DNA of 64,000 bases from Paraburkholderia largidicola. Lineage in GTDB: Bacteria; Pseudomonadota; Gammaproteobacteria; Burkholderiales; Burkholderiaceae. The notes under the pieces are model-generated. The model did not search any database. It was not told where the DNA came from and saw nothing but the letters and a program-made list of their open reading frames with translations. The stretch covers positions 186,001 through 250,000 of the forward strand of contig NZ_AP023176.1 in assembly GCF_013426895.1 (NCBI RefSeq), in the 5' to 3' direction. The position numbers and the translations under genes were made by a program. This document shows, one piece after another, positions 1 to 64,000 of the stretch. Within the stretch, counting starts at the first letter, position 1, and the number at the start of each line of letters is the position of its first letter.

Positions 1-382
1 CCTGCGTCGCGCGCCGCGTGGAGGGGCCGAGCAGATCGAGCGAGCCGCGCGCCTTCATGTGCGCTTCCCATTCGATCAGGCGACGCGCGAATTCGCGCGG
101 CTCGATCGAGCCCTGTCCGTCTACCAGCAGTTGTGCAACGAGCACCGCCTGTTCGGTGTCGTCGGTGATCGAGCCTGCGCGCATGTTCGGCGCGATTGGC
201 TGTTCAGGGCCGGCATCGACGAGTTGTGTGATGCGGCCAAACCGCTGGCGGATATCGGCGCGGCTCAACGACTGGGTCGGCATGCCGAAAGCGTCGCCGA
301 GTGCGAGGCCATAAAACGCGCCGCGTGCGCGGTCGAAGCGCGCAGCATCAGGGGGAGAAAAAGCGGAGGACGGCATAGACAT
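1..382 (-). CDS. ADP-ribosylglycohydrolase family protein (partial, C-terminus outside window)
   Basis: The N-terminal part of an ADP-ribosyl-glycohydrolase (DraG/ARH) fold protein is read leftward off the window edge. Visible motifs are GLALGDAFGMPTQ (about residues 25-37) and the Mg-binding DDTEQ (residues 74-78), both typical of the family, which removes ADP-ribose from proteins or small molecules. The chosen ATG overlaps the stop of the upstream GntR gene in a TGATG junction, so translation is probably coupled; a second in-frame ATG lies two codons further on. Pairing with a GntR/UTRA regulator suggests a metabolic, perhaps nucleoside-related, role. The substrate is not determinable here. 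Confidence 0.85.
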   Translation of the reverse strand, partial: MSMPSSAFSPPDAARFDRARGAFYGLALGDAFGMPTQSLSRADIRQRFGRITQLVDAGPEQPIAPNMRAGSITDDTEQAVLVAQLLVDGQGSIEPREFARRLIEWEAHMKARGSLDLLGPSTRRATQ

Positions 383-1110
383 CAGAATTCCAGGTGCAAG
401 GCAAAGTGCGCGGGATCGAGCAGACTGACGACGTACTCGATGATCGCGTTGTTGCGGTCGCGCGTCAGGCGTCGCGAGCGCAGAAAAGGGGTGCCGGCGC
501 GGCGCTTCAGCAGACGCGCGTCGTCGGCTTCGAGGCCGACGACCTCGGCCCATTGCTCGCCGTGATCGGCCACCATGCCGTGTTCGGCGAGCGTGCGGTT
601 CAGCGAGCCGCCTACCAGCCCTTCGAGCGGCAGCGATGCGAGATCGTCGCTGAATGGCAGGCGGCTGCGTTCGAGGGAAATGGAAGTGGCAGGGTCGCCG
701 ATCACACGCATCCGGTCGATGGCGACGAAGCGCGCGTGGCGCAGGCCAAGCTCCTGTGCCAGCGCATCGTCTTCGATGATCGCGATCTGCAGCAGTTTCG
801 TTTGCGGATTGCCGCCAGCCCGTTCGAGAGCCGTCGTCCAGCCAAGCGAGCCGTCGATCGTTTGCCCGTGGAAGGTCACGAACGAGCCGATGCCGCCTTT
901 GCGGGTGATCAGGCCGCTCGTCGTCAGCAGATCGAGTCCCTTGCGCACGGTGTTGCGGCTCACGGCGAAACGCTCGACCAGTTCGCTTTCGCTTTCCAGT
1001 TGCTGCCCATATGGCAGCTTGCCCGTCAGGATGTCGCGTTCGAGCGCGGCCGCGACCATATGTGCCTTCGAACGCCCGACGTCGGTTGCTCGTGCCGATT
1101 TACGGACCAT
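382..1110 (-). CDS. GntR-family transcriptional regulator with UTRA (HutC-type) domain
   Basis: This 242-residue protein has a winged-helix GntR DNA-binding domain at about residues 15-80 (ESELVERFAVSRNTVRKGLDLL) followed by a UTRA ligand-binding domain to the C-terminus. That is the layout of HutC/FarR-type repressors, which release DNA on binding a small metabolite. The start is fixed by a good ribosome site (AGGAGA) seven bases upstream; longer readings of this frame are not supported. It is co-transcribed with the overlapping ADP-ribosylglycohydrolase gene. A 16-base motif in its own promoter recurs in the promoter of the neighbouring porin, so it probably controls both. Confidence 0.92.
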   Translation of the reverse strand: MVRKSARATDVGRSKAHMVAAALERDILTGKLPYGQQLESESELVERFAVSRNTVRKGLDLLTTSGLITRKGGIGSFVTFHGQTIDGSLGWTTALERAGGNPQTKLLQIAIIEDDALAQELGLRHARFVAIDRMRVIGDPATSISLERSRLPFSDDLASLPLEGLVGGSLNRTLAEHGMVADHGEQWAEVVGLEADDARLLKRRAGTPFLRSRRLTRDRNNAIIEYVVSLLDPAHFALHLEF

Positions 1111-1186
1111 CTTCAGTCTCCTGTTAGAGAGCGGTGCGCGCACGCGCCAGCGCGTGACAGCGCGCGCAGCACACCTTGCAAAAGGC

Positions 1187-1202
1187 ACAAGTATGCACAT
1201 GT
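1187..1202 (-). promoter_or_regulatory. Putative GntR operator upstream of the GntR gene
   Basis: ACAAGTATGCACATGT lies 77-92 bases upstream of the GntR start. It matches the porin-promoter copy at 2357-2372 in 14 of 16 positions, with half-sites ACAAGT and ACATGT. Binding by this GntR protein is inferred from position and repetition only. Confidence 0.5.
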
Positions 1203-1270
1203 TTTCGGACAGGTGGCGACTGGAGGATGGTTGGCGCGGGCGCATGCGGATTCTTCGCGTTTGACCAGTG

Positions 1271-2296
1271 TCAGAAGCGATGCACCATGCCGAGCTGGAA
1301 GCCGCGCGCGTCTGCGCCCGCATAGGCGAGAGGCAGGCCTGCATTGGCCGATCCGGCGAGCCGGTAGGAAGCATTGCCCTCGTTCTGCAGGAACGACACC
1401 GCGCCATAGAGGGAAGTGCGCTTCGAGAACGAATACGTGTAGAGCGCAGCGATCTGCCGCGCGTTGTCGCCGTGCCCGGTTTCATCATGCAGCAGCGTGC
1501 CGCCGAGCGAGACGGCCTGGGCCGGCGTCAGCTGGTACACGGCCGAAATGCCGTACACGTTGACGTCGAGCGCAAGGTCGTCCCATTTCGCGCCGCTCCA
1601 TCCGAGATACACCGTCGTCTTGCCAATCTGGTAAGACGCGCCGACTTCGGCGGTGCGATCGAGTGTGCTGTTGTCGGCGCTGCGTACGGCCTGTGCCGCC
1701 GCGACGGCAGAGAAGGGGCCGTGCGAATACGTGATATCCGCCTGATAGCTCGCGCCGGCAGAGCGCAATCCGCCCGCGTCGCCGAAGCCGACATAAATGC
1801 TGAACTGCACGCCCGACAGCGTCGGCGACGTGTACGACACCGTGTTACTGGTGCGAACCGCGTAAGTCATCATGTTGCTGAAACCAGATGCCTGCGTCGA
1901 TGCGCCGAACGCATCCAGGCCGCCCTGATCGTTGAAGATCGGCGAGTTCTGACGGCCGACATGTACCTCGCCCCAGTTGCCGCCCACGCCTACCCATGCC
2001 TGCCGATTGAACAGCGAGCCCGGCGACGCGAACGTGCCGTCGTTCGGATTGAAACCGTTCTGCAGATCGAAGCTGACGAAGTTGCCGCCGCCGATATCTT
2101 CATGGCCGCGCAGGCCGAAGCGGCTCGCCCATTGCCCCGATGATCCGATCGCAGCCGTGTAGCCGTTACCCGTGTTCACGTACTGGAAGAACTCGTCGAC
2201 GATGCCATAGAGCGTCACGCTGGAATCGGCGTGGGCGAGGGGCGGGAACGCGCAGACGGCAAGCATGCACGCGACGCGCAGCGAACGGTTGGACAT
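1271..2296 (-). CDS. Gram-negative porin (Burkholderia OmpC-like)
   Basis: This 341-residue outer-membrane porin has a Sec signal peptide ending near ALA-HADS, then the SSVTLYGIVDEF first strand typical of Burkholderiales porins. NRQAWVGVGG and EVHVGRQNSP mark the internal loop region, and the protein ends in the terminal phenylalanine (GMVHRF) recognised by the BAM machinery. It forms a trimeric channel for small solutes. The start has an AAGGAA ribosome site. The promoter carries the same 16-base motif as the adjacent GntR gene, so expression is probably tied to that regulator. The permeating substrate is unknown. Confidence 0.93.
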   Translation of the reverse strand: MSNRSLRVACMLAVCAFPPLAHADSSVTLYGIVDEFFQYVNTGNGYTAAIGSSGQWASRFGLRGHEDIGGGNFVSFDLQNGFNPNDGTFASPGSLFNRQAWVGVGGNWGEVHVGRQNSPIFNDQGGLDAFGASTQASGFSNMMTYAVRTSNTVSYTSPTLSGVQFSIYVGFGDAGGLRSAGASYQADITYSHGPFSAVAAAQAVRSADNSTLDRTAEVGASYQIGKTTVYLGWSGAKWDDLALDVNVYGISAVYQLTPAQAVSLGGTLLHDETGHGDNARQIAALYTYSFSKRTSLYGAVSFLQNEGNASYRLAGSANAGLPLAYAGADARGFQLGMVHRF

Positions 2297-2356
2297 TGGG
2301 TTCCTTGTGACCGGTTGGATCGGGCTGTGTTTCAACTGCTTGTTCCTTAAAAAAGT

Positions 2357-2372
2357 ACAAGTAGGAACATGT
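2357..2372 (-). promoter_or_regulatory. Putative GntR operator upstream of the porin
   Basis: ACAAGTAGGAACATGT lies 61-76 bases before the porin start, in an AT-rich promoter stretch. It is the partner of the motif at 1187-1202. Confidence 0.5.
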
Positions 2373-2769
2373 GCAAAAGTACGGCCACAGATTGGACAAG
2401 TCAAGAAAACAAATATCAGGGAAAACCTTTAGTTGGAGCATCGGCAAACCGCCATGGCGGCCGACGAACTGATCGCCGTGTGCCGTTCGACGACAGGCAT
2501 CCGCCCTCAGAATTAAGTGGCGCACAAGTGTTCAGACGCACGGTTTCTGGGGGAAGGCTGAAGTCGCCTCCTACTCACTGCAGTAGCTTGTGCGAGTCGC
2601 GCCCTCGTTCGATCAAAGTCGTTTTGACGGGCAGGGCGCCCCGTGAAGCGCTGTCGTGCCGGGCATGACATCCACGATGACGCGTCTGCGTACGTGAGAC
2701 TTGTCGGAGCAGGACGGGCGTTCGAAGCACTCGGGCAGCCGACTTCGTTTCAACAGATCGACCGACCGA
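2373..2769. other. Intergenic region, no intact gene
   Basis: No supported gene is present. The right part probably belongs to the 5' non-coding portion of the decayed group II intron that follows. The left part, around 2450-2520, contains a short open stretch with no recognisable family. Confidence 0.4.
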
Positions 2770-3138
2770 ATCAGGTGTGCGCCGTGAAACGGTGGCGCTT
2801 TCCAGCGGGCGCAAGTCCCGCCCGGTAACCTGTCGACTCCGATTCGTGTTCGTAAGCGACTGATGGCGTTACACGCGAAAGCGAAGGCAGAAGCCGGGTA
2901 CCGTTTCTATGCTGTGTACGACAAGATCTACCGTGAGGATGTGCTGGCACATGCGTACGCCCAGTGCCGCTCGAACACGAGCGCACCGGGTGTCGATCGA
3001 CAGGACTTCGCGGAGGTCGAAACGTGGGAGACTTACCGGCCGGACCTTATCAGAAGAGTGCTTATCCTGAAGTCCAATGGCAAGCTGAGGCCTTTGGGCA
3101 CCTCGACCTTGCGTGATCGGTCAGGCAAACTACTTTAA
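2770..3138 (+). mobile_element. Group II intron remnant with broken reverse transcriptase/maturase
   Basis: The reading frame from 2863 encodes the N-terminal part of a group II intron reverse transcriptase (YDKIYREDVLAHAYAQCRSN, APGVDRQDF, then NGKLRPLGTSTLRDR). About 20-25 residues normally found between the APGVD block and the ETYRPD block are missing, and the protein stops after STLRDR, before the catalytic YADD domain. The preceding bases (GCGGGCGCAAGTCCCGC near 2808) look like intron RNA domain I. No catalytic domain V was seen downstream. It is a dead fragment, so both mobility and splicing are lost. Confidence 0.8.
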
Positions 3139-3231
3139 TGTAGGCGCGGACAGAATCGACGGGTTCACTTTCTGTCGCCCTGAAGGGCTGATGAGCGCAG
3201 ACAGTTTCTTCTTCATCTCGCCTTGCTGGCG

Positions 3232-4161
3232 CTATGGAATCTGAGAGAGCCCGCGCTTCGCTTCCAGCAATTCGATCAGCAATTGATCGCGCTGGCGAAT
3301 CATTTCGGCAAAGTCGTGCGACTGTAGTTTCGTTTCGACGCCCTTCGCGATCGATTCGATGTAGTCGTCCGTCTCGGGGTACGTGCCCAGATCTCTCGCC
3401 CACTCGCGCTGAGCTGGGCCCAGATGCCGCAGCACATGTGTGATGCCACCGGGACCGCCGGAAGCATGAAGGTTGAGAAACGGACCGAGGAGCGCCCAGC
3501 GCAAACCGGGGCCGTAGGAGATTGCGGTGTCGACATCCTCCACTGAGGCAATGCCGCGCTGTACCAGACTGATCGCCTCTTGCCAGATCGCCGCTTGCAG
3601 GCGATTGGCAATATGACCTTTGACTTCCTGGTTGATGCGAATAACTTTCTTGCCAGTTGACGCGTAGAGCGTCATCGCCCGGTCTATGTATTCCGTCAAT
3701 GTGAGCCTTCCGCCGCCGACCTCGACCAGCGGAATGATGTGCGATGGATTGAACGGATGCCCAAGTACGATCCGCTCCGGATGCTGCGCGTGAGCCTGAA
3801 TCTCGCTGACCGACAATCCCGACGACGAAGACGCGATGATCGCGTCCGTCTTCGCCGCGCGTTCGATGTCGGCGATCAACGCCTGTTTGACGTCGAGCCG
3901 CTCCGGGCCGCTTTCCTGAATGAAATCGGCGTCGCGCAACGCTGCGGTTAAATCGGTCGTGAAGACCAGCTTTTCGCGCGAGGCATCATCCGAAAGCCCG
4001 AGCCGCTCGACAACCGGCCAGTTCTCGTCGATCCACCCGCGCAGGCGCGACTCCGCGCCCTCGGCGGGATCGGTCGCGATGACGTCGAAACCATGCGCCA
4101 GAAAATGCGTGGCCCATCCCGCGCCAATCACGCCCGTGCCGACGATCGCGATCTTCTTCAT
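3232..4161 (-). CDS. lcdH: L-carnitine 3-dehydrogenase / 3-hydroxyacyl-CoA dehydrogenase family
   Basis: This 309-residue NAD-dependent dehydrogenase has the N-terminal Rossmann motif GTGVIGAGW (residues 8-16) and the conserved SSSSGLSVSEI and GHPFNPSHIIPLVEV segments. These distinguish the carnitine-dehydrogenase branch of the 3-hydroxyacyl-CoA dehydrogenase family. It would oxidise L-carnitine to 3-dehydrocarnitine in the cytoplasm. It starts three bases after the stop of a beta-keto acid cleavage enzyme gene, the usual next step of that pathway, which supports the call. The gene is intact. The operon's transporter gene is truncated, so natural expression is in doubt. A related beta-hydroxy acid is a possible alternative substrate. 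Confidence 0.8.
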   Translation of the reverse strand: MKKIAIVGTGVIGAGWATHFLAHGFDVIATDPAEGAESRLRGWIDENWPVVERLGLSDDASREKLVFTTDLTAALRDADFIQESGPERLDVKQALIADIERAAKTDAIIASSSSGLSVSEIQAHAQHPERIVLGHPFNPSHIIPLVEVGGGRLTLTEYIDRAMTLYASTGKKVIRINQEVKGHIANRLQAAIWQEAISLVQRGIASVEDVDTAISYGPGLRWALLGPFLNLHASGGPGGITHVLRHLGPAQREWARDLGTYPETDDYIESIAKGVETKLQSHDFAEMIRQRDQLLIELLEAKRGLSQIP

Positions 4162-4164
4162 GGC

Positions 4165-5085
4165 TCAGTGCTCCAGACAGGCGGCATCGACGGTTGCGTG
4201 CAGTGGCCGCAGTCCGATGATCGCGCGCGCTTCGTCAGGCGTCGCCGGTTCGTAACCCATCTCGCGCACCATGCGAACGAGCCGCTCGACCAGTTGCACG
4301 TTCGTCGCCAGTTCGCCGTGCCGGTAATACAGGTTGTCTTCGAGCCCGACGCGCACGTGGCCACCCAGCAAGAGCGAATTCATCGCGGCGGGCAATTGCG
4401 CAGCGCCGATCGCGCTCACGTTGAACACGGTGTCGCGCGGCAGATGATCGACCATTGCCTGCAACAGACGCGGCGTGTAGGGCAATGCGCCCTGAAACGC
4501 ATTCGCGCCGATCACGATGTTGATGAAATGCGGCGCGTCGTCCAGACCGTCGTTGATCGCGCGCTGCACATCCTGAACGATATCGGCGAGACCGAACACT
4601 TCCCATTCGGGCTTGATGCCACGCGCTTTCATCATTTCGGCAATCTGGCGGATGCGCGAAGGCGGCGTCGCGACGAGAATCTCCTTGCCGCCAAAACTCG
4701 CGATCACCGTCTGCGCGTCGAGCGTACACATTTCGACGCCATCACCCTGCATGCCTTTCAGACGCTCTTCCCACTGAATTTCCCACAGGCCGTTGTCGAG
4801 TTCGCGAACCATGTCGCCGTCGATACCGCCGCCCGTCGAATTGTTCAAAATGATGTCGCACTTGTCGCGAATCAGCCGGTTGATATGGCTGTAGATGGCG
4901 GGATCGCAGGTCGCCTGATCGTCGGGACGGCGCGCGTGGACCGCCACGACACTCGCGCCTGCGTTGTAGCAGCGGTAGGTATCGTCGGCGATTTCCTGGG
5001 GCTGTGTGGGCAGATTCGGGTTCATCTTTTTGGTGGCCATGCCGCCCGTGGGCGCAACGGTCACGATGACTTTGGGCTTGCTCAT
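4165..5085 (-). CDS. Beta-keto acid cleavage enzyme (BKACE, DUF849 family)
   Basis: This 306-residue TIM-barrel protein belongs to the family that condenses a beta-keto acid with acetyl-CoA to give acetoacetate and a new CoA thioester; with 3-dehydrocarnitine the product would be betainyl-CoA. Family marks are VTVAPTGG near the N-terminus, NNSTGGG, and [11 protein letters not shown] near the C-terminus with the metal-binding glutamate. The usual zinc motif HxH is AVH here (alanine 48, histidine 50), so one expected ligand is missing. The gene is directly upstream of the dehydrogenase gene and downstream of the transporter remnant. No separate betainyl-CoA thioesterase gene lies next to it. 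Confidence 0.8.
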
Positions 5086-5131
5086 GATGGTGTTCTCCGA
5101 TGAAGAATGAGGTTCTGAAAAAAGAGGGCGG

Positions 5132-5581
5132 TCAGTGCGCGCTTGCGTCGTCGATCGTGCCGACGCGGACTGCGCTTTTCGGCAAGCCAAGCAAAATGGT
5201 CAGTCCGCCGCAGATGACGAGCGCGGTCAATGCGAGAAGGCCCAACTGAATGCTGCCGGTCACCGACTTGATCCAGCCGATCAGCGTCGGACTCGCGAAA
5301 CCGCCCAGAATGCCGAGCGAGCTGATGACCGCAATGCCGGCCGCCGCCGCTTCCTGGCCGAGATAGGTAGGCGGGATCGACCAGAAGAGCGATCCACCGC
5401 CGAAGATAAAGAACGCGGCGACGCACAGCAGAACCATGACGGGGACGATCGCGGTGCCGAGAAACGATGTCGATGCCAGCGCCGCCGCGCCGAGAACCAG
5501 CGTGCCGCCGACGTGCCAGCGGCGTTCCTTGAACCGGTCCGAACTGCGGCTGGCGATATCAATCTCGGCGATGCCGAACTG
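5132..5581 (-). pseudogene. Truncated MFS transporter (C-terminal third only)
   Basis: Only the last roughly 150 residues of a major facilitator transporter remain: the SSDRFKERRWHVGG cytoplasmic loop and about four membrane helices, ending in GTIDDASAH. The frame meets a stop codon (5582-5584) immediately upstream, and the N-terminal two thirds are gone. This gene heads the carnitine-type operon, 46 bases before the BKACE start. The break point coincides with the arrival of the lower-GC toxin gene on the other strand, so the insertion or deletion that brought in that gene probably destroyed the transporter and the operon promoter. Confidence 0.85.
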
Positions 5582-5607
5582 TCAGAGTAAGCTATACAAG
5601 AACGCAG

Positions 5608-7902
5608 ATGTTAATCAGCTATCCAATCCTGCCGGATCACCTGACGGGCGCGAGCGCACCTGAACCCGACCTGGCGCCGCATGGCTTCTATCCGATCAGT
5701 CGGCGCAATCGTTGGCACGGTGGCGTCCATCTGGATCCTGGTGCGAGTGCGGATAGACCGGTTCTCGCGATAGCCGACGGCAAACTGATCGCGTATCGTC
5801 AGGCTTCGCAGCCCGAGTACAAGTCGTATGATCAGAACAAGACGCAGCCATCGGACACCAGCTTCGTTTTACTCAAGCACAGCACTGAAACGGGAAACGG
5901 TGTGCGAGTCGAGTTCTACTCGCTTTATATGCATTTAAGAAACGTAGCAGATTTTCCGCCGAGTTTCGTGGACCGTGCCCACGCTCACTATGCAAAGCCA
6001 TTGCAGAGCCCTGAGTGGGACAAGGTCAAGGTGTTCGCTGAACACGACGCGCCCACTGTGTACCGGAAAGAAGTGGTCGGATTGATTGGTCAATGGGGCG
6101 GCAAGCACTACGTCCATTTCGAAACGTTCTGCACTCAAGACCAACTAAATGCATTCTTTCCTGATTGCAAGGTCAAGTATCAGGAAGCGAACCGAAACGG
6201 TGACGATGAATACTGGGGCGACGCGTATTTCATGATCCCGGCATCTACGAAATTTCATTCGACCTACACGCAGCGTGTTGCCACACAACAGCGTCACTAC
6301 AACGTGCCACCGCTACAGTCTGGGCAAAATGCCCAGAGGCTGTATGTGCGTGTGCGTTACGAGCGTGGTACGCGCTACACGCAAACCTGGTCATGGAACG
6401 ACCAGACGGGAGCGGCTACGCCGCTTGGCGGCGAACAGGCCGAGCGCGAATACGAGTACGGCCTGTACCAAAAGGCAGCGGATCTGTACGATTCGTGTCC
6501 TAGCGCAGGTTTTGACTTGCTACGCACTGGCCGGAATCTTGGCCCTGACCGTATGCGGTTGTCATCCGATCAGAATGTTGCGTGGGCGGCGATACCATAC
6601 AGCGGGACCGAGACAGGCTACGTCAATCTTGCCGATGCTGCCGTACTGAAGTTTTCAGACGCCGATTTTCCCCATTTCATGCACTGGCGCAAGATCAATG
6701 AAGACGGCAAATACATCGCCGACGATGGTCATGGCGTCGTCGATGTCCTGGCCGATGTGGTGAGTGCAGTCGACACGAATGCCGACGGTAAATTGACGGG
6801 CGAAGAATACGAAGCCTGGTTTCGCAGTGACCCTACGGCCCGTGAACGGATGCGGCGTCTAGTTGTTCAACATTCAAGTGAGTGGGACAAGCGTACCCAG
6901 GTCACGCGGTATCAGGATCTGACGCAGCAAGGCGAAGTGTTCGACAAAAACCCTGTCAATTTTCAGGCGTTTCTCGACTTTTATGCGAAAGCCGCATTTT
7001 GGGAAGAAGCAGGTTTGCCGGAAAAGGTCTGGTATTTCCATCCAATTGAGATCATTAGTCATTTCCGCAAATGTGGCTGGCTTTCACAGAGCGAGTTGGC
7101 GCAATTGCTTCCGCGCAAGAGCGGACTGCCGCATCCCACACAGACGCTCAGTTGGCAGGCCGCGTCCTCCCGGGTAGGCGGGACGCCGGTTTCGCATACC
7201 GACATTGGCAGCATGTTTCGCCGCTACGGCCTGACGACGCCCGAGCGCCAGACTGGCTTTCTTAGTCAGACCTACATCGAGACGGGATTGTTGCGTGTCA
7301 CGAAGGAACTCGGCGAGGGAGCAGGGCATGCCTATGAAGCGTTCTATGGCCGAGGCTTGATGCAACTTACGTGGCCAACGCTCTATGCTGACTATGGCAG
7401 CTTCCGAAAATTTCCCAACCATACTGGCGCCTATGTCGATTCACGTATCACTGTGACTTCGACACACAACTGGAGTGGTCCGCCAACAGTCGATCAACAC
7501 GGCCACGCGCACAGCGACACACGCCTCTGGGCACCACGATACGATCCCGACGTCGTCGCGACCAACAGCTTCGACGCGTGTGATAGTGCCGGTTTCTTCT
7601 GGGTTTGGAAACACTTCATGGGCCAGGCCAACATTCATCGTATCGCGGATGAGGGAATTACGACGGAATCGGTCGGCCGCATGTCCATTCTCGTGAACGG
7701 CGGCGGCAATGGCTACAACGAACGACAGCAATACGCTGCTTTCGTGTCCCGTTATTTGTCGGACTCGACGGAGCGCACTTCCTCTGGAACGCTGACTGTC
7801 GCAAGGCAGCGTATTGTTACGCATCCGCATCAGACACCTATGTGGGGGCAGTCCGCGACGACCACGCCGGTCATGGTCGACTACTCCGCTCAACGTCCAT
7901 AA
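5608..7902 (+). CDS. Predicted T6SS-type cell-wall-degrading effector: M23-like peptidase, EF-hand, GH19-like lysozyme
   Basis: This is a 764-residue multidomain toxin. Residues about 20-180 resemble an M23/LytM endopeptidase (WHGGVHLD at 36-43, YSLYMHL with H109, HYVHFE at 167-172). An EF-hand calcium loop (DTNADGKLTGEE) sits near 389-400. Residues about 540-740 resemble a GH19 chitinase/lysozyme domain, with YIETG (E558) and FYGRGLMQLTW (579-589). There is no signal peptide or lysis cassette, as expected for type VI cargo that cuts peptidoglycan of rivals. The M23 ligands are unusual (H-x-G-x-H rather than H-x-G-x-D). No VgrG, PAAR or Hcp gene is nearby. Its lower GC and its position at a truncated gene suggest transfer. 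The next gene is the likely immunity gene. Confidence 0.75.
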   Translation: MLISYPILPDHLTGASAPEPDLAPHGFYPISRRNRWHGGVHLDPGASADRPVLAIADGKLIAYRQASQPEYKSYDQNKTQPSDTSFVLLKHSTETGNGVRVEFYSLYMHLRNVADFPPSFVDRAHAHYAKPLQSPEWDKVKVFAEHDAPTVYRKEVVGLIGQWGGKHYVHFETFCTQDQLNAFFPDCKVKYQEANRNGDDEYWGDAYFMIPASTKFHSTYTQRVATQQRHYNVPPLQSGQNAQRLYVRVRYERGTRYTQTWSWNDQTGAATPLGGEQAEREYEYGLYQKAADLYDSCPSAGFDLLRTGRNLGPDRMRLSSDQNVAWAAIPYSGTETGYVNLADAAVLKFSDADFPHFMHWRKINEDGKYIADDGHGVVDVLADVVSAVDTNADGKLTGEEYEAWFRSDPTARERMRRLVVQHSSEWDKRTQVTRYQDLTQQGEVFDKNPVNFQAFLDFYAKAAFWEEAGLPEKVWYFHPIEIISHFRKCGWLSQSELAQLLPRKSGLPHPTQTLSWQAASSRVGGTPVSHTDIGSMFRRYGLTTPERQTGFLSQTYIETGLLRVTKELGEGAGHAYEAFYGRGLMQLTWPTLYADYGSFRKFPNHTGAYVDSRITVTSTHNWSGPPTVDQHGHAHSDTRLWAPRYDPDVVATNSFDACDSAGFFWVWKHFMGQANIHRIADEGITTESVGRMSILVNGGGNGYNERQQYAAFVSRYLSDSTERTSSGTLTVARQRIVTHPHQTPMWGQSATTTPVMVDYSAQRP

Positions 7903-7911
7903 CTACTTCAG

Positions 7912-8595
7912 ATGCAATTGTCTATGAACATTCGAAAGATCCTTTCCGTGGTCGGAGCGATGTGGTGGCTCTCTGTTGCATGTGCTTCTAGTCAGGAGAT
8001 CACAGTCTCGCTAGTCCCAGCGTTGCAGCAGCATAGCGCCGCGCTCGACGCGGCTCTACGCGCGCTGCGTGCTGGTATCCAGAAAGACGCGAAAGAGTGC
8101 GCGAGCAATGCGAGCGGAATGGGCGCTGTGGCAATCTATCACGCGGATATTCGCAAAACGATCGAGACGGCTACGCTCGTAGCTTTGGAAGTGACGGGGA
8201 ATTCACAATGTGACGGCGTGCACCCCTCTGTCTATCAATATGGTATTGCGTACAGCATCAAGGATGGGAAGCGCCTGGATTTGAACGCGATATACGCAGT
8301 GGGCCGAAGGGAGGACGGCAGTCTGTTTCTGACGGACACGTCTGTTGGCAGTGTCATGAAGGAATACACGCGAGTGAACGCGGGGAGGCCTCAATGCCTC
8401 GACCCCTCGGCATTTAACAACGACTATTTTATGTCGAAGGCATTCACGATGAGCATCTGGCCGGATGGAAGTCTCGAGCTTTACTTCGATGTTCCGTATG
8501 TAGAGGCCGCGTGCCTGCCACCGATTCGACTGAACGCAGATGTGGTGGCCCATTTCAAGGATGAGAAAAAGGCGTCGATGTATGGACTTCCTTGA
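7912..8595 (+). CDS. Secreted protein, probable immunity protein to the upstream effector
   Basis: This 227-residue protein has an N-terminal signal peptide (hydrophobic stretch ending near VACASS), so it is probably periplasmic. I do not recognise the family with confidence. Segments such as VTGNSQCDGVHPSVYQYGIAYSIKDG and LNADVVAHF recall DUF3298/RsiV-like periplasmic domains known to bind lysozymes. It follows the effector stop by nine bases, in the same orientation and with the same lower GC. That is the layout of toxin-immunity pairs, in which the immunity protein protects the periplasm from the producer's own peptidoglycan hydrolase. The ATG at 7924 (MNIRKIL) is an equally good start. 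Confidence 0.6.
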   Translation: MQLSMNIRKILSVVGAMWWLSVACASSQEITVSLVPALQQHSAALDAALRALRAGIQKDAKECASNASGMGAVAIYHADIRKTIETATLVALEVTGNSQCDGVHPSVYQYGIAYSIKDGKRLDLNAIYAVGRREDGSLFLTDTSVGSVMKEYTRVNAGRPQCLDPSAFNNDYFMSKAFTMSIWPDGSLELYFDVPYVEAACLPPIRLNADVVAHFKDEKKASMYGLP

Positions 8596-8794
8596 TTTCA
8601 GACGGCGGATGGCGGGAATATTCTGGAAGCAGCCCTTTGGCGTGGGTCGGACGTGAAATGAATGATGTGGGTGGCTTGCTGCCGACCGAGTGGGACGGCA
8701 GTCGGCCACAACCTGCCGTTCGGAGGTAACGAAATCGTGCCGTTCCAATGACCGCAACAGTCGGGAACCGGACGTCGGGACGTGAGCGGGGCGG

Positions 8795-8841
8795 GCGCTC
8801 CTGTTCCACCTTCGAATTTGAAGAACACGGAACAGGAGCGC
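8795..8841. repeat. 13-bp perfect inverted repeat between convergent genes
   Basis: Arms GCGCTCCTGTTCC (8795-8807) and GGAACAGGAGCGC (8829-8841) are separated by 21 bases. The element lies just past the pirin stop and 200 bases past the immunity gene stop. There is no T tract, so it is more likely a 3' hairpin or REP-like element than a classical terminator. Confidence 0.6.
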
Positions 8842-8861
8842 TTCTACTGCCTTGGCGACGC

Positions 8862-9755
8862 TTAGGTGGCTGCGGTCCGCTCGTGTGTCGCGACCATCGA
8901 TCCAAAACGCCCGCTGTTGAAATCCTCTACCGCCTCGCGAATTTCTTCGGTCGTGTTCATGACGAAGGGACCATGTGCAACGACAGGTTCGTCGATGGGC
9001 TCACCGCTCAGCACCAGCACGGTTGCCTCGCTGAGGGCATCGAGCCGGACGTCAGTGCCTTCCTGCCCGAGCAGAACCAGTTGTGCGTCGCTGACGACGC
9101 GCTCATCGCCATTGACCCGGACCTGGCCGCGCAGCACGACGAGCGCGAGCGTCCTGCCTGCCGGCAGCGTCAGCGTTGCACCACGTCCCGTGTTGAGCCG
9201 CACGTCCCACACGTCCATCGGCGTGAAGGTGTGCGCCGGACCAGCGTCTCCCGCGTAGTTGCCTGCAATCACCCGCACGTGTCCAGCGCCTTCGGGCAAC
9301 TCGACCGAAGGAATCTGGTTCGCGAGAATCCCCTGATAGCCTGGCGGCGTCATCTTGTCCTTCGCGGGCAAATTGACCCAAAGCTGGACCATTTCGAGCG
9401 TCCCGCCTGTTTTCGCGAACTCGCGCGAATGGAACTCCTCATGCAGAATCCCTGCGCCCGCTGTCATCCATTGCACGTCGCCAGGGCCGATCTTGCCGCC
9501 GCCGCCCGTCGAATCGAGGTGCTCCAGTTCGCCCTGATACACGATCGTCACCGTTTCGAAGCCGCGGTGCGGATGCTGTCCAACGCCCTGACGGCGCGCT
9601 GTCGGCGCAAAGTGTTTCGGGCCCGCATAGTCGAGCATCAGAAAGGGGCTGAGGTGGCGGCCCATCGTCTGATGCGAGAACAGCGTGCGCACCGGAAAGC
9701 CGTCGCCGACCCAATGCGAGTTGGGGTTGCCGTAAGTGCCGAGAATCGTCTTCAT
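8862..9755 (-). CDS. Pirin family protein
   Basis: This 297-residue bicupin protein has the pirin metal site HPH (H61, H63), then H105 and E107 in the segment GILHEEF. FETVTIVYQGELEHLDS and the C-terminal pirin domain (GPFVMNTTEEI) are typical. Bacterial pirins act as quercetinases or redox-sensing cofactors in the cytoplasm; the function cannot be chosen here. The start has an AGGAA ribosome site about eight bases upstream. The neighbouring isochorismatase-fold gene and LysR regulator are frequent companions of pirin genes in Burkholderiales, though here a porin lies between. Confidence 0.92.
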   Translation of the reverse strand: MKTILGTYGNPNSHWVGDGFPVRTLFSHQTMGRHLSPFLMLDYAGPKHFAPTARRQGVGQHPHRGFETVTIVYQGELEHLDSTGGGGKIGPGDVQWMTAGAGILHEEFHSREFAKTGGTLEMVQLWVNLPAKDKMTPPGYQGILANQIPSVELPEGAGHVRVIAGNYAGDAGPAHTFTPMDVWDVRLNTGRGATLTLPAGRTLALVVLRGQVRVNGDERVVSDAQLVLLGQEGTDVRLDALSEATVLVLSGEPIDEPVVAHGPFVMNTTEEIREAVEDFNSGRFGSMVATHERTAAT

Positions 9756-9894
9756 CGTCGAATGTTCCTGTTGAAAGGCCAGGCGGCCTTGTTTGCATGG
9801 ATACAGAGTAGTGGCGGGACGATGACGGCAGTAGTGGCCGGGAGCCAACTTCTGTGTCCCACTGATAGAACGATGAGACGGGCGCGATGCAGGA

Positions 9895-11013
9895 TCAGAA
9901 CCGGGTCTGCAACCCGATGCGTGCCAGTGACTGTGAACGGTTGCTGGCCGCCGCGCCGGGTTGAAGCAGTCCATTGATCCATGCTTGAGTGGTTTGGGCG
10001 TCGCCGCTCGCGCGCTGATAGACAGCCTCGACGTACGCCATCGTCCGCTTCGAGAAGTGGTACTGCACGGCTGTGGCGATCTGGTGCGCCTGATTGTTAT
10101 CGAGCACCTCGTTTCCCTTCATGTACTGGTAGTCGAGCCCTGCCGACCAGGGGCCGGAGACCGTCCAGTACGCACCCGCCTTGTAGACGTCGATCCTTGC
10201 TCCACTCGCCGTATTCTTCGTATTCGTATAGAGCAGCATGGCGAGCACGCTGCCGAACCGGTAGTGCACGCCAGCTCCAAAATTGCGGATGCCGTCGTGA
10301 CCGTCACCCAGTTCGGGATATCTGGCTTCGATGTACGCGACGCCGACTCCCAGCGGGCCGCTATCGTAGTTCATCCCTGCGCTGATGGTCGAATTGGCGG
10401 AAAACGAACCTGCAACGCCACCGAAGCCATACAGCACGCCAAAACTGAATCCCGCGAACGATGGGCTGCGATACTTGACCGAATTCGCCACACGCGTGGC
10501 GCCGGCGAGGCGGTCGAAATCGAATGAGCCGGTCGGATTTTGCGGAATGCCCAGCGCGCTAAACGGCCCCTGGCGAAAATCATAGAGGCCGCCAAACAGG
10601 AACGCGCCGTCGAAGAGCCCGAGCGTCAACGTGTCGAACATGAAGTCGTACTGGTTGCCGAACGTGACGGTGCCAAGCCGCTCATCGGACAGACCCACAT
10701 AGGCAGTGCGATTGAAGATCTGGTTCGCGCCCGGAATGGTCGTGCCGTTGCCCAGGTCGAACTGCGAAGTCAGATTGAAGATGGCCTTCGTTCCGCCCCC
10801 GAGCACCTCGCTTCCGCTGAACGTCAACGTGTTTGGCGCATAGATTCCGCTGTCGAATAGCGTCACTGCGCCACCATGCTGGTTGTTCACATACGTCACG
10901 CCGCCGTCGATCATGCCCTGCAAGGTGACGCTGCTCTGGGCATACAGATTGGTGTGGACGCATGCCGCGATCACGCAGCCTGCGAGGCCTATTGGCGCGG
11001 TCTGTTTCTTCAT
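9895..11013 (-). CDS. Gram-negative porin
   Basis: This 372-residue outer-membrane porin is unrelated in detail to the one at 1271-2296. Its signal peptide ends near NLYA-QSS and is followed by SSVTLQGMIDGGVTYV. Later come IFNRTAYVGLSDERLGTVTFGNQY, the loop region with FSALGIPQNPTGSFDFDRL, and a terminal QTRF with the phenylalanine used for outer-membrane assembly. It stands alone between the pirin gene and the isochorismatase-fold gene, each on the same strand, with gaps of about 115-140 bases, so co-transcription is possible but unproven. Confidence 0.92.
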   Translation of the reverse strand: MKKQTAPIGLAGCVIAACVHTNLYAQSSVTLQGMIDGGVTYVNNQHGGAVTLFDSGIYAPNTLTFSGSEVLGGGTKAIFNLTSQFDLGNGTTIPGANQIFNRTAYVGLSDERLGTVTFGNQYDFMFDTLTLGLFDGAFLFGGLYDFRQGPFSALGIPQNPTGSFDFDRLAGATRVANSVKYRSPSFAGFSFGVLYGFGGVAGSFSANSTISAGMNYDSGPLGVGVAYIEARYPELGDGHDGIRNFGAGVHYRFGSVLAMLLYTNTKNTASGARIDVYKAGAYWTVSGPWSAGLDYQYMKGNEVLDNNQAHQIATAVQYHFSKRTMAYVEAVYQRASGDAQTTQAWINGLLQPGAAASNRSQSLARIGLQTRF

Positions 11014-11128
11014 GATGCACACTGTACTGTCGTCGAGGCCATGTTCATTGCGTGTTGGTGCCGGACATTCGCCGGACATGGCAAATGCGCGCGGACGGGG
11101 ACCAACAACCGGCCGCGCGCTTGACGCA

Positions 11129-11767
11129 TCAGCTCTTGTCGTACGAGAACTGGATGCCGGCCGTGCCGCCCGTCTGGATGAACAGGTCGATGAACGCCGG
11201 GACGGTCTCGCTGCGTGCCCAGTCGCGTTGCAGCTCGCAGAACATCTGGGCAACGCTGATCATCTTGCCGCCAGCCTGTTCGATACGACGCAGCGCGGCT
11301 TCATGTGCCGCGACGGATGTGCCGCCGACCGCGTCGACGACGACATAGACTTCGTAGCCTTCGGCCAGCGCATCCAGTGCGGGGAACGTCAGGCACGCTT
11401 CCGTCCAGAGTGCGGTCATGATCAACTTCTTGCGGCCGGTTGCTTCGACAGCCTTGCGGAATTCGACGTCTTCCCACGAGTTGATGCTGGTGCGGTCGTA
11501 AGTCGGATAGTCGCCGAGCGCCGCGCGCAGTTGCGGGATGGGCGGCTTGTTGAGACCGGTTTTCACGTTGACCGTCGAATGGACGATCGGCAGCTCGTAG
11601 GCAATTGCCGCCTTTGAGGCACCGACGATGTTGTTGATCAACAGCTGACGGTCCATCGATGCGATGGAATTCACCTGGACCGGCTGATAATCGATGACGA
11701 TGAATGCCGCGTTCTGCGGCGTCAGAAGATGATCGTTCGCGGGGTCGCGAATCGGTTCGCTTGCCAT
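11129..11767 (-). CDS. Isochorismatase-fold hydrolase (YcaC-like)
   Basis: This 212-residue cytoplasmic cysteine hydrolase of the isochorismatase superfamily resembles Escherichia coli YcaC. Visible features are the catalytic aspartate D26 (FIVIDYQ) and the nucleophile C125 in TALWTEACLTFPAL, followed by GYEVYVVVDAVGG. The physiological substrate of this branch is not established. The start is supported by a strong GGAGG site. It is transcribed away from a LysR gene, with two matching dyads in the shared promoter region, so it is the most likely target of that regulator. Confidence 0.88.
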   Translation of the reverse strand: MASEPIRDPANDHLLTPQNAAFIVIDYQPVQVNSIASMDRQLLINNIVGASKAAIAYELPIVHSTVNVKTGLNKPPIPQLRAALGDYPTYDRTSINSWEDVEFRKAVEATGRKKLIMTALWTEACLTFPALDALAEGYEVYVVVDAVGGTSVAAHEAALRRIEQAGGKMISVAQMFCELQRDWARSETVPAFIDLFIQTGGTAGIQFSYDKS

Positions 11768-11903
11768 GTTTGCCTCCGAAATACTGCGGAAAGTGGAAGG
11801 GGATCGATCCCGGTGATCCGACGCGTGATGCATCCGATCTGCATGCCACGGCAATGCTATGCGGTCGACGAACCCGCCTCCAGTCCCAGAAAAATGCCGA
11901 CTG

Positions 11904-11921
11904 TGTTCTATGAGCGGAACA
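11904..11921. promoter_or_regulatory. Dyad TGTTC-N8-GAACA, putative LysR operator 1
   Basis: An 18-base inverted repeat in the divergent promoter between the isochorismatase-fold gene and the LysR gene. The same arms and spacing recur 61 bases further at 11965-11982. Confidence 0.6.
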
Positions 11922-11964
11922 ATGGTGGTCCCGTGCGGGCTTCAATGCTCTAAGATGCCGCTAT

Positions 11965-11982
11965 TGTTCTGCCGAAGGAACA
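11965..11982. promoter_or_regulatory. Dyad TGTTC-N8-GAACA, putative LysR operator 2
   Basis: This repeat overlaps the ribosome site (AAGGA) of the LysR gene starting at 11986, a position suited to autorepression. Confidence 0.6.
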
Positions 11983-11985
11983 GTC

Positions 11986-12882
11986 ATGGACGACCTGAAC
12001 GACATCTATTATTTCGTGAAAGTGGTCGACAACCACGGCTTCACGCAGGCGGGGCGGGCGCTCAACATGCCCAAGTCCAAGCTGAGCCGGCGCATCGCCG
12101 AACTCGAAGCCAGGTATGGCGTTCGTCTTCTCAACCGGTCCACGCGGCATTTCTCGATGACGGACACGGGACGGGAGTTCTACGAGCGCTGTGTCGCGGT
12201 GCTCGTGGAAGCCGATGCCGCCCGCGAGGTGATGGAGCGAAGGCTCTCCGAGCCTCAAGGCGTGGTGCGGATGAGCTGCCCCACGACGCTTCTCGCGTAC
12301 CGCATCGGCAATCTGGTTGCCGACTTCATGACGCAATACCCGAAGGTGCAGATCCTTCTCGATGCAACGAATCGACGGGTCGACGTGCTGGGCGAAGGTC
12401 TGGATCTCGCGCTGCGAGTGCGTTTCCCACCGCTCGAAGATAGCGGGCTCGTCATGCGTGTCCTGTCGGGAAGTCCGCAGCGTCTCGTTGCCGCACCGGC
12501 GCTCATGGAGCGGCACGGGACAGTCGCGCATCCCGCCGATCTCGCCGGCATGCCGAGCCTCGATTGGGGGCCGCAGCGCGATCATGCATGGGCGCTTGTC
12601 GGCCCGGACGGTGCGGAAGCGCGGGTGAGTCACGCGCCTCGCTATATCACTGACGATATGACCGTGCTTCGCCAGGCGGCGATCAAAGGCGTGGGCGTCG
12701 TGCAGTTACCGTACATGGTCGTCGAGGATGCGCTCGCAAAAGGCACGCTGGTCGACGTGATACCTGGCTGGAAACCCAAAGGGGGGCTGGTTCACGCGGT
12801 CTTTCCGTCACGGAGGGGTCTATTGCCCGCGGTGCGTCAGCTGATTGATTATCTCGCCGAACATATACAGAAAGACGAGTGA
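11986..12882 (+). CDS. LysR-family transcriptional regulator
   Basis: This 298-residue protein has an N-terminal winged helix-turn-helix (residues 1-60, GFTQAGRALNMPKSKLSRRIAEL) and a substrate-binding regulatory domain from about 90 onward (DATNRRVDVLGEGLDLALRV). It belongs to the AaeR/YafC-like branch of LysR proteins. It is divergent from the isochorismatase-fold gene, and two TGTTC-N8-GAACA dyads occupy the shared control region. A third GTTC-N8-GAAC dyad lies just past its stop, before the PQQ-propeller gene. The inducer is unknown. Confidence 0.93.
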   Translation: MDDLNDIYYFVKVVDNHGFTQAGRALNMPKSKLSRRIAELEARYGVRLLNRSTRHFSMTDTGREFYERCVAVLVEADAAREVMERRLSEPQGVVRMSCPTTLLAYRIGNLVADFMTQYPKVQILLDATNRRVDVLGEGLDLALRVRFPPLEDSGLVMRVLSGSPQRLVAAPALMERHGTVAHPADLAGMPSLDWGPQRDHAWALVGPDGAEARVSHAPRYITDDMTVLRQAAIKGVGVVQLPYMVVEDALAKGTLVDVIPGWKPKGGLVHAVFPSRRGLLPAVRQLIDYLAEHIQKDE

Positions 12883-13230
12883 CGCTTCGTCGTGAAATGA
12901 CCGGCTGAGGCGCGCATCCTGATCGTTCCTCCGATAGAACACTGTGTACGGCCGGGCGATCTACCGTGGCATCCGTCCAGTTCTCTAATCTTCGTTCATC
13001 GAGCGAGCCGAGCTTCCCGGTGACGAAGATTATTGACGCGTATGGCAACCCGCGCGCGTACCGCCATTCGACGGGTTTGTGGCTGCCTCGTTCGTGACGC
13101 CGGGCGTGATTTGGTCTTTGTTGTAGTTGAAGCAACGAGGCCTATGCTGTTATTAACGCTCTCCGTCCGCCCTTCGAAGTCACGATGTCAATCGTGATAG
13201 CTCACGCAGTCAACCGACCCGGAGAAGGAA
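12883..13230. other. Intergenic region with a third LysR-like dyad
   Basis: No gene is seen. The region contains a dyad at 12924-12941 and the leader of the PQQ-propeller gene, with the ribosome site GAGAAGGAA just before 13231. Confidence 0.5.
12924..12941. promoter_or_regulatory. Dyad GTTC-N8-GAAC, possible third LysR operator
   Basis: It has the same arm sequence and eight-base spacer as the two dyads upstream of the LysR gene at 11986. Only the outermost base pair differs. It lies about 300 bases before the PQQ-propeller start. Confidence 0.4.
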
Positions 13231-14808
13231 ATGAAACAGGCGTTCAACAGGAAAGGCGATCATCGGCCGTCGCAACTGCGCTTGCGCAATACGGCAATCA
13301 TGGCAGCCGCTGCCCTGATGGCGGGTGTCATGCCCGCGTCTTCCGCCGTGGCACAAGGCACGGGGGACTGGCCGATGGGCGGGCAGAATCTGCACAACAC
13401 GCGTAGCGCGCAGGACGAGCACGCCATTGCGCTAAACAATGTGGCGAAGCTTGCGCCGCGCTGGTCGGTCGAGACGGATGGCAACGTTTCCGCCACGCCG
13501 ACGGTGGTCGATGGGGTTGTCTACGTGCCGGACTTCGGCGGCTCGCTGTGGGCCGTTGATGCCGCAAGCGGACAGGTGAAATGGCACAAGAAGGTAAGCG
13601 ACTATAGTCAGATTCCCAATGACGCTTCGCGCACCAGCCCCGCTTACTGGAAGGGGACGCTCGTGATTGGCCAGGGCACGCAGATCGCCAACAATCCGAC
13701 GGGCGCTTACGTGTTGGGCGTCAAGGCCGAAGACGGCTCGCCGTTGTGGCGCACCCAGGTGGAAACGGACCCGAGCGCCATCATCACCGCCTCGCCTGTC
13801 ATCGACGACGGCGTGATCTATGTCGGGATATCGTCGCGGGCCGAGGCGCTCAAGGACAAGCCCACATATCGCGGGAGCGTCGTGTCGCTTGACGCGACCA
13901 CGGGCAAACTGCTGTGGCAAACATACATGGTGCCCGAGGGCTATACGGGCGGTTCGGTCTGGGGCAACACACCCGTCGTCGATCATCAGACGGGCCTGCT
14001 GTACGTCACGACCGGCAACAATTTTTCCGTGCCGGAGGGTGTTTGCCGCTATCCGGGGCAAAGCAATTGCAAGCCGGACGTGGCGACCAATCACATCGAC
14101 AGCTTCGTTGCGCTCAACCTGAAGACGGGCAAGATCGCGTGGGCCACCCGCACGCTGGCAGCCGACATGTCGACGAACTATGACCACGACGATGGCCCGG
14201 ACTACGACTTCGGTTCGGGGCCCAACCTCTATACGACCACTGTCGCCGGTCACAGGCGCACGCTGCTTGGCGCTGGCGCGAAGAGTGGCGTCTACTGGGC
14301 GCTCGATCCAAAGACAGGCAAGGTCGTATGGCATACGCAGGTCGGTCCCGGGAGTCTGCTGGGCGGCATGCTCTGGGGAACTGCCGCCGACGGCAAGCGC
14401 ATTTACGTGTCGATCGGCAACCTGAATCACGAGTCCATCTCCGTCAACTCGCCACCGGGCAAGACGAGGACCAAGGGCGGCGTGTGGGCAGCGATAGATG
14501 CCGCAACGGGCAAGGTGCTGTGGCGCACCGCCGATCCGCAGGACATGATGGACACCATGGCCATGTCCGAAGCTAACGGCATCGTCTATGCCGGCTCGCT
14601 CGCAGGTAGTGGCGCGAACATGTATGCGCTCGATGCCGCTACTGGCGAAATAAAGTGGAGCTTCGAGAGTGGCGGCGCGGTCGTGTCCGGTGCGGCGATC
14701 GTCGACGGAACGGTCTACTGGGGCTCTGGCTATCACACCAAGGTTCTCGGGCTGCCGTATGCCGGCGACAACCACAAGCTCTATGCATTCGCGGTAGCGA
14801 AGCAGTAA
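13231..14808 (+). CDS. Secreted PQQ-binding-like beta-propeller protein
   Basis: This 525-residue protein has a long signal peptide (cleavage near SSAVAQ) followed by repeated propeller blades of the type GxLYALDAxTGKxxW, for example SLWAVDAASGQVKWH, SLDATTGKLLWQT, ALDPKTGKVVWHT and ALDAATGEIKWSF. It resembles the propeller part of polyvinyl-alcohol dehydrogenase and other periplasmic quinoprotein dehydrogenases. No CxxCH haem motif is present, so electrons would have to leave through a separate cytochrome if it is an enzyme. A scaffold or binding role is also possible. The ribosome site is GAGAAGGAA. Confidence 0.82.
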   Translation: MKQAFNRKGDHRPSQLRLRNTAIMAAAALMAGVMPASSAVAQGTGDWPMGGQNLHNTRSAQDEHAIALNNVAKLAPRWSVETDGNVSATPTVVDGVVYVPDFGGSLWAVDAASGQVKWHKKVSDYSQIPNDASRTSPAYWKGTLVIGQGTQIANNPTGAYVLGVKAEDGSPLWRTQVETDPSAIITASPVIDDGVIYVGISSRAEALKDKPTYRGSVVSLDATTGKLLWQTYMVPEGYTGGSVWGNTPVVDHQTGLLYVTTGNNFSVPEGVCRYPGQSNCKPDVATNHIDSFVALNLKTGKIAWATRTLAADMSTNYDHDDGPDYDFGSGPNLYTTTVAGHRRTLLGAGAKSGVYWALDPKTGKVVWHTQVGPGSLLGGMLWGTAADGKRIYVSIGNLNHESISVNSPPGKTRTKGGVWAAIDAATGKVLWRTADPQDMMDTMAMSEANGIVYAGSLAGSGANMYALDAATGEIKWSFESGGAVVSGAAIVDGTVYWGSGYHTKVLGLPYAGDNHKLYAFAVAKQ

Positions 14809-14911
14809 GTCCACTTTGGCGGATGTCCCGGCGTCACTCGCGTCAACTGATATAAGTGCTCGAAGGAATGCAGGCGCGGTATCGTCGACGCGGGTGGCAC
14901 TGACGCTTGCG

Positions 14912-15319
14912 TCATGCAATGCGCACTGTCGTGTCGATGCGCGTGCCTCGCTTGATGAACAGCGTGACCGGCGTCTTTTCGCAGATTTCGGCCAGGCGCG
15001 CGCGTGGCGCCTCTTCAAGCGGCCCTTCAATCGCCACATCGCGGCGGATGTACTGGTTCCCGTCGTGATCGGCGTGCAGGCTGACCTCGACGGCGATCGT
15101 GGTGGCCGGCCATGTCTTGCGCTGCATGTACATGCGCAGCGTGGCGGCTGTGCACGCGGCAAGCCCGGACAGCACGAACGCGAATGGCGCGGGGCCACGA
15201 TCCTCGCCCCCTTCGTGGGGACCTTCGTCGCCCGTCAGCGGGTGAAGGCCAGCCTCGATGGCGACGAGGTAGTTGGGCGCGTCGGCCGCAAGGCGAGCAG
15301 TGGCAGAGGCAAGTGGCAT
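14912..15319 (-). CDS. OsmC family protein
   Basis: This 135-residue protein has the OsmC fold marks: GPAPFAFVLSGLAACTAATLRMYMQRK with the redox cysteine C56, and a later ICEKTPVTLFIKRGTRIDTTV segment carrying the second cysteine a few residues from its usual place. OsmC/Ohr proteins reduce organic or fatty-acid hydroperoxides in the cytoplasm using thiols. The start is supported by GAGGAG. It is convergent with the PQQ-propeller gene and transcribed alone. Confidence 0.88.
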   Translation of the reverse strand: MPLASATARLAADAPNYLVAIEAGLHPLTGDEGPHEGGEDRGPAPFAFVLSGLAACTAATLRMYMQRKTWPATTIAVEVSLHADHDGNQYIRRDVAIEGPLEEAPRARLAEICEKTPVTLFIKRGTRIDTTVRIA

Positions 15320-15614
15320 GGGTAACTCCTCGGAGTGGCGCGATCTCGCGCGCTGGATAAGTTGAATGGCATGATTCTGCGCGCTTCGCCGGGCACATGC
15401 GGTGCACCGGCTTCTGGCGCGCAAGTGCGGCAATGCCATGCCATCATACTGGGCCAGTCGCTGCCCAGAGTGCATTGGTCAGGCGATTACATCGGTCGTC
15501 GGAATGCTGTCGATTACGAAGGCGCCGGTTTTAATGAACGTCAAAGTGCTGCCGACGGCTGGGCTTCCCTCGACGAATTGTTCTCACCAGGCGAGACGGG
15601 CAAGCGGCGTTCTA

Positions 15615-15975
15615 AGGCCTTGCAAGAGCGTGGAAATGCAGAACTATCAGTTCAACTGCCATGGTGTCGAACAGGGACAGTGTTATACGACGTCATCCGC
15701 GATCGTGCGTGATGCCGCCACGTTTCCTGCGCCGGCCCGCGACCCCGAACTCTACCTGTCACCCTACCACGACGTCGGGCGAGTATCCGTCTCAGGCGTG
15801 GATCGAGCGCAATGGTAAGCTCGTTTCCACACTCGATCTGGTTAGCCGGGGTGTCTTTACGGTGCTGACTGGCGCGGGAGGCAAGGCGTGCCCCGAAGCG
15901 GCGCGTGTGCGATGAATTCGGCGTCACGGTTAACGCAGGACGCGCTTCTTGGTGCTGGGACGTCTTATGCCTCGC
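15615..15975 (+). pseudogene. Decayed FAD-dependent aromatic monooxygenase fragment (TfdB/MhpA-like C-terminus)
   Basis: Three frames read in turn give the C-terminal part of a phenol/2,4-dichlorophenol-type flavin hydroxylase. First comes EMQNYQFNCHGVEQGQCYT with RDPELYL (about 15618-15765), then SQAWIERNGKLVSTLDLVSRG with VFTVLTGAGGKA (15770-15900), then CDEFGVTVNAG (about 15905-15940). Frame changes occur near 15765 and 15905, and the FAD-binding N-terminus is absent. It is a relic of an aromatic hydroxylation gene. The flanks (15320-15614 and 15976-16239) hold nothing I can assign. Confidence 0.6.
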
Positions 15976-16239
15976 GCGCTGAATTCAGCGTTGGGGCTTT
16001 GTGGCGCGGGCGATGGCGGAGACGTTCAAATGTCCGAAACACTCCCACAGCAGCCATCGACGTCAGGACAACCTGAACGGCTCAGAAGGATCGGGTTCTG
16101 CCAACCGCATCGCACAGCAGTCGGCCAAATCCGGCCCTTCGGATATGCCGCTCACTGGTCGTTTAAAGGTCAGCTTTAACTTCGCAAGCAACCGCTCACC
16201 CAACTCGAAGTGAGCGGCCTCCTCGCCGCAGCTGCATGT

Positions 16240-17796
16240 CTATTGCGTCATGTGCTTGACGTCGTCAGGCTTCCAGGTCTTCTTGAAGAACGCCTCCTTG
16301 GGACTATATAGACGCAGAATAATGAAATAGCCCTTGCCAGGAACCGTCCTCACCCAGTTACGCTCCTTACCGGCCGGCGCATTCGGGCCAAAGTAGAGAT
16401 CGTACGAGCCATCGGTGTTTTGCACCGGCTTGTCCATTGAATTCAGGGAAGGCAAGGGTTGACCGTTTTGCAGCCCAGAGGCGTTGATCGAGTCGTACAC
16501 TGTGACCGACCAGAAGTTGGCAGCAGGAATATCACGCGGCAAATGAAGCTGATAGCTGCTTCCACCCTCCAGAAAATTACCGTCTGCATCGCGCCAGGTC
16601 GACGGATATTTCGCGCCCTTTTCGATAAGGTCTACGACCATTCCCGGGCTCGTTGCGTAAGCAGTCGTGAAGTACGCATCTCGTTGAGCCAGATTGGTGA
16701 ACGAACCGCTTGCCTGAAACAACGGGTTTTGGCCAGCGAAAACGTTGACCCATTGCCGGTCTGGATAGTATTTGGCCTCGGGCTGATCCACCAGTCCGTT
16801 CCATATTTCGACCTTGCTCATCTTGAACGCAGTTTTGGCTGCTTTGTCCAGCAACTCGCGCTGCCGGGCCGTGGGCTGGAACGGCTTGCCTTTTTCAATG
16901 CCGATCGCCGCCATCATGCCGCGCCAGTCCATATCTGCGGGGTCGACTGTTTCCTGATCGACAAAACGGGCCAGCATGTCGAAATAGGTGCCGTCATGCG
17001 GGAACAGCATATCGGCCGGTGTTGCCGACCCATCCGGAAACTGCATCTGCGCGGCAGAATCCTTTTTGCCGTAGGGATAAATGCGCGTGCCCGCGATCAA
17101 GGCGTTAGCGGGTTTCAGATCTTTCGGGTCGGTGAAGAAGCCCCGGTAAAAGACGAACACATTGTTGGTACGGGAGCGGTATAGGTAATAGCCTTTGGGC
17201 GCGGCTCCCTTGTAGTTCCATGGGACGATCAGATACTTGCCGCCCTTGCCGCCGTCAGGCCCGGCAAATCCAAAATCGCCCGTATAGGTTTTGCCGCCGA
17301 TCGTTGGGCCCGAGAGCGGCCGCTGATAGAAGTCGTCAAGAATGCCCTGATTCCGGGGGGGAACCTCGACGACGATGGGCCCGTCTTTCGCAAGGTTGAC
17401 GTAACCCATCGCGTAAAGACAATCGGAGTTGGGTGTGGTGACTTTCGTTTGTGCGTTAAGGCGTTCTTTCCAGACTGGAAGGACGTTGTATCCAGCCCCG
17501 TAGGTTTTCTCCGAACCCTCCTTCATCGCGAACATGTTGATGGCGGGTAGGGACCATAAATAAACCTGGACGGCTCGCTGGAAATACAATTCGTCCCGAA
17601 GCAGTTCTGCCGATTCATTGGTGGGAAAGTCCCCGGAAAACGGCGCGTTCGCCAGCGCGTCATGGCTCGCTGCAAGAGCCTGAACGGGTGTTGGCTGCTG
17701 TGATTGAGGGAATGCCTGTGCGCAATAGCCCGCAACGGCAACCGCGACCAGCGCGACAGCAAGATTCCTTTCGACAACTGATTGTGATGTATTCAC
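16240..17796 (-). CDS. Secreted DUF1254/DUF1214 protein (Sec-type)
   Basis: This 518-residue protein has a Sec signal peptide (hydrophobic segment about residues 11-25) and the DUF1254 domain (LPAINMFAMKEG, TTPNSDCLYAMGYVNL). The C-terminal DUF1214 domain is marked by FWSVTVYDSINASGLQNG, YDLYFGPNAPAGKERNW and YFIILRLYSPKEAF. Biochemical function of the family is not firmly known; members are periplasmic. It starts with GTG behind AAAGGAG. A paralogue lies 143 bases upstream on the same strand, and the two are probably co-expressed. Confidence 0.9.
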   Translation of the reverse strand: MNTSQSVVERNLAVALVAVAVAGYCAQAFPQSQQPTPVQALAASHDALANAPFSGDFPTNESAELLRDELYFQRAVQVYLWSLPAINMFAMKEGSEKTYGAGYNVLPVWKERLNAQTKVTTPNSDCLYAMGYVNLAKDGPIVVEVPPRNQGILDDFYQRPLSGPTIGGKTYTGDFGFAGPDGGKGGKYLIVPWNYKGAAPKGYYLYRSRTNNVFVFYRGFFTDPKDLKPANALIAGTRIYPYGKKDSAAQMQFPDGSATPADMLFPHDGTYFDMLARFVDQETVDPADMDWRGMMAAIGIEKGKPFQPTARQRELLDKAAKTAFKMSKVEIWNGLVDQPEAKYYPDRQWVNVFAGQNPLFQASGSFTNLAQRDAYFTTAYATSPGMVVDLIEKGAKYPSTWRDADGNFLEGGSSYQLHLPRDIPAANFWSVTVYDSINASGLQNGQPLPSLNSMDKPVQNTDGSYDLYFGPNAPAGKERNWVRTVPGKGYFIILRLYSPKEAFFKKTWKPDDVKHMTQ

Positions 17797-17939
17797 GGCT
17801 GTACTCCTTTGACTTCGTCAAAATCGAAAAGTGCAGTCCTGCTGTGGCGAGGGGAATGCTTGACCTTCGACATAATGGAAAAGAAATCCGGACCCTTTCG
17901 CAATCCTCTCCGACGAAGGTCCAATCCATTCAAGACGAG

Positions 17940-19451
17940 TCAGGCAAGTTGAAAGTCTGGCAGTTTGAAAGTCTTGTTGTTGAGCGCTTCGGTTGGGCCA
18001 TAAAGACGCATCGCGGGTAGCGGACGCCTCCCTTCGGTTGGTATCCAGTTGGATGCGAGGCCCTCGGGGGCTTTGGGGCCGACATAAAGCGTGACGCTAC
18101 CGTCCGCATTCTTCTTCATCGAGTCGAGGTCGTATGACGAGAGCGTCGTGCGGTTGGAATCGCTGTAGATGAATGCGTTCGTCGCCCGGTCATACACTGT
18201 CAATGCCCAGAATTGCTTGACGGGCATCTGTGCCGGCACGTCCAGCTTGTAGAGCTTGCCTGCCTCGAGCAGGTTGCCGTTGTTATCCGCCAGCGCCATC
18301 AGATACTGCGTGGCGGGGTCGTCAGTCAACCTTCGCGGCATATAGGTGCACCAGAAATATTCGGCCGCGCGGTTGATCAGGTCGATTCTGTCGTCGTAGA
18401 CGAACGTGAAGGTTTTGTTTTTGTCCGCCTGAAGAAGCGACGCGTAGTGCCGATCTGGCCAGAACAGCTTCTCTCGCGGAAAATGGTCGTACCAGTGTTG
18501 CAGGTAAAACCACGCATCAATCGCCGCCTGGCGCATGGCTTTCCTCGTCGTTTCATCCGGCGCGAAAGGCTTGCCTTTCTCGATCCCTAACGACGTGAGC
18601 ATACCCATCATGATCTTGTCATGAGCATTCACAGGCTCGACGCTCATGATGGCGTACATGTCGTCAAAATGACGTTCGTCGAAAAACGGTAGCGTGGGGT
18701 AGCGCTCGTCGATGGGATCGATAAAACGCTGCTTGGGCGGATTCGCTGCCTCCGACAGGTAGTACATCCGCAGCCGATGAGCATAGTGATAAGCGTCTGT
18801 CGCGCTCTTGCCTGGTGCGCGAACGGAGCGGAAGGCCAGCGCGATCCTGAAGTTCGGCGACGCGACGTGAAGATAGCCCTTCGGAACGGTGCCTTTATAG
18901 CCCGGGGCCGTGAAGAGAAACTTCGCGCCTTTGCCCTTGTCGAGTCCGGAAGGTCCGACGTCCGCGATCGTGAATTGCCAGGCATCGACAACCTGCCCAT
19001 AGACGCTGCCTTCAGGGCCGGCAGCGGGTACCTCCAGTACCACAGGGCCTTTCCTCAGATCGGTAAACGCGGTGATATAGGGCGTTGTGCTATTCGCCGT
19101 GATGGCCTCGAGCTTCGGCGTAGCCGGAGCTGAATAGGAAATGATGTCGTTGTCCTTGACACCCAGATTGTCGAAGGCAGCCCGGCGGAAGCTGTAGATG
19201 GCGATCGCGGGCATGTTCCACAGAACCGCTTCGAACGCCCGTTGATACTTGATCTGATAGTCGAAATCCTTAACCGATGGAGCCGAGCCGGCAGGTGGCT
19301 GCCCGCCAAGCGGCTGCATCGCGCTACCCGCCCCGGACGCGAGAGGCGTTGGCGATTCGTCGGCTGCAACTTCAGAGGCTTTGGTGCTGGCAGCCAGCCC
19401 AACTGCCATTGCCATGCTTACACGGTGAAAATCTCTGCGCGAAAATCTCAT
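17940..19451 (-). CDS. DUF1254/DUF1214 protein with Tat-type signal
   Basis: This 503-residue paralogue of the next gene downstream has the same two-domain layout (MPAIAIYSFRRAAF, ITANSTTPYITAFTDL; later FWALTVYDRATNAFI, VTLYVGPKAPEGLASNW, MRLYGPTEAL). It begins MRFSRRDFHRVSMAMAVGLAAS, a twin-arginine export signal. The Tat route suggests that it folds, or binds a cofactor, before export, unlike its Sec-type neighbour. The function is unknown. The two adjacent copies with different export routes look like an old duplication. Confidence 0.88.
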   Translation of the reverse strand: MRFSRRDFHRVSMAMAVGLAASTKASEVAADESPTPLASGAGSAMQPLGGQPPAGSAPSVKDFDYQIKYQRAFEAVLWNMPAIAIYSFRRAAFDNLGVKDNDIISYSAPATPKLEAITANSTTPYITAFTDLRKGPVVLEVPAAGPEGSVYGQVVDAWQFTIADVGPSGLDKGKGAKFLFTAPGYKGTVPKGYLHVASPNFRIALAFRSVRAPGKSATDAYHYAHRLRMYYLSEAANPPKQRFIDPIDERYPTLPFFDERHFDDMYAIMSVEPVNAHDKIMMGMLTSLGIEKGKPFAPDETTRKAMRQAAIDAWFYLQHWYDHFPREKLFWPDRHYASLLQADKNKTFTFVYDDRIDLINRAAEYFWCTYMPRRLTDDPATQYLMALADNNGNLLEAGKLYKLDVPAQMPVKQFWALTVYDRATNAFIYSDSNRTTLSSYDLDSMKKNADGSVTLYVGPKAPEGLASNWIPTEGRRPLPAMRLYGPTEALNNKTFKLPDFQLA

Positions 19452-20069
19452 CGTTAGGCCCTCGCTGGAAGCTCGTTACTGTCCTTTCATGCTCCGTGAA
19501 TACTTTGGGTGCTTGCTCCTGGGACAATCGAGTCTTTCCGGAGCCGGCTATCGGGATATGGGGTAACGGAATGGCCCGTTGGTACAACGAGATAGTTTGC
19601 TTTGCTGCAGTTACTGCAACTATTAGGGGCAATTCGCCTTCGAACATGACGCTTGCTGGCGAATCGGCTGGGTGACAAAAAGCGCAAGACGGGTCGGTCG
19701 GTACAGTCTAATCACAGAGAGCGAAAGCGGGGGAGTGCTGTTTCCCTGCTTGCGCAGTGTGGCACCACCATGAAAATTCGACAGGGGTGGTACGCGATCG
19801 TCCGACATGCAGGTTGCGGGACCCGTGCGACGGTCCGGTCCGTCTTGGTAGCAGTCGTTGCTCTGGCCATAGTTTGAGTGACCGCGAGGGGGCGACGCCA
19901 GAAGGCCGGCGGGCGTGCACATCCCTCGCGGCTAAGCCGAACATTACCTGTTCGACATGAAGTCAATGTCCGCCTGCGGATTGGCCGGCCCGGGCCGTGC
20001 AGCTATCGTTGTCTCCACGCAGTTGTCGTTCGCAAGACTGCAAAAGCTTCCGAGAACATGGAGACATGC
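19452..20069. other. Intergenic region between divergent genes, nothing recognised
   Basis: This 618-base stretch separates the leftward DUF1254 gene from the rightward Rieske oxygenase gene and must hold both promoters. I found no gene family, tRNA or terminator in it. Short open frames here show no recognisable motif. Confidence 0.5.
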
Positions 20070-21125
20070 ATGGCGACGCCTAACGCATCACCGCTGACGT
20101 TTCAGCGCTTCCCCAACTTGCCGCGTGACTGTACCTTCGATCCCCACGACTGGCATATCCTGGCCCAATACTGGCATCCCGTCGCCTTCAGTTCAGACCT
20201 CGACGGCAAGCCGCTTGCCGTGACGTTGCTCGACGAACCGCTCGTGGTGTTTCGTTCGAACGGACAGGTCGTCGCGGCGCGCGATATCTGCCCGCATCGC
20301 GGTGCGCCGTTGAGCCGCGGCTGGGTCGAGAACGGGCAGATCGTGTGCCCATACCACGGTCTCGCTTATGGCGCGGACGGCAAGTGCAAATTCATTCCGT
20401 CTCAAACGGAAGGATCGATACCTGAGCGCTTGCAACTCACGACGTATGCAACGCAAGAGGCCTACGGACTCGTATGGGTCTCGCTGGGCGGTGGTGCGCA
20501 GCCACTGCCCGATTTTCCCGCATGGAACACGGCAGGGTTTCAACAGATACTGCCGCCATCGATCGATATCAATGCGTCAGCGGGCCGGCAAACGGAAGGC
20601 TTTATCGACGTCGCTCACTTTGCCTGGATCCATCACGGCAGTTTCGCCGACCGGCACAACCCGGTGGTGCCGCAATATTCCGTCGAGCGGCGTGAGCGTG
20701 GCATGCACGCCGAGTATGTCAGTACCGTGAGCAATTTTCCGAAGTCGATGCAGCATCGCGCGCCCGAAGGCTTTTTGTGGCGGCGCGTATTCGAAGTCGA
20801 TGCACCGTTCTTTGCCCGCTTGACTGTGCACTTTCCGGAGAATGGGCGTCTTTCCATCCTGAACGCTGCTAGCCCCGTGTCCGCGCGCAAGACGCGGTTG
20901 TTCGTGCCGATTGCCAGAAACTTCGATACGGATTTGCCGCTCGACGATGTCTACGAGTTCAACCGCCAGGTGTTCGAGGAGGACCGTGCGATCGTCGAAC
21001 TTCAACGGCCGGAAGATCTCCCGATCGATCGGACGGCAGAGGCGCCGATCCTCGCTGATCGTTCGTCTGGCGCGTATCGCCGCGCACTGTCGGAGATTGG
21101 GTTGGGTCAGGCCTACGTGCGTTGA
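20070..21125 (+). CDS. Rieske [2Fe-2S] aromatic ring-hydroxylating or O-demethylating oxygenase
   Basis: This 351-residue oxygenase alpha subunit has a Rieske cluster site CPHRG (C74, H76) and CPYHG (C93, H96), then the mononuclear iron site with D180, H183 and H188 in EGFIDVAHFAWIHH. Overall it resembles vanillate-demethylase and phenylpropionate-type oxygenases that act as homo-oligomers without a beta subunit. I chose the second ATG because GGAGA precedes it at the right distance; the first is 12 bases upstream at 20058. It is followed at 22 bases by a rubredoxin gene and then a rubredoxin reductase gene, suggesting an unusual electron supply. The substrate is unknown. Confidence 0.92.
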   Translation: MATPNASPLTFQRFPNLPRDCTFDPHDWHILAQYWHPVAFSSDLDGKPLAVTLLDEPLVVFRSNGQVVAARDICPHRGAPLSRGWVENGQIVCPYHGLAYGADGKCKFIPSQTEGSIPERLQLTTYATQEAYGLVWVSLGGGAQPLPDFPAWNTAGFQQILPPSIDINASAGRQTEGFIDVAHFAWIHHGSFADRHNPVVPQYSVERRERGMHAEYVSTVSNFPKSMQHRAPEGFLWRRVFEVDAPFFARLTVHFPENGRLSILNAASPVSARKTRLFVPIARNFDTDLPLDDVYEFNRQVFEEDRAIVELQRPEDLPIDRTAEAPILADRSSGAYRRALSEIGLGQAYVR

Positions 21126-21147
21126 TGGAAAAACAGGAAGAGACATC

Positions 21148-21318
21148 ATGAAGATCTGGGAATGCGTGATCTGCGGGTTTCGATACGAAGAAGCGCTCGG
21201 TATACCGGAAGCCGGCGTTGCGGCCGGTACGCGCTGGGAGGATGTGCCGCAAGACTGGGTGTGCCCGGATTGCGGTACCGGAAAGCAGGATTTCGACATG
21301 CAGTTGGTGACAGCATGA
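21148..21318 (+). CDS. Rubredoxin
   Basis: This 56-residue iron protein has paired metal cysteines C6/C9 (CVICG) and C39/C42 (CPDCG), with the usual WEDVPQDW segment between them. It carries single electrons in the cytoplasm. Its position between a Rieske oxygenase and a rubredoxin reductase implies that it shuttles electrons from NAD(P)H to the oxygenase. Its stop overlaps the next start by ATGA. Confidence 0.96.
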   Translation: MKIWECVICGFRYEEALGIPEAGVAAGTRWEDVPQDWVCPDCGTGKQDFDMQLVTA

Positions 21319-22493
21319 AGACGTCCGCTATGGAGACGACTGACGCAATCGTCATCGTCGGAACGGGCCTGGCCGGCTACACGGTCGCGCGTGAAGTGCG
21401 CAAGCTCGACGCAAACGTGCCGATCGTGCTGATCAGCGAAAGCGATGGCTGCTTCTATTCGAAGCCCACGCTGTCGAATGCGCTTGCGATGAAGAAGCAG
21501 CCAACGGAGCTGGCTCTGTTCGATGCGAGCACGATGGCGATGCAACTAAACGCCTGCGTGCTCACGCATCGCAGCGTGGAGCGGATCGTGCCGGACAGTC
21601 GCGAGATTGTCGTCGGCGGGGAGCCGCTTTCGTACGCACGGCTCGTTCTCGCGATCGGTGCCGACGCGCGTCGTGTTCCGATGCAGGGCGATGGCGCGTC
21701 CGACGTGCTTTCGGTCAACAGCCTCGCCGATTACGCGCGGTTCAGGGAGCGGCTGCAGTCCGCGCAGTCCGTCGCGATTCTCGGCGCGGGTTTGATCGGA
21801 TGCGAGTTTGCGAATGACCTCGCATTGGCCGGTTATCGGGTTTCGCTAATCGATCCTGCCGCTGCGCCGCTCTCGCGCCTGGTTCCTGAGCCTGTGGGAG
21901 CGGCACTCGCCGCGGCGCTCGAACGGCACGGCGTTCGAGCGCACCTCGGTACGAGCGTCACTGCAATAACGCGATCGGAACAGGGGTACCAGTTGAGCTG
22001 TTCCGATGGCGAGCGACTTGCCGCAGACCTTGTAGTGTCGGCGATCGGCCTGGCGCCTCGAACTGCGCTGGCAGCCGATGCGGGTCTCGCGATCGAGAAC
22101 GGTATCCGCACGGACGCATGGTGCCGAACGAGTGCCGCCGATATCTATGCGTTAGGAGATTGCGCGGCAATTGACGGCAAAGCGCAGCCCTATGTGCTCC
22201 CCATCATGCACGCGGCGCGAGCGCTGGCTCGCACGCTAACCGTCGAACCGACGCGGGTCGATTTTCCCGTCATGCCGATCACCGTGAAAGTGCCTGCGGC
22301 GCCGACCATTATCGTGCCGCCCGCTGAGGCGGGCGAATGGTTGTTCGAAAGCGCGGACGGCGTCTCGCCGGACAGATTGCGAGCCGTTTGTGAACACCCG
22401 CTTGATCGCCGGCTTCTCGGCTTTGCATTGCTGGGTGAGGCAACGACGGCAAAAGCAGAACTGATCAAGGCAATGATGGCCGCGCCTGCGTGA
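21315..22493 (+). CDS. Rubredoxin--NAD(+) reductase (FAD-dependent)
   Basis: This 392-residue flavoprotein of the pyridine nucleotide-disulphide oxidoreductase family has an FAD-binding GTGLAG (residues 16-21), an NAD-binding GAGLIGCEFA segment and an ALGDCA motif near the second FAD contact. It closely resembles AlkT/RubB-type rubredoxin reductases. Its ATG overlaps the rubredoxin stop, so the two are translationally coupled. Together they form the electron transfer chain for the upstream oxygenase. A strong terminator follows. Confidence 0.93.
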   Translation: MKTSAMETTDAIVIVGTGLAGYTVAREVRKLDANVPIVLISESDGCFYSKPTLSNALAMKKQPTELALFDASTMAMQLNACVLTHRSVERIVPDSREIVVGGEPLSYARLVLAIGADARRVPMQGDGASDVLSVNSLADYARFRERLQSAQSVAILGAGLIGCEFANDLALAGYRVSLIDPAAAPLSRLVPEPVGAALAAALERHGVRAHLGTSVTAITRSEQGYQLSCSDGERLAADLVVSAIGLAPRTALAADAGLAIENGIRTDAWCRTSAADIYALGDCAAIDGKAQPYVLPIMHAARALARTLTVEPTRVDFPVMPITVKVPAAPTIIVPPAEAGEWLFESADGVSPDRLRAVCEHPLDRRLLGFALLGEATTAKAELIKAMMAAPA

Positions 22494-22638
22494 AACGAGC
22501 CGCGGCGCGAACGCCGATCGACACGCCAACCCGCATTTCAACTACAACAACGCCGCTTCCGATCGACCGACCAGCGTCACGGCATTCCGGCTGCATGCTC
22601 GCGGCCTGTCACGCGGGCATGCAAACAGGGCCGTCCTT

Positions 22639-22669
22639 GCGCCGCAAGTTTTGCTTGCGGCGCTTTTTT
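22639..22669 (+). terminator. Rho-independent terminator after the oxygenase cassette
   Basis: The stem GCGCCGCAAG (22639-22648) pairs with CTTGCGGCGC (22654-22663) over a five-base loop and is followed by six T residues. It ends the rightward operon before the convergent LysR gene. Confidence 0.9.
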
Positions 22670-22717
22670 CCGTTGCGTGTCTGGAACGCGGGATCTCATT
22701 CTGAATTGTCGAGCCGT

Positions 22718-23638
22718 TCAGGCGGAAAGCGTCCTTGCCACATTCACGACTAGTCGACGCAACCAGACAGCCGCATCGCATCGATGTGCGCGATCATGCC
22801 AAAGCTGATAGTACGTGAGCGCAGGTGCACCGCCGGGTATCGCTTCGATCCGTAAAGGAAGGACGCTCGCGTAATGGCTTGCGAGCGTACGGGTCGTGGT
22901 GAAGAGCAGATCCGAACGGACCAGCACATAGGGCGCCATGCCGAAGTAGGGCAGTGTCGTGGTGACCGTACGCGACAGGCCGTTGCGCGCCAGTTCGATA
23001 TCGATGGTGCCCCATGCGGTTGTATTGACGGTCGTCACGGCCAGATGTTCCGCCCTTTCATAGGCCTCTTTCGTCAGTTTGCCGCGCGCGATCGGATGAT
23101 CGTTGCGCATGAGACAAACCAGTTCGTCCTGACATAAAGGCTGCAAATGCAGATGCCCGGGCGGCGTTTTCCAGTTGCCGATCACAAGGTCGAGCAATCC
23201 CGTTTCCAGTCCATTCTCGTAGCCACCGTCGATCATCATCAGATGCTTGAATTCGAGCTTCGCATTGGGCGCCGCCGAGTGGAACGCATCGATGACGGCG
23301 GGCACGAACGACACGTCGAGGTAGTCCGGTGTGCCGATGCGAAAGGTGCCCGTAGTCGTCGCGGGATCGAACGTGGTATTCGGATGAAGAATCGCGTCGA
23401 TGTGGCTCAATGCTTGCGCGGCGGGGGCGATCAGCGTCAGCGCATGACTGGTCGGCACCATGCGGCTGCCGCTACGCACGAGTAAGGGGTCGCCCGTCAG
23501 TTCGCGCAGGCGGCGAAGCGCCAGGCTGACAGTAGGCTGCGATTGGCCAAGCAGTGAGGCGGCGCGCGATACGCTCGATTCCGTGAGCAGCGTATGGAGG
23601 ACTCTGAGCATATGAGAGTCGATGCTTTCCTTCGACAT
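22718..23638 (-). CDS. LysR-family regulator (NodD/NahR-like)
   Basis: This 306-residue protein has an N-terminal helix-turn-helix (SVSRAASLLGQSQPTVSLALRRL) and a C-terminal effector domain with the NodD/NahR-like pattern FRIGTPDYLDVSFVPAVI and LVIGNWKTPPGHL. Members of this branch often control aromatic catabolism. It converges on the oxygenase/rubredoxin operon from downstream, so it may control it in trans. No clear operator could be tied to it. Confidence 0.93.
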   Translation of the reverse strand: MSKESIDSHMLRVLHTLLTESSVSRAASLLGQSQPTVSLALRRLRELTGDPLLVRSGSRMVPTSHALTLIAPAAQALSHIDAILHPNTTFDPATTTGTFRIGTPDYLDVSFVPAVIDAFHSAAPNAKLEFKHLMMIDGGYENGLETGLLDLVIGNWKTPPGHLHLQPLCQDELVCLMRNDHPIARGKLTKEAYERAEHLAVTTVNTTAWGTIDIELARNGLSRTVTTTLPYFGMAPYVLVRSDLLFTTTRTLASHYASVLPLRIEAIPGGAPALTYYQLWHDRAHRCDAAVWLRRLVVNVARTLSA

Positions 23639-24007
23639 CGCAATCTGAACCCTGTTACATGAGACGATCCTTCAAAATATACGGACGGATATAGCGGTGG
23701 TCAACGAGGCGTCGCCGCGTCGCCATGCGATGAGCCGCATATTGCCTCGCTTATGCAATAGGCGATATGGCGATGATAGGTTCAGCAGTATGGGCGAATC
23801 GCAGTTCGAATACGGACAGCACACGCAGCTCATCATCGACTGCGTCCCCGGCAACGGCGGGATGTTTCGCTCGAACCTCGCCCACCGTTCGGCTTATGCG
23901 TCGAATCACGATGCCAGGTTGCGCACACGCACGCGTCGATCACGCGCGGCCATTGTCGGCATGGCCGCGCTTCGCCATGCCGAGGACGGCCGCACGCATC
24001 ACCACCC
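23639..24007. other. Intergenic region with a strong hairpin
   Basis: No gene is seen. An inverted repeat with arms GCGCGGCCAT (23944-23953) and ATGGCCGCGC (23961-23970) lies 38 bases past the stop of the leftward lipoprotein gene and may stabilise or end its transcript; no T run follows. Confidence 0.5.
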
Positions 24008-24742
24008 TTACTGCGACTTCATCAGATCCTGCCCAATTGCGGCGACAACCGCCTGCTCGCAATCCTTGAGACCTGCGACCGACTGATCGAACTGGTCGAT
24101 CAAGGTGCCGAAACTGCCATAGTGATATTTCGTGTCCGCTACGACGTGGACAGAGTTGCCCCTGATATCCCAGCCGCAGGCGTATGTCTTGAAGTACATG
24201 TCCTGCCTGGACTTCGAGTCGAGCAGACGAGCGCGGACAACGACCCACGGAATGAAATCGCTCGATTCCGGCGGGGATACGTAACCAAACGAAGTAATCC
24301 ACACGCTCAGGATGGCGTCGGCGTCGGTCTTGACATCGGAAAAGTCGTCGGACTTGCCGTCGCTCGAGAGCTTGACGTGCTGATCGTGCAACGAAACAAT
24401 TTCGTAGCCGTTGCTGGACAGTCGCGTTGTCAGGCTGTCGTTGACGACGGGCGCAAAGGCAATCTTTTCGCTTGTCACACGCTGCGTGTAGGTACTCGTA
24501 TGATTGGCGTTGATCCCACCTTGCACCAGTCCACCAATCAATCCAAATGCTCCGGCAGCACCGCCGAGGTTGACCACGCTCGCTCCGCGCGGTTCGGGGA
24601 CATCGAGCATAGCGATCGAATGGAGCTTTTCACGATTGTTGGCGGTGAGATCTGTTTTCGGAAGTGAAGCGCAGCCCGACAGTACTGTTGCTGCAACGAT
24701 CAAACTCGCGACGGCAGAAGTTGAAAGCGTTTTGTTATCCAT
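24008..24742 (-). CDS. Lipoprotein of unknown function
   Basis: This 244-residue protein has a lipoprotein signal peptide ending in the lipobox VLSGC (C24), so it is anchored in the envelope. A glycine-rich hydrophobic segment (NLGGAAGAFGLIGGLVQGG, about residues 58-76) resembles glycine-zipper-like stretches. The rest (DADAILSVWITSFGYV, RLLDSKSRQDMYFKTYACG) recalls envelope lipoproteins of Burkholderia and Pseudomonas with no assigned role. It stands alone, and its promoter region is not distinctive. Confidence 0.8.
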   Translation of the reverse strand: MDNKTLSTSAVASLIVAATVLSGCASLPKTDLTANNREKLHSIAMLDVPEPRGASVVNLGGAAGAFGLIGGLVQGGINANHTSTYTQRVTSEKIAFAPVVNDSLTTRLSSNGYEIVSLHDQHVKLSSDGKSDDFSDVKTDADAILSVWITSFGYVSPPESSDFIPWVVVRARLLDSKSRQDMYFKTYACGWDIRGNSVHVVADTKYHYGSFGTLIDQFDQSVAGLKDCEQAVVAAIGQDLMKSQ

Positions 24743-25473
24743 GATTTTTTATTTGTGGATTGAGAGTGCGGACGCTATTGACCAGTGTCTTTGGATGGAG
24801 GTCACCCTCACGGCACAATTCAGACACGGCCAAGCCTATTTAACGGCGATCTTTGCGTGAACTTTAAGCTTCAAACCGAGATGCATCACGCTCGATTGAT
24901 GACTATGCGCTATTGCTCGATGGCGGAAAGCAGGTCGGTGACAGTCCGGCGGAAACCTGACTGTTTCTGATAGAGCGAGTTATGCTTTTGGCATTGAGCG
25001 CGCGCACGAAGCGATCGTCGCGGTCGGTCGTGGAATGGCGTGCGGCCGATAAAGGCTTTGCTCCTCAGGATGCAAAACCCCTGGTCGTATCGATGCCCGG
25101 CTCACGGGTCGAATCGGACCGGCAGCGTGGATCAGTATGAATCTGGCGCTGAAGCGTTCAGCAGCGAGCGGGTGCTATTTCTGTAATAAATACCGCAAGA
25201 AGATCGCGTTAACGGCGCGGTAAGTGCCAGCTTCAAGGGAAGCGGCTCGCCCGACACGCAGCAAGGGCAGTGGGAGTCTAAATCGGGAACCAGGCTACAG
25301 TTCTTCTTGCTGCGGGATGGTTTTTGACGCCTATTCTGAATGGCCGCATTGAACTCGGGGGCTGATTCGATTCACGCGGGCTCGTGGGCTTAGGCAGTTC
25401 TTCCGAATATTCGAGTCGGCCAATGTCTTTCACGTATTCCATGTAACCGCAACGCCGGCGTTCGCGCTTCACC
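24743..25473. other. Long intergenic region, possibly with a decayed gene
   Basis: There is no intact gene in 731 bases. One short rightward frame around 25190-25326 reads like the tail of a secreted domain (VNGAVSASFKGSGSP, GQWESKSGTRLQFFLLRDG) but has a stop just upstream and no start. It may be a relic; nothing else is recognisable. Confidence 0.3.
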
Positions 25474-25947
25474 TCAATTCGGTTCCGCACGCTGCCACGT
25501 GATATAGGACATCACCGTGTGGCCGCCGGAAGGGAACGGGGAAGCAGTGCGAAGTTGCAGCCTGTCCCCTTCCATCCGCACGACGCGCGGCTGCGTATTG
25601 CCAAGCCAGTTCGGAAAGAGCGAGACGAACATCGAATGCGTCAACGATTCGTTGTCCTCGTCAACATCGAAGCGACCGGAGTACGCGATATACGATGTGC
25701 CTTCTTCACGATATTCGTCCGGCGTGCCGTCGAACCAGTCGCCGCCCGCAAACGGCTTGCGCTCGCGGCGCATCAGCTGCGCCGACATATAACCGTCCGG
25801 GGTGTACATGATAAGGCCCTGCGGTTGCTCGCCCAACGGATAGATCGACGGCGAGCCGTCGGCAGGCCGCTCCTCATAAGACACGAGCTTCCATGCGCCA
25901 ATCAGACGTTCGCGCAAACCGCCAGCGTGGTGTGTAACGGAACTCAT
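25474..25947 (-). CDS. Lipocalin-like domain protein
   Basis: This 157-residue cytoplasmic protein has the lipocalin-like domain found in bacterial and fungal accessory enzymes: LIGAWKLVSYEERPADGS, GLIMYTPDGYMSAQLMR, and SYIAYSGRFDVDEDNESLTHSMFVSLFPNW. The family is thought to bind small hydrophobic molecules or act in polyketide-type chemistry; the role here is not defined. It is the last gene of a probable leftward unit with a RidA-like gene and a quinone-oxidoreductase-like gene (gaps 64 and 52 bases). Confidence 0.85.
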   Translation of the reverse strand: MSSVTHHAGGLRERLIGAWKLVSYEERPADGSPSIYPLGEQPQGLIMYTPDGYMSAQLMRRERKPFAGGDWFDGTPDEYREEGTSYIAYSGRFDVDEDNESLTHSMFVSLFPNWLGNTQPRVVRMEGDRLQLRTASPFPSGGHTVMSYITWQRAEPN

Positions 25948-26011
25948 CTTCGTCCTCCTTCAAACTTCGATTTCACCTCACAGCAATGCCTTGCGCATGT
26001 GCGCATGGCGC

Positions 26012-26419
26012 TCAACCGGCCATCACCGCCGCGATTTCGAGTTCGACCAGATAGTCCGGGTGAGCGAGCGCGGTGACGCCGATCAGCGTGCTCGGCGACG
26101 GACGTTCGCGATTCCACGGCACCGGGAACGTCTCGTCACGAACGCAGTGCTCGACGAAACCCGGAACGTCGACCGCATACGCACGCCGGAATACGACGTC
26201 GTCCCACGTCGCGCCGACAGCCTCCAACTGCACGGTCAATGCATCGAGGACCGCGATGAACTGAGCGCGAATGTCTCCGGCATGAACGGGCTTCGCATGC
26301 TTGTCGGCCGGCACCTGCCCCGCAATATAGATCAGCTTCGAAGGCTCGGTGATACTGAGGATGCGGGTGTAGTACGTATGTCTGGAAAGATCTGGCGGAT
26401 TGATGTATTCCTTCGGCAT
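26012..26419 (-). CDS. RidA family (YjgF/YER057c/UK114) protein
   Basis: This 135-residue protein shows RidA-family order: an early LIYIAGQVPAD, QFIAVLDALTVQLEAVGATWDDVVFRRAYAVD in the middle and a terminal PSTLIGVTALAHPDYLVELEIAAV. The arginine usual in the imine-deaminase active site is replaced here (HPDYLVELE lacks the canonical R-x-x-x-x-x-E arrangement). It may therefore belong to one of the Rid subfamilies that work in catabolic operons. It lies between the reductase-like and lipocalin-like genes. Confidence 0.85.
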   Translation of the reverse strand: MPKEYINPPDLSRHTYYTRILSITEPSKLIYIAGQVPADKHAKPVHAGDIRAQFIAVLDALTVQLEAVGATWDDVVFRRAYAVDVPGFVEHCVRDETFPVPWNRERPSPSTLIGVTALAHPDYLVELEIAAVMAG

Positions 26420-26471
26420 TCTGGATTCCTCTTAATCTGCGCATCGGCGAAAGCGCCGATCGAACACCCGC

Positions 26472-27467
26472 TTACGCGGCCGTCACCACGTCGACAACGA
26501 CCTTCACGTTGGCGCCCTTTTCCACGGCATCGTGCGCTTCCATGGCAGTGTCGAGTGTGAACCGGCGCGGGTCCAGCACAGGGCGAATTTCACCCGTCTC
26601 GATTCGTTCGGTCAGCTTGCGCAAAATCGCGCCTTGATGCGCGCGACGCTCGCCGCTTAGCATTGGGTACAGCACGAACTCGCCACTGATATCCGCGCAG
26701 CGAAAAGACGACGTCGCAAGATTGTGGGTTTCATACGCGGCGCAGCTCACGACGCGGCCATAGTGGCGAACGGCGCCGAGCGACGCCTCGAGCGTGTCGC
26801 CGCCGACGGTGTCGTAGATGACGTCGAAGCCTTTACCGTCTGTATATTGCTGCACGTATTGCTCGACGGTCGTTTTCGTGTAGTCGATGGGCGTGGCGCC
26901 CAGCTTCCGCACTAGCTCCTGCTTTGCCTTGCTTGCCGTTGCATAGACCTCGGCGCCAAGTGCATTTGCGAGCTGGACGACAATGTGCCCGACGCCGCCT
27001 GCACCGCCCTGAACCAGCACCTTTTGCCTTGTGCCCGGTTGCAGATTTGCTCGGTCTACCAGACCTTCCCATGCGGTGAGCGCGACGAGTGGCAGCGCAG
27101 CCGCCTCTCGCATGCTGAGATTGCGAGGTTTTTTCGCGAGCATCGACGCGTCGGCCGTCATGAATTCCGCGAGCGAGCCCGGTAGTCCGCGCACGCCGCC
27201 CGCCATGCCATACACTTCGTCACCGACGGCAAGCGTGGTTACGCCTGCTCCGACTTCTGTGACGACGCCGGCAACGTCCGTGCCCAGAATAGCCGGCAAG
27301 TCCGGCATCGCAAATGACGCCTCGCCTCGGCGGATCTTTGTGTCGATTGGATTGACGCCGCTTGCGTGGACACGAATTCGTACCTGACCGTGTGCGGGAA
27401 GGGGCGACTCGATGTCCGCTGCGCGAAAGCGGCCGTTCTGGTAAGAATCGAGTAAAAGTGCTCGCAT
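26472..27467 (-). CDS. Zinc-independent medium-chain dehydrogenase (quinone oxidoreductase-like)
   Basis: This 331-residue MDR-superfamily protein has the GroES-like N-terminus (ASGVNPIDTKIRRGEA), GTDVAGVVTEVGAGV, and the cofactor motif VQGGAGGVGHIVVQLANALGAEV, which prefers NADPH in quinone oxidoreductases. The structural zinc cysteines are absent, consistent with an enone or quinone reductase. The start is set by AGGACA upstream; a longer in-frame reading has no support. It heads the RidA/lipocalin unit and is divergent from a LysR gene. Confidence 0.9.
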   Translation of the reverse strand: MRALLLDSYQNGRFRAADIESPLPAHGQVRIRVHASGVNPIDTKIRRGEASFAMPDLPAILGTDVAGVVTEVGAGVTTLAVGDEVYGMAGGVRGLPGSLAEFMTADASMLAKKPRNLSMREAAALPLVALTAWEGLVDRANLQPGTRQKVLVQGGAGGVGHIVVQLANALGAEVYATASKAKQELVRKLGATPIDYTKTTVEQYVQQYTDGKGFDVIYDTVGGDTLEASLGAVRHYGRVVSCAAYETHNLATSSFRCADISGEFVLYPMLSGERRAHQGAILRKLTERIETGEIRPVLDPRRFTLDTAMEAHDAVEKGANVKVVVDVVTAA

Positions 27468-27646
27468 GATTGTCTGTCCTGACTCCAGCTTTGAAATGAA
27501 GTATTCATTGCGGTCTTCCCGGTTCATTTGCACCGCAGTGCATACGTCTGCAATGAACGCTGTCAGTCTGGACGCGATCGACCGATCAGATAAGATGGTC
27601 AATCATGCACGCGTTGCTGAGCCAGATTCACGAATGATCGAAACGA

Positions 27647-28534
27647 ATGATTGAAAATAGTGAGCTATCGGAGCTGGCCGCCTTCGCCGCCGTCGCGACG
27701 CATCGCAGCTTCCGGAAAGCGGCGATTGAACGCGGTACGTCCGCCTCCGCTGTAAGTCACGCGATCCGAAACCTCGAAACTCGCGTCGGAGTGCGCCTGC
27801 TCCATCGCACCACGCGGAATGTTTCATTGACGGATGCAGGGCAAATGTTATTTGCGAAGCTGAGTCCGGCGCTTTCGGATATCCGCGTGGCCGTCGACGA
27901 TCTGAACTCCTGGCGCGATACGCCTTTCGGCACGGTCCGGCTCAACGTCCCCAATACCATTGCCCCGTTCGTGTTTGGTGACGCGATTGAAAAACTGTTG
28001 AAAGCCAATCCCGGCCTGCGTGTGGAAATCGTGGCGACGGACCGCCGCGTGGACATCGTCGAGGAGGGCTTCGACGCAGGTATCCGTCTTGGCGAACGCC
28101 TGTCGCAGGACATGGTTGCCGTACGCATACGCTCGAATCTGCGCTTTGCTGTGGTCGGTTCACCTGCCTACTTCGAGAAACACGGCGTTCCGTCTACGCC
28201 TCACGACCTGCATGACCATGCCTGCATCCGCTACGCGTTTCCGAGCGGCACGATCCTTCAATGGGAGTTTCAAGCCAATGGCGAATTCATTCACGTTGAG
28301 GTCGATGGACCGTTGACCGTCGACAGTCAGGAACTCATGGTCGATGCCGCTTCACGCGGAATTGGCCTTGCGTATGTATGGGAGCGGCGCGCCGAGTCCT
28401 GTTTGCGCGATGGCAGGCTTGTGCGCTGCCTTGAAGACTGGTGCCCGCTTGAAGAGAGCATCTTCCTGTATTACCCCAGTCGAAAGCATCAGCCTGCGGG
28501 CTTGCGCGCGGTGATTGATGCATTGAAGGCGTGA
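27647..28534 (+). CDS. LysR-family transcriptional regulator
   Basis: This 295-residue LysR protein has a helix-turn-helix at residues 1-65 (HRSFRKAAIERGTSASAVSHAIRNLE) and an effector domain (VATDRRVDIVEEGFDAGIRLGERL) of the kind usually found beside redox enzymes in proteobacteria. It is divergent from the quinone-oxidoreductase-like gene across 179 bases and is its probable regulator. Confidence 0.93.
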   Translation: MIENSELSELAAFAAVATHRSFRKAAIERGTSASAVSHAIRNLETRVGVRLLHRTTRNVSLTDAGQMLFAKLSPALSDIRVAVDDLNSWRDTPFGTVRLNVPNTIAPFVFGDAIEKLLKANPGLRVEIVATDRRVDIVEEGFDAGIRLGERLSQDMVAVRIRSNLRFAVVGSPAYFEKHGVPSTPHDLHDHACIRYAFPSGTILQWEFQANGEFIHVEVDGPLTVDSQELMVDAASRGIGLAYVWERRAESCLRDGRLVRCLEDWCPLEESIFLYYPSRKHQPAGLRAVIDALKA

Positions 28535-28639
28535 CGTGCGGTGAGCGTCAGTTGGATTTCGTTCGATGGCCTTGGAGGGTTGGTTGCCGCAAAACGATTC
28601 GAGGTAACTCGCTACCGACGCAGGACACCCGCCGCTCCA

Positions 28640-29569
28640 TCAAGCGTCACTCGAAACCACCACACGCACTTCGACCGACGTACCACGCCTCTGCCACCGC
28701 ACCGTCGCAAGCACCGACGCAAACACCATCAACCCGCCTCCGACCCAACCCCAGACAGACAGGTGTTCCCCAAGCCACGCATACGCGAACAACGCACCAA
28801 ACGCCGGCTCGCTTCCCATCAGCAACGCGACACGCGTGGGGCTACTGCGCTTGACGGCGAAGTTCTGCGCGAAAAATGCGAACAGCGTGCACGCAGCCAC
28901 CAGATAAGCGATGCTCATCCAGAAGCTGCCATGCGCAGCTAACGTCGGCAGCGCAGGCCACGGCTGCGACGGGCACACGAGTGCCACGATGATGCTGCCG
29001 AACGCGACGGTGCCCGCCTGGACCGCCGTCACCGACAACGGAGCGAGCGTCGAGTCGCGCATCACGCGCCTCGTCACGCACATCATCAGCGCGCGGAGCA
29101 GCGCAGCCAGCAGGATGAGCGCGTCGCCAGCAGTCGGAGTGAACACGCCGCCACTCACCAGCATGGCGCCCGCCAACGACAATACGACGGCAATACGCTC
29201 GACGCGCGACGGCTTTCTCCGCAGCAACGCCCATTCGACGAGCGGCGTGAGCACCACACACAAACTGATGAGAAACGCTGCATTCGAAGCACGCGTCAGC
29301 GATATGCCGAACGTCTCGGCCATCAGGATGCCAAGCAGCAGCGCACCCGTGCCAAGCGTGCCGGCCAGTTCGGACGCCTTCGCCTGCCGCAGCCACACCA
29401 ACGCGGGCGACAGCACGGCAAACGTTATCCCGAAGCGCAGCGCCAACAGCCCCAGCACGGGATAGAACGCGAGCGCGCCTTTCGCGACCCCATAACTCGT
29501 ACCCCACACCATCGCGACGGCGAGCAGCATCAGGTCGGAAATCCAGAGCAGGCGTTTTTGTGTCGACAT
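28640..29569 (-). CDS. EamA/DMT-family inner-membrane transporter
   Basis: This 309-residue protein has ten predicted membrane helices in two EamA repeats (LLAVAMVWGTSYGVAKGAL opening the first; LFAFFAQNFAVKRSSPTRVALLMGSEPAFGALFAY in the second). Such proteins export amino acids or metabolites. The start is chosen at MSTQKRLLWISDL, behind AAGG. It is divergent from a LysR gene, a common exporter-regulator pairing. Confidence 0.92.
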   Translation of the reverse strand: MSTQKRLLWISDLMLLAVAMVWGTSYGVAKGALAFYPVLGLLALRFGITFAVLSPALVWLRQAKASELAGTLGTGALLLGILMAETFGISLTRASNAAFLISLCVVLTPLVEWALLRRKPSRVERIAVVLSLAGAMLVSGGVFTPTAGDALILLAALLRALMMCVTRRVMRDSTLAPLSVTAVQAGTVAFGSIIVALVCPSQPWPALPTLAAHGSFWMSIAYLVAACTLFAFFAQNFAVKRSSPTRVALLMGSEPAFGALFAYAWLGEHLSVWGWVGGGLMVFASVLATVRWQRRGTSVEVRVVVSSDA

Positions 29570-29693
29570 GGCGGACCTTCTGTCTCGATTCGAACAGTCC
29601 AGATTGTCGAGTATTGCGCGCGAAACTATAATCGGGTCTCGCGGAACATCTTTTATGTCGCGAATGCACAAATGCGTCGACGTGAGCACGGCT

Positions 29694-30620
29694 ATGAATC
29701 CCACTGAGCTTTTTGCGTTGTTACCGGACATGGCGACTTTTGCCCGCGTCGTCGATGCGGGCAACTTCTCGGAGGCGGCGCGCCAGTTGGGCAGCACGCC
29801 GTCGACGGTAAGCCGGCAGATCAAGCGCCTTGAAGAGGCGCTGGGCACGCGCTTGCTGGAGCGGTCCACGCGCAGCATCCGGGTCACGGATTCGGGCGCG
29901 CAGGTCTACCGCTATTGCCGCGACATGGTGGGCGCGGCATCAGGTGCCGTCGATGTGGCCGGACAAGGGCTTGGCGAGCCGCGCGGCAAGGTCAGCGTCA
30001 GCGCGCCGGTTGCCTTCGCCAAGGCCGTCATCCATCCGCTCATCCCGGGTTTTCTGCGTAGCTTGCCGGACGTGGACGTCCAGTTGATCTTCGCCGACCG
30101 CGAAGTCGATCCGCTGCGGGACGACGTCGATATGGTGATCCGCTTGACGCGTTCGCCGCCGTTAGGTCTGGCTGCGCGGCGGCTGGGAACCGTGAAATGG
30201 CTGCTGTGCGCGTCGCCCGCTTATCTCGAAGCGCACGGGACACCCATCGTGCCACGCGATCTCAGCCGCCACGACTGCCTGTATCTCGGTGAAACGGTCG
30301 ACGACAACCGATGGCATTTCCGGCGCGGCACCGAGACGCAGTCGCTGGAAGTGAGCGGGCGCTATATCGCCAATCATGCGGGTGCCCGTCTCGAGGCAGC
30401 GTTGCAGGATCTGGGCATTGCGGGCTTGCCCGACTTCGCTGCTGCGGAGGCGCTACAGCAAGGCAGCCTCGTTCAGGTGCTCGTCGACTGGGAATTCGAG
30501 GCGCGCTCTTACATGGGCCCCGTCTGGCTGTTGTATCCGCCTAACCGCTTTCTTCCGTCGAAGATGCGAGCGCTGATTGATTACCTCGCAAGCCATCTGC
30601 ATGACGGCGTGGAAGAGTAA
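29694..30620 (+). CDS. LysR-family transcriptional regulator
   Basis: This 308-residue LysR protein has a helix-turn-helix at residues 8-65 (NFSEAARQLGSTPSTVSRQIKRLEEALGTRLLERSTRSI) and the effector domain with FADREVDPLRDDVDMVIRL. The ATG at 29694 fits the usual family N-terminus (MNPTELFALLPDMATFARVV). An upstream in-frame ATG at 29568 would add 42 residues overlapping the exporter start and is unlikely. It probably controls the divergent DMT transporter gene. Confidence 0.92.
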   Translation: MNPTELFALLPDMATFARVVDAGNFSEAARQLGSTPSTVSRQIKRLEEALGTRLLERSTRSIRVTDSGAQVYRYCRDMVGAASGAVDVAGQGLGEPRGKVSVSAPVAFAKAVIHPLIPGFLRSLPDVDVQLIFADREVDPLRDDVDMVIRLTRSPPLGLAARRLGTVKWLLCASPAYLEAHGTPIVPRDLSRHDCLYLGETVDDNRWHFRRGTETQSLEVSGRYIANHAGARLEAALQDLGIAGLPDFAAAEALQQGSLVQVLVDWEFEARSYMGPVWLLYPPNRFLPSKMRALIDYLASHLHDGVEE

Positions 30621-30889
30621 GCGGTCTCGCAGCTTGTGAGTTGGCGGTATGTGAAGACCTTCGCGCGATGAAACGAGGCGCCCAATCATTGTCGTTAGTG
30701 CAACGTAGAAAGCCGTCATTCCAATAGCCGGTTCACTCCGTCGCCACATTCTCCATTAATTGATTACGACGACACCCATTCATATACTCCACGCACTGCG
30801 AGCGACCGACGTGAGTCGACCGCGAATGGAAGTGCGGCGCGTAACTGGCATCCATGCCGTTCACCCATTTCCATCACTGGAGACAAGCG

Positions 30890-31348
30890 ATGAAGAGGAC
30901 CTTGAGGTACTTCGGCACGTGCGGTCTTTTTGCACTGTTCGCGTTCGTTGCTCTGCGTCCAGCATTCGCTCAGGACAAGCTCGTCGAAGAGGCGAATTCA
31001 ACCTGGAACTCGCACTTCAACAAAGGCGACGCTCACGGACTCGCCGCGCTTTACGACGAAAAGGCGATCGTGTCGCCGGGTAATGGCAAGACCGTGCAGG
31101 GGCGCGAGGAAATAGAAAAGCTCTTCAAGAGTTACTTCGATGCGGGCGTTCACGACCATACGATCGACGTCGTGCACGCGAGCCGGGCCGGCAACGTGAT
31201 GTACGAAACGGCCAACTGGACCGCTGTGCTGGAGAAGGACGGCAAAAAGACGCAATTCAAGGGCGTACTGCTGAAGGTGATGACCAAGAGCGCGGACGGA
31301 AAATGGCACACGACTGCGCACACATGGAACGCTGAAGAGAACAAGTGA
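30890..31348 (+). CDS. Secreted SnoaL/DUF4440-type (NTF2-like) protein
   Basis: This 152-residue protein has a signal peptide (cleavage near PAFAQ) followed by a small cone-shaped NTF2-like domain: NSTWNSHFNKGDAHGLAALYDEKAIVSPGNGKTVQGREEIEKLF and WHTTAHTWN at the end. These domains bind or isomerise small molecules or simply dimerise; the substrate is unknown. The start has GGAG nine bases upstream. The gene stands alone, 163 bases before the next one. Confidence 0.85.
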   Translation: MKRTLRYFGTCGLFALFAFVALRPAFAQDKLVEEANSTWNSHFNKGDAHGLAALYDEKAIVSPGNGKTVQGREEIEKLFKSYFDAGVHDHTIDVVHASRAGNVMYETANWTAVLEKDGKKTQFKGVLLKVMTKSADGKWHTTAHTWNAEENK

Positions 31349-31511
31349 GAGGCATCTGCCAGACGGAAACATTTACTCGGGCGAGTGTGCGAATTCAACG
31401 AGTACAACGCACCAACTGTCGTCAGTGAACTCTGGAGCGCATTAGAGATTATCCTTGCAAACAGGCAAGGGAAATCATCTCTACGGCAACGCACTCGACG
31501 GAGATCTGACG

Positions 31512-32324
31512 ATGTCAGCGATGACAAAGATTCGGGGATTCATTGTCGCACTGGCGCTCATTGGCTCGGCGGCGCACGCACAGACCGCCGACTTCTGGGG
31601 AACGCGTCTCCCCGATCAGCCGACGCAGTTCATCTTCGGCTACGGCTCGCTGATCAACACGCCTTCGCGCAACGACACAGCTGGCAAACCGGTTGCGGCC
31701 ATTCCGGTGCGCGTCTCGGCGGCCTTCGGCTATGTGCGCAGCTGGAGCGACCGCGCGCGCACCGGCTTCACGGCGCTCGGCCTGCGGCGTCCGTTCGAAG
31801 GCGAGGCGCCGATGACGATCAACGGCGTGATCTATCCCGTCGTCGGCAACGACATGTCCGCATTCGACGAGCGCGAGAAGGGATACGTGCGCGTCGAAGT
31901 GCCGCGCGCGCTCATCGAGCCCGTGTCGTGGCAACCTTTGCCGGCGCAGGGAACCGTCTGGGTCTATGTGCCGAAAGCCGAAGGCAAGGCACCGGGCGAA
32001 GGACTTCCGGTTCCGGATGCCAGGTTTCCGCTGGTCGAGTCGTATGTCGATGTCGTGATCGAGGGCGGGCTCGAGTACGGGCCGGAATTCGCGCGCGAGA
32101 TCATCGAGACGACCCGGGACTGGAGTCCATACTGGCTCAATGACCGTACGCTTGCACGCCGGCCCTGGGTGTTCGACAAGCAGTTCGCAAAGGTCGATGC
32201 GTTGCTCGCGCAGTCGGCGCCCTGTTTCGCGCAGCGAGCGTTCTCGGAGGACTATGCCGCGGCGAGCGCCGCCATCGCCAGACGCAAAGGCGATGCGTGC
32301 CTTCGTGAGGCGCACGGTCGCTAG
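31512..32324 (+). CDS. Secreted gamma-glutamylcyclotransferase-fold protein
   Basis: This 270-residue protein has a signal peptide (cleavage near AAHAQ) and then the cyclotransferase fold signature FIFGYGSLIN, which forms the substrate loop. A later glutamate-containing segment (AFDEREKGYVRVEV) fits the catalytic acid region. The export signal is unusual, because most members act on gamma-glutamyl peptides in the cytoplasm. Function in the periplasm is not established. A second ATG four codons in (MTKIRGF) is possible. Confidence 0.75.
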   Translation: MSAMTKIRGFIVALALIGSAAHAQTADFWGTRLPDQPTQFIFGYGSLINTPSRNDTAGKPVAAIPVRVSAAFGYVRSWSDRARTGFTALGLRRPFEGEAPMTINGVIYPVVGNDMSAFDEREKGYVRVEVPRALIEPVSWQPLPAQGTVWVYVPKAEGKAPGEGLPVPDARFPLVESYVDVVIEGGLEYGPEFAREIIETTRDWSPYWLNDRTLARRPWVFDKQFAKVDALLAQSAPCFAQRAFSEDYAAASAAIARRKGDACLREAHGR

Positions 32325-32731
32325 GCAGGGTGCTTCGGACTCAAGGCTATCGCGAACAATTTGACCTTAACGACACCGACCTTTCGAGCTTTATAAAAAG
32401 GCCACAAGCTGTGAATAAAACCCCTTGTTTCCTAAGCTATCTGCACTATCAATAGAGTTACGGCGCGATTACGCGAACCCATGAAAACCATGACAACAAC
32501 CTGATGATGCAGTCATGCCGGTTGCGTCCAATCATGAAGTCAAGATAACGGCGCCGCACACCCGTTGAATTTTCTCGCATTGCACTGTCGTCGATACGAC
32601 GGGTGAGGGCAATTTTTGCCTGAATTTTTTGTGTAATTTCAACGACCGCTCACGGTCGGTCAACCGTCGATCTGCTTTAAATGTCTTGCCGTATCGAGTC
32701 AATAATTAGTTAGTCATACCGAGGAATGGCC
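32325..32731. other. AT-rich intergenic region, promoter of the next gene
   Basis: This 407-base stretch has no gene. It is visibly richer in A and T near 32380-32470 and 32600-32710. A small inverted repeat (GACCG-CTCA-CGGTC near 32643) lies upstream of the NHL-type protein. The ribosome site GAGGA precedes the chosen ATG at 32732. Confidence 0.5.
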
Positions 32732-33889
32732 ATGAACTATATTTTCGCATCCGGTCTTGGGCTATTGATGGCGGCGCAGGTCGCCATCGCACCGCAAGCA
32801 TTGGCCGACGACGCACGCACAGGTCGCTTTTCCGACGTGCTTGCGGTAACCGATCCTGCTGCCTCTGCCAACGACGTACGGTTCTATGACTCACGAACCG
32901 GCGAGTATCTTCCAGACCGATCAATCAAGCCGGGCAGCGGAGGGCTGCGTGGCCCGACGGGCATTATCTTCGACCAGCGCTGGAACGAAGTGCTCGTGTC
33001 GAATCAGAATATCGGCCAGCCCTTCAACGGCGAGATTTTTCGCTATGACGCCAGCGACGGTCATTTCATCGCGCCGCTGATCTCGCGTGACGATGAGCAC
33101 GGACCCTATGCGCCGCGTGGCATCGTGCTGGTCGACATGGGCAGAGCAGGTCGCATGCTGTTCATCGCCGATCTCGGCGACACGCCTGGACCGTCGGGCG
33201 CGCTCCTCGCGTTCAGGATCGATGGACACAAGGCGAAGTTCCGGAAGAATCTCGACCCGAATATCGATCATCCGGGCACGACCGGTCCGCAGTTTCATCC
33301 GCGTGGCATCGTGCTCGGACCGGATGGTCTGCTGTACGTGACGCTGCGCAACTTGCCGGAACCGTGTGGCGGCGGCGTCGTGCGGTTCGATCCGCGACGC
33401 CTCGCTTTCGTGGACGTGCTGATATCCAATTCGATCGATTGCAGCAAGAACGCGAACGATCTGCAACGGCCAGAAGGTCTCGCATTCGGGCGCAATGGCG
33501 ATCTCTATGTGACGAGCCTTCGCCAGGATCCCGTGAAATACGAGGGATGGGATTCAGACAAGATCCTGATCATCCCGCATGCAACGCACAGGGACGGCCA
33601 TCGTTGGTATGCATTCGACCGTGAGCATTTCGAGCGCATCGACCTGGACCGGCACCTCCCGCGAGCCATCGCGCTATCGCTCGTATTCGGGCCGGACGGG
33701 GCGCTTTACGTGCCGGTGACGAACGACCCTGATCCCGGCAATGCGCCGCAGTACGGCGAGGTGCGCCGCTACAACCTGTTCACGCTGGGTTATTCGACCC
33801 TCGTCGATCCGGGCACGGGCCTCGTGAACCCCTTCTATCTCAGCTTCGGGCGCACCGATCCGGCGACGCTTGATTACGGCCAACATTGA
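32732..33889 (+). CDS. Secreted NHL/SMP-30-like beta-propeller protein
   Basis: This 385-residue protein has a signal peptide (cleavage near QALAD) and repeated blades of the NHL/gluconolactonase type: GPTGIIFDQRWNEVLVSNQN, PRGIVLGPDGLLYVTLRN, RPEGLAFGRNGDLYVTSL and LVFGPDGALYVPVTND. Such propellers act as lactonases or binding scaffolds; no catalytic metal set can be assigned by eye. I prefer the second ATG because GAGGA is six bases away; the first lies at 32726. It is convergent with the flavoprotein operon. Confidence 0.82.
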   Translation: MNYIFASGLGLLMAAQVAIAPQALADDARTGRFSDVLAVTDPAASANDVRFYDSRTGEYLPDRSIKPGSGGLRGPTGIIFDQRWNEVLVSNQNIGQPFNGEIFRYDASDGHFIAPLISRDDEHGPYAPRGIVLVDMGRAGRMLFIADLGDTPGPSGALLAFRIDGHKAKFRKNLDPNIDHPGTTGPQFHPRGIVLGPDGLLYVTLRNLPEPCGGGVVRFDPRRLAFVDVLISNSIDCSKNANDLQRPEGLAFGRNGDLYVTSLRQDPVKYEGWDSDKILIIPHATHRDGHRWYAFDREHFERIDLDRHLPRAIALSLVFGPDGALYVPVTNDPDPGNAPQYGEVRRYNLFTLGYSTLVDPGTGLVNPFYLSFGRTDPATLDYGQH

Positions 33890-33953
33890 TTGCGCTGACG
33901 CCAAGGGTGATGCCTGCTTGTGGCGTCACCCGTTGCCCCTATCACGATACCGC

Positions 33954-35723
33954 TCAAGGCAAATCGTTCATGCAGGCATCCTTGCGCGTCAGGCTATGTG
34001 AAGCGGCGTCATCCAGCTTACCCGCCATGTACTTCGCGACGCGCCATCCGAACACGATTGCCGGGCCCAACGTCGTGCCGGGTCCGGGATACGTGCCACG
34101 AAAGATCGAAGCGAGATCGTTGCCGCACGCGAAGAGTCCAGGTATCACGTTGCCGTTCACATCGAGCAGTTCGCCGTTCGCATTGCCGCTGAGTCCCGCA
34201 CTGCACGCGAGGTCGGCTGGCCACACGGTCACGGCGTAATACGGACCTTTACCCAACGGGCGGATGCATGGATTGGGCTTCTGCGCCGCGTCGCCATTGA
34301 ACCGGCTCATCGGGCTGGAACCGCGGCCGAACGCAGGATCGTTGCCCAACGCGGCATCGCGGTTGTAGGTCTCGACGGTGCGCGCAAGCCCCGCCGCGTC
34401 TACGTTCAACTTCGCCGCCAACGCGGCCAGCGTATCGCCTTTGATCAGATACCCGGCACGCTCGAACGCTGCAACGCGCGCGCGGCTTCGTCCCGGCATC
34501 AGCAGGCCCAGACCATAGTCGCGGATAAAGTCAGCATCGACGATCAGATGCGCTGGTACGCTTGGACCATGCCCGTCGTCGCGCAACATGCCCATCACGA
34601 AGTCGTGATAGGAACCGGATTCGTTGACGAACCGCTCGCCCCGGCTGTTCACCGCGATGAGCCCCGGCTTCGCGCGATCCAGGATGATGTGCGGCCACAC
34701 GCTATCGTCGCCGCCGGGCGAACGGCGGATCGAGCAGGGCATCCAGAGCCCGGGGCTGTCGCCGCCGTTTTCGAGTCGCGCGTCGACGGCGAGTGCGCTG
34801 CCGACACCGTCGCCCGTGTGGGTGTCGGGCGACAGCGACAGCGGTTGAGCGGCAGCCGGAAACAGCTGTTTGCGCAACGCGGGATGCCGGGTGACGCCAC
34901 CCGTGGCGAGCACGACGCCGCGACGCGCACCAATGCGCCGCTGCTTGCCGTCACGCGATCCGACCACGGCGCCCGTCACGCGACCTTGTTCGCGAACCAG
35001 TTCGACGAGCGGTGTTTCGAAGCGCACGGCCACGCCGCGCTTGCGCAGGCTGTAGAAAAGGCGGGCGGCGAGCGCGTTGCCCATCACGAGCTGCGTGCCG
35101 CGCGGAAAACGCATGCGGTCGATTACATAACGGCCGACCACTTCGACGGTGCGCCTGAAATTGCTGAACGATCCGAACGGACTGAGCAGCGCGCCGAGGT
35201 CGCTGCGATTGACCATCATCCCGCCCAGACCCATGAACTCCTTGCGCGGCGGTCGTACGCGCGCGAAATCCTTGTCCAGCACGCGCGCGTCGAACGGCAG
35301 TGGCGCGAGCGCGCGGCCGCCGAATGCCGCGCCGGGCCCCGTCACATAGTCCGGATGCGCGGCCGCTGCGACGAACTTCACGTCGCTGATGCGCTGCAAT
35401 TCATCGATGGCGAGCGGACCGCTTTGCAGGAAGGCTTCGCGCGCTTCGTCGCCGCCGCGTTCGCCGACTACCGATTGCAGAAAGCGGCGCGCGTCGTCGA
35501 CGCTGTCGGGCACGCCCGCATCGACGCTCAATTGCGTGCCCGGCACCCAGGTCGTGCCGCCCGACGTCGACGTGATGCCGCCGACCGCGTCGGTCTTTTC
35601 GCACAGGAGCACGTCGAGGCCCTCATGATGCGCGATCAACGCGGCCGTCATGCCTGCCGCGCCCGCGCCGAACACGAGCACGTCGACTTCTTCGTCCCAA
35701 TGGATACTGCCGCCTGAATTCAT
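33954..35723 (-). CDS. FAD-dependent dehydrogenase of the ketosteroid dehydrogenase/fumarate reductase type
   Basis: This 589-residue flavoprotein has the dinucleotide motif VFGAGAAGMTAALIAHHEGLD, the substrate-cap segment and the C-terminal FAD contact GLFACGNDLASIFRGTYPGPGTTLGPAIVFG, as in 3-ketosteroid delta-1-dehydrogenases. Such enzymes introduce a double bond next to a ring ketone. It ends a leftward operon of transporter, shikimate-dehydrogenase-like and SDR genes. A paralogue occurs at 44427-46172. Two such desaturases in one cluster would suit stepwise aromatisation of a cyclohexanone-type acid. The start has AAGGAGA. Confidence 0.88.
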   Translation of the reverse strand: MNSGGSIHWDEEVDVLVFGAGAAGMTAALIAHHEGLDVLLCEKTDAVGGITSTSGGTTWVPGTQLSVDAGVPDSVDDARRFLQSVVGERGGDEAREAFLQSGPLAIDELQRISDVKFVAAAAHPDYVTGPGAAFGGRALAPLPFDARVLDKDFARVRPPRKEFMGLGGMMVNRSDLGALLSPFGSFSNFRRTVEVVGRYVIDRMRFPRGTQLVMGNALAARLFYSLRKRGVAVRFETPLVELVREQGRVTGAVVGSRDGKQRRIGARRGVVLATGGVTRHPALRKQLFPAAAQPLSLSPDTHTGDGVGSALAVDARLENGGDSPGLWMPCSIRRSPGGDDSVWPHIILDRAKPGLIAVNSRGERFVNESGSYHDFVMGMLRDDGHGPSVPAHLIVDADFIRDYGLGLLMPGRSRARVAAFERAGYLIKGDTLAALAAKLNVDAAGLARTVETYNRDAALGNDPAFGRGSSPMSRFNGDAAQKPNPCIRPLGKGPYYAVTVWPADLACSAGLSGNANGELLDVNGNVIPGLFACGNDLASIFRGTYPGPGTTLGPAIVFGWRVAKYMAGKLDDAASHSLTRKDACMNDLP

Positions 35724-35781
35724 GTCCAATGTCTCCTTCGTTGCCTTGTCGGGTTGGTTGTGTCCGTCAGACGAACCGACG

Positions 35782-36531
35782 TCAATAAGTCGCGCGTCCG
35801 CCTGACAGATCGAAGGTCGCGCCCGTCGAAAACGAGCACTCACCCGATGCCAGCCACGCCGCCAGGCTCGCGACTTCGTCGGCTGTTCCCGCGCGCTGCA
35901 TCGGAATCTTTGCAAGACTCGCGGCGAGCGCGTCGGGGGTCATCTGTTGCAGCAACGGTGTCTCGATCACAGCGGGCGCGATGCAGTTCACGCGCACCGG
36001 CGTCAGCGCCAGTTCCTTGCCCATCGACTTCGTGAACGCGATCACGCCGGCTTTGGCTGCCGAATACGCGGACATCGACGGGTTGCCTTCCTTGCCCGCA
36101 ATCGACGCGAGATTGACGATGCGGCCAAAGCCCGCATCGAGCATGGGTTTGACGGCGGCGCGCGAGCACAGGAACACGCTGCGAAGGTTGACGTCGATGC
36201 AGCGCTGCCATGCGTCGAGCGCGCTGTCGGCGACAGTCGCGATCGGGCCGGTCGTGCCCGCGCTGTTGATCAGCACATGCAGCGCGCCGAAGCGTTCGAG
36301 CGTCGTGTCGAGCGCGGCCGCAACGGAGGCTTCGTTCGTCACGTCCACGTGCACGCCGATGGCTGCGTCGTCCTTGCCGTTGGAAAGCTTATCGGCGGCA
36401 TCGTGTGCGGCGCTTGCATCGAGATCCCACAGCGCGACGCGCATCCCGTCGCGTTGCAGGCGCGCCGCAATCGCTCGGCCGATCCCGCCCGCGCCGCCCG
36501 TGACGACGGCGACCCGCTGCGCCGCGTTCAT
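35782..36531 (-). CDS. Short-chain dehydrogenase/reductase
   Basis: This 249-residue SDR has TGGAGGIG (cofactor binding) near residues 11-18, the NSAG segment and the catalytic YSAAK with the upstream serine (NLASIAG). It oxidises or reduces a ring alcohol with NAD(P). Its ATG overlaps the stop of the shikimate-dehydrogenase-like gene by ATGA, and it lies 58 bases before the flavoprotein gene. A plausible role is converting a hydroxy-ring acid to the keto substrate of the flavoprotein. Confidence 0.93.
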   Translation of the reverse strand: MNAAQRVAVVTGGAGGIGRAIAARLQRDGMRVALWDLDASAAHDAADKLSNGKDDAAIGVHVDVTNEASVAAALDTTLERFGALHVLINSAGTTGPIATVADSALDAWQRCIDVNLRSVFLCSRAAVKPMLDAGFGRIVNLASIAGKEGNPSMSAYSAAKAGVIAFTKSMGKELALTPVRVNCIAPAVIETPLLQQMTPDALAASLAKIPMQRAGTADEVASLAAWLASGECSFSTGATFDLSGGRATY

Positions 36532-37370
36532 GCGTTGGCGTCGAGCAGAAACTCGACCATGCGATCGCACACGCGCGCGAACATCTGCGTGCCCGTCACG
36601 GTCGTGCAACCGCGTGCGCGTGCCGCTTCGATGAACGGCGTGAGCGGCGGCTTCGTGACGACGTCTCCGACAAAGGTGGAGGCGGGCAGGCGCGATACGT
36701 CGATGGGCAGCGGATCGTCGGTGCGCATGCCCATTGGCGATGCGTTGACGACGACGTCGAACGAACCGGCTTCGACGTCGGCTGCCGCCACGTGCACGGC
36801 GCCGCGTTGCATCGCGGCGAGCCGGGTCACGAGCGATTGAGTGCGCGCCGTATCGTTGTCACGCACATCGAGAGAAGCAACGCCCGCGCTGACGAGCGCA
36901 TGGCCGATGGCCGAGCCCGCGCCGCCTGCGCCGATCAGCAGCGCGTGTTTGCCATGCAGATCGCAGCCCGCATCTTCCAGCGCCGCGACGAAGCCGGTGC
37001 CGTCGAACATACCGCCATGCCAGCCGCCATCGGCCGTGCGCCGCAGCGTGTTCACCGCGCCGAGAAACGCGGCCTCATCCGACAGACTCGAGCAGAAGGC
37101 GGTCGCGCTGAACTTGTGCGGCACGGTGATGATCACGCCGTCGACATTCCGCATTGGCGCGACACCCGCGAAGAATGCCGCGAGGTCGTCCGGCGCGACA
37201 TGCGCGGGCACCACGAGCGCGTCGCGTCCTGCTTCGCGCATTGCCGCCGTCACGCCTTTGGGCGAGCGCACCTGTGCAATGGGATCGCCGACAATGAAAT
37301 ACACGCGCGTCGCGCCGCTGAGTCCCTCGTCGAGCGATACGGCGACTTCGGTTGCAGTCGATTGGGTCAT
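36528..37370 (-). CDS. Shikimate dehydrogenase-family oxidoreductase
   Basis: This 280-residue protein has the AroE fold: substrate domain with GVIITVPHK (catalytic lysine) and FLGAVNTL, then a cofactor motif GAGGAGSAIGHAL. The canonical shikimate-binding SxSPxxHN is replaced by AQVRSPKGVTAAM, and the catalytic aspartate segment reads MFDGTGFVAAL. It is therefore probably a quinate/shikimate-like catabolic dehydrogenase rather than the biosynthetic AroE. Both ends overlap neighbours by ATGA, so it is tightly coupled to the transporter fusion and the SDR. Confidence 0.9.
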   Translation of the reverse strand: MTQSTATEVAVSLDEGLSGATRVYFIVGDPIAQVRSPKGVTAAMREAGRDALVVPAHVAPDDLAAFFAGVAPMRNVDGVIITVPHKFSATAFCSSLSDEAAFLGAVNTLRRTADGGWHGGMFDGTGFVAALEDAGCDLHGKHALLIGAGGAGSAIGHALVSAGVASLDVRDNDTARTQSLVTRLAAMQRGAVHVAAADVEAGSFDVVVNASPMGMRTDDPLPIDVSRLPASTFVGDVVTKPPLTPFIEAARARGCTTVTGTQMFARVCDRMVEFLLDANA

Positions 37371-39919
37371 GCTGTTTTCACCTCCAGAGTGGAACGGGCA
37401 TCGTCATGCACGATGCCGAGCAGTTTGGCCTGCGTCGCGCTGTCCTGAGCGAGCGCGTCAGCCGTGTTTTCATAGGCGACGCGGCCGTTGACCAGTACAT
37501 AGACGCGGTCGGCGATGGGCAACACCATATCCGCCTGATGTTCGACGATAACGACGCTCGCGCGTTCGCGCAGCTTGACGACGGCGTCGAGCACTTCCTG
37601 CACGACGGCAGGCGCAAGACCTTCAAACGGCTCGTCGAGCAGGATCGCTTTGGCGGGCGCCATCAACGCGCGCGCGATGGCCACCATCTGCCGCTCGCCG
37701 CCCGAAAGATGTTCGGCGCGCACGTCCTTGCGATTCGCGAGCCGAGGGAACAGCGCGTAAATCTCGTCGACGCTCGCGCCGCCCTTGCGCGCAGCGAGCC
37801 GCAAGTTCTCGTAGACGGTCAGATTCGGAAACAGGCGGCGGCCTTCGGGCACCATCGCGAGACCGAGCCGGTTGATCTCGTGCATGGGTCGCGTCGTGAT
37901 GTCGTGTCCGTCGAACATGATGTTGCCCGCGCTGATCTGCGCGACGCCCGTCGCCGCGCGCAACGCGGTCGTCTTGCCGACGCCGTTGCGTCCGAGAATT
38001 GCGATGACTTCCCCTTCGTGCAGCGTGAAATCGATGCCGTCGAGGATCGTGTTGCCCGCGTAGCCCGCCTTCACGTTGCGCAGTTGCAGAAGCACATTCC
38101 TGCTCGCCGGCGTGTCGCGCCGGTGCGTGACGCGTTGGGCGAGACGGGCATCGACGGGGCGCTGGCCCTTTGCGTGACCCATGTATGCCTCGATCACTTC
38201 AGGATGCGCTGCGACGTCGGCGGGCGAGCCGTCGGCGATCAGATGGCCGCGATGCAGCACGCTGACGCGGTCGGAGATCGTCAGCACACGGTCGATGTCA
38301 TGCTCGATCAACAGCACCGCGTGATGGTTCGCGAGTTCCCGAACGATGCGCGCGACGTTGGCGCGATCCGCTTCGGCCAGGCCCGCGAGCGGTTCGTCGA
38401 GCAGCAGCAGACGGGCCTGCGTCGCGAGCGACAACGCGATTTCGAGCAGCCGCTGTTCGCCGTGCGAAAGGCTTTCGCACGAATCCGCCGCGCGCTCGAC
38501 CAGGCCGACAGCCGAAAGCAGTGACCACGTTTGCGCGTTCTGCTTGTCAATAGTATGCGCGTCGTGCCACAAGCCGAGCCGTTCACGCTGCGCGGCCTGC
38601 ACGGCGACGCGCACGTTCTCGAACACGGTGAGGTTGCGAAACACGCTGAGAATCTGGAACGAGCGGCTCATGCCGAGCCGCACGCGGCGGAACATCGCGA
38701 GCCGCGTGACATCCTTGCCGTCGAACGTGATCGTGCCCGACGATGGCGGCAGCACGCCCGTCAGCATGTTGAAGAAGGTCGTCTTGCCCGCTCCATTTGG
38801 TCCGATGAAGCTGTGCAGTCGATACGGATAGACGTCGAGGTCGATCTTGTCGGCTGTCACGAGCGAACCGAATTGTTTCGACAGCCCGCGTACGCTGAGA
38901 ATCGGCGCATCCGGATTCATATCGATGCGGCTCGCGCGATACGGCGCGATCACTTCGGGGCGCGCGGGAATGGTGTCGCGCACGAGCGTCCAGCGCGGCC
39001 GGCGCAGCAGGCGTTGCGCAAGACCCTGAATGCCTTCGGGCGAGAAGAACGCGAACGCAATGATGATCGGGGCGAACATCAGCCACCAGTGTTCGGTGAG
39101 GCTGCTCAACTTGTCTTCGAGCAGGATGAACGCAATCGCACCCCACAACGGCCCGAGAAACTGGTGCACGCCGCCCAGGACGGTCATCAGCAGACTGTCG
39201 CCTGCATGCTCCCAACTGAGGTTGTTCGCATACGCGCCTTGCAGCATCAGGCACAGCAACCCGCCCGCGTAACCGATCACCGCCGCGGAGATCACGAACG
39301 CATACAGCTTCAGGCGGTACGTGTCGTAGCCGAGGCTCGCGGCACGCTGCTCGTTGTCGCGCAGCGCCTGCAACGCGCGCCCGAATGGCGCATGGACGAG
39401 ACGCCACAGGCCATAGGCGACGGCGATTACCGTGACGCAGGCGAACACATGAAAGCCCGTGGTCGTCGCGAAGGTTGGGCGCGGCACGTTTTGCAGGCCG
39501 TTCTCGCCGCCCGTCACGTCGGTCCACTTGAAGGCGATTTCGAAGGCGATCTGCGAGCAGGCGAGCGTGAGCAGCGAGAAATACAGCCCGCGCCGCTTGA
39601 GCACGATCGCGCCGATCAACGCGGCCATCGCGGCCGTGACTATCACGCTCGCGGCCAGCGCAACGATTTCGTTGCCGATCAGGCGTTGCAGCGAGATCGC
39701 GACCAGATACGTCGATGTGCCGAAGAACACCGAGGCGCCGAACGGCACGAGGCCCGTATAAGCGACCAGAAGATTAACGCCCATCCCGTAGAGCGTGTAG
39801 ATGGCGATCTGCGTCGCGCGTTCCAGCGGCGTGCCGCTCGCGGTCAGCGCGATCGACACGACGATGAGGCACATGGTGAGCAGCGCAACGGGGTGCCGGG
39901 TCAACAGTTTGATATTCAT
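37367..39919 (-). CDS. Branched-chain-type ABC transporter LivM-LivG-LivF triple fusion
   Basis: One 850-residue polypeptide joins three proteins usually encoded separately. Residues about 1-310 are a LivM permease with many membrane helices (GLYFSLLTLACSQIAFEIAF, GENGLQNVP). About 340-590 is a LivG ATPase with Walker A GPNGAGKTT (373-381), signature LSHGEQ and Walker B LLLLDEPLAGL. About 612-845 is a LivF ATPase with Walker A GRNGVGKTT, signature LSGGERQ and AILLDEPFEGL. All ATPase motifs look intact, so it should work with the adjacent LivH permease. No stop or frame break separates the parts. It overlaps both neighbours by ATGA. Confidence 0.93.
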   Translation of the reverse strand: MNIKLLTRHPVALLTMCLIVVSIALTASGTPLERATQIAIYTLYGMGVNLLVAYTGLVPFGASVFFGTSTYLVAISLQRLIGNEIVALAASVIVTAAMAALIGAIVLKRRGLYFSLLTLACSQIAFEIAFKWTDVTGGENGLQNVPRPTFATTTGFHVFACVTVIAVAYGLWRLVHAPFGRALQALRDNEQRAASLGYDTYRLKLYAFVISAAVIGYAGGLLCLMLQGAYANNLSWEHAGDSLLMTVLGGVHQFLGPLWGAIAFILLEDKLSSLTEHWWLMFAPIIIAFAFFSPEGIQGLAQRLLRRPRWTLVRDTIPARPEVIAPYRASRIDMNPDAPILSVRGLSKQFGSLVTADKIDLDVYPYRLHSFIGPNGAGKTTFFNMLTGVLPPSSGTITFDGKDVTRLAMFRRVRLGMSRSFQILSVFRNLTVFENVRVAVQAAQRERLGLWHDAHTIDKQNAQTWSLLSAVGLVERAADSCESLSHGEQRLLEIALSLATQARLLLLDEPLAGLAEADRANVARIVRELANHHAVLLIEHDIDRVLTISDRVSVLHRGHLIADGSPADVAAHPEVIEAYMGHAKGQRPVDARLAQRVTHRRDTPASRNVLLQLRNVKAGYAGNTILDGIDFTLHEGEVIAILGRNGVGKTTALRAATGVAQISAGNIMFDGHDITTRPMHEINRLGLAMVPEGRRLFPNLTVYENLRLAARKGGASVDEIYALFPRLANRKDVRAEHLSGGERQMVAIARALMAPAKAILLDEPFEGLAPAVVQEVLDAVVKLRERASVVIVEHQADMVLPIADRVYVLVNGRVAYENTADALAQDSATQAKLLGIVHDDARSTLEVKTA

Positions 39920-40785
39920 TCGAAGCGCTCCCAGCGTTCGCCGAACAACCCGCGCGGACGCACGAGCAACACGAGTGCCATCAGGACATACATCGCTACC
40001 GACGACCCTTCCGGAAAGAACTGCACGGCGAGCGCCGTCACCACGCCGACCAGCAGGCCCGCGACGACCGCGCCCGCAAACGAGCCCAGACCGCCGATCG
40101 TCACGATCACGAAGGCGGGCATCACGGCTGCCGTCGCCATGCTGGGCGTGACGGTGAGCAGCGGCGCGGCGAGCACGCCCGCGGCGCCCGCGAGCAATGC
40201 GCCGAGACCGAACGCGCCCGTCAGCACGCGCGGCAGATTGATGCCGAGCAGGCCCACCATCTCGGGGTCGCGGCTACCCGCGCGCAAGATGCGCCCATAG
40301 GGCGTGAACTTCATGAACCACCACAGCGCGAGCAGAATCGCGACCGTCGCGGCGAGCACGAACAGACGATACTTCGTGATGAGCAGCGGCCCATAGACGA
40401 GAAAGCCGCTGAGCGCCGCAGGCGGGCTGAACGGCAGGCCGCCCGCGCCCCACACCAGACGGATCAGCGCCGTCAGCAACAGCGACAGGGCGAACGTCAC
40501 GATCAGGCCGAGCAAAGGCTCCTTGCCGTAAAGCCGCCGGATGAAAATCACTTCGATCAGCATGCCCGCGAGCGCGACGAGGACGGGCGCGACGATCACC
40601 GCGGCCCAGCCGAACTGCGTCGACAGCGCGATCGCGAAGTACGCGCCAAGCGCGAACAGCGCGCCATGCGCGAAGTTGACGATGCCAAGCAGCCCGCAGA
40701 TGATCGACAGACCGATCGCGAGCAACACGTAGAGAAAGCCCAGCACCAACCCATTGGCGATCTGGGACAACACCATTTCTGCCAT
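39916..40785 (-). CDS. Branched-chain-type ABC transporter permease (LivH-like)
   Basis: This 289-residue inner-membrane permease has the LivH signature GLLGIVNFAHGALFALGAYFA near the N-terminus and the coupling segment GSRDPEMVGLLGINLPRVL. It pairs with the LivM part of the downstream fusion. The chosen start has GGAG eight bases upstream; a longer in-frame reading lacks support. It lies between the binding-protein gene (111-base gap) and the fusion gene (ATGA overlap). Confidence 0.93.
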   Translation of the reverse strand: MAEMVLSQIANGLVLGFLYVLLAIGLSIICGLLGIVNFAHGALFALGAYFAIALSTQFGWAAVIVAPVLVALAGMLIEVIFIRRLYGKEPLLGLIVTFALSLLLTALIRLVWGAGGLPFSPPAALSGFLVYGPLLITKYRLFVLAATVAILLALWWFMKFTPYGRILRAGSRDPEMVGLLGINLPRVLTGAFGLGALLAGAAGVLAAPLLTVTPSMATAAVMPAFVIVTIGGLGSFAGAVVAGLLVGVVTALAVQFFPEGSSVAMYVLMALVLLVRPRGLFGERWERFE

Positions 40786-40896
40786 GCCTGTACTCCAGCT
40801 GAATGCAGATAACCGCAGGACATTGCGGAACGGATGGAGCCGCTGCATGAGGTTCACGCAACGGCCCGCCGATGCCGCAGCAAGGTTCGCCGTGCT

Positions 40897-42189
40897 CTAC
40901 CGCGCAGCCATCGTGCAGCCGATTTCCTGTTTCGTGCCGTAAAGGCTGTCGAGTTCGGCAGGGTTCTGCGGCACGGCCGACACCTGGTTGAGCCAGTCCC
41001 ACTTGTCGGTGATGTGATCCTTCACCTTGAAGACCGTCCAGCGGCGCAACATCTGGTGATCCCACGGGCGGAAATAGGCAGGCCCGCTGCTGTCGCCGAA
41101 CTGCACGGTCTCCAGGCTCTGCACGATGTCCGGCCCGGATGTGCTCTTTGCCTGGTTGACACCCGCGAGCAGCGCGCGCGTCGTGAACCAGCCGATCCAC
41201 GCCTTGTCGGCGGGCGGCTTGCCGTACTTCGCCGTGTACTTCTTGATGAACGCGAGTTCTTCGGGCGAATGGCCCGGCGAACTGTAGTGCCACGGCTTGC
41301 CGTAGTAGCCGGTTGCCGCATCCACGTTGATCGACCACAGATCCGAATCGCCGATGATGGGACAGGCAACGGGGATCTTGTCCTTCATGCCCATTTCCGC
41401 GTACTGCTTGAGGAAGGTCGAGAGATCGCCGCCGGGCAGGCCGAGCAGCACGACATCGGGCTTCGACTGGCGAATCTTCAGGATGAACGAGCTGAAGTCG
41501 GTGGTGTTGAGCGGCGTCACATCCGCGCCCGCGATCGTGCCGCCCGACTGTTTCAGCAACTCGGACATCGAGCGCTGGATATCCTGCCCATACGCGTAGT
41601 TCGCGACGAGGAAGTGCCACTTCTTGCCGATCGCGAGCAGCGACGGCGCGAGCGCGCGGCACGTGACGGGCGTCGGACTGAGCACACGAAACGTGTACGG
41701 ATTGCAGCTGCTGCCCGTCAGCTCGCGCGCGGCGGCGTTCGGGGCGATATAGGGTGTCTTCGTGCGAGCCGCGACGGACGACATCGCCAGCGACGTGCCG
41801 CTATTCGTGCCGCCGATCACAGCGATGACCTTGTCCTGCTCGATCAGCTTCTGCATGTTCTGCTGCGCCGACTGGGGATTCGGCTCGTCGTACCAGACCA
41901 GATCCACGCGGCGGCCGCGCGCCTGGTTGTTCGCATCGTCGAGCGCCAGCTTCACGCCATTCGCGATCACTTCGCCCTGTTCGGTCCACACGCCTTGCTT
42001 GGCCATCAGCAGGCCGAGCTTGAGCGGCTGCTCGCCTTGCGCGCGCACGATCGCGGGCGCCGCCAGCACGGCCGCGCCGCTCGCGAGCGTCTTGCCCGCC
42101 GTGGCGAGCCATGCGCGCCGCGTCATGCCCGCGCTGTCAGGCGCACTCTGCGCTTCGTGGTGCTTGAGTTGTGTGTGTTCGTCCTTCAT
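40897..42189 (-). CDS. ABC transporter substrate-binding protein (LivK-like) with Tat-type signal
   Basis: This 430-residue periplasmic binding protein of the Peripla_BP_6 type has a twin-arginine signal (MTRRAWLATAGKTLASGAA, cleavage near IVRAQ), then LKLGLLMAKQGVWTEQG and AVIGGTNSGTSLAMSSVAARTKTPYI. It captures the cluster's substrate and delivers it to LivH and the LivMGF fusion. It is the first gene of the leftward six-gene operon. Its promoter region contains the TTGGAATAGTATTCAA dyad proposed as an IclR operator. Confidence 0.92.
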   Translation of the reverse strand: MKDEHTQLKHHEAQSAPDSAGMTRRAWLATAGKTLASGAAVLAAPAIVRAQGEQPLKLGLLMAKQGVWTEQGEVIANGVKLALDDANNQARGRRVDLVWYDEPNPQSAQQNMQKLIEQDKVIAVIGGTNSGTSLAMSSVAARTKTPYIAPNAAARELTGSSCNPYTFRVLSPTPVTCRALAPSLLAIGKKWHFLVANYAYGQDIQRSMSELLKQSGGTIAGADVTPLNTTDFSSFILKIRQSKPDVVLLGLPGGDLSTFLKQYAEMGMKDKIPVACPIIGDSDLWSINVDAATGYYGKPWHYSSPGHSPEELAFIKKYTAKYGKPPADKAWIGWFTTRALLAGVNQAKSTSGPDIVQSLETVQFGDSSGPAYFRPWDHQMLRRWTVFKVKDHITDKWDWLNQVSAVPQNPAELDSLYGTKQEIGCTMAAR

Positions 42190-42261
42190 GTCTCTCCGCT
42201 CCTGTCCGTATCCGTTCGCAAATTTTCGACAACCAAAACTTTTGATGAACTGTAGTTTGAA

Positions 42262-42277
42262 TTGGAATAGTATTCAA
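42262..42277. promoter_or_regulatory. Putative IclR operator in the divergent transporter/oxidoreductase promoter
   Basis: TTGGAATAGTATTCAA lies 73 bases upstream of the binding-protein start and 84 bases upstream of the Gfo/Idh gene. Its GAATA-G-TATTC core equals that of the palindrome at 44364-44386. One outer base pair is mismatched. Confidence 0.6.
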
Positions 42278-42361
42278 CAATTAAAGCATGTTTCATAGAA
42301 TCCGGGTATTCACCTGGAAGCCTCGAATAACCCTTGTGTTCAACCTGAGGAGATGAAGGAC

Positions 42362-43399
42362 ATGGCAAGGAGACGTTTGGCGGTGATCGGCGCGGGCGCG
42401 ATCGGACGGATGCACGTGGAACGGGCGCGGCTGCATCCACAGGCAGAGGTGGTGGCGATTGCGGACCCGTCGCCCGCCGCGCGCGAATTCGCGCGGCAGG
42501 AAGGGTTGCGCTGGTTTGCCGACTACACGCCGATGCTCGACGAAATACGTCCCGAAGGCGCGATCGTCGCGACACCGAACGCGACGCATGTCGACGTGGG
42601 CCTTGCATGCCTCGCGCGCGGCATTCCGGCGCTGATCGAAAAGCCCGTGGCCGATGACGTGGAAGCGGCGCAACAGTTGAGCCGCGCAGCCAGCGCAGCG
42701 AACGTGCCGCTGCTGGTGGGGCATCATCGGCGGCACAACCCGATCCTGCGGCGCGCGAAGGAAATCGTCGTGTCCGGGCGGCTGGGCACGCCCGTTACCG
42801 CGAACGCGCTCGCGACGTTCTACAAGCCCGACGCCTATTTCGACGTCGAATGGCGGCGGCGCGCGGGCGGCGGGCCCGTGCTGATCAATCTGATCCACGA
42901 CATCGACATCATGCGGTTTCTACTCGGCGAGATCGTCGAGGTGCAGGCGCTGACGTCGAATGCCGTGCGGGGTTTCGACGTCGAGGATACGGCCGCCGTG
43001 TTGCTGCGCTTCGCTAGCGGCGCGCTGGGCACGCTCGCCGTTTCGGACTGCGCGGCCGCACCTTGGAACTGGGACCTTGCGGCGGGCGAAGCGGCGCACT
43101 ATCCGCGCCAGCAGGTGAACACGCATTTTCTGATCGGCACCGACGCGTCGCTGACGCTGCCGCAACTCGACGTATGGGAATACCGCGCGCGCAAAGGCTG
43201 GCACGAACCGTTGACCGTCGAGCGCAGCACGCCGCACAGCGCCGATCCGTATCACGAGCAGTTGCGCCACTTCGCCGCTGTGATCGCGCGTGAGGAGGCG
43301 CCGCTGTGTTCGGTCGAGGACGCCGCGCGCACGCTGGCCGCGACGCTCGCCGTGCATCGGGCCGTGGCGGCGCGCGCGCCCGTCGCGCCCGCGCTTTGA
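42362..43399 (+). CDS. Gfo/Idh/MocA-family oxidoreductase
   Basis: This 345-residue NAD(P)-dependent dehydrogenase has the N-terminal GAGAIGRMHVE Rossmann motif, the EKP motif with the catalytic lysine (ALIEKPVAD) and a C-terminal domain with GPVLINLIHDIDIMRFL carrying the conserved histidine. The family oxidises hydroxyl groups on sugars, inositols and ring acids. The second ATG is chosen because AAGGA and GAGGAG precede it; another ATG lies nine bases upstream. It is divergent from the transport operon across the proposed IclR site. Confidence 0.9.
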   Translation: MARRRLAVIGAGAIGRMHVERARLHPQAEVVAIADPSPAAREFARQEGLRWFADYTPMLDEIRPEGAIVATPNATHVDVGLACLARGIPALIEKPVADDVEAAQQLSRAASAANVPLLVGHHRRHNPILRRAKEIVVSGRLGTPVTANALATFYKPDAYFDVEWRRRAGGGPVLINLIHDIDIMRFLLGEIVEVQALTSNAVRGFDVEDTAAVLLRFASGALGTLAVSDCAAAPWNWDLAAGEAAHYPRQQVNTHFLIGTDASLTLPQLDVWEYRARKGWHEPLTVERSTPHSADPYHEQLRHFAAVIAREEAPLCSVEDAARTLAATLAVHRAVAARAPVAPAL

Positions 43400-43412
43400 G
43401 GTCGAATTATTG

Positions 43413-44321
43413 TCAGTGATGTGCGGCGTGCGTGTGGCGGTAGAACGCTACCGTCTGCCGCAGACCTGCTTCGAGCGAGGTCTGCGGCAGACCCGGCAAC
43501 AGGTGCTCCAGGGCGGGATCGTGCGGAAACGCAGTCGCGATGGGCAGCGCAGCACCCGCGGCATCGATGCGCGCGCCCGGCACGATCGTGCCAATTCCGT
43601 CGATCACCGTTTGCACGGAAGCGATCTCTCCTGCGAGCGTGAACGCGTGGGCGCCTTCCACATCGCGCAGCAAGGCCGCCTCGTAGGCGGCGGCGACATC
43701 GTCGGCGTAGACGAAACCTGTCGAACCCGTGAACGGCATCGTGTAGCGCTCGCCACGTGCGGCCGCGCGGCACGCAAGGCTCGGACCGGCGCTCGATCCC
43801 GTCTCGCGTCCCGCGCCATAGACGACCAGCGGGCGAAAGCCGACGCTCGCGATGCCGTGGTCGTTCCAGTACGCGCGCGCCGAGCCTTCGCAGGCGAGCT
43901 TGAATGCGCCGTAGTGCGTCTGCGGAAACGGGGTCGCGCCGTCGTCGGGGCCGAACACGCCAGCGCTGCTTGCGTAGAGCACACGCTGCAGACCCGCCGC
44001 GCGTGCCGCGTCGAAGACGTTCAGCGTGCCGATCAGATTGATCTGCGCGCCGCGCACGGGGTTGGCCGCGCAATCCGGCGTGAGAATGCCCGCGAGATGG
44101 ATCACGGCATCGCAGCCGTCCAGCGCGCGTGCGACGTCGGCGGCTTGCGCGATATCGCCCGTTCGCCATTGGACGGTTTCCGCCTGCTCCGGCGACAGCG
44201 CATGCAGCAACTGCGGCTTCGCCTGCAGATCGAACGCAACGCATTCGATGCCGCTGGCAAGCAGCCGCCGCATGATCCACGCGCCCAGAAAGCCGCTACC
44301 ACCCGTTACCAGTACCCGCAT
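43413..44321 (-). CDS. NAD-dependent epimerase/dehydratase (extended SDR)
   Basis: This 302-residue protein has the extended-SDR cofactor motif TGGSGFLGAWIMRRLL (residues 6-21) and IHLAGILTPD. The usual YxxxK motif appears as HYGAFK, with the serine in YASSAGVFG. It probably acts on a ring or sugar hydroxyl. The start has GAGGAG and faces the flavoprotein gene across a divergent promoter that holds a 23-base palindrome. It converges on the Gfo/Idh gene with a 13-base gap. Confidence 0.9.
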   Translation of the reverse strand: MRVLVTGGSGFLGAWIMRRLLASGIECVAFDLQAKPQLLHALSPEQAETVQWRTGDIAQAADVARALDGCDAVIHLAGILTPDCAANPVRGAQINLIGTLNVFDAARAAGLQRVLYASSAGVFGPDDGATPFPQTHYGAFKLACEGSARAYWNDHGIASVGFRPLVVYGAGRETGSSAGPSLACRAAARGERYTMPFTGSTGFVYADDVAAAYEAALLRDVEGAHAFTLAGEIASVQTVIDGIGTIVPGARIDAAGAALPIATAFPHDPALEHLLPGLPQTSLEAGLRQTVAFYRHTHAAHH

Positions 44322-44363
44322 GTCGTTTCTCCTCGTCGTCACAAAAACTTTGCAAGATCGCAA

Positions 44364-44386
44364 TTTGTGGAATAGTATTCCACAAA
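44364..44386. promoter_or_regulatory. Perfect 23-bp palindrome, putative IclR operator
   Basis: Eleven-base arms flank a central G; the core is TGGAATAGTATTCCA. It lies 43-65 bases before the epimerase start and 41-63 bases before the flavoprotein start, so one protein bound here could control both. Confidence 0.75.
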
Positions 44387-44426
44387 GAAAGTTAGTTCCA
44401 TAGTTTCTGAAAGAGCAGAGCCGAAG

Positions 44427-46172
44427 ATGAAGCGTGAAGCGATACTCGAATGCGATGTGCTGGTGCTGGGCTCCGGTGCGGGCGGGCTGTCGGCTGCCGT
44501 GACGGCGGCGGCGCAGGGCTTGCACGTCATGGTTGCGGAGAAGGAAGACGTATTCGGCGGCACGACCGCGTGGTCGGGCGGATGGATGTGGATTCCGCGT
44601 AATCCGCTGGCGACGCGCGCAGGCATCTGCGAGGACATCGACGCGCCGCGCACGTATCTGAAGAGCGAACTCGGCGCGCAGTTCGATGCGGACAAGGCGG
44701 ACGCATTGCTGGAGCGCGGCCCCGAAATGATCGAGTTCTTCGAGCAGCACACGGCGATGCGCTTCGTCGACGGCAATCGCGTTCCCGATTTCCATACCAC
44801 GCCCGGCGCGGCAACGGGTGGCCGCTCGGTGTGTGCGATGCCGTTCGACGGCAGGGAGCTCGGTCCGTTGGTCCACAAGCTGCGCGAGCCACTGTCGGTG
44901 ATGACGATCAAGGGCATGGCGCTGGCGTCGGGGCAGGACCTCGCGCACTTCTATCGCGCGACGCGCTCCGTGAAATCCGCGCTTTACGTCACGCGGCGGC
45001 TGGCTGCGTTCGCGTGGCAGAAACTGCGTCACGGACGCTCGATGCATCTCGTCAACGGCAATGCGCTGGTGGCGCGGCTGTTGAAGTCGGCGGCAGATCG
45101 GAATGTGGATCTGCGCACGCGCGCCAAGGCGATTGGTTTGCTGCGCGACGACGCGCGCGTCACGGGCGCGCGGGTCGAGATCGACGGCGTGGTGCACGAA
45201 GTGCGGGCGTCGCGCGGCGTGGTGCTCGCATGCGGCGGTTTTCCGCATGATGTCGCCCGGCGCGCGCGCACGTTTGCTTACACGCCATCGGGCAAGGAAC
45301 ACTGGTCGGCGGCACCGCGCGCGAATACGGGTGACGGCATTCGCCTGGGCGAATCGATTGGTGGGCGTTTCAATGATGCGCTCGATGCGCCCGCAGCCTG
45401 GGCGCCCGTTTCGCTCGTGCGGCAACGCGGCGGCGATGTGGCGTTTGCGCATCTGATCGAACGCGCGAAGCCGGGTGTGATTGCCGTCACGCGCGCGGGG
45501 CAGCGCTTCGTCAACGAGGCGTCGTCCTATCACGACTTCATGTCGGCGTTGCTCGGTACGACGCGGCGCGGTGAAGCGGTCTGCGCCTGGCTGATCTGCG
45601 ATCACCGTTTTCAGCGCCGCTATGGGCTCGGCTTTTCGAAGCCGTTTCCGTTCCCGGTTTCGAGCTATGTGCGCTCGGGTTATCTGAAGCGGGGCGCGAC
45701 GCTCGCTGAACTTGCCGCCGTGTGCGGTATCGATGCGCAGGGCCTGGAGAACACGGTTGCCGCCTACAACACGTATGCGAAAGACGGTTTCGATCCGCAG
45801 TTTCACAAAGGTTCGACGCCATACAACCGCGTGCAGGGCGACCCGACGCACGAGCCGAATCCCTGTCTCGCGCCAATCGAAAACGGACCGTTCTATGCCG
45901 TCAAACTGCTGCCGGGCAGCCTCGGCACGTTCGCGGGCCTCGCCACCGATGCGAACGCCCGCGTGCTCGACGGCCACGACCACGCAATTCCCGGCCTCTA
46001 CGCGGTCGGCAACGACAGCGCGAGCATGATGGGCGGCTGCTATCCGAGCGGCGGCATCACACTCGGCCCGGCGATGACATTCGGCTATCTCGCGGGACTT
46101 TCTCTTGCCGGTGCAGCGCAACGCTCGACGCGCACCGGTTCTCCCAGTTCACATCAAGGAACCACGCAATGA
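44427..46172 (+). CDS. FAD-dependent dehydrogenase of the ketosteroid dehydrogenase/fumarate reductase type (second copy)
   Basis: This 581-residue flavoprotein is paralogous to the one at 33954-35723. It has VLVLGSGAGGLSAAVTAAAQGL, EDVFGGTTAWSGGWMWIPRN, RFVNEASSYHDFM and the terminal FAD contact GLYAVGNDSASMMGGCYPSGGITLGPAMTFG. It presumably desaturates a ring ketone, perhaps the second of two consecutive steps. It leads a rightward operon; its stop overlaps the NIPSNAP start by ATGA. Confidence 0.88.
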   Translation: MKREAILECDVLVLGSGAGGLSAAVTAAAQGLHVMVAEKEDVFGGTTAWSGGWMWIPRNPLATRAGICEDIDAPRTYLKSELGAQFDADKADALLERGPEMIEFFEQHTAMRFVDGNRVPDFHTTPGAATGGRSVCAMPFDGRELGPLVHKLREPLSVMTIKGMALASGQDLAHFYRATRSVKSALYVTRRLAAFAWQKLRHGRSMHLVNGNALVARLLKSAADRNVDLRTRAKAIGLLRDDARVTGARVEIDGVVHEVRASRGVVLACGGFPHDVARRARTFAYTPSGKEHWSAAPRANTGDGIRLGESIGGRFNDALDAPAAWAPVSLVRQRGGDVAFAHLIERAKPGVIAVTRAGQRFVNEASSYHDFMSALLGTTRRGEAVCAWLICDHRFQRRYGLGFSKPFPFPVSSYVRSGYLKRGATLAELAAVCGIDAQGLENTVAAYNTYAKDGFDPQFHKGSTPYNRVQGDPTHEPNPCLAPIENGPFYAVKLLPGSLGTFAGLATDANARVLDGHDHAIPGLYAVGNDSASMMGGCYPSGGITLGPAMTFGYLAGLSLAGAAQRSTRTGSPSSHQGTTQ

Positions 46173-46780
46173 CACTCTATGACACAGTCACGCTCACGGT
46201 GAAAATCGGCACGAACGCGCAGGTGTTCGAAAGCATCAAGGCGAGCGGCAATCAGCCCGGCTCGACGTTGCTCGGCTGCTGGTATTCGGACATCGGCGCG
46301 CTTGGGAAGGTGATGGTGCTGCGCGGCTTCGAATCGGAAGCGGCGCTCGTCAACGAGCGCAAGCGTCTGCTGCTGGAAGGCAATCCGTTCGGCTGCGGCG
46401 AGTTCGTCGTGGACGTCAAGGTGGAGAGCTATGCGCTCTTTCCGTTCCTGCCGCCTGTCGAACCGGCCGTGCACGGCGGCATCTACGAGATGCGTGTCTA
46501 TGGCACGAAGCTCGCGAGCCTGCAGCATACGATCGACGCATGGGAAAAGGCCGTGCCCGAGCGCACCAAGCGTTCCCCGCTGATCGGCGCGATGTATTCG
46601 CTCGACGGCACCGTGCCGCGCTTTCTGAACATCTGGCCGTATGCGGGTGTCGACGAACGCTCGCGCATTCGCGCGGAAGCGGTGAAGGACGGCATCTGGC
46701 CGCCGAAGGGCGGACCCGCGCATCTGACGACCATGGAGTCGACGATCTACGTGCCCGCGCCGTTTTCGCCGCTGCGCTGA
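46169..46780 (+). CDS. NIPSNAP-family protein
   Basis: This 203-residue protein has two ferredoxin-like halves of the NIPSNAP type (YDTVTLTVKIGTNAQVFESIK; then IYEMRVYGTKLASLQHTIDAWEKAVPERTKRSPLIG). Such small dimeric domains often sit in catabolic operons with unclear chemistry and may bind or tautomerise intermediates. It is coupled to the upstream flavoprotein gene by an ATGA overlap and followed 41 bases later by the TIM-barrel gene. Confidence 0.85.
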   Translation: MTLYDTVTLTVKIGTNAQVFESIKASGNQPGSTLLGCWYSDIGALGKVMVLRGFESEAALVNERKRLLLEGNPFGCGEFVVDVKVESYALFPFLPPVEPAVHGGIYEMRVYGTKLASLQHTIDAWEKAVPERTKRSPLIGAMYSLDGTVPRFLNIWPYAGVDERSRIRAEAVKDGIWPPKGGPAHLTTMESTIYVPAPFSPLR

Positions 46781-46821
46781 ACGCTGTACGCAATACACGA
46801 TACGAACTGGATAAAGGAGAC

Positions 46822-47661
46822 ATGATGACTCAGGCTCATGCGCGCGCGCTGTCGCTGTCGGCGCTGACCGTGCTGGAACTGACGCCGCCGCAGATGGTGC
46901 AATGCGCGGCTGATGCGGGCTACGACTTCGTCGGCCTGCGTCTGCTGCCTGCGACCGATCACGAAGTGCGGCATGAAATCGTCGGCGATACCGCGCTCAA
47001 GCGCGAGACGCTCGCGGTGTTGAAGGACACGGGCATGCGCGTGCTCGATGTCGAGATCGTGCGGCTGAAGCCCGATACCGATGTGGCGTCGTACAAGCCG
47101 ATGTTCGAAACAGCCGCCGAACTCGGCGCGCGCTATGTGCTCGTGGCGGGCAACGATCCCGACGAAGCGCGCATGGCCGACCGGCTCGGCAAGCTGTGCG
47201 ACATCGCGGCGCCGCTCGGCCTCACGCCTTCGCTCGAGCCGATGCCGTGGACCGACGTGAAGAACATCGCGCAGGGCGCGCGCATCGTCGAAGCGAGCGG
47301 CAAGCGCAACACGGGTCTCATCATCGATCCGATTCACTTCGACCGTGCAGCCGATTCGCTCGATGCATTGCGCGCACTGCCGCGCGAATACTTCGGCTAC
47401 GTGCAGTTCTGCGACGCGCCCGCCGAGCGTCCCACCGATCTCGATACGCTGCTGTTCCAGGCGCGTTGCGAACGGATGATTCCGGGCGAAGGCGGCCTCG
47501 ATCTCGCTGGGATTCTGCGGGCGTTGCCGGCGCATTTGCCTGTGAGCGTCGAAGTGCCGACGCAGCAGTGGGCGAAGACCACCCGCGCCGTCGATCGTGC
47601 GCGCCGCCTGCGTGAGGCGACGCGGGCGGTGATCGAACAGGCCTACGCGACAGCGACGTGA
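46822..47661 (+). CDS. TIM-barrel sugar-phosphate isomerase/epimerase-family protein (possible dehydroshikimate-dehydratase-like)
   Basis: This 279-residue xylose-isomerase-like TIM barrel has candidate metal ligands in DVEIVRLKPD, LEPMPWTDV (E), GLIIDPIHFDR (D, H), and SVEVPTQQW (E). The family includes 3-dehydroshikimate dehydratases (AsbF/QuiC type) as well as inosose dehydratases. With a shikimate-dehydrogenase homologue and two ring desaturases in the same cluster, a dehydratase or isomerase acting on a hydroaromatic intermediate is a reasonable guess. The ribosome site is AAAGGAGA. Confidence 0.8.
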   Translation: MMTQAHARALSLSALTVLELTPPQMVQCAADAGYDFVGLRLLPATDHEVRHEIVGDTALKRETLAVLKDTGMRVLDVEIVRLKPDTDVASYKPMFETAAELGARYVLVAGNDPDEARMADRLGKLCDIAAPLGLTPSLEPMPWTDVKNIAQGARIVEASGKRNTGLIIDPIHFDRAADSLDALRALPREYFGYVQFCDAPAERPTDLDTLLFQARCERMIPGEGGLDLAGILRALPAHLPVSVEVPTQQWAKTTRAVDRARRLREATRAVIEQAYATAT

Positions 47662-47716
47662 GCGCCTCGCATTGATTGTTAGCTGCCGCCAATGAAGGAC
47701 ATGCGAAACTGCTTGA

Positions 47717-47731
47717 ATTCCACTATGGAAT
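47717..47731. promoter_or_regulatory. Putative IclR operator before the IclR gene
   Basis: ATTCCACTATGGAAT is a perfect dyad (six-base arms, three-base spacer) lying 43-57 bases before the IclR start. It uses the same TGGAAT/ATTCCA half-sites as the palindrome at 44364-44386, but in the opposite order. Confidence 0.6.
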
Positions 47732-47773
47732 CATGTTCTCATTTGCACGATACAGTTTAAATGAGAGTGCACT

Positions 47774-48628
47774 ATGGCAGGCAATCTGGAGCGGGCGCTG
47801 GCGGTGCTCGAACTGCTGGCGAAGAACGGCGGCCGCATGCCGCTCGCGGCCATCGCCGACACGCTGAACATTCCGCGCAGCGGCACGCACCGTCTGCTGT
47901 CGATGCTGATCGACGAAGGTTTCGTGCGTCAGGACGAGGACCACGGCGAGTACATGCTCGCGCTGAAGCTGGTGTCGCTGGCGCTGATCTATCTGTCGAC
48001 GAGTGGCGTGTCCGATATTTCGCAGCCGGTGCTCGACCGGCTTGCGGAAAGTTCGGGTGAACTGGCGCGCCTGGGCGTCGTCGAGGACGACCACATTACG
48101 TTTGTCGGCAAGGCGCAGGGCGCGAAGTCGGGGCTGCGTTATGACCCGGACATGGGTAGCCAGCCGCCGCTGCATTGCACGGCAAGCGGGCAGGCGTGGC
48201 TTTCGACGCTGTCCGACGAACGTGCCATCGAGCTGGTGTCGAAACAGGGCGGCCTCGGGCCGAAATCGCTCAATGCGCCGCGTGCGCCGAAGACCATTCA
48301 ACAATTCCTCAAGGATCTGAACGGCGCGCGGCAACGCGGCTATGGCGTGGCGATCGAGACGTACGAGGCGGGCATGACATCGATTGCCGCGCCCGTGCGC
48401 AATCCCGTCACCGACGAGGTGGTGGGCATCGTGAGTCTTGCGGGGCCGACCAGCCGGTTGCCGGAGTCGCGCCTGAAGGAACTCGCGCCTTCGCTGTTGA
48501 GCGCGGCGGCGGACATGGGCGCGGCGACGCTCAGTTCGCCGCTTTTCAAGCGCGCAATTGCCGAGGCGGCACCAGCGGCGCCGGAGCCCGCCGCGAAGAA
48601 GCGCGGACGGGCTGGGGCAAAGGTGTAA
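47774..48628 (+). CDS. IclR-family transcriptional regulator
   Basis: This 284-residue protein has an N-terminal IclR winged helix (ALAVLELLAKNGGRMPLAAIADTLNIPRSGTHRLLSML, residues 8-45) and a C-terminal effector domain (DPDMGSQPPLHCTASGQAWLS, GMTSIAAPVRNP). The C-terminus ends in a basic, alanine-rich tail (KKRGRAGAKV). It closes the 34-48 kb cluster and is probably its regulator, since TGGAAT-type dyads occur in its own promoter and in the two divergent promoter regions. Confidence 0.93.
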   Translation: MAGNLERALAVLELLAKNGGRMPLAAIADTLNIPRSGTHRLLSMLIDEGFVRQDEDHGEYMLALKLVSLALIYLSTSGVSDISQPVLDRLAESSGELARLGVVEDDHITFVGKAQGAKSGLRYDPDMGSQPPLHCTASGQAWLSTLSDERAIELVSKQGGLGPKSLNAPRAPKTIQQFLKDLNGARQRGYGVAIETYEAGMTSIAAPVRNPVTDEVVGIVSLAGPTSRLPESRLKELAPSLLSAAADMGAATLSSPLFKRAIAEAAPAAPEPAAKKRGRAGAKV

Positions 48629-48638
48629 CGGCAGCGGT

Positions 48639-48673
48639 GGTGCACGGTGTGCCCTCGACAGGCACCGTGCACC
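48639..48673 (+). terminator. Hairpin after the IclR gene
   Basis: Eleven-base arms GGTGCACGGTG (48639-48649) and CACCGTGCACC (48663-48673) enclose a 13-base loop, starting 11 bases after the IclR stop. No T run follows, so termination efficiency is uncertain. Confidence 0.6.
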
Positions 48674-48854
48674 CAGCCAAAACAATTCTGCTCACCGATC
48701 CCGTTGCACGTTGTCGGCAGCATGCAGCGCAGTGGCCTTCCATGCCTGCTCGACCCACTACCTGATTGATCTGTGGTGTGCCGTCTCCATCTCGAGCCAC
48801 ACCAATCTTCGCAGACCGTTCGACTCGGCCCACCCTGTCCCCGCCGCAAGCGCA

Positions 48855-48870
48855 TTAACCATTCGCTCAA
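48855..48870 (+). promoter_or_regulatory. LysR-type operator, porin promoter
   Basis: TTAACCATTCGCTCAA is one of five related 16-base dyads in this cluster (consensus TTNACC-N4-GGTNAA). A CAATAGAC element begins exactly 34 bases after its first base. It lies 177 bases upstream of the porin start. Confidence 0.65.
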
Positions 48871-49075
48871 ACCCGAGGCAGTTTTTCTCAATAGACCTGC
48901 CGTGACGGGCTGTCACAATTTCAGTGCGTTACAAACAAACGAAAAGAAGGATGGTCCACACCCGGCCGGCGACTGTTTCCAGTTCGCCAGCAAGACAGGT
49001 CGTGGCCCAGACTACGGAGACAGCGACGATCATGAGATACAGGACCGCAATATGTGCTTGCGCGGCGTTGGTGCA
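48855..49075 (+). repeat. Duplicated promoter-leader-signal-peptide segment, copy 1
   Basis: The operator, the block GTTTTTCTCAAT, the leader, the GGAGACAG ribosome region and the first coding bases (AGGACCGCAAT, GCTTGCGCGGCG) are also found, diverged, at 52728-52955. The downstream mature proteins are unrelated (porin here, TctC there). Confidence 0.6.
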
Positions 49076-50170
49076 CATCGCGCCGGCATGGGCGCAGGGT
49101 GAAGATGAAGCGGCAGAGGCCAGCAAACCCGCGGGTGCCAGTATGGTCACGATATATGGCTTGATCGATCAGGGGGTGGAGTACGTCAATAACGTGGCCA
49201 AGGGCAAAAACGCCACGACCAACGCGTATCGGATGGGGGACGGGACGGCAACATCCTACTTCGGAATTCGCGGTAGCGAGGATCTTGGCGGGGGACGAAG
49301 GCGATATTTGATTTGCAAGGCGGGTTTATGCCGAGCAATGGAACGTCCAGGCAAGGTGGCCGGCTGTTCGGGCGACAATCCTACGTCGGGCTCGATGGAA
49401 AGTTCGGTCGTCTCACGTTTGGTCGTCAGTACACGATGCGCTTTTTTGCCACTTCGTTCATTAACCCGTTCGGCACAGGCGCGCAGGGTCTCACCACGCT
49501 GGACAATGGTATCGCCAATGCCCGTGCCGATAATTCCGTGAGCTACCGTTATTTTCTTGGCGATTTTGAAGGCGGTGTGAACTATAGCTTCGGTCGTGAT
49601 GCCGTCAACGGCAACAGCGCTGCCGCATCGAATTGTCCCGGTCAGACGACACCTTCGAACCAATGCCGGGAATATTCGGCAATGGTCAAATACGAGGGCC
49701 ATTTCTGGGGCGTGGCCAGCTCCTACGAGCGCAACTATGGCGGCACCTCGGCGACATGGGGCGGTCTCACATCGCCGAAACTCACGGACAGCCGTTTCAC
49801 GCTGGGCGGTTACTTCAAGATAAGCAAAGCCAAGTTCGGCGTAGGCTGGATCAGGCGCGATGACGAAGGCATCTCGACGCCGAAGAGCAACCTGTTCTGG
49901 GTGACGGGCACCGTGCCCGTGACACCATTCGTCTATGTCGACGGCATGGTGGCGCAGCTCAAGTACGACCATTCGCCCAACAAGGCGCTCGTGCTGGTAT
50001 TGCGCGGCGAATACCTGCTGTCCAAGCGTACGTTCCTGTATCTGACGGGTGAGCGCATCCACAACTACGGCAATCTCGCACTCGCAGCGACGACGATTAC
50101 GCCCGTTCCCACTCCGCCGCCTGGCAGCTCGCAGATCTCCGTTATTGCGGGCATCCGGCATACGTTTTGA
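49032..50170 (+). pseudogene. Porin gene with a one-base frameshift
   Basis: The first frame gives a signal peptide and porin start (MRYRTAICACAALVHIAPAWAQ, then MVTIYGLIDQGVEYVNN and SYFGIRGSEDLGGG). Near 49293-49300 one base is missing, and the frame shifts into GGFMPSNGTSRQGG, RQSYVGLDGKFGRLTFGRQ and so on to the terminal IRHTF. Restoring one base would rebuild the usual GGGTKAIFDLQ segment and give about 379 residues. The total length is not a multiple of three. It is either a recent mutation or an assembly error. An operator shared with the TctC gene lies upstream and a terminator follows. Confidence 0.85.
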
Positions 50171-50208
50171 AGTTGAGCTGGACGCGCGCGTAGCGGCTCG
50201 ATGAAGGG

Positions 50209-50251
50209 CACCCCAGACGTCGGACCTCGATCCGGCCTCTGGGGTGTTTTT
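50209..50251 (+). terminator. Rho-independent terminator after the porin
   Basis: Arms CACCCCAGA (50209-50217) and TCTGGGGTG (50238-50246) are followed by five T residues. It separates the porin from the convergent binding-protein gene. Confidence 0.85.
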
Positions 50252-50327
50252 CATGGTGAAGGGCAAGCATTCGCCTGTCCGTATCGACGAGGCCTCTGCG
50301 CGGCAGGGCGTTTCCAGTCTGGCGTTA

Positions 50328-51344
50328 TCAGCCGATCAGCTTCGCCGCGGCATTCGCCGCCGACATGTCGGCCACATCGGTGAAGGGCTGCTTCTGCTTC
50401 AGGCTGCCCACGCCGATAAACATGTCTTGCAGATAACCGATGTCGTCGCTGGTCAGCGACAGATCCCTGGAATACGGGCGTTGCGTCTCGTTGAAATCCC
50501 AGATGGCCTGTGCCGATGCCTTATCGAACTTCTTTTGCGCCTGCTTGCGTGCCTGGAAGAACGCATCGTGCGATGCGGGCGACATCAGATAGTCGTAGAG
50601 CGCACCGTAGGCGGCCATGACGGCGACCAACTCTTCGTGCTTGCTCCGCAGCGCGGCATCGGAAGCATAGGCGGTCTGGAAGATGCATCTGGGCAGAGCC
50701 TGCCACAGGTTGGCATCGCTTATCGCGACCAGCCCGTCCTGGTCGCGCAGGTGCGAGATGCTCGAGCAGCAGGCGTCTGCTTCGCCCTTTACGACCGCCT
50801 CGTAGCATTGATCGTTGCTGCCTTTGTCGACGAAGTCGATCTGCGTGGCGTCGATCCCTTTTTCTTTCATCAGCTGCCGCATCAACGTATGCAACAGGCC
50901 CAGCTTCGGGCCGACCGCGATGGTTCTGCCTTGCAGATCGGCGAGAGTCCTGATCTCATCTGGCCTCGCAAAGACCGTCAGCGCGCATTTCTTCATGCCG
51001 GCACCGACGATCTTGACCTTGGCGCCTAGCGCGATGCGCGATAACACCCCGTTGTAGCCCGATACCATGCACAGGTCTGCGGCTCCAAGGGCGATCGCAT
51101 CGAACGGGCCCGATGTGCCTGGGATCTGCACGGTCTGCGCATCGACGCCGAATTGCCTGAAGTATCCCATTTCGTCCATCAACGCGTTCAGCGTGGCGTT
51201 CTCCAGTCCTGGATTGCTGGCGATCCGGATCTGGCTGTTGGCGCCTCGCGCGTAATACGGCGCAGCGAGTCCGCCCGCAGCGACGCTCAAGCCGAGAAGG
51301 CCCGCGCCGCGCAAGAACCGACGGCGGCTGAGGGGCTGGGTCAT
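50328..51344 (-). CDS. NitT/TauT-type ABC substrate-binding protein (orphan), Tat signal
   Basis: This 338-residue periplasmic binding protein of the NMT1/THI5-like type starts with the twin-arginine signal LSRRRFLRGAGLLGLSVAAGG. Features are IRIASNPGLENATLNALMDEMGYFRQFGVDAQ, a middle LQGRTIAVGPKLGLLHTLMR segment and EGDA-like KGEADACCSS. No permease or ATPase gene is adjacent, so it either borrows a transporter encoded elsewhere or senses a ligand. It is divergent from the first twin LysR gene. Confidence 0.88.
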   Translation of the reverse strand: MTQPLSRRRFLRGAGLLGLSVAAGGLAAPYYARGANSQIRIASNPGLENATLNALMDEMGYFRQFGVDAQTVQIPGTSGPFDAIALGAADLCMVSGYNGVLSRIALGAKVKIVGAGMKKCALTVFARPDEIRTLADLQGRTIAVGPKLGLLHTLMRQLMKEKGIDATQIDFVDKGSNDQCYEAVVKGEADACCSSISHLRDQDGLVAISDANLWQALPRCIFQTAYASDAALRSKHEELVAVMAAYGALYDYLMSPASHDAFFQARKQAQKKFDKASAQAIWDFNETQRPYSRDLSLTSDDIGYLQDMFIGVGSLKQKQPFTDVADMSAANAAAKLIG

Positions 51345-51671
51345 TGGCTGTCTCCGTGCGCCGGTTGATCCGGCCGTTTGTGATGGATCGACGAGTCATG
51401 GACGCATCCCGGTGCCGTTGTGCCGATCTCAGTGCACGTTGCCGTTCGACCCGTCGCCGTCGGGAACCTCAGCAACACAAGGCGGCTCGTGACCCGTCGT
51501 CGCCATTCGGTAAAAATGCCGTAGCGAAGGCGAACCGCTTGATGCCTGAATCGGCAAACTCTGCGGCTCGACGCAAACGGGCGCATCGGGATCTTGCCAG
51601 TGAACTGCGCCTGCGGACAATTGAGTAAAATGGCCTGAGGCTTAACCAGATGGTCAACCCGGAGGGGGCAC
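51345..51671. other. Divergent promoter region of the binding protein and LysR-1
   Basis: No gene is seen. It holds the LysR dyad at 51642-51657 just before the GTG start of LysR-1, and both divergent promoters. Confidence 0.5.
51642..51657 (+). promoter_or_regulatory. LysR-type operator before LysR-1
   Basis: TTAACCAGATGGTCAA is a near-perfect TTNACC-N4-GGTNAA dyad ending 14 bases before the LysR-1 start, suited to autoregulation. Confidence 0.65.
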
Positions 51672-52622
51672 GTGTCGGAGCTCGACTGGTATCTGCAGAT
51701 CAACCTTAAGGCCCGACACCTGCACCTTCTCGTTGCGATCGATACATACCGTAACCTGACCCAGGTGGCCGACGTCACGCATGTGACAGTGCCTGCCGTG
51801 TCGAAGTCGCTCGCCGAACTCGAACGGGGACTCGGGCTGACGCTCTTCTCGCGCACGACGCAAGGCCTGGTGCCGACGCCATATGGCGATTGCCTGATTC
51901 GCCATGCGCGGGCGATGCTGACGATCCTGCATCAGGCACGCGACGAGTTGAAGGCGCTCAGTTCAGGGGCCGAGGGCAAGGTCCATATCGGTATGCTGGC
52001 TGCCTCCGCCTCCGTGTTGCTGCCGCAGGCACTCAGCCTTCTGAAGCAGCGGTCGCCTGGTACCAATGTGGTGGTGATCGAAGGGACGACGGGCTCGTTG
52101 CTGCCTGAACTCTGGCAAGGGCGCCTCGATCTCGTGGTGGGCCGCTTGCCGCCGCCGGATACGCTGGGCAGCTTCGAGGAGCGCGAGCTTCTGGAAGATC
52201 CCGTCACGCTGGTAACCGGCCGTCACCATCCGTTGGCTCGCAGGAAAACCCTCAAATGGGCGGACTTGCACCCCTTCCCCTGGATACTGCCGCCGCCCGG
52301 CTCGATACTGCGCGATCCGCTTGAACGTGCGCTGGAAGCGCACGACGTGCCGCTGTCCAGCAACTACATCGAAACGCTGTCCATTCATGTCGTGCGCGCG
52401 CATCTGCAAGTCTCGGATTTCATCGCCGTGATGGCCGACACGCCCGCGAACGATCCTGCGCAGCCGCTTCATACGCTTCCGTTAAGCCTGCCCCGGCTGC
52501 TGCGTCCGACTGGCGTGCTGTGGAACCGCAACCGTGGCCTGACGCCCAGCGCCCAGCTCATGGTGACGTGTCTCGAAGAGGCCGCTCAACGTCTCGCGGC
52601 GAAGCGTCAGACTGCACGATAG
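51672..52622 (+). CDS. LysR-family regulator, twin copy 1
   Basis: This 316-residue LysR protein has an atypical N-terminal extension (MSELDWYLQINLKARHLHLL) of the PcaQ/GbpR type, a helix-turn-helix (NLTQVADVTHVTVPAVSKSLAELERGLGL) and an effector domain beginning GKVHIGMLAASASVLLPQAL. It starts with GTG behind GGAGGG. It is nearly identical through most of its length to the LysR at 57704-58711, including the DNA-binding helix, so both should recognise the same operator. Five matching dyads mark the cluster's promoters. Confidence 0.94.
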   Translation: MSELDWYLQINLKARHLHLLVAIDTYRNLTQVADVTHVTVPAVSKSLAELERGLGLTLFSRTTQGLVPTPYGDCLIRHARAMLTILHQARDELKALSSGAEGKVHIGMLAASASVLLPQALSLLKQRSPGTNVVVIEGTTGSLLPELWQGRLDLVVGRLPPPDTLGSFEERELLEDPVTLVTGRHHPLARRKTLKWADLHPFPWILPPPGSILRDPLERALEAHDVPLSSNYIETLSIHVVRAHLQVSDFIAVMADTPANDPAQPLHTLPLSLPRLLRPTGVLWNRNRGLTPSAQLMVTCLEEAAQRLAAKRQTAR

Positions 52623-52727
52623 GCTTCAGCCCGACACAACTCGCCGCCGCCCGCGCATTCCACACCCATTCGTCCTTGTGCCACTGCCGCCGGGCATCCT
52701 TTGCCTGGCCTCGACCTCGGACGAGCC

Positions 52728-52743
52728 TTAACCGTTTACTCAA
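52728..52743 (+). promoter_or_regulatory. LysR-type operator, TctC promoter
   Basis: TTAACCGTTTACTCAA lies 183 bases before the TctC start. The conserved CAAT element begins 34 bases after its first base, as in the porin promoter. Confidence 0.65.
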
Positions 52744-52955
52744 ACCCCCGGCCGTTTTTCTCAATTGATTCGTTTCGGCACGCTGGCAGAATTTCATTGC
52801 GTTCACTCGATAAATGAACGGAGACAACGTGATTCACGCCCGGGACTGCGATGGTCTCCGGCCAAGGCCACGACGGCGGATCACGGATCATTACGGAGAC
52901 AGGGACGACCATGAAGTTCAGGACCGCAATTCGCGCTTGCGCGGCGCTGCTCGGT
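52728..52955 (+). repeat. Duplicated promoter-leader-signal-peptide segment, copy 2
   Basis: This is the partner of 48855-49075. The closest stretch spans the last 20 bases of the leader and the first 40 coding bases; the operator and the GTTTTTCTCAAT block are also kept. Confidence 0.6.
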
Positions 52956-53951
52956 ATTGCCGCGATGGCGATGACTGGGTCGGCTTTTGGCCAGTCGGTC
53001 GAAAACTTCTATCACGGCAAGACCTTGACGCTCGTCGTCAGCGCCGACGCGGGTACGCCCACGGACATCATTGCGCGCCAGTTCGCGCGCTTCTTCGTGA
53101 ACTACATTCCCGGCAAACCCCGCGCGGTGGTAATGAACGTGGTCGGGGCAGGCGGAATGGTTGCGGCAGCTTCGCTTCAATCCAGACAGCCCAATGACGG
53201 CACCGTGATCGGCTTCCTGCAGCGCAACAACCTTTATATTCCGTTGCTCGATCCGCGCCAGAACCGGTTCGATCCGCGTCAGGTGAGATGGCTTGGCAGT
53301 CTCAACAAAGTCGAGTACGCGCTGGTCTCGATGACGCGATCTGGCGTCACCACGGCAGACGATCTCACTAAAAAGAAGATGTACATCGGCGCAACGGGTT
53401 TCGCCAACGAGGACCGGACGCTGCCCGCGTTGCTCGATGAATATCTCGGCGCCAAGATGAGCATCGTGCCTGGCTACACGGGGCGCGGCGAAGTGTATCT
53501 GGCGATGCAGCGCGGCGAAGTCGATGGCTGGGCATCGACCATCGACGGGCTGCAACAGGGTGAGCCCGTGCGGATGCTCGCCAACGGCAAGATGAAGGTG
53601 CTGCTGCATCTGGGCTGGAAAAGTCCGGCTCCTTTCCAGGATGTGCCGAACCTGAGCGCCTACATCACCAGTCCCGACGTCAAAGAACTGTTCAACCTGT
53701 TCCTGCTGCCGTTCCAGGCGGGCCGGCCGATCGCCGTGCCGAAAGACGTGCCGCAGGATCGTCTCGATGCGTTGCGCACTGCCTTCGCAAAGACGATCGC
53801 AGACCCCGAGTTCATCGCGGCAATGACACATTCGGGCTTTCCGATCGATCCGATCGACGGAAGCGCGGTGGAAAAGATCGTCAGCAGGTTGTATGCGACA
53901 CCCGAACCGCAGCTCGAGAGCGCGCGCAAGCTCATCTTTAGTTCCCGTTGA
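52911..53951 (+). CDS. Tripartite tricarboxylate transporter substrate-binding protein (TctC/Bug family)
   Basis: This 346-residue periplasmic binding protein has a signal peptide (cleavage near GSAFGQ) and the Bug-type layout: FYHGKTLTLVVSADAGTPTDIIARQFARF, PGKPRAVVMNVVGAGGMVAAASL, and the late DVPQDRLDALRTAFAKTIADPEFIAAM. It binds a carboxylated substrate for the TctA-TctB permease encoded downstream. It is transcribed from a promoter carrying the LysR dyad. Its signal-peptide start is shared with the unrelated porin at 49032. Confidence 0.9.
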   Translation: MKFRTAIRACAALLGIAAMAMTGSAFGQSVENFYHGKTLTLVVSADAGTPTDIIARQFARFFVNYIPGKPRAVVMNVVGAGGMVAAASLQSRQPNDGTVIGFLQRNNLYIPLLDPRQNRFDPRQVRWLGSLNKVEYALVSMTRSGVTTADDLTKKKMYIGATGFANEDRTLPALLDEYLGAKMSIVPGYTGRGEVYLAMQRGEVDGWASTIDGLQQGEPVRMLANGKMKVLLHLGWKSPAPFQDVPNLSAYITSPDVKELFNLFLLPFQAGRPIAVPKDVPQDRLDALRTAFAKTIADPEFIAAMTHSGFPIDPIDGSAVEKIVSRLYATPEPQLESARKLIFSSR

Positions 53952-54066
53952 CCGCAGCAGAGGCAGTGCGGCTCAGTTCGCTCGCACGCCCGGCTCGATC
54001 TGAAGCAGCGCATGTCATGAACCTCATGTGGGTGAATGACGGCACATCACCACGAGGTTAATTCAC

Positions 54067-54921
54067 ATGACGCCCGACATTATCGACATTCACCCGCACA
54101 TCATCTCGGCGGATACGGATCGCTACCCGATCGCGCCTCAACATGGACATCGTTCGAAGTGGTCCGCTACGCGTCCCGTCACATTCGAGCAGATGATCGC
54201 AGAGATGGATGAAGCGGGTGTGGCGAAAGCGGCGATCGTGCATTCGTCGACGACTTACGGTCACAACAACGCATACGTGGCGGACAGCGTGGCGCAGTAT
54301 CCGAAGCGCTTCACGGGTGTCTATTCATTCGACCTGCTTGCGCCCGATGCATTGAAGACCTTCGACTACTGGCTTGCCAACGGCATGGGCGGAATCCGGC
54401 TTTTCACGGGCGGCGCGACCCATCAGGGCGATGCAAGCTGGCTGATCGATCCCGCCACGTTCCCGATCTGGGAGCGTTGCGCCGACATCGGCATGACGAT
54501 GGCCGTTCAGACGACACCCGACGGCTTATCGATGGTCGCTGAACTGGCTGAACGTTTCCCCACGGTGAAGATCGCGCTCGATCACTGCGGTAGGCCCGAT
54601 ATCGAAGATGGGCCGCCCTATGCAGGTTGCGCGGCGCTGTTCGATCTGGCGAAGTACGACAACGTGTACATGAAGATCACGCCGCGAACCTTCGATCTCG
54701 CGCAAGCCGCAAAGGGCGGGGCGGAGGCGTTTTTCCCGCAACTGGTCAAGGTGTTCGGCGCCGACCACCTGGCATTCGGATCGAACTACCCGGCGTCCGC
54801 AGGGCCGTTGAGGAATCTGATCGATCAGGGACACGCGTGTTTCGCAAGTCTCAGCGATGACGAGCGCGCATGGGTCTGGGGCCGCACGGCCAAAGTGCTT
54901 TATCCGACGCTGGCCGACTGA
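54067..54921 (+). CDS. Amidohydrolase (PDC-hydrolase-like), copy 1
   Basis: This 284-residue TIM-barrel hydrolase of the amidohydrolase_2 type has the metal motif DIHPHII (H9, H11), then IVHSSTTYGHNN, GGIRLFTGG, IALDHCGRPD and the late AFGSNYPAS with the conserved aspartate position replaced by asparagine context. It resembles 2-pyrone-4,6-dicarboxylate hydrolase-type enzymes that open or hydrolyse ring-derived acids. A paralogue of the same length class lies at 61754-62599. It lies between the TctC and TctA-TctB genes. Confidence 0.85.
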   Translation: MTPDIIDIHPHIISADTDRYPIAPQHGHRSKWSATRPVTFEQMIAEMDEAGVAKAAIVHSSTTYGHNNAYVADSVAQYPKRFTGVYSFDLLAPDALKTFDYWLANGMGGIRLFTGGATHQGDASWLIDPATFPIWERCADIGMTMAVQTTPDGLSMVAELAERFPTVKIALDHCGRPDIEDGPPYAGCAALFDLAKYDNVYMKITPRTFDLAQAAKGGAEAFFPQLVKVFGADHLAFGSNYPASAGPLRNLIDQGHACFASLSDDERAWVWGRTAKVLYPTLAD

Positions 54922-54983
54922 AGGTCGCCTTCGCAGGCACACAGGATGAGCCAACCGGGCTTGCCATTTCATCAGGATGACGT

Positions 54984-56990
54984 ATGGAATTTTTCAACGA
55001 TCCGACGCTGTTGGCCGCAGGCCATGCGCTGTCGACGCTCCTGCAATTCAACCGTCTGATCTTCCTTGTGTTCGGCGTCGTGGTTGGACTCGCGATCGGG
55101 CTCCTGCCGGGGATCGGTGGGCTGACAGGCTTTGCACTGCTGGTGCCGTTCACTTACACGATGGACCCGTATGCGGCCTTCGCCATGCTGCTCGGCATGG
55201 CGTCCGTCATCACCACTTCGGACGTGATTCCCGCCGTGCTGTTCGGCGTGCCGGGACATGCGGCTTCGCAGGCGACCGTACTCGACGGCTTGCCCATGAC
55301 GAAGCGCGGTGAAGCGTCGCGCGCATTGAGCGCGTGCTATATGTCGTCGTTGTTCGGCGGTCTGATCGGCGCTGTCATTCTTGCGTTTTCGCTGCCGCTG
55401 GTGCGGCCGTTCGTTCTTTCGGTTGGCACGCCCGAAATGCTCGGGCTCACGATATTCGGTGTTTCGATGGTATCGGCACTGTCGGGCAACGCGCCGCTGC
55501 GAGGCGTGGTCGCAGCCTGTTTCGGCATCCTGGTCGGTATGGTGGGCACCAACGTCGCAACAGGGCAAATGCGCTGGACAGGGGACATTCTTTATCTCCA
55601 GGACGGTATTCCGCTGGTACCGATCATCCTTGGAATCTTCGCGCTGCCCGAGTTGTGCGAGCTCGCCATCCGGCGCACGGCCATCGCCGAGAATGTGCAG
55701 TTCAGTTCGCGCGAGGGGATGCGGCAGGGCGTCGTCGACAGTCTGCGCAACTGGTTTCTGATTCTTCGCTGCGGCGGCCTTGGCGCGATCCTCGGGGCGG
55801 TGCCGGGCATCACGGGTGCGGTGACGGACTGGATCGCCTATGGTCACGCTCTGCAGACCTCGAAAGGCGCGAAGCAAACCTTCACCAGGGGCGATGTGCG
55901 CGGCGTGATCGCGCCTGAAGCAGCCAATAACGCGCGGGAAGGTGGCAGTCTCGTGCCGATGCTGTCGTTCGGCGTACCCGGCGGCGCGGCGCAGGCTATC
56001 CTGCTCGGGGCGATGATGGTGCATGGATTTATCCCCGGCCCCGACATGCTGACCAAGCACCTCGACTTCACGTATTCGATGGTCTGGTCCATCGCGCTGG
56101 CCAATATCTTCGGCGCGGGTTTGTGCTTTCTGCTCAGTGGCCAGTTCGCCAAAATTTCGACGCTGCGCTACACGCTGATCCTGCCCGTCATCATGCCGAT
56201 TATCTACGTCGGGGCTTTCCAGGGTTCGCGTAGCTGGGGAGACCTGTTCGTGCTGCTGATTGCAGGCGTGATCGGCTGGACCATGAAGCGTCTGAGATGG
56301 GCACGGCCGCCGCTGATCCTCGGCCTCGTGCTTGGTGTGCTGATGGAGCGTTACATGTCGATCTCCTTCGTGCGCTACGGCACGGATTGGGTGACGCGCC
56401 CGGTCGTCATGGTGCTGCTCATCCTCGCAGCGCTGGTTTTTTTCAAGCCGATGTTCACCGCGCTGCGCGTGGGCGGGTTCGCGCGGATGCGCCCGAGCGG
56501 GACGATCACGTTCAAGCGCGAAGACCTGGTCTATGTGTTCTTTATCGGCGTCGGGATCTACATGCTGGTGACGGCGCAGAGCTGGCTGTTGATGGCGAGA
56601 ATCGGGCCGACGGTCATCGCGAGCATTCTCGTCATCGCCGGAACGCTCAGCCTGGCGTACAAGGTCCTGGTCATTCCTGCTCATGCAGGCGCGGCGCACG
56701 CCGGCGGCGGCATTCACATGGATGTGTCGAGCGATCATGAAGAGAAGCTGTCGAACACGGTGACGCTGTTGCGGGCAGCGAGGTTTCTCGGCTGGTTCAT
56801 CGCCTTCCTCGTCTGCATGTCCCTGATCGGCATGATCCCGACGGTGCCGATCATCATCGTGGCGTTCATGCGTATCGAGGGACGCGAGTCCTGGCGGTTG
56901 AGTCTGATTCTCGCCGCCTGTGTGACGGCGCTCATCTATGGCGTGTTCGACCAGATCATTCATATCCCCTGGCCGAGCAGTCTCCTTTAA
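54984..56990 (+). CDS. Tripartite tricarboxylate transporter TctA-TctB fusion permease
   Basis: This 668-residue membrane protein has the TctA signature near the N-terminus (GLLPGIGGLTGFALLVPFTYTMDP) and repeated in the second half (LSFGVPGGAAQAILLGAMMVHGF). It runs to about residue 500 with many helices. Residues about 510-665 form a TctB-like four-helix domain (DLVYVFFIGVGIYMLVTAQSW; IPTVPIIIVAFMRIEGRESW). In most bacteria TctA and TctB are separate. Together with the upstream TctC it completes a secondary uptake system for a carboxylic acid. Confidence 0.9.
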   Translation: MEFFNDPTLLAAGHALSTLLQFNRLIFLVFGVVVGLAIGLLPGIGGLTGFALLVPFTYTMDPYAAFAMLLGMASVITTSDVIPAVLFGVPGHAASQATVLDGLPMTKRGEASRALSACYMSSLFGGLIGAVILAFSLPLVRPFVLSVGTPEMLGLTIFGVSMVSALSGNAPLRGVVAACFGILVGMVGTNVATGQMRWTGDILYLQDGIPLVPIILGIFALPELCELAIRRTAIAENVQFSSREGMRQGVVDSLRNWFLILRCGGLGAILGAVPGITGAVTDWIAYGHALQTSKGAKQTFTRGDVRGVIAPEAANNAREGGSLVPMLSFGVPGGAAQAILLGAMMVHGFIPGPDMLTKHLDFTYSMVWSIALANIFGAGLCFLLSGQFAKISTLRYTLILPVIMPIIYVGAFQGSRSWGDLFVLLIAGVIGWTMKRLRWARPPLILGLVLGVLMERYMSISFVRYGTDWVTRPVVMVLLILAALVFFKPMFTALRVGGFARMRPSGTITFKREDLVYVFFIGVGIYMLVTAQSWLLMARIGPTVIASILVIAGTLSLAYKVLVIPAHAGAAHAGGGIHMDVSSDHEEKLSNTVTLLRAARFLGWFIAFLVCMSLIGMIPTVPIIIVAFMRIEGRESWRLSLILAACVTALIYGVFDQIIHIPWPSSLL

Positions 56991-57081
56991 CGCGCTCATC
57001 ATGGCGATGCGTCGTCGACGGCACGACGCGAATTCGACGCTCAGCATCGTTTGAATGGAAGAACCCCGGAAGGAAACAGGA

Positions 57082-57612
57082 ATGACGGACAACCGACTCG
57101 AACGTATCGACCCGGACAAGGCCACCGGCGAACAGAAGAAAGTGATTTCGCGGCTGGGCGAGGGGCGAGGACGCATCCCCACACCGTTCAACATCTGGCT
57201 GCACAACCCGAATCTGGCGGAAGGAATGGAGATCATCGGCACGCATGTCGATCACTCGCCCGTGCTCTCCGAGGCGGAGAGCGAAGTCGCGATTCTGTCG
57301 ACGGCCGTTTTCTGGAATGCGGCGTATGTCATCGCCAATCACAAACGGCATGCGTTGAAGTCGGGCGTGCCGGAAGCCGTGGTCGCTGCAATCCTCGAAA
57401 AGCGGCGACCCGAAGCTGGCAGTGACCGATTCGGCCTGATTTGCGATGCAGTCTGCGACATTCTTGCGGGCGGGGCGATCGACGATACGCGTTTTGCTCG
57501 CTATGACGCAGCGCTGGGCCGTGCGGTCATTGCCGAGCTGCTGATCACGGTCGGCTACTTCACGTCGATTTCCCTCGGCATGACGCTGCACGCGCTTCGG
57601 CCCAAGGACTGA
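57082..57612 (+). CDS. Carboxymuconolactone decarboxylase/AhpD-family protein
   Basis: This 176-residue helical protein has the CMD/AhpD-type fold (GRIPTPFNIWLHNPNLAEGMEIIGTHVDHSPVLSEAESEVAILSTAVFWNAAYVIANHKRHAL). The CxxC of AhpD peroxidase-type members is absent, which favours a ring-acid decarboxylase or an unassigned role over redox activity. The start at MTDNRLERID follows AAGGAA. It lies between the transporter gene and the second LysR gene in the same direction. Confidence 0.85.
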   Translation: MTDNRLERIDPDKATGEQKKVISRLGEGRGRIPTPFNIWLHNPNLAEGMEIIGTHVDHSPVLSEAESEVAILSTAVFWNAAYVIANHKRHALKSGVPEAVVAAILEKRRPEAGSDRFGLICDAVCDILAGGAIDDTRFARYDAALGRAVIAELLITVGYFTSISLGMTLHALRPKD

Positions 57613-57669
57613 CCCGAACAGACCCGGCGGCGGGTGTGATCGACAGTGTGCCGTCGCACGTGACGTTGC

Positions 57670-57685
57670 TTAACCAGAAGGTGAA
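57670..57685 (+). promoter_or_regulatory. LysR-type operator before LysR-2
   Basis: TTAACCAGAAGGTGAA is a near-perfect TTNACC-N4-GGTNAA dyad ending 18 bases before the LysR-2 start, in the same position as the copy before LysR-1. Confidence 0.65.
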
Positions 57686-57703
57686 ACCGCAGAGGTACAC
57701 GAC

Positions 57704-58711
57704 GTGTCAGCTCTCGACTGGTACCTGCAGATCAACCTGAAGGCGCGGCACCTGCGCCTGCTCGTGACGATCGACACATACCGCAACCTCACGCAGGTGG
57801 CCGACGTCACGCATGTGACGGTGCCCGCCGTCTCGAAGTCACTGGCCGAACTCGAACGGGGACTCGGACTCTCGCTGTTTTCGCGCACGGCGCAGGGTCT
57901 CGTGCCCACGCCGTACGGCGATTGCCTGATTCGCCACGCGCGGGAGATGCTGACCATCCTGCATCAGGCGCGCGACGAACTGAAGGCACTGAGTTCGGGG
58001 ACCGAAGGCAAGGTTCACATCGGTATGTTGCCCGCCTCGGCTTCCGTGCTGCTGCCGCAGGCTTTGAGCATCCTGAAGCAGCGCTCGCCCGGAACCAACG
58101 TGATGGTCACGGAAGGTACGACGGCGCTGCTGCTGCCTGAACTCTGGCAGGGCCATCTCGATCTGGTGGTGGGCCGTTTGCCGCCGCCGGATACGCTCGG
58201 CAGCTTCCAGGAGAAGGAGCTTTTAGAAGAGCCCGTGACGCTGATGACGGGCCGTCATCATCCGCTGGCGCGCAGGAAAACGCTGGCATGGTCGGATCTG
58301 CGACCCTTCCCATGGATACTGCCGCCCGTCGGTTCGATACTGCGTGACCCGCTGGAGCGCGCGCTCGAAGCGCACGACGTGCCGTTGACCAGCAACTACA
58401 TCGAAACCCTCTCGATTCACGTTGCGCGCGCGCATCTGCAAATCTCGGACTTCATCGCTGTGATGGCCGGGACGCCTACTGGCGACACCGCTCAGCCGCT
58501 TCATACGCTTCCGTTGAGCCTGCCCCGGCTGTTGCGCCCGGCCGGCGTGCTGTGGAATCGCAATCGCGGCTTGACGCCCAGCGCGCAACTGATGGTCGCG
58601 TGTCTGGAGGAGGCCGCGCAACGCCTGCAGGCGGGACTCGGCAATGCCCCGCGTGCAGCGTCGTCATCCGTCAAAGGGAACCGGCTCCACGCGTCTCCCG
58701 AGGCGACTTGA
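57704..58711 (+). CDS. LysR-family regulator, twin copy 2
   Basis: This 335-residue twin of LysR-1 is nearly identical from MSALDWYLQINLKARHL through the effector domain. It differs mainly in scattered effector residues and in a longer C-terminal tail (RAASSSVKGNRLHASPEAT). The GTG start follows the operator. Two regulators with the same DNA-binding helix but slightly different effector pockets could read two related inducers at shared promoters. Confidence 0.94.
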   Translation: MSALDWYLQINLKARHLRLLVTIDTYRNLTQVADVTHVTVPAVSKSLAELERGLGLSLFSRTAQGLVPTPYGDCLIRHAREMLTILHQARDELKALSSGTEGKVHIGMLPASASVLLPQALSILKQRSPGTNVMVTEGTTALLLPELWQGHLDLVVGRLPPPDTLGSFQEKELLEEPVTLMTGRHHPLARRKTLAWSDLRPFPWILPPVGSILRDPLERALEAHDVPLTSNYIETLSIHVARAHLQISDFIAVMAGTPTGDTAQPLHTLPLSLPRLLRPAGVLWNRNRGLTPSAQLMVACLEEAAQRLQAGLGNAPRAASSSVKGNRLHASPEAT

Positions 58712-58853
58712 GCGTACGTCCGTCGTCGTAATCCTCAATATGCGCAGCCCGCCGCACATGGCGGGTTTGTCAGCTTGCTGCCAGCTTTTTGACAGTTCGG
58801 CCGCTCTACACTTCGTCGTGGTGTACCCGTTTTTCACAAGAGCGGAGACCGTG

Positions 58854-59153
58854 ATGAAGAAGATCATTCTTGCGTGTTTGACTCTTCCCGTGTTGCTGGC
58901 GGCGTGCGCTGCACCACCCGCTGACAATGTATCGAGCGCCCATATCACGCCCCGTCAGTGTCAGGATCTCGCGGCGCTCAGACAGGGTGCTGAACCCACG
59001 CATCAGCGCCTGGGCAGCGAGGCGGACGTGCTGCTGACGGCGGGATACAACTCGGTGACCGATGCGGACATCTATCCTGGTGCCTTGCATCATGCCCAGC
59101 GACGCGTCAACTACTGGTACGCGAAAGACTGCCAGAACATAAAACCGGGTTGA
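58854..59153 (+). CDS. Small lipoprotein of unknown function
   Basis: This 99-residue protein has a lipoprotein signal peptide and lipobox LLAAC (C18). The mature part (ITPRQCQDLAALRQGAEPTHQRLGSEADVLLTAGYNSVTDADIYPGALHHAQRRVNYWY) is not a family I can name. GCGGAGACC precedes the start. It stands alone between the LysR-2 gene and the DHP-decarboxylase-like operon. Confidence 0.8.
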   Translation: MKKIILACLTLPVLLAACAAPPADNVSSAHITPRQCQDLAALRQGAEPTHQRLGSEADVLLTAGYNSVTDADIYPGALHHAQRRVNYWYAKDCQNIKPG

Positions 59154-59711
59154 TGCTGCCGGTGCGCGCACCCTGTGCATTCACAACGCTGCATGTGACA
59201 GCGAATGCGATGCTTTGCGGTTAGCTATTGAGTCAACATAACCGGAGACTCAACCTTGTCCGCGAAGGCGTTGCTGCGCCCTTGCAAGGCTCCCTGCAAG
59301 CATTGTTTTTTGCACCGCACGAACGGACGGCGCGCGTCCTTTCGAAGCGCTCCCATCGATATTGCCATCAAGCCGATTGACCCGACGAATCCGTCGCAAT
59401 AGCGTCGACATCCATTTCTCATACGCATCCACGAGCTACGCGCAGCGGCGCCCGACACGCCCTGCGCCGAGCTGGAACGGCAACTGCGTCATGCATGCCA
59501 TGGCGAGGCGCTGACGCCGGCACGCGTTCGCACAACGCTCCGAGGCTTTACCGAATGGTTAAGGCCCGCGCAGGTTAATTCAATAGACGGAAAACCAGCG
59601 CGGAAAGATCATTCAGTCAACGAGATCACCTGAACAGCCGTACAACTTGCCAGCAATTGGCGAGCGATAAGAGGCAGGTTGATCCGATTGTCCAAGTCAA
59701 AGGAGACTAAG
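59154..59711. other. Intergenic region with a LysR dyad and a coding-like open stretch
   Basis: No intact gene in 558 bases. A rightward open stretch (59403-59633) reads with protein-like composition (LRAAAPDTPCAELERQL, HGEALTPARVRTTL, GFTEWLRPAQ) but lacks a start codon; it may be a decayed gene end. The operator at 59547-59562 lies within it. Confidence 0.4.
59547..59562 (-). promoter_or_regulatory. LysR-type operator, DHP-decarboxylase-like operon
   Basis: Read on the minus strand it is TTAACCATTCGGTAAA, matching the porin-promoter copy in 13 of 16 bases. CAATAGAC on the plus strand begins 34 bases after its left edge (59581), the same spacing as at 48855 and 52728. Confidence 0.65.
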
Positions 59712-60683
59712 TTGACCAAGAAAGTCCACCTCAAGCTCGCTATCGCCGAGCATCCGCATACTGCTGCCATCCGTGACGGTTCCATCCCTATCGAAGGCGT
59801 GGATGCCGAGTTCATCACGGTTCACCCGCAAATCGGCGCGTTCCGCCGGATGGTGCGCGATGTCGAGTTCGACGTGTGCGAACTGGCGCCGACGACGTAC
59901 ATCATCGCGCGTGCATATGGCGCGCCGTTCGTCGCGCTGCCCATCTTCGTCGTGCGCCGCTTCCACCATGCAGGCCTACTGGTGCGTCCGGACGCCGGGA
60001 TCAAGTCGCCCAAGGACCTCGAAGGCAAGAAAGTCGGCGTGCGCGCCTATTCGGTGACGACGGGCGCATGGACGCGTCAGGTACTGATGGACGAGTTCGG
60101 CCTCGATGCATCGAAGGTGACCTGGGTTGTCGATGACGAAGAGCACGTCACGCAACTGAAGCTGCCGCCGAACGTGATTCACGCGCCCGCTGGCAGCTCG
60201 CTGGCGGAGATGATGGAGAAGGGCGAACTGGTGGCAGGCATGCACGGCAACGCGGGCATTGGCCGCACAGGCGCGCCGACGGGCGGCTGGAAGGAAGTCG
60301 AAGCCGACTACCCCGACCTGTTCCCGAATGCGGCCGAACTGGAAGCCGAGTACTACACGCGCACCGGGGTTTATCCGATGCACGGCACGATCGTCGTGAA
60401 GGACTCGGTGCTCGCCGAGCATCCGTGGGTCGCCAAATCGATCTACGACGCATTCGATCGGGCGAAGAAGGAATGGCTGACGCGTCTCGATGCGGGCGAA
60501 CTGACCGACAAGAAGAACAGGAAGTATGTGGAGCTGCAAAAGATCGTCGGGCACGATCCGCTGCCGTACGGCATCGAGGAAAACCGCAAGACCATCGAGG
60601 CGCTCGAAGCGACTGCGTTCAAGCAGGGCCTGACGCCGCGCCGCATGTCGATGAGCGAGCTGTTCGTCGATCCCCGCGTTTGA
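59712..60683 (+). CDS. 4,5-dihydroxyphthalate decarboxylase-family protein
   Basis: This 323-residue protein has the periplasmic-binding-protein fold of the 4,5-dihydroxyphthalate decarboxylase family but no signal peptide. Segments are HLKLAIAEHPHTAAIRDGSIPIEGVDAEF, DVCELAPTTYIIARAYG, LPIFVVRRFHHAGLLVR and GVRAYSVTTGAWTRQVL. By family it would decarboxylate an aromatic or related dicarboxylate in the cytoplasm. It starts with UUG: AAAGGAG sits six bases upstream, while an upstream in-frame TTG has no ribosome site. It is the first gene of a rightward operon. Confidence 0.85.
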   Translation: MTKKVHLKLAIAEHPHTAAIRDGSIPIEGVDAEFITVHPQIGAFRRMVRDVEFDVCELAPTTYIIARAYGAPFVALPIFVVRRFHHAGLLVRPDAGIKSPKDLEGKKVGVRAYSVTTGAWTRQVLMDEFGLDASKVTWVVDDEEHVTQLKLPPNVIHAPAGSSLAEMMEKGELVAGMHGNAGIGRTGAPTGGWKEVEADYPDLFPNAAELEAEYYTRTGVYPMHGTIVVKDSVLAEHPWVAKSIYDAFDRAKKEWLTRLDAGELTDKKNRKYVELQKIVGHDPLPYGIEENRKTIEALEATAFKQGLTPRRMSMSELFVDPRV

Positions 60684-60702
60684 ACTCCGGACGGAAGAAA
60701 AA

Positions 60703-61728
60703 ATGATCATCGATTGTCACGGTCACTTCACGACCGTCCCCGCTTCCTTCCGCGACTGGCGCGCCAGGCAGATCGAGTCCGCCAACGACCCGGCCAATGC
60801 GCCGCCGCTCTCCGGCGCGCACGTCAGCGACGACGAGATCCGCGAAGGTGTCGGCAACGGCCAGCTGCGCCTGCAGAAGGAACGCGGCGGCGACCTCACG
60901 CTGTTCTCGCCGATCGCAGGCCTGATGAGCCACCACCTCGGCAACGAACGCACGAGCCTCGAATGGGCCGAAGTATCGAACAACCTCGTGCGACGTGTCT
61001 GCGATCTGTACCCGGACAACTTCGTCCCCGTTTGCCAGTTGCCGCAGTCGCCGCTGGCGCCGCCGAAGAATTCCGTTGCCGAACTGCGCCGCTGCATCGA
61101 AGAGATGGGCTTCGTGGGCTGCAATCTGAATCCCGACCCGAGCGGCGGCTACTGGACGGGTAAGCCGATGACGGACCGCGAGTGGTATCCGCTCTACGAG
61201 GCGCTGTGCGATCTCGACGTGCCCGCCATGATTCACGTCGCGGCCTCATGCAATCCGTGCCATCACGGCACCGGCGCGCACTACCTGAACGCCGATACCT
61301 CGGTCTTCATGCAACTGCTGCAGGGCGACGTGTTCAAGGATTTCCCGACGCTGCGTCTCGTGATTCCGCACGGCGGCGGCGCGGTGCCGTACCACTGGGG
61401 ACGCTACCGGGGCATGTCGCTGGAGATCGCGAAGCGGCCGCTCGAAGGGCTTCTGAACAACGTCTTCTTCGACACGTGTGTCTATCACCATCCCGGCGTC
61501 GAACTGCTGACCAAGGTCGTGCCGACGAGCAACGTGCTGTTCGGCTCCGAAATGATCGGCGCCGTGCGCGGCCGCGATCCGAACACGGGCGAATACTTCG
61601 ACGACACCAGGCGCTACGTCGACGCGTGCACGGCACTGAGCGACACCGACCGTCACGCGATCTTCGAAGGCAATGTACGCCGCGTCTATCCGCGCCTGGA
61701 CGCACACCTCAAGGCCAAAGGACTGTAA
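60703..61728 (+). CDS. 4-oxalomesaconate hydratase-like amidohydrolase (LigJ-like)
   Basis: This 341-residue amidohydrolase_2 protein begins MIIDCHGHFTT (metal histidines H6, H8) and has DLTLFSPIAGLMSHHLG, GCNLNPDPSGGYWTG, MIHVAASCNPCHHGTGAHYLNADTSVFMQLLQG and IPHGGGAVPYHWGRYRG. This pattern is that of LigJ, which hydrates 4-oxalomesaconate in the meta-cleavage of protocatechuate. It follows the decarboxylase-like gene by 19 bases. A ring-cleavage dioxygenase is not visible in the window, so the pathway may differ from the classical one. Confidence 0.85.
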   Translation: MIIDCHGHFTTVPASFRDWRARQIESANDPANAPPLSGAHVSDDEIREGVGNGQLRLQKERGGDLTLFSPIAGLMSHHLGNERTSLEWAEVSNNLVRRVCDLYPDNFVPVCQLPQSPLAPPKNSVAELRRCIEEMGFVGCNLNPDPSGGYWTGKPMTDREWYPLYEALCDLDVPAMIHVAASCNPCHHGTGAHYLNADTSVFMQLLQGDVFKDFPTLRLVIPHGGGAVPYHWGRYRGMSLEIAKRPLEGLLNNVFFDTCVYHHPGVELLTKVVPTSNVLFGSEMIGAVRGRDPNTGEYFDDTRRYVDACTALSDTDRHAIFEGNVRRVYPRLDAHLKAKGL

Positions 61729-61753
61729 CGAAGCCGATAGCTGGACGGACATC

Positions 61754-62599
61754 ATGAACTTCATCGACATTCATCCTCACATCATCTCGGACGATGAGAA
61801 GCGTTACCCTCCCGCGCCGCTGTTCGGCAAGCGTTCGGACTGGTCGCAGGAGCGGCCCAACACCGTCGAGGCGCTGATCGCGGCCATGGACGAGGCAGGG
61901 GTCGCGAAGGCCGCCGTCGTGCATTCGTCGACCACGTACGGCTTCGACAACAGCTATGTCGTCGACGGCTGCAACCAGTACAAGGACCGGCTCGCGGCCG
62001 TAGGCTCCGTGGACATGCTGGCCGACGACGTGCCGGCAGTGATCAAAGGCTGGGCCGACAAGGGACTCGCCGGTTTGCGCATCTTCACGGGCGGCTCGAC
62101 CAAAGACTTCGACCCGAGCGAACTCGATAACCCGAAGTCGTTCAAGGCATGGGAGATGCTGGCCGAACTGAAGCTGCCGATGTGCATCCAGACCGGGCCG
62201 ATCGGCCTGCCGCAAGTGCGCATGCTGGCTGAACAGTTTCCGGCGGTGAACATCATCCTCGATCACCTTGGCCGCCCTGACGTGCTCGACGGTCCGCCGT
62301 ATGCGAACGCCGCCAGCCTGTTCGCGCTCGCCGATCTGCCCAACATCTACCTCAAGCTCACGCCGCGCATTTTCGGCGATGTGAAGAAAGAGAAGGCCAG
62401 CGCAGAGACCTTCTTTCCGCGTGTGGTCGAAGCCTTCGGCGCGCAGCGCCTCGCGTGGGGCTCGAACTTTCCGACTTCGCCCGGCACGCTCAAGGAGATC
62501 CTGGCGACGGCTGAAGCAGGATTGGCCAGCCTCGGCGAAGAAGAGCGTACCTGGATATTCGGCAAGACCGCGCAGAAGCTGTATCCGGTTCTGAGCTGA
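61754..62599 (+). CDS. Amidohydrolase (PDC-hydrolase-like), copy 2
   Basis: This 281-residue paralogue of the protein at 54067-54921 has matching blocks (FIDIHPHIISDDEKRYP, AAMDEAGVAKAAVVHSSTTYG, GLRIFTGGSTKD, IILDHLGRPDVLDGPPYA, AWGSNFPTSPGTL). It probably hydrolyses a lactone or pyrone-like intermediate. It lies 25 bases after the LigJ-like gene and 71 before the aldolase gene, inside the operon. Confidence 0.87.
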   Translation: MNFIDIHPHIISDDEKRYPPAPLFGKRSDWSQERPNTVEALIAAMDEAGVAKAAVVHSSTTYGFDNSYVVDGCNQYKDRLAAVGSVDMLADDVPAVIKGWADKGLAGLRIFTGGSTKDFDPSELDNPKSFKAWEMLAELKLPMCIQTGPIGLPQVRMLAEQFPAVNIILDHLGRPDVLDGPPYANAASLFALADLPNIYLKLTPRIFGDVKKEKASAETFFPRVVEAFGAQRLAWGSNFPTSPGTLKEILATAEAGLASLGEEERTWIFGKTAQKLYPVLS

Positions 62600-62670
62600 G
62601 CCTAGACAACATGCCAACCGCGCGAGCGGCCGACTGAAGCGGCGCCGTGCAGCGAGAAAGAGAGATCCAC

Positions 62671-63528
62671 ATGTCCAACATTCGCCTCAACAGCATCATC
62701 CGTGCGTTCGAATCGGGCAAGGCTGCGCACGCTGCGTTCGCCAAGCTCGACAAGCAGACGGCCATCGAAATGAGCGATTCGCCCTATGACGGCATCGTCT
62801 TCGAGATGGAGCACAACCCGTACGATGTGAGCGCGCTCGGCGACGCATTGCAGTACATGCTCAGCCGCAAGCAGATCGTCGAGACGGCGTCGGTGGCGAC
62901 CAAGGTGACGCCGATTGCTCGCATCCCCGCCAACGGCATCGAGATGAACCAGAGCTTTGCGAAGCAGGTGCTCGATCGCGGCGCTTACGGCGTGATCTGG
63001 CCACACGTGGCGACCGTCGAGCAGGCGTACAACGCGGTCGCATCGTGTCGCTACGCGCGGCCGAAGAGCGCGCCGCTGTACGAGCCGAAGGGCGTGCGCG
63101 GCGACGGTCCGGCCAATGCGGCGCGCTACTGGGGTCTGTCGATGCAGGAGTACTACGACAAGGCTGACGTATGGCCGCTCGCGCCGCAGGGCGAAATTCT
63201 CGTCGGCCTGATGTGCGAGAGCACACAGGCGATCGAAAACCTCGACGACATCCTCGCCAACGTACCCGGCATCGGCTTCATCCTGATCGGCGAGGGCGAC
63301 CTCAGCCAGGAACTGGGCTTCCCGCGCCAGTACGAACACCCCGAAGTCGTCGATGCGATGCGCCAGATCGTCGAGACCTGCAAGAAGCACGATGTCGTCG
63401 TCGGTCATCCGCACGTGACGGCGAAGAACCATCGACGTCTGATGGAAGAGGGCTACCGCTACCTGATGTCGGCGCCGCAGCGGACTTACGGCGTGGTCGG
63501 TCTCGCGCGCGATATGGCTGGCTACTGA
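62671..63528 (+). CDS. HpcH/HpaI-family aldolase
   Basis: This 285-residue class II aldolase of the HpcH/HpaI family has [42 protein letters not shown], the glutamate-containing [37 protein letters not shown], and the [12 protein letters not shown] end. It cleaves a 4-hydroxy-2-oxoacid to pyruvate (or oxaloacetate) and an aldehyde, a typical last step of meta-cleavage pathways. Its stop overlaps the ThDP-enzyme start (TGATG). Confidence 0.9.
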
Positions 63529-64000
63529 TGAACGGCGCCGAGACCCTCGTCGCGACTCTGGTCGACCAGGGCGTCGACATCTGCTTCGCCAACCCGGGCA
63601 CGTCGGAAATGCATTTCCTGGCCGCGCTGGGCAACAACCCGAAGATGCGCAGCGTGCTGTGCCTGTTCGAGGGCGTGGCAACGGGCGCCGCCGACGGCTG
63701 GTACCGGATGAAGGACAAGCCTGCCTCGACGCTGCTGCACCTGGGGCCAGGCCTCGCCAACGGTCTCGCGAACATCCATAACGCGAAGCGCGCGTCTTCC
63801 GGCATGGTCAATGTAATCGGCGAGCATTCGGTGTCGCATCTCAAGTATGACCCGCCGCTGACCTCGGATATCGAAGGACTCGCGCGGCCGCTGAGCCACT
63901 GGGTGCGCCGCGCCGAATCGGCGGACACCATCGGCTGGGATGCTGCGCAGGCGGCGGCCAAAGCCAGCGGGCATCCGGGGCAGATCGCCACGCTGATTCT
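63528..64000 (+). CDS. ThDP-dependent acetolactate-synthase-like enzyme (partial, continues past window)
   Basis: The first 157 residues of a thiamine-diphosphate enzyme are visible, with the N-terminal pyrimidine-binding domain: [25 protein letters not shown], the ThDP-activating glutamate in [17 protein letters not shown], and [32 protein letters not shown]. It resembles IlvB-like enzymes found in catabolic operons, which act on 2-oxoacids. It is coupled to the aldolase gene, so it may process the aldolase product. The cofactor-binding C-terminus is beyond the window. Confidence 0.88.

Follow-up and report, generated by a model that had tools for sequence, protein, structure and literature searches.

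A conserved gene cluster of Paraburkholderia largidicola with a predicted role in the catabolism of hydroaromatic or alicyclic ring acids

Gene organization

The window is a 64,000-nucleotide stretch of the Paraburkholderia largidicola genome (contig NZ_AP023176.1, positions 186,001 to 250,000). Its positions 33954-48628 hold 12 genes, and every gene named in an earlier sequence-only reading is present there. The epimerase gene proved to lie on the minus strand, and the starts of FAD1 (35723) and TIM (near 46822) differ from those of the longest open reading frames; the longest-ORF coordinates of all three genes were replaced. A plus-strand frame at 43290-44375 was rejected as a gene, having no Pfam or NCBIfam match.

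Leftward on the minus strand run a periplasmic substrate-binding protein (40897-42189, 430 aa, Peripla_BP_6), a HAAT-type ABC permease (39916-40785, 289 aa) and a second such permease fused to two ATPase domains (37367-39919, 850 aa), the latter two assigned with Pfam; together they bear out the dedicated ABC importer of the sequence-only reading. They are followed by AROE, a RifI-class shikimate-dehydrogenase homologue (36528-37370, 280 aa) assigned by Pfam, NCBIfam, alignment and tree; an SDR-family dehydrogenase (35782-36531, 249 aa); and FAD1, a predicted KstD-like FAD-dependent ketone desaturase (33954-35723, 589 aa) placed by PF00890, NCBIfam, its conserved residues and its clade. A Gfo/Idh/MocA dehydrogenase gene (42353-43399, start possibly 42383) occupies the plus strand, and the gene for an NAD-dependent epimerase/dehydratase-family protein (43413-44321, minus strand, 302 aa) converges on it, so that transcription proceeds both ways from each of two divergent promoter regions, giving four directions in all. 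The remaining plus-strand genes encode FAD2, a second predicted KstD-like desaturase (44427-46172, 581 aa) that scores above the PRK06134 subfamily cut-off; a NIPSNAP-family protein (46169-46780, 203 aa) whose gene overlaps FAD2 by 4 bases; TIM, a xylose-isomerase-like TIM-barrel protein (46822-47661, 279 aa); and an IclR-family regulator (47774-48628, 284 aa).

Conservation and spread

The cluster is real and conserved, being shared by numerous relatives and by some more distant bacteria. Its recurrent core consists of AROE, FAD1, FAD2, NIPSNAP, TIM and IclR, and is found in Betaproteobacteria and on plasmids of Rhizobiaceae and Paracoccaceae. At least four of the five partners (FAD1, FAD2, NIPSNAP, TIM and IclR) lie within the flank at 46 of 65 AROE loci, and among 144 same-genus genomes NIPSNAP occurs in 32, with AROE in 31 of those and within 15 kb of NIPSNAP in 30. 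For the core, the genes thus co-occur in other genomes, the point on which the earlier proposal had staked its refutation. A Rhizobium sullae plasmid carries homologues of all 12 genes together (the SDR with merely 30% identity), and fusions homologous to the HAAT permease/ATPase protein are encoded in R. sullae and Paracoccus methylovorus. A literature search over titles and abstract openings, with most subscription journals outside its coverage, found no description of such a gene set.

Gfo, the epimerase, the SDR and the importer are optional among relatives. The Gfo gene is present in 25 of the 65 loci and the epimerase gene in 31, which argues against a central step for either enzyme; an SDR of at least 60% identity is found in seven loci. 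Flavoproteins fall into two supported clades, with one protein per clade in all 13 tree loci that hold both, and three of the ten AROE-only loci were placed on the AROE tree, where they nest among cluster copies; for both trees the program warned that long branches meet. We retain the AROE-only loci as a caveat to the concept of a module. NIPSNAP was rejected as an exclusive marker, and its family is large (2226 proteins among 8000 scored). The P. largidicola genome also contains, at about 1.59 Mb of C2, another cluster with an FAD2-like flavoprotein, a NIPSNAP protein, an SDR and a PcaK-like symporter.

Predicted IclR operators

The palindrome TGGAATAnTATTCCA is present in both divergent promoter regions, as AATTGGAATAGTATTCAACAA between the substrate-binding protein and Gfo genes (42260-42280, no strand assigned) and as TTGTGGAATAGTATTCCACAA between the epimerase and FAD2 genes (44365-44385, no strand assigned), the latter being perfect except at its centre. 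The first of these predicted operators recurs among relatives, and the palindrome is found in 52 of the 65 related loci, with 112 sites, 111 of them intergenic; 30 permuted control palindromes yield 0-3 sites each in the same loci. Within a single genome the counts are not significant: with up to three mismatches the palindrome matches five places genome-wide, the same number as a reversed control pattern, and 11 of 100 window shuffles gave at least two matches. The genome-wide search was therefore not used to prove a regulon, and the weight for shared control comes from the sites in relatives. An IclR protein accompanied by a conserved palindrome ahead of the controlled genes is what we looked for in an IclR regulon, and this combination is present. 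The conserved palindromes support the prediction that one IclR regulon spans the transcription units of the cluster, in agreement with the control scheme first suggested. Binding of IclR to these palindromes is putative, as is its effector.

The dehydrogenases

AROE belongs to the shikimate dehydrogenase family (AroE/YdiB/RifI), scoring 61.9 bits with PF08501 against a cut-off of 27, and retains the catalytic Lys, Asn and Asp in the alignment. It does not carry the SxS motif of AroE/YdiB proper, which we take to bind the carboxylate, and has QVRSP in place of the HSKSP found in the canonical AroE of the same genome. Its closest solved relative by sequence, PDB 4k28, is distant (147 bits over 248 residues) and has the same motif change, QV[KR]SP. 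This protein is presumably RifI2 of Pseudomonas putida, for which we know of no established natural substrate.

RifI-type dehydrogenases serve AHBA biosynthesis, and amino- or otherwise modified shikimate analogues might be the substrates of a RifI-type AROE. The motif change shared with 4k28 would fit, as would a wider tree group in which AROE is joined by a Streptomyces homologue whose gene has those for a PKS and for a class II DAHP synthase as neighbours. We find this improbable, since the 12 products include no deaminase or transaminase and the supported cluster group, to which the QuiC-linked protein of Rhizobium NXC14 belongs, does not include the Streptomyces protein.

The SDR scores 167.4 bits against the ChcB1 cut-off of 400 and 195.5 against the ChcB2 cut-off of 350, and Gfo reaches 149.4 of 355 bits with its best NCBIfam model, the inositol 2-dehydrogenase (IolG) equivalog.

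The flavoproteins

FAD1 keeps the equivalents of Tyr119, Tyr318, Tyr487 and Gly491 of KstD, and both flavoproteins keep the Tyr/Tyr/Gly set. With KstD1 positions transferred by hand from 4c3x, the equivalents of Tyr318, Tyr487 and Gly491, which we take to be catalytic residues of a ketone desaturase, are present in 15 of 15 aligned flavoproteins, 14 of them cluster-derived. FAD1 and FAD2 are therefore predicted to belong mechanistically to the KstD-type ketone desaturase class. In one relative, NIPSNAP is fused to FAD2.

Ketosteroid dehydrogenases are also the nearest solved relatives of the two proteins, and these matches, together with the retained catalytic residues, could be read literally as degradation of steroid or terpenoid rings. 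Such a role is highly improbable: the flavoproteins score 481.3 and 421.9 bits against a KstD equivalog cut-off of 789, on which ground we rejected it, and no steroid side-chain or ring-cleavage family was assigned among the 12 products.

According to PMC9795900, the chc pathway combines alcohol oxidation with two successive desaturases to give 4-hydroxybenzoate. A comparable route for simple hydroxy- or oxo-cyclohexanecarboxylates, in line with the sequence-only reading, would have the SDR oxidise the alcohol and FAD1 and FAD2 desaturate the ring twice to a hydroxybenzoate, with AROE, TIM, Gfo and the epimerase as helpers. FAD2 and FAD1 score 526.8 and 401.8 bits with the ChcC2 model (cut-off 900) and 340.6 and 273.1 with ChcC1 (cut-off 1000), and the ChcB2 score of the SDR points the same way. 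However, the flavoproteins, the SDR, AROE and TIM all stay below the cut-offs of the named chc and qui equivalogs, Pfam assigns no P450 among the 12 products, and the SDR is optional whereas AROE and TIM are core. As a chc candidate the C2 cluster is equal or better, with a flavoprotein scoring 572.9 on ChcC2. In this form the route is unlikely, although it is the strongest of the alternatives that we considered.

The TIM-barrel protein

Aligned with two QuiC-type proteins, TIM displays the full Arg, Glu, Asp-x-x-His, Gln, Arg, Glu set, to which we ascribe active-site roles in QuiC. Residues R81, E139, D169, H172, Q195, R215, R218 and E244 are invariant across 20 TIM proteins. The sole NCBIfam match of TIM, the QuiC equivalog, gives 41.4 of 1200 bits, with a cut-off so strict that full-length QuiC-type comparison proteins score 684.1, 630.2 and 893.2; one full-length QuiC-type protein is encoded in the P. 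largidicola genome away from the cluster. The predicted model has a mean pLDDT of 90.9. No match of the fold search separates QuiC, IolI and Lmo2234, and the predicted fold ties with IolI. TIM has VQ..DAP, as in QuiC-type proteins, where IolI has YHIDD (the IolI printout being offset by one); we presume a role for the IolI residue compared in this stretch.

Its QuiC-like residue set suggests that dehydration or isomerisation is probably part of the route. Two desaturations by themselves probably do not describe it: the proposed aromatisation agrees with the ketone-desaturase residues of both flavoproteins, but TIM suggests a further step.

Substrate class

Several of the transporters that replace the importer in relatives are of organic-acid families, mostly under their models' cut-offs. 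They include a PcaK-like AAHS transporter, an MHS shikimate-transporter-like gene that adjoins an operator, and parts of a Tct transporter; others have no acid specificity. Four distant Burkholderiales loci (L054, L056, L061 and L064) add an acyl-CoA dehydrogenase and a CoA-transferase that shares 40% identity with YdiF, encoded within the E. coli ydiB-aroD-ydiF-ydiO order. The Paracoccus alcaliphilus cluster has another AroE and a QuiC-type gene as neighbours, and in Rhizobium NXC14 the cluster-group AROE is accompanied by a HAAT importer and a gene of the QuiC type. The acid-family transporters, the CoA-transferase and the neighbouring QuiC-type genes support the prediction that the substrate belongs to the (hydro)aromatic or alicyclic acids, as had been suggested.

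A non-acid, inositol-like cyclitol could instead be oxidised to an inosose by Gfo or AROE, isomerised or dehydrated by TIM in the manner of IolI/IolE and oxidised further by the flavoproteins. The best model of Gfo, the structural tie of TIM with IolI, an inositol-monophosphatase-family gene inside the R. sullae cluster and the transporters without acid specificity all fit. Yet Gfo is optional, organic-acid families account for several of the replacement transporters, the VQ..DAP stretch of TIM matches QuiC-type proteins and not IolI, and the CoA-transferase and acyl-CoA dehydrogenase of the four distant relatives require a carboxylate. We regard a cyclitol as quite doubtful, and somewhat less plausible than the chc-like route.

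Proposed route

From the computed gene content, conservation, palindromes and catalytic residues we infer a substrate, an order of steps, a role for NIPSNAP, and IclR binding with its effector. With moderate confidence, we favour an IclR-controlled catabolic module that would import a ring acid of hydroaromatic or alicyclic type and aromatise it, probably allowing a plant acid to serve as food. The importer would take up a cyclohexanecarboxylic acid with a saturated, hydroxylated ring, the likeliest candidates being members of the shikimate/quinate family such as a dihydroshikimate-type acid. Using NAD+, AROE would convert a hydroxyl group of the ring into a ketone, other stereoisomers being taken by the SDR or Gfo/Idh. 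FAD1 and FAD2, as distinct KstD-type flavoproteins, would desaturate the ring beside the ketone, and TIM would dehydrate or isomerise the hydroxy-ketone in a reaction like that of QuiC on 3-dehydroshikimate. NIPSNAP may partner FAD2 and perhaps deal with the enone that FAD2 forms. The resulting hydroxybenzoate would enter the protocatechuate (beta-ketoadipate) route, encoded elsewhere; pcaH scores above its cut-off in the same genome. IclR would act at the two palindromes (42260-42280 and 44365-44385) to govern the transcription units.

More tentatively, the module may represent a third bacterial entry route besides qui and chc, in which RifI-class oxidation, a non-redundant KstD-type pair helped by NIPSNAP and QuiC-like dehydration by the small TIM barrel convert ring-saturated, dihydroshikimate-type acids to protocatechuate or gallate under one conserved IclR operator, in Beta- and Alphaproteobacteria and partly on plasmids. 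Gallate would be the product if FAD2 acts on 3-dehydroshikimate. Quinate and shikimate give rise to reduced hydroaromatic acids, whose recovery by aerobic soil bacteria is, to our knowledge, poorly mapped. The proposal offers a likely catabolic role for flavoproteins annotated merely as "FAD-dependent oxidoreductase", and for RifI-class shikimate dehydrogenases and a NIPSNAP protein of plant- and soil-associated bacteria. Its conserved operator and small core make the module directly testable, and the desaturases and IclR switch might find use in biocatalysis and sensors.

Comparison with known systems

The order ydiB-aroD-ydiF-ydiO of E. coli, for which we know of no proved function, resembles the four distant loci in its AroE-family dehydrogenase, YdiF-type CoA-transferase and acyl-CoA dehydrogenase. 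A KstD-type flavoprotein and NIPSNAP are absent from the E. coli stretch examined, and the P. largidicola cluster has no CoA-transferase.

With qui, which converts quinate or shikimate to protocatechuate via QuiC, the cluster shares an AroE-family dehydrogenase and a TIM-barrel protein with the active-site residue set of QuiC. The HAAT importer is a further likeness in Rhizobium NXC14, and both loci adjoin in P. alcaliphilus. Unlike qui, the cluster lacks a 3-dehydroquinate dehydratase and adds two predicted flavoprotein desaturases and NIPSNAP, and TIM has no C-terminal domain, in contrast to QuiC.

The chc system of Sinomonas cyclohexanicum aromatises cyclohexanecarboxylate (Yamamoto et al. 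2021, as cited in PMC9795900). As in chc, an alcohol would be converted to a ring ketone and then acted on by two successive desaturases, and both flavoproteins show similarity to the ChcC models. The present cluster differs in the absence of the P450 hydroxylase ChcA, in scores that all lie under the chc equivalog cut-offs, and in a core that includes an AROE-type dehydrogenase, a QuiC/IolI-type TIM-barrel protein and NIPSNAP.

Organization and conservation of the cluster

Judged from its sequence, the twelve-gene cluster at 33954-48628 is a conserved, putatively catabolic module, for which no description was found in the literature searched, itself partial in coverage. The window spans positions 186001-250000 of contig C3 in a genome of 9,470,940 bases in five contigs. 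Pfam and NCBIfam models place the substrate-binding protein (SBP), permease (PERM), fused permease/ATPase/ATPase (ABC), the RifI-class shikimate dehydrogenase homolog AROE, an SDR and the KstD-like flavoprotein FAD1 on the minus strand, from 42189 down to 33954. Gfo/Idh (42353-43399), the second KstD-like flavoprotein FAD2 with NIPSNAP and the xylose isomerase-like TIM-barrel protein TIM (44427-47661), and IclR (47774-48628) are on the plus strand. This confirms the cluster described by the sequence-only reading with one correction: the epimerase (43413-44321), between plus-strand genes, is on the minus strand. Four gene junctions show operon-like overlaps of four bases. A P. largidicola plasmid record matches the cluster at 99.0% identity over all 14,675 bases and carries the same twelve genes under generic names. 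The porin gene past IclR (48924-50170) is a single CDS in the near-identical P. largidicola record and is split over two reading frames in the window, reflecting either a strain frameshift or a sequencing error.

Among 65 AROE loci, 46 carry at least four of FAD1, FAD2, NIPSNAP, TIM, and IclR in their flanks; nine, several of them truncated at contig ends, have one to three of these partners, and ten have none. With identity thresholds applied and both FAD1 subtypes counted, the core frequencies are FAD1 51, FAD2 51, TIM 50, NIPSNAP 47, and IclR 40, several flanks stopping before IclR. The remaining genes are less frequent (epimerase 31, Gfo 25, SBP 13, PERM 11, ABC 11, and SDR 7). Across 144 same-genus genomes, our own included, NIPSNAP is found in 32 and AROE in 40; 31 contain both, one NIPSNAP only and nine AROE only (Fisher p = 2.7e-22, without correction for kinship). 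The pair lies within 15 kb in 30 of these 31 genomes, and on two consecutively numbered contigs of a 770-contig assembly in the other. For the core genes, the co-occurrence whose absence would have counted against the sequence-only reading is observed.

In the order-level sample, 27 of 300 genomes have a NIPSNAP match. Five of them (own included) exceed 50% identity; all five have FAD2 and TIM nearby, and four have AROE within the fetched stretch. The remaining 22 matches have no partner within 1.5-kb flanks, and one of these genomes (G119) has none in a 20 kb stretch either. Candidatus Burkholderia humilis retains AROE in a 20.8-kb stretch that contains neither partner genes nor an operator.

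Plasmid copies

The complete core resides on plasmids of Diaphorobacter, Paracoccus alcaliphilus, Rhizobium sullae, Limimaricola, and Rhizobium ACO-34A; in Paracoccus methylovorus it is split between two parts of one plasmid. Twelve of the 52 plasmid records matching AROE were examined: annotation shows all or part of the module in five, one record without annotation matches AROE, FAD2, and TIM, and six have AROE without the module. For NIPSNAP (25 matching records, six examined), the module is present in three and absent from three. R. sullae has homologs of all twelve genes and arranges SBP, permease, fused ABC, AROE, and SDR in the order found in the window; its cluster also holds an inositol-monophosphatase-family gene (L112 3219-4052). 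In P. methylovorus (L130 11569-18609), pcaF and paa genes come immediately after the FAD2-NIPSNAP-TIM part, either by chance or as a downstream route.

Predicted operator

The divergent epimerase/FAD2 region holds a palindrome, the predicted IclR operator, and the SBP/Gfo region a near-copy. Our own genome has the pattern at five places with up to three mismatches, equal to the reversed control, and 11 of 100 shuffles of the window give at least two matches, so the count from one genome carries little weight. In the 65 related loci, TGGAATAnTATTCCA occurs 112 times with up to two mismatches, 111 of them outside called genes; 30 control palindromes from permuted half-sites occur zero to three times each. 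Where FAD2 was called, 48 of 49 loci carry sites, versus 4 of 16 where it was not, and the ten AROE loci lacking all five partners have none. A looser form, TGGAAT-N3-ATTCCA with at most one mismatch, was sought in 18 loci selected for their distance or origin: 12 from beyond the 65, one of which is the near-identical P. largidicola record, and six of the most distant from within that set. It is found in 14, including four of six alphaproteobacterial loci, and each of 30 permuted forms in zero to two. The earlier reading of shared control under IclR is supported, with predicted sites in both divergent regions. Upstream of IclR (47662-47773), ATTCCACTATGGAAT presents the operator half-sites in outward order and is possibly an autoregulatory site.

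Protein roles and related clusters

A natural 802-residue FAD2-NIPSNAP fusion (L054:5553-7961) suggests cooperation between the two proteins; any NIPSNAP function in the module is a guess from this fusion and gene order. The NIPSNAP family spans more than one pathway: homologs of the 203-residue protein adjoin an alpha-hydroxy acid oxidase on pCAR1 (L126 7001-7618) and lie within a CoA-type cluster in Cupriavidus (L128 8001-8615). The modeled TIM fold does not discriminate between a dehydratase and an isomerase.

Elsewhere in this genome, L105 (C2, about 1588000-1593000) contains a FAD2-like flavoprotein, a 112-residue NIPSNAP protein, an SDR, and a PcaK-like symporter, and is a possible hydroxycyclohexanecarboxylate cluster; a similar set adjoins the main cluster in the related locus L007. 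At L106 (C4, about 354000-360000), with AROE (35%) and TIM (32%) homologs, an MFS transporter, and a porin, the AROE-TIM pairing recurs without flavoproteins.

Substrate class

Transporters, CoA-transferase, and QuiC-type neighbors together suggest that the substrate is probably a carboxylated hydroaromatic or alicyclic ring. A PcaK-like symporter replaces or joins the ABC importer in ten loci belonging to a single cluster, of which L017 was scanned, and in L098; the proteins score 402 and 387.7 bits with the aromatic-acid symporter subfamily, short of the 418.55 cut-off. An MHS protein adjoining the operator in L009 (scanned), and similarly in L011, matches a shikimate transporter model below cut-off, and Tct carboxylate transporter parts replace or join the importer in some relatives. 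Counting against acid-specific transport are a SulP-family protein at the cluster in 17 loci, the L097 MFS protein, which exceeds the PRK05122 cut-off and otherwise matches an arabinose transporter, and a Diaphorobacter MFS protein of undecided type. Having a QuiC-like TIM protein among the core genes would, by inference, favor a polyhydroxylated acid over plain cyclohexanecarboxylate. The sequence-only reading, in which an imported ring acid is oxidized to a ketone and aromatized by two desaturations, is probably right in substrate class, incomplete in chemistry, and putative as to the actual substrate.

The P. alcaliphilus module has as neighbors a QuiC-type protein, TctABC, and a second AroE. 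A CoA-transferase and an acyl-CoA dehydrogenase adjoin module genes in four distant Burkholderiales loci (L054, L056, L061, and L064), and in P. caribensis a related AROE is accompanied by a CoA-transferase that shares 44% identity with Escherichia coli YdiF. The L064 CoA-transferase shares 40% identity with YdiF, encoded in the order ydiB-aroD-ydiF-ydiO, and the L064 acyl-CoA dehydrogenase 30% with E. coli YdiO.
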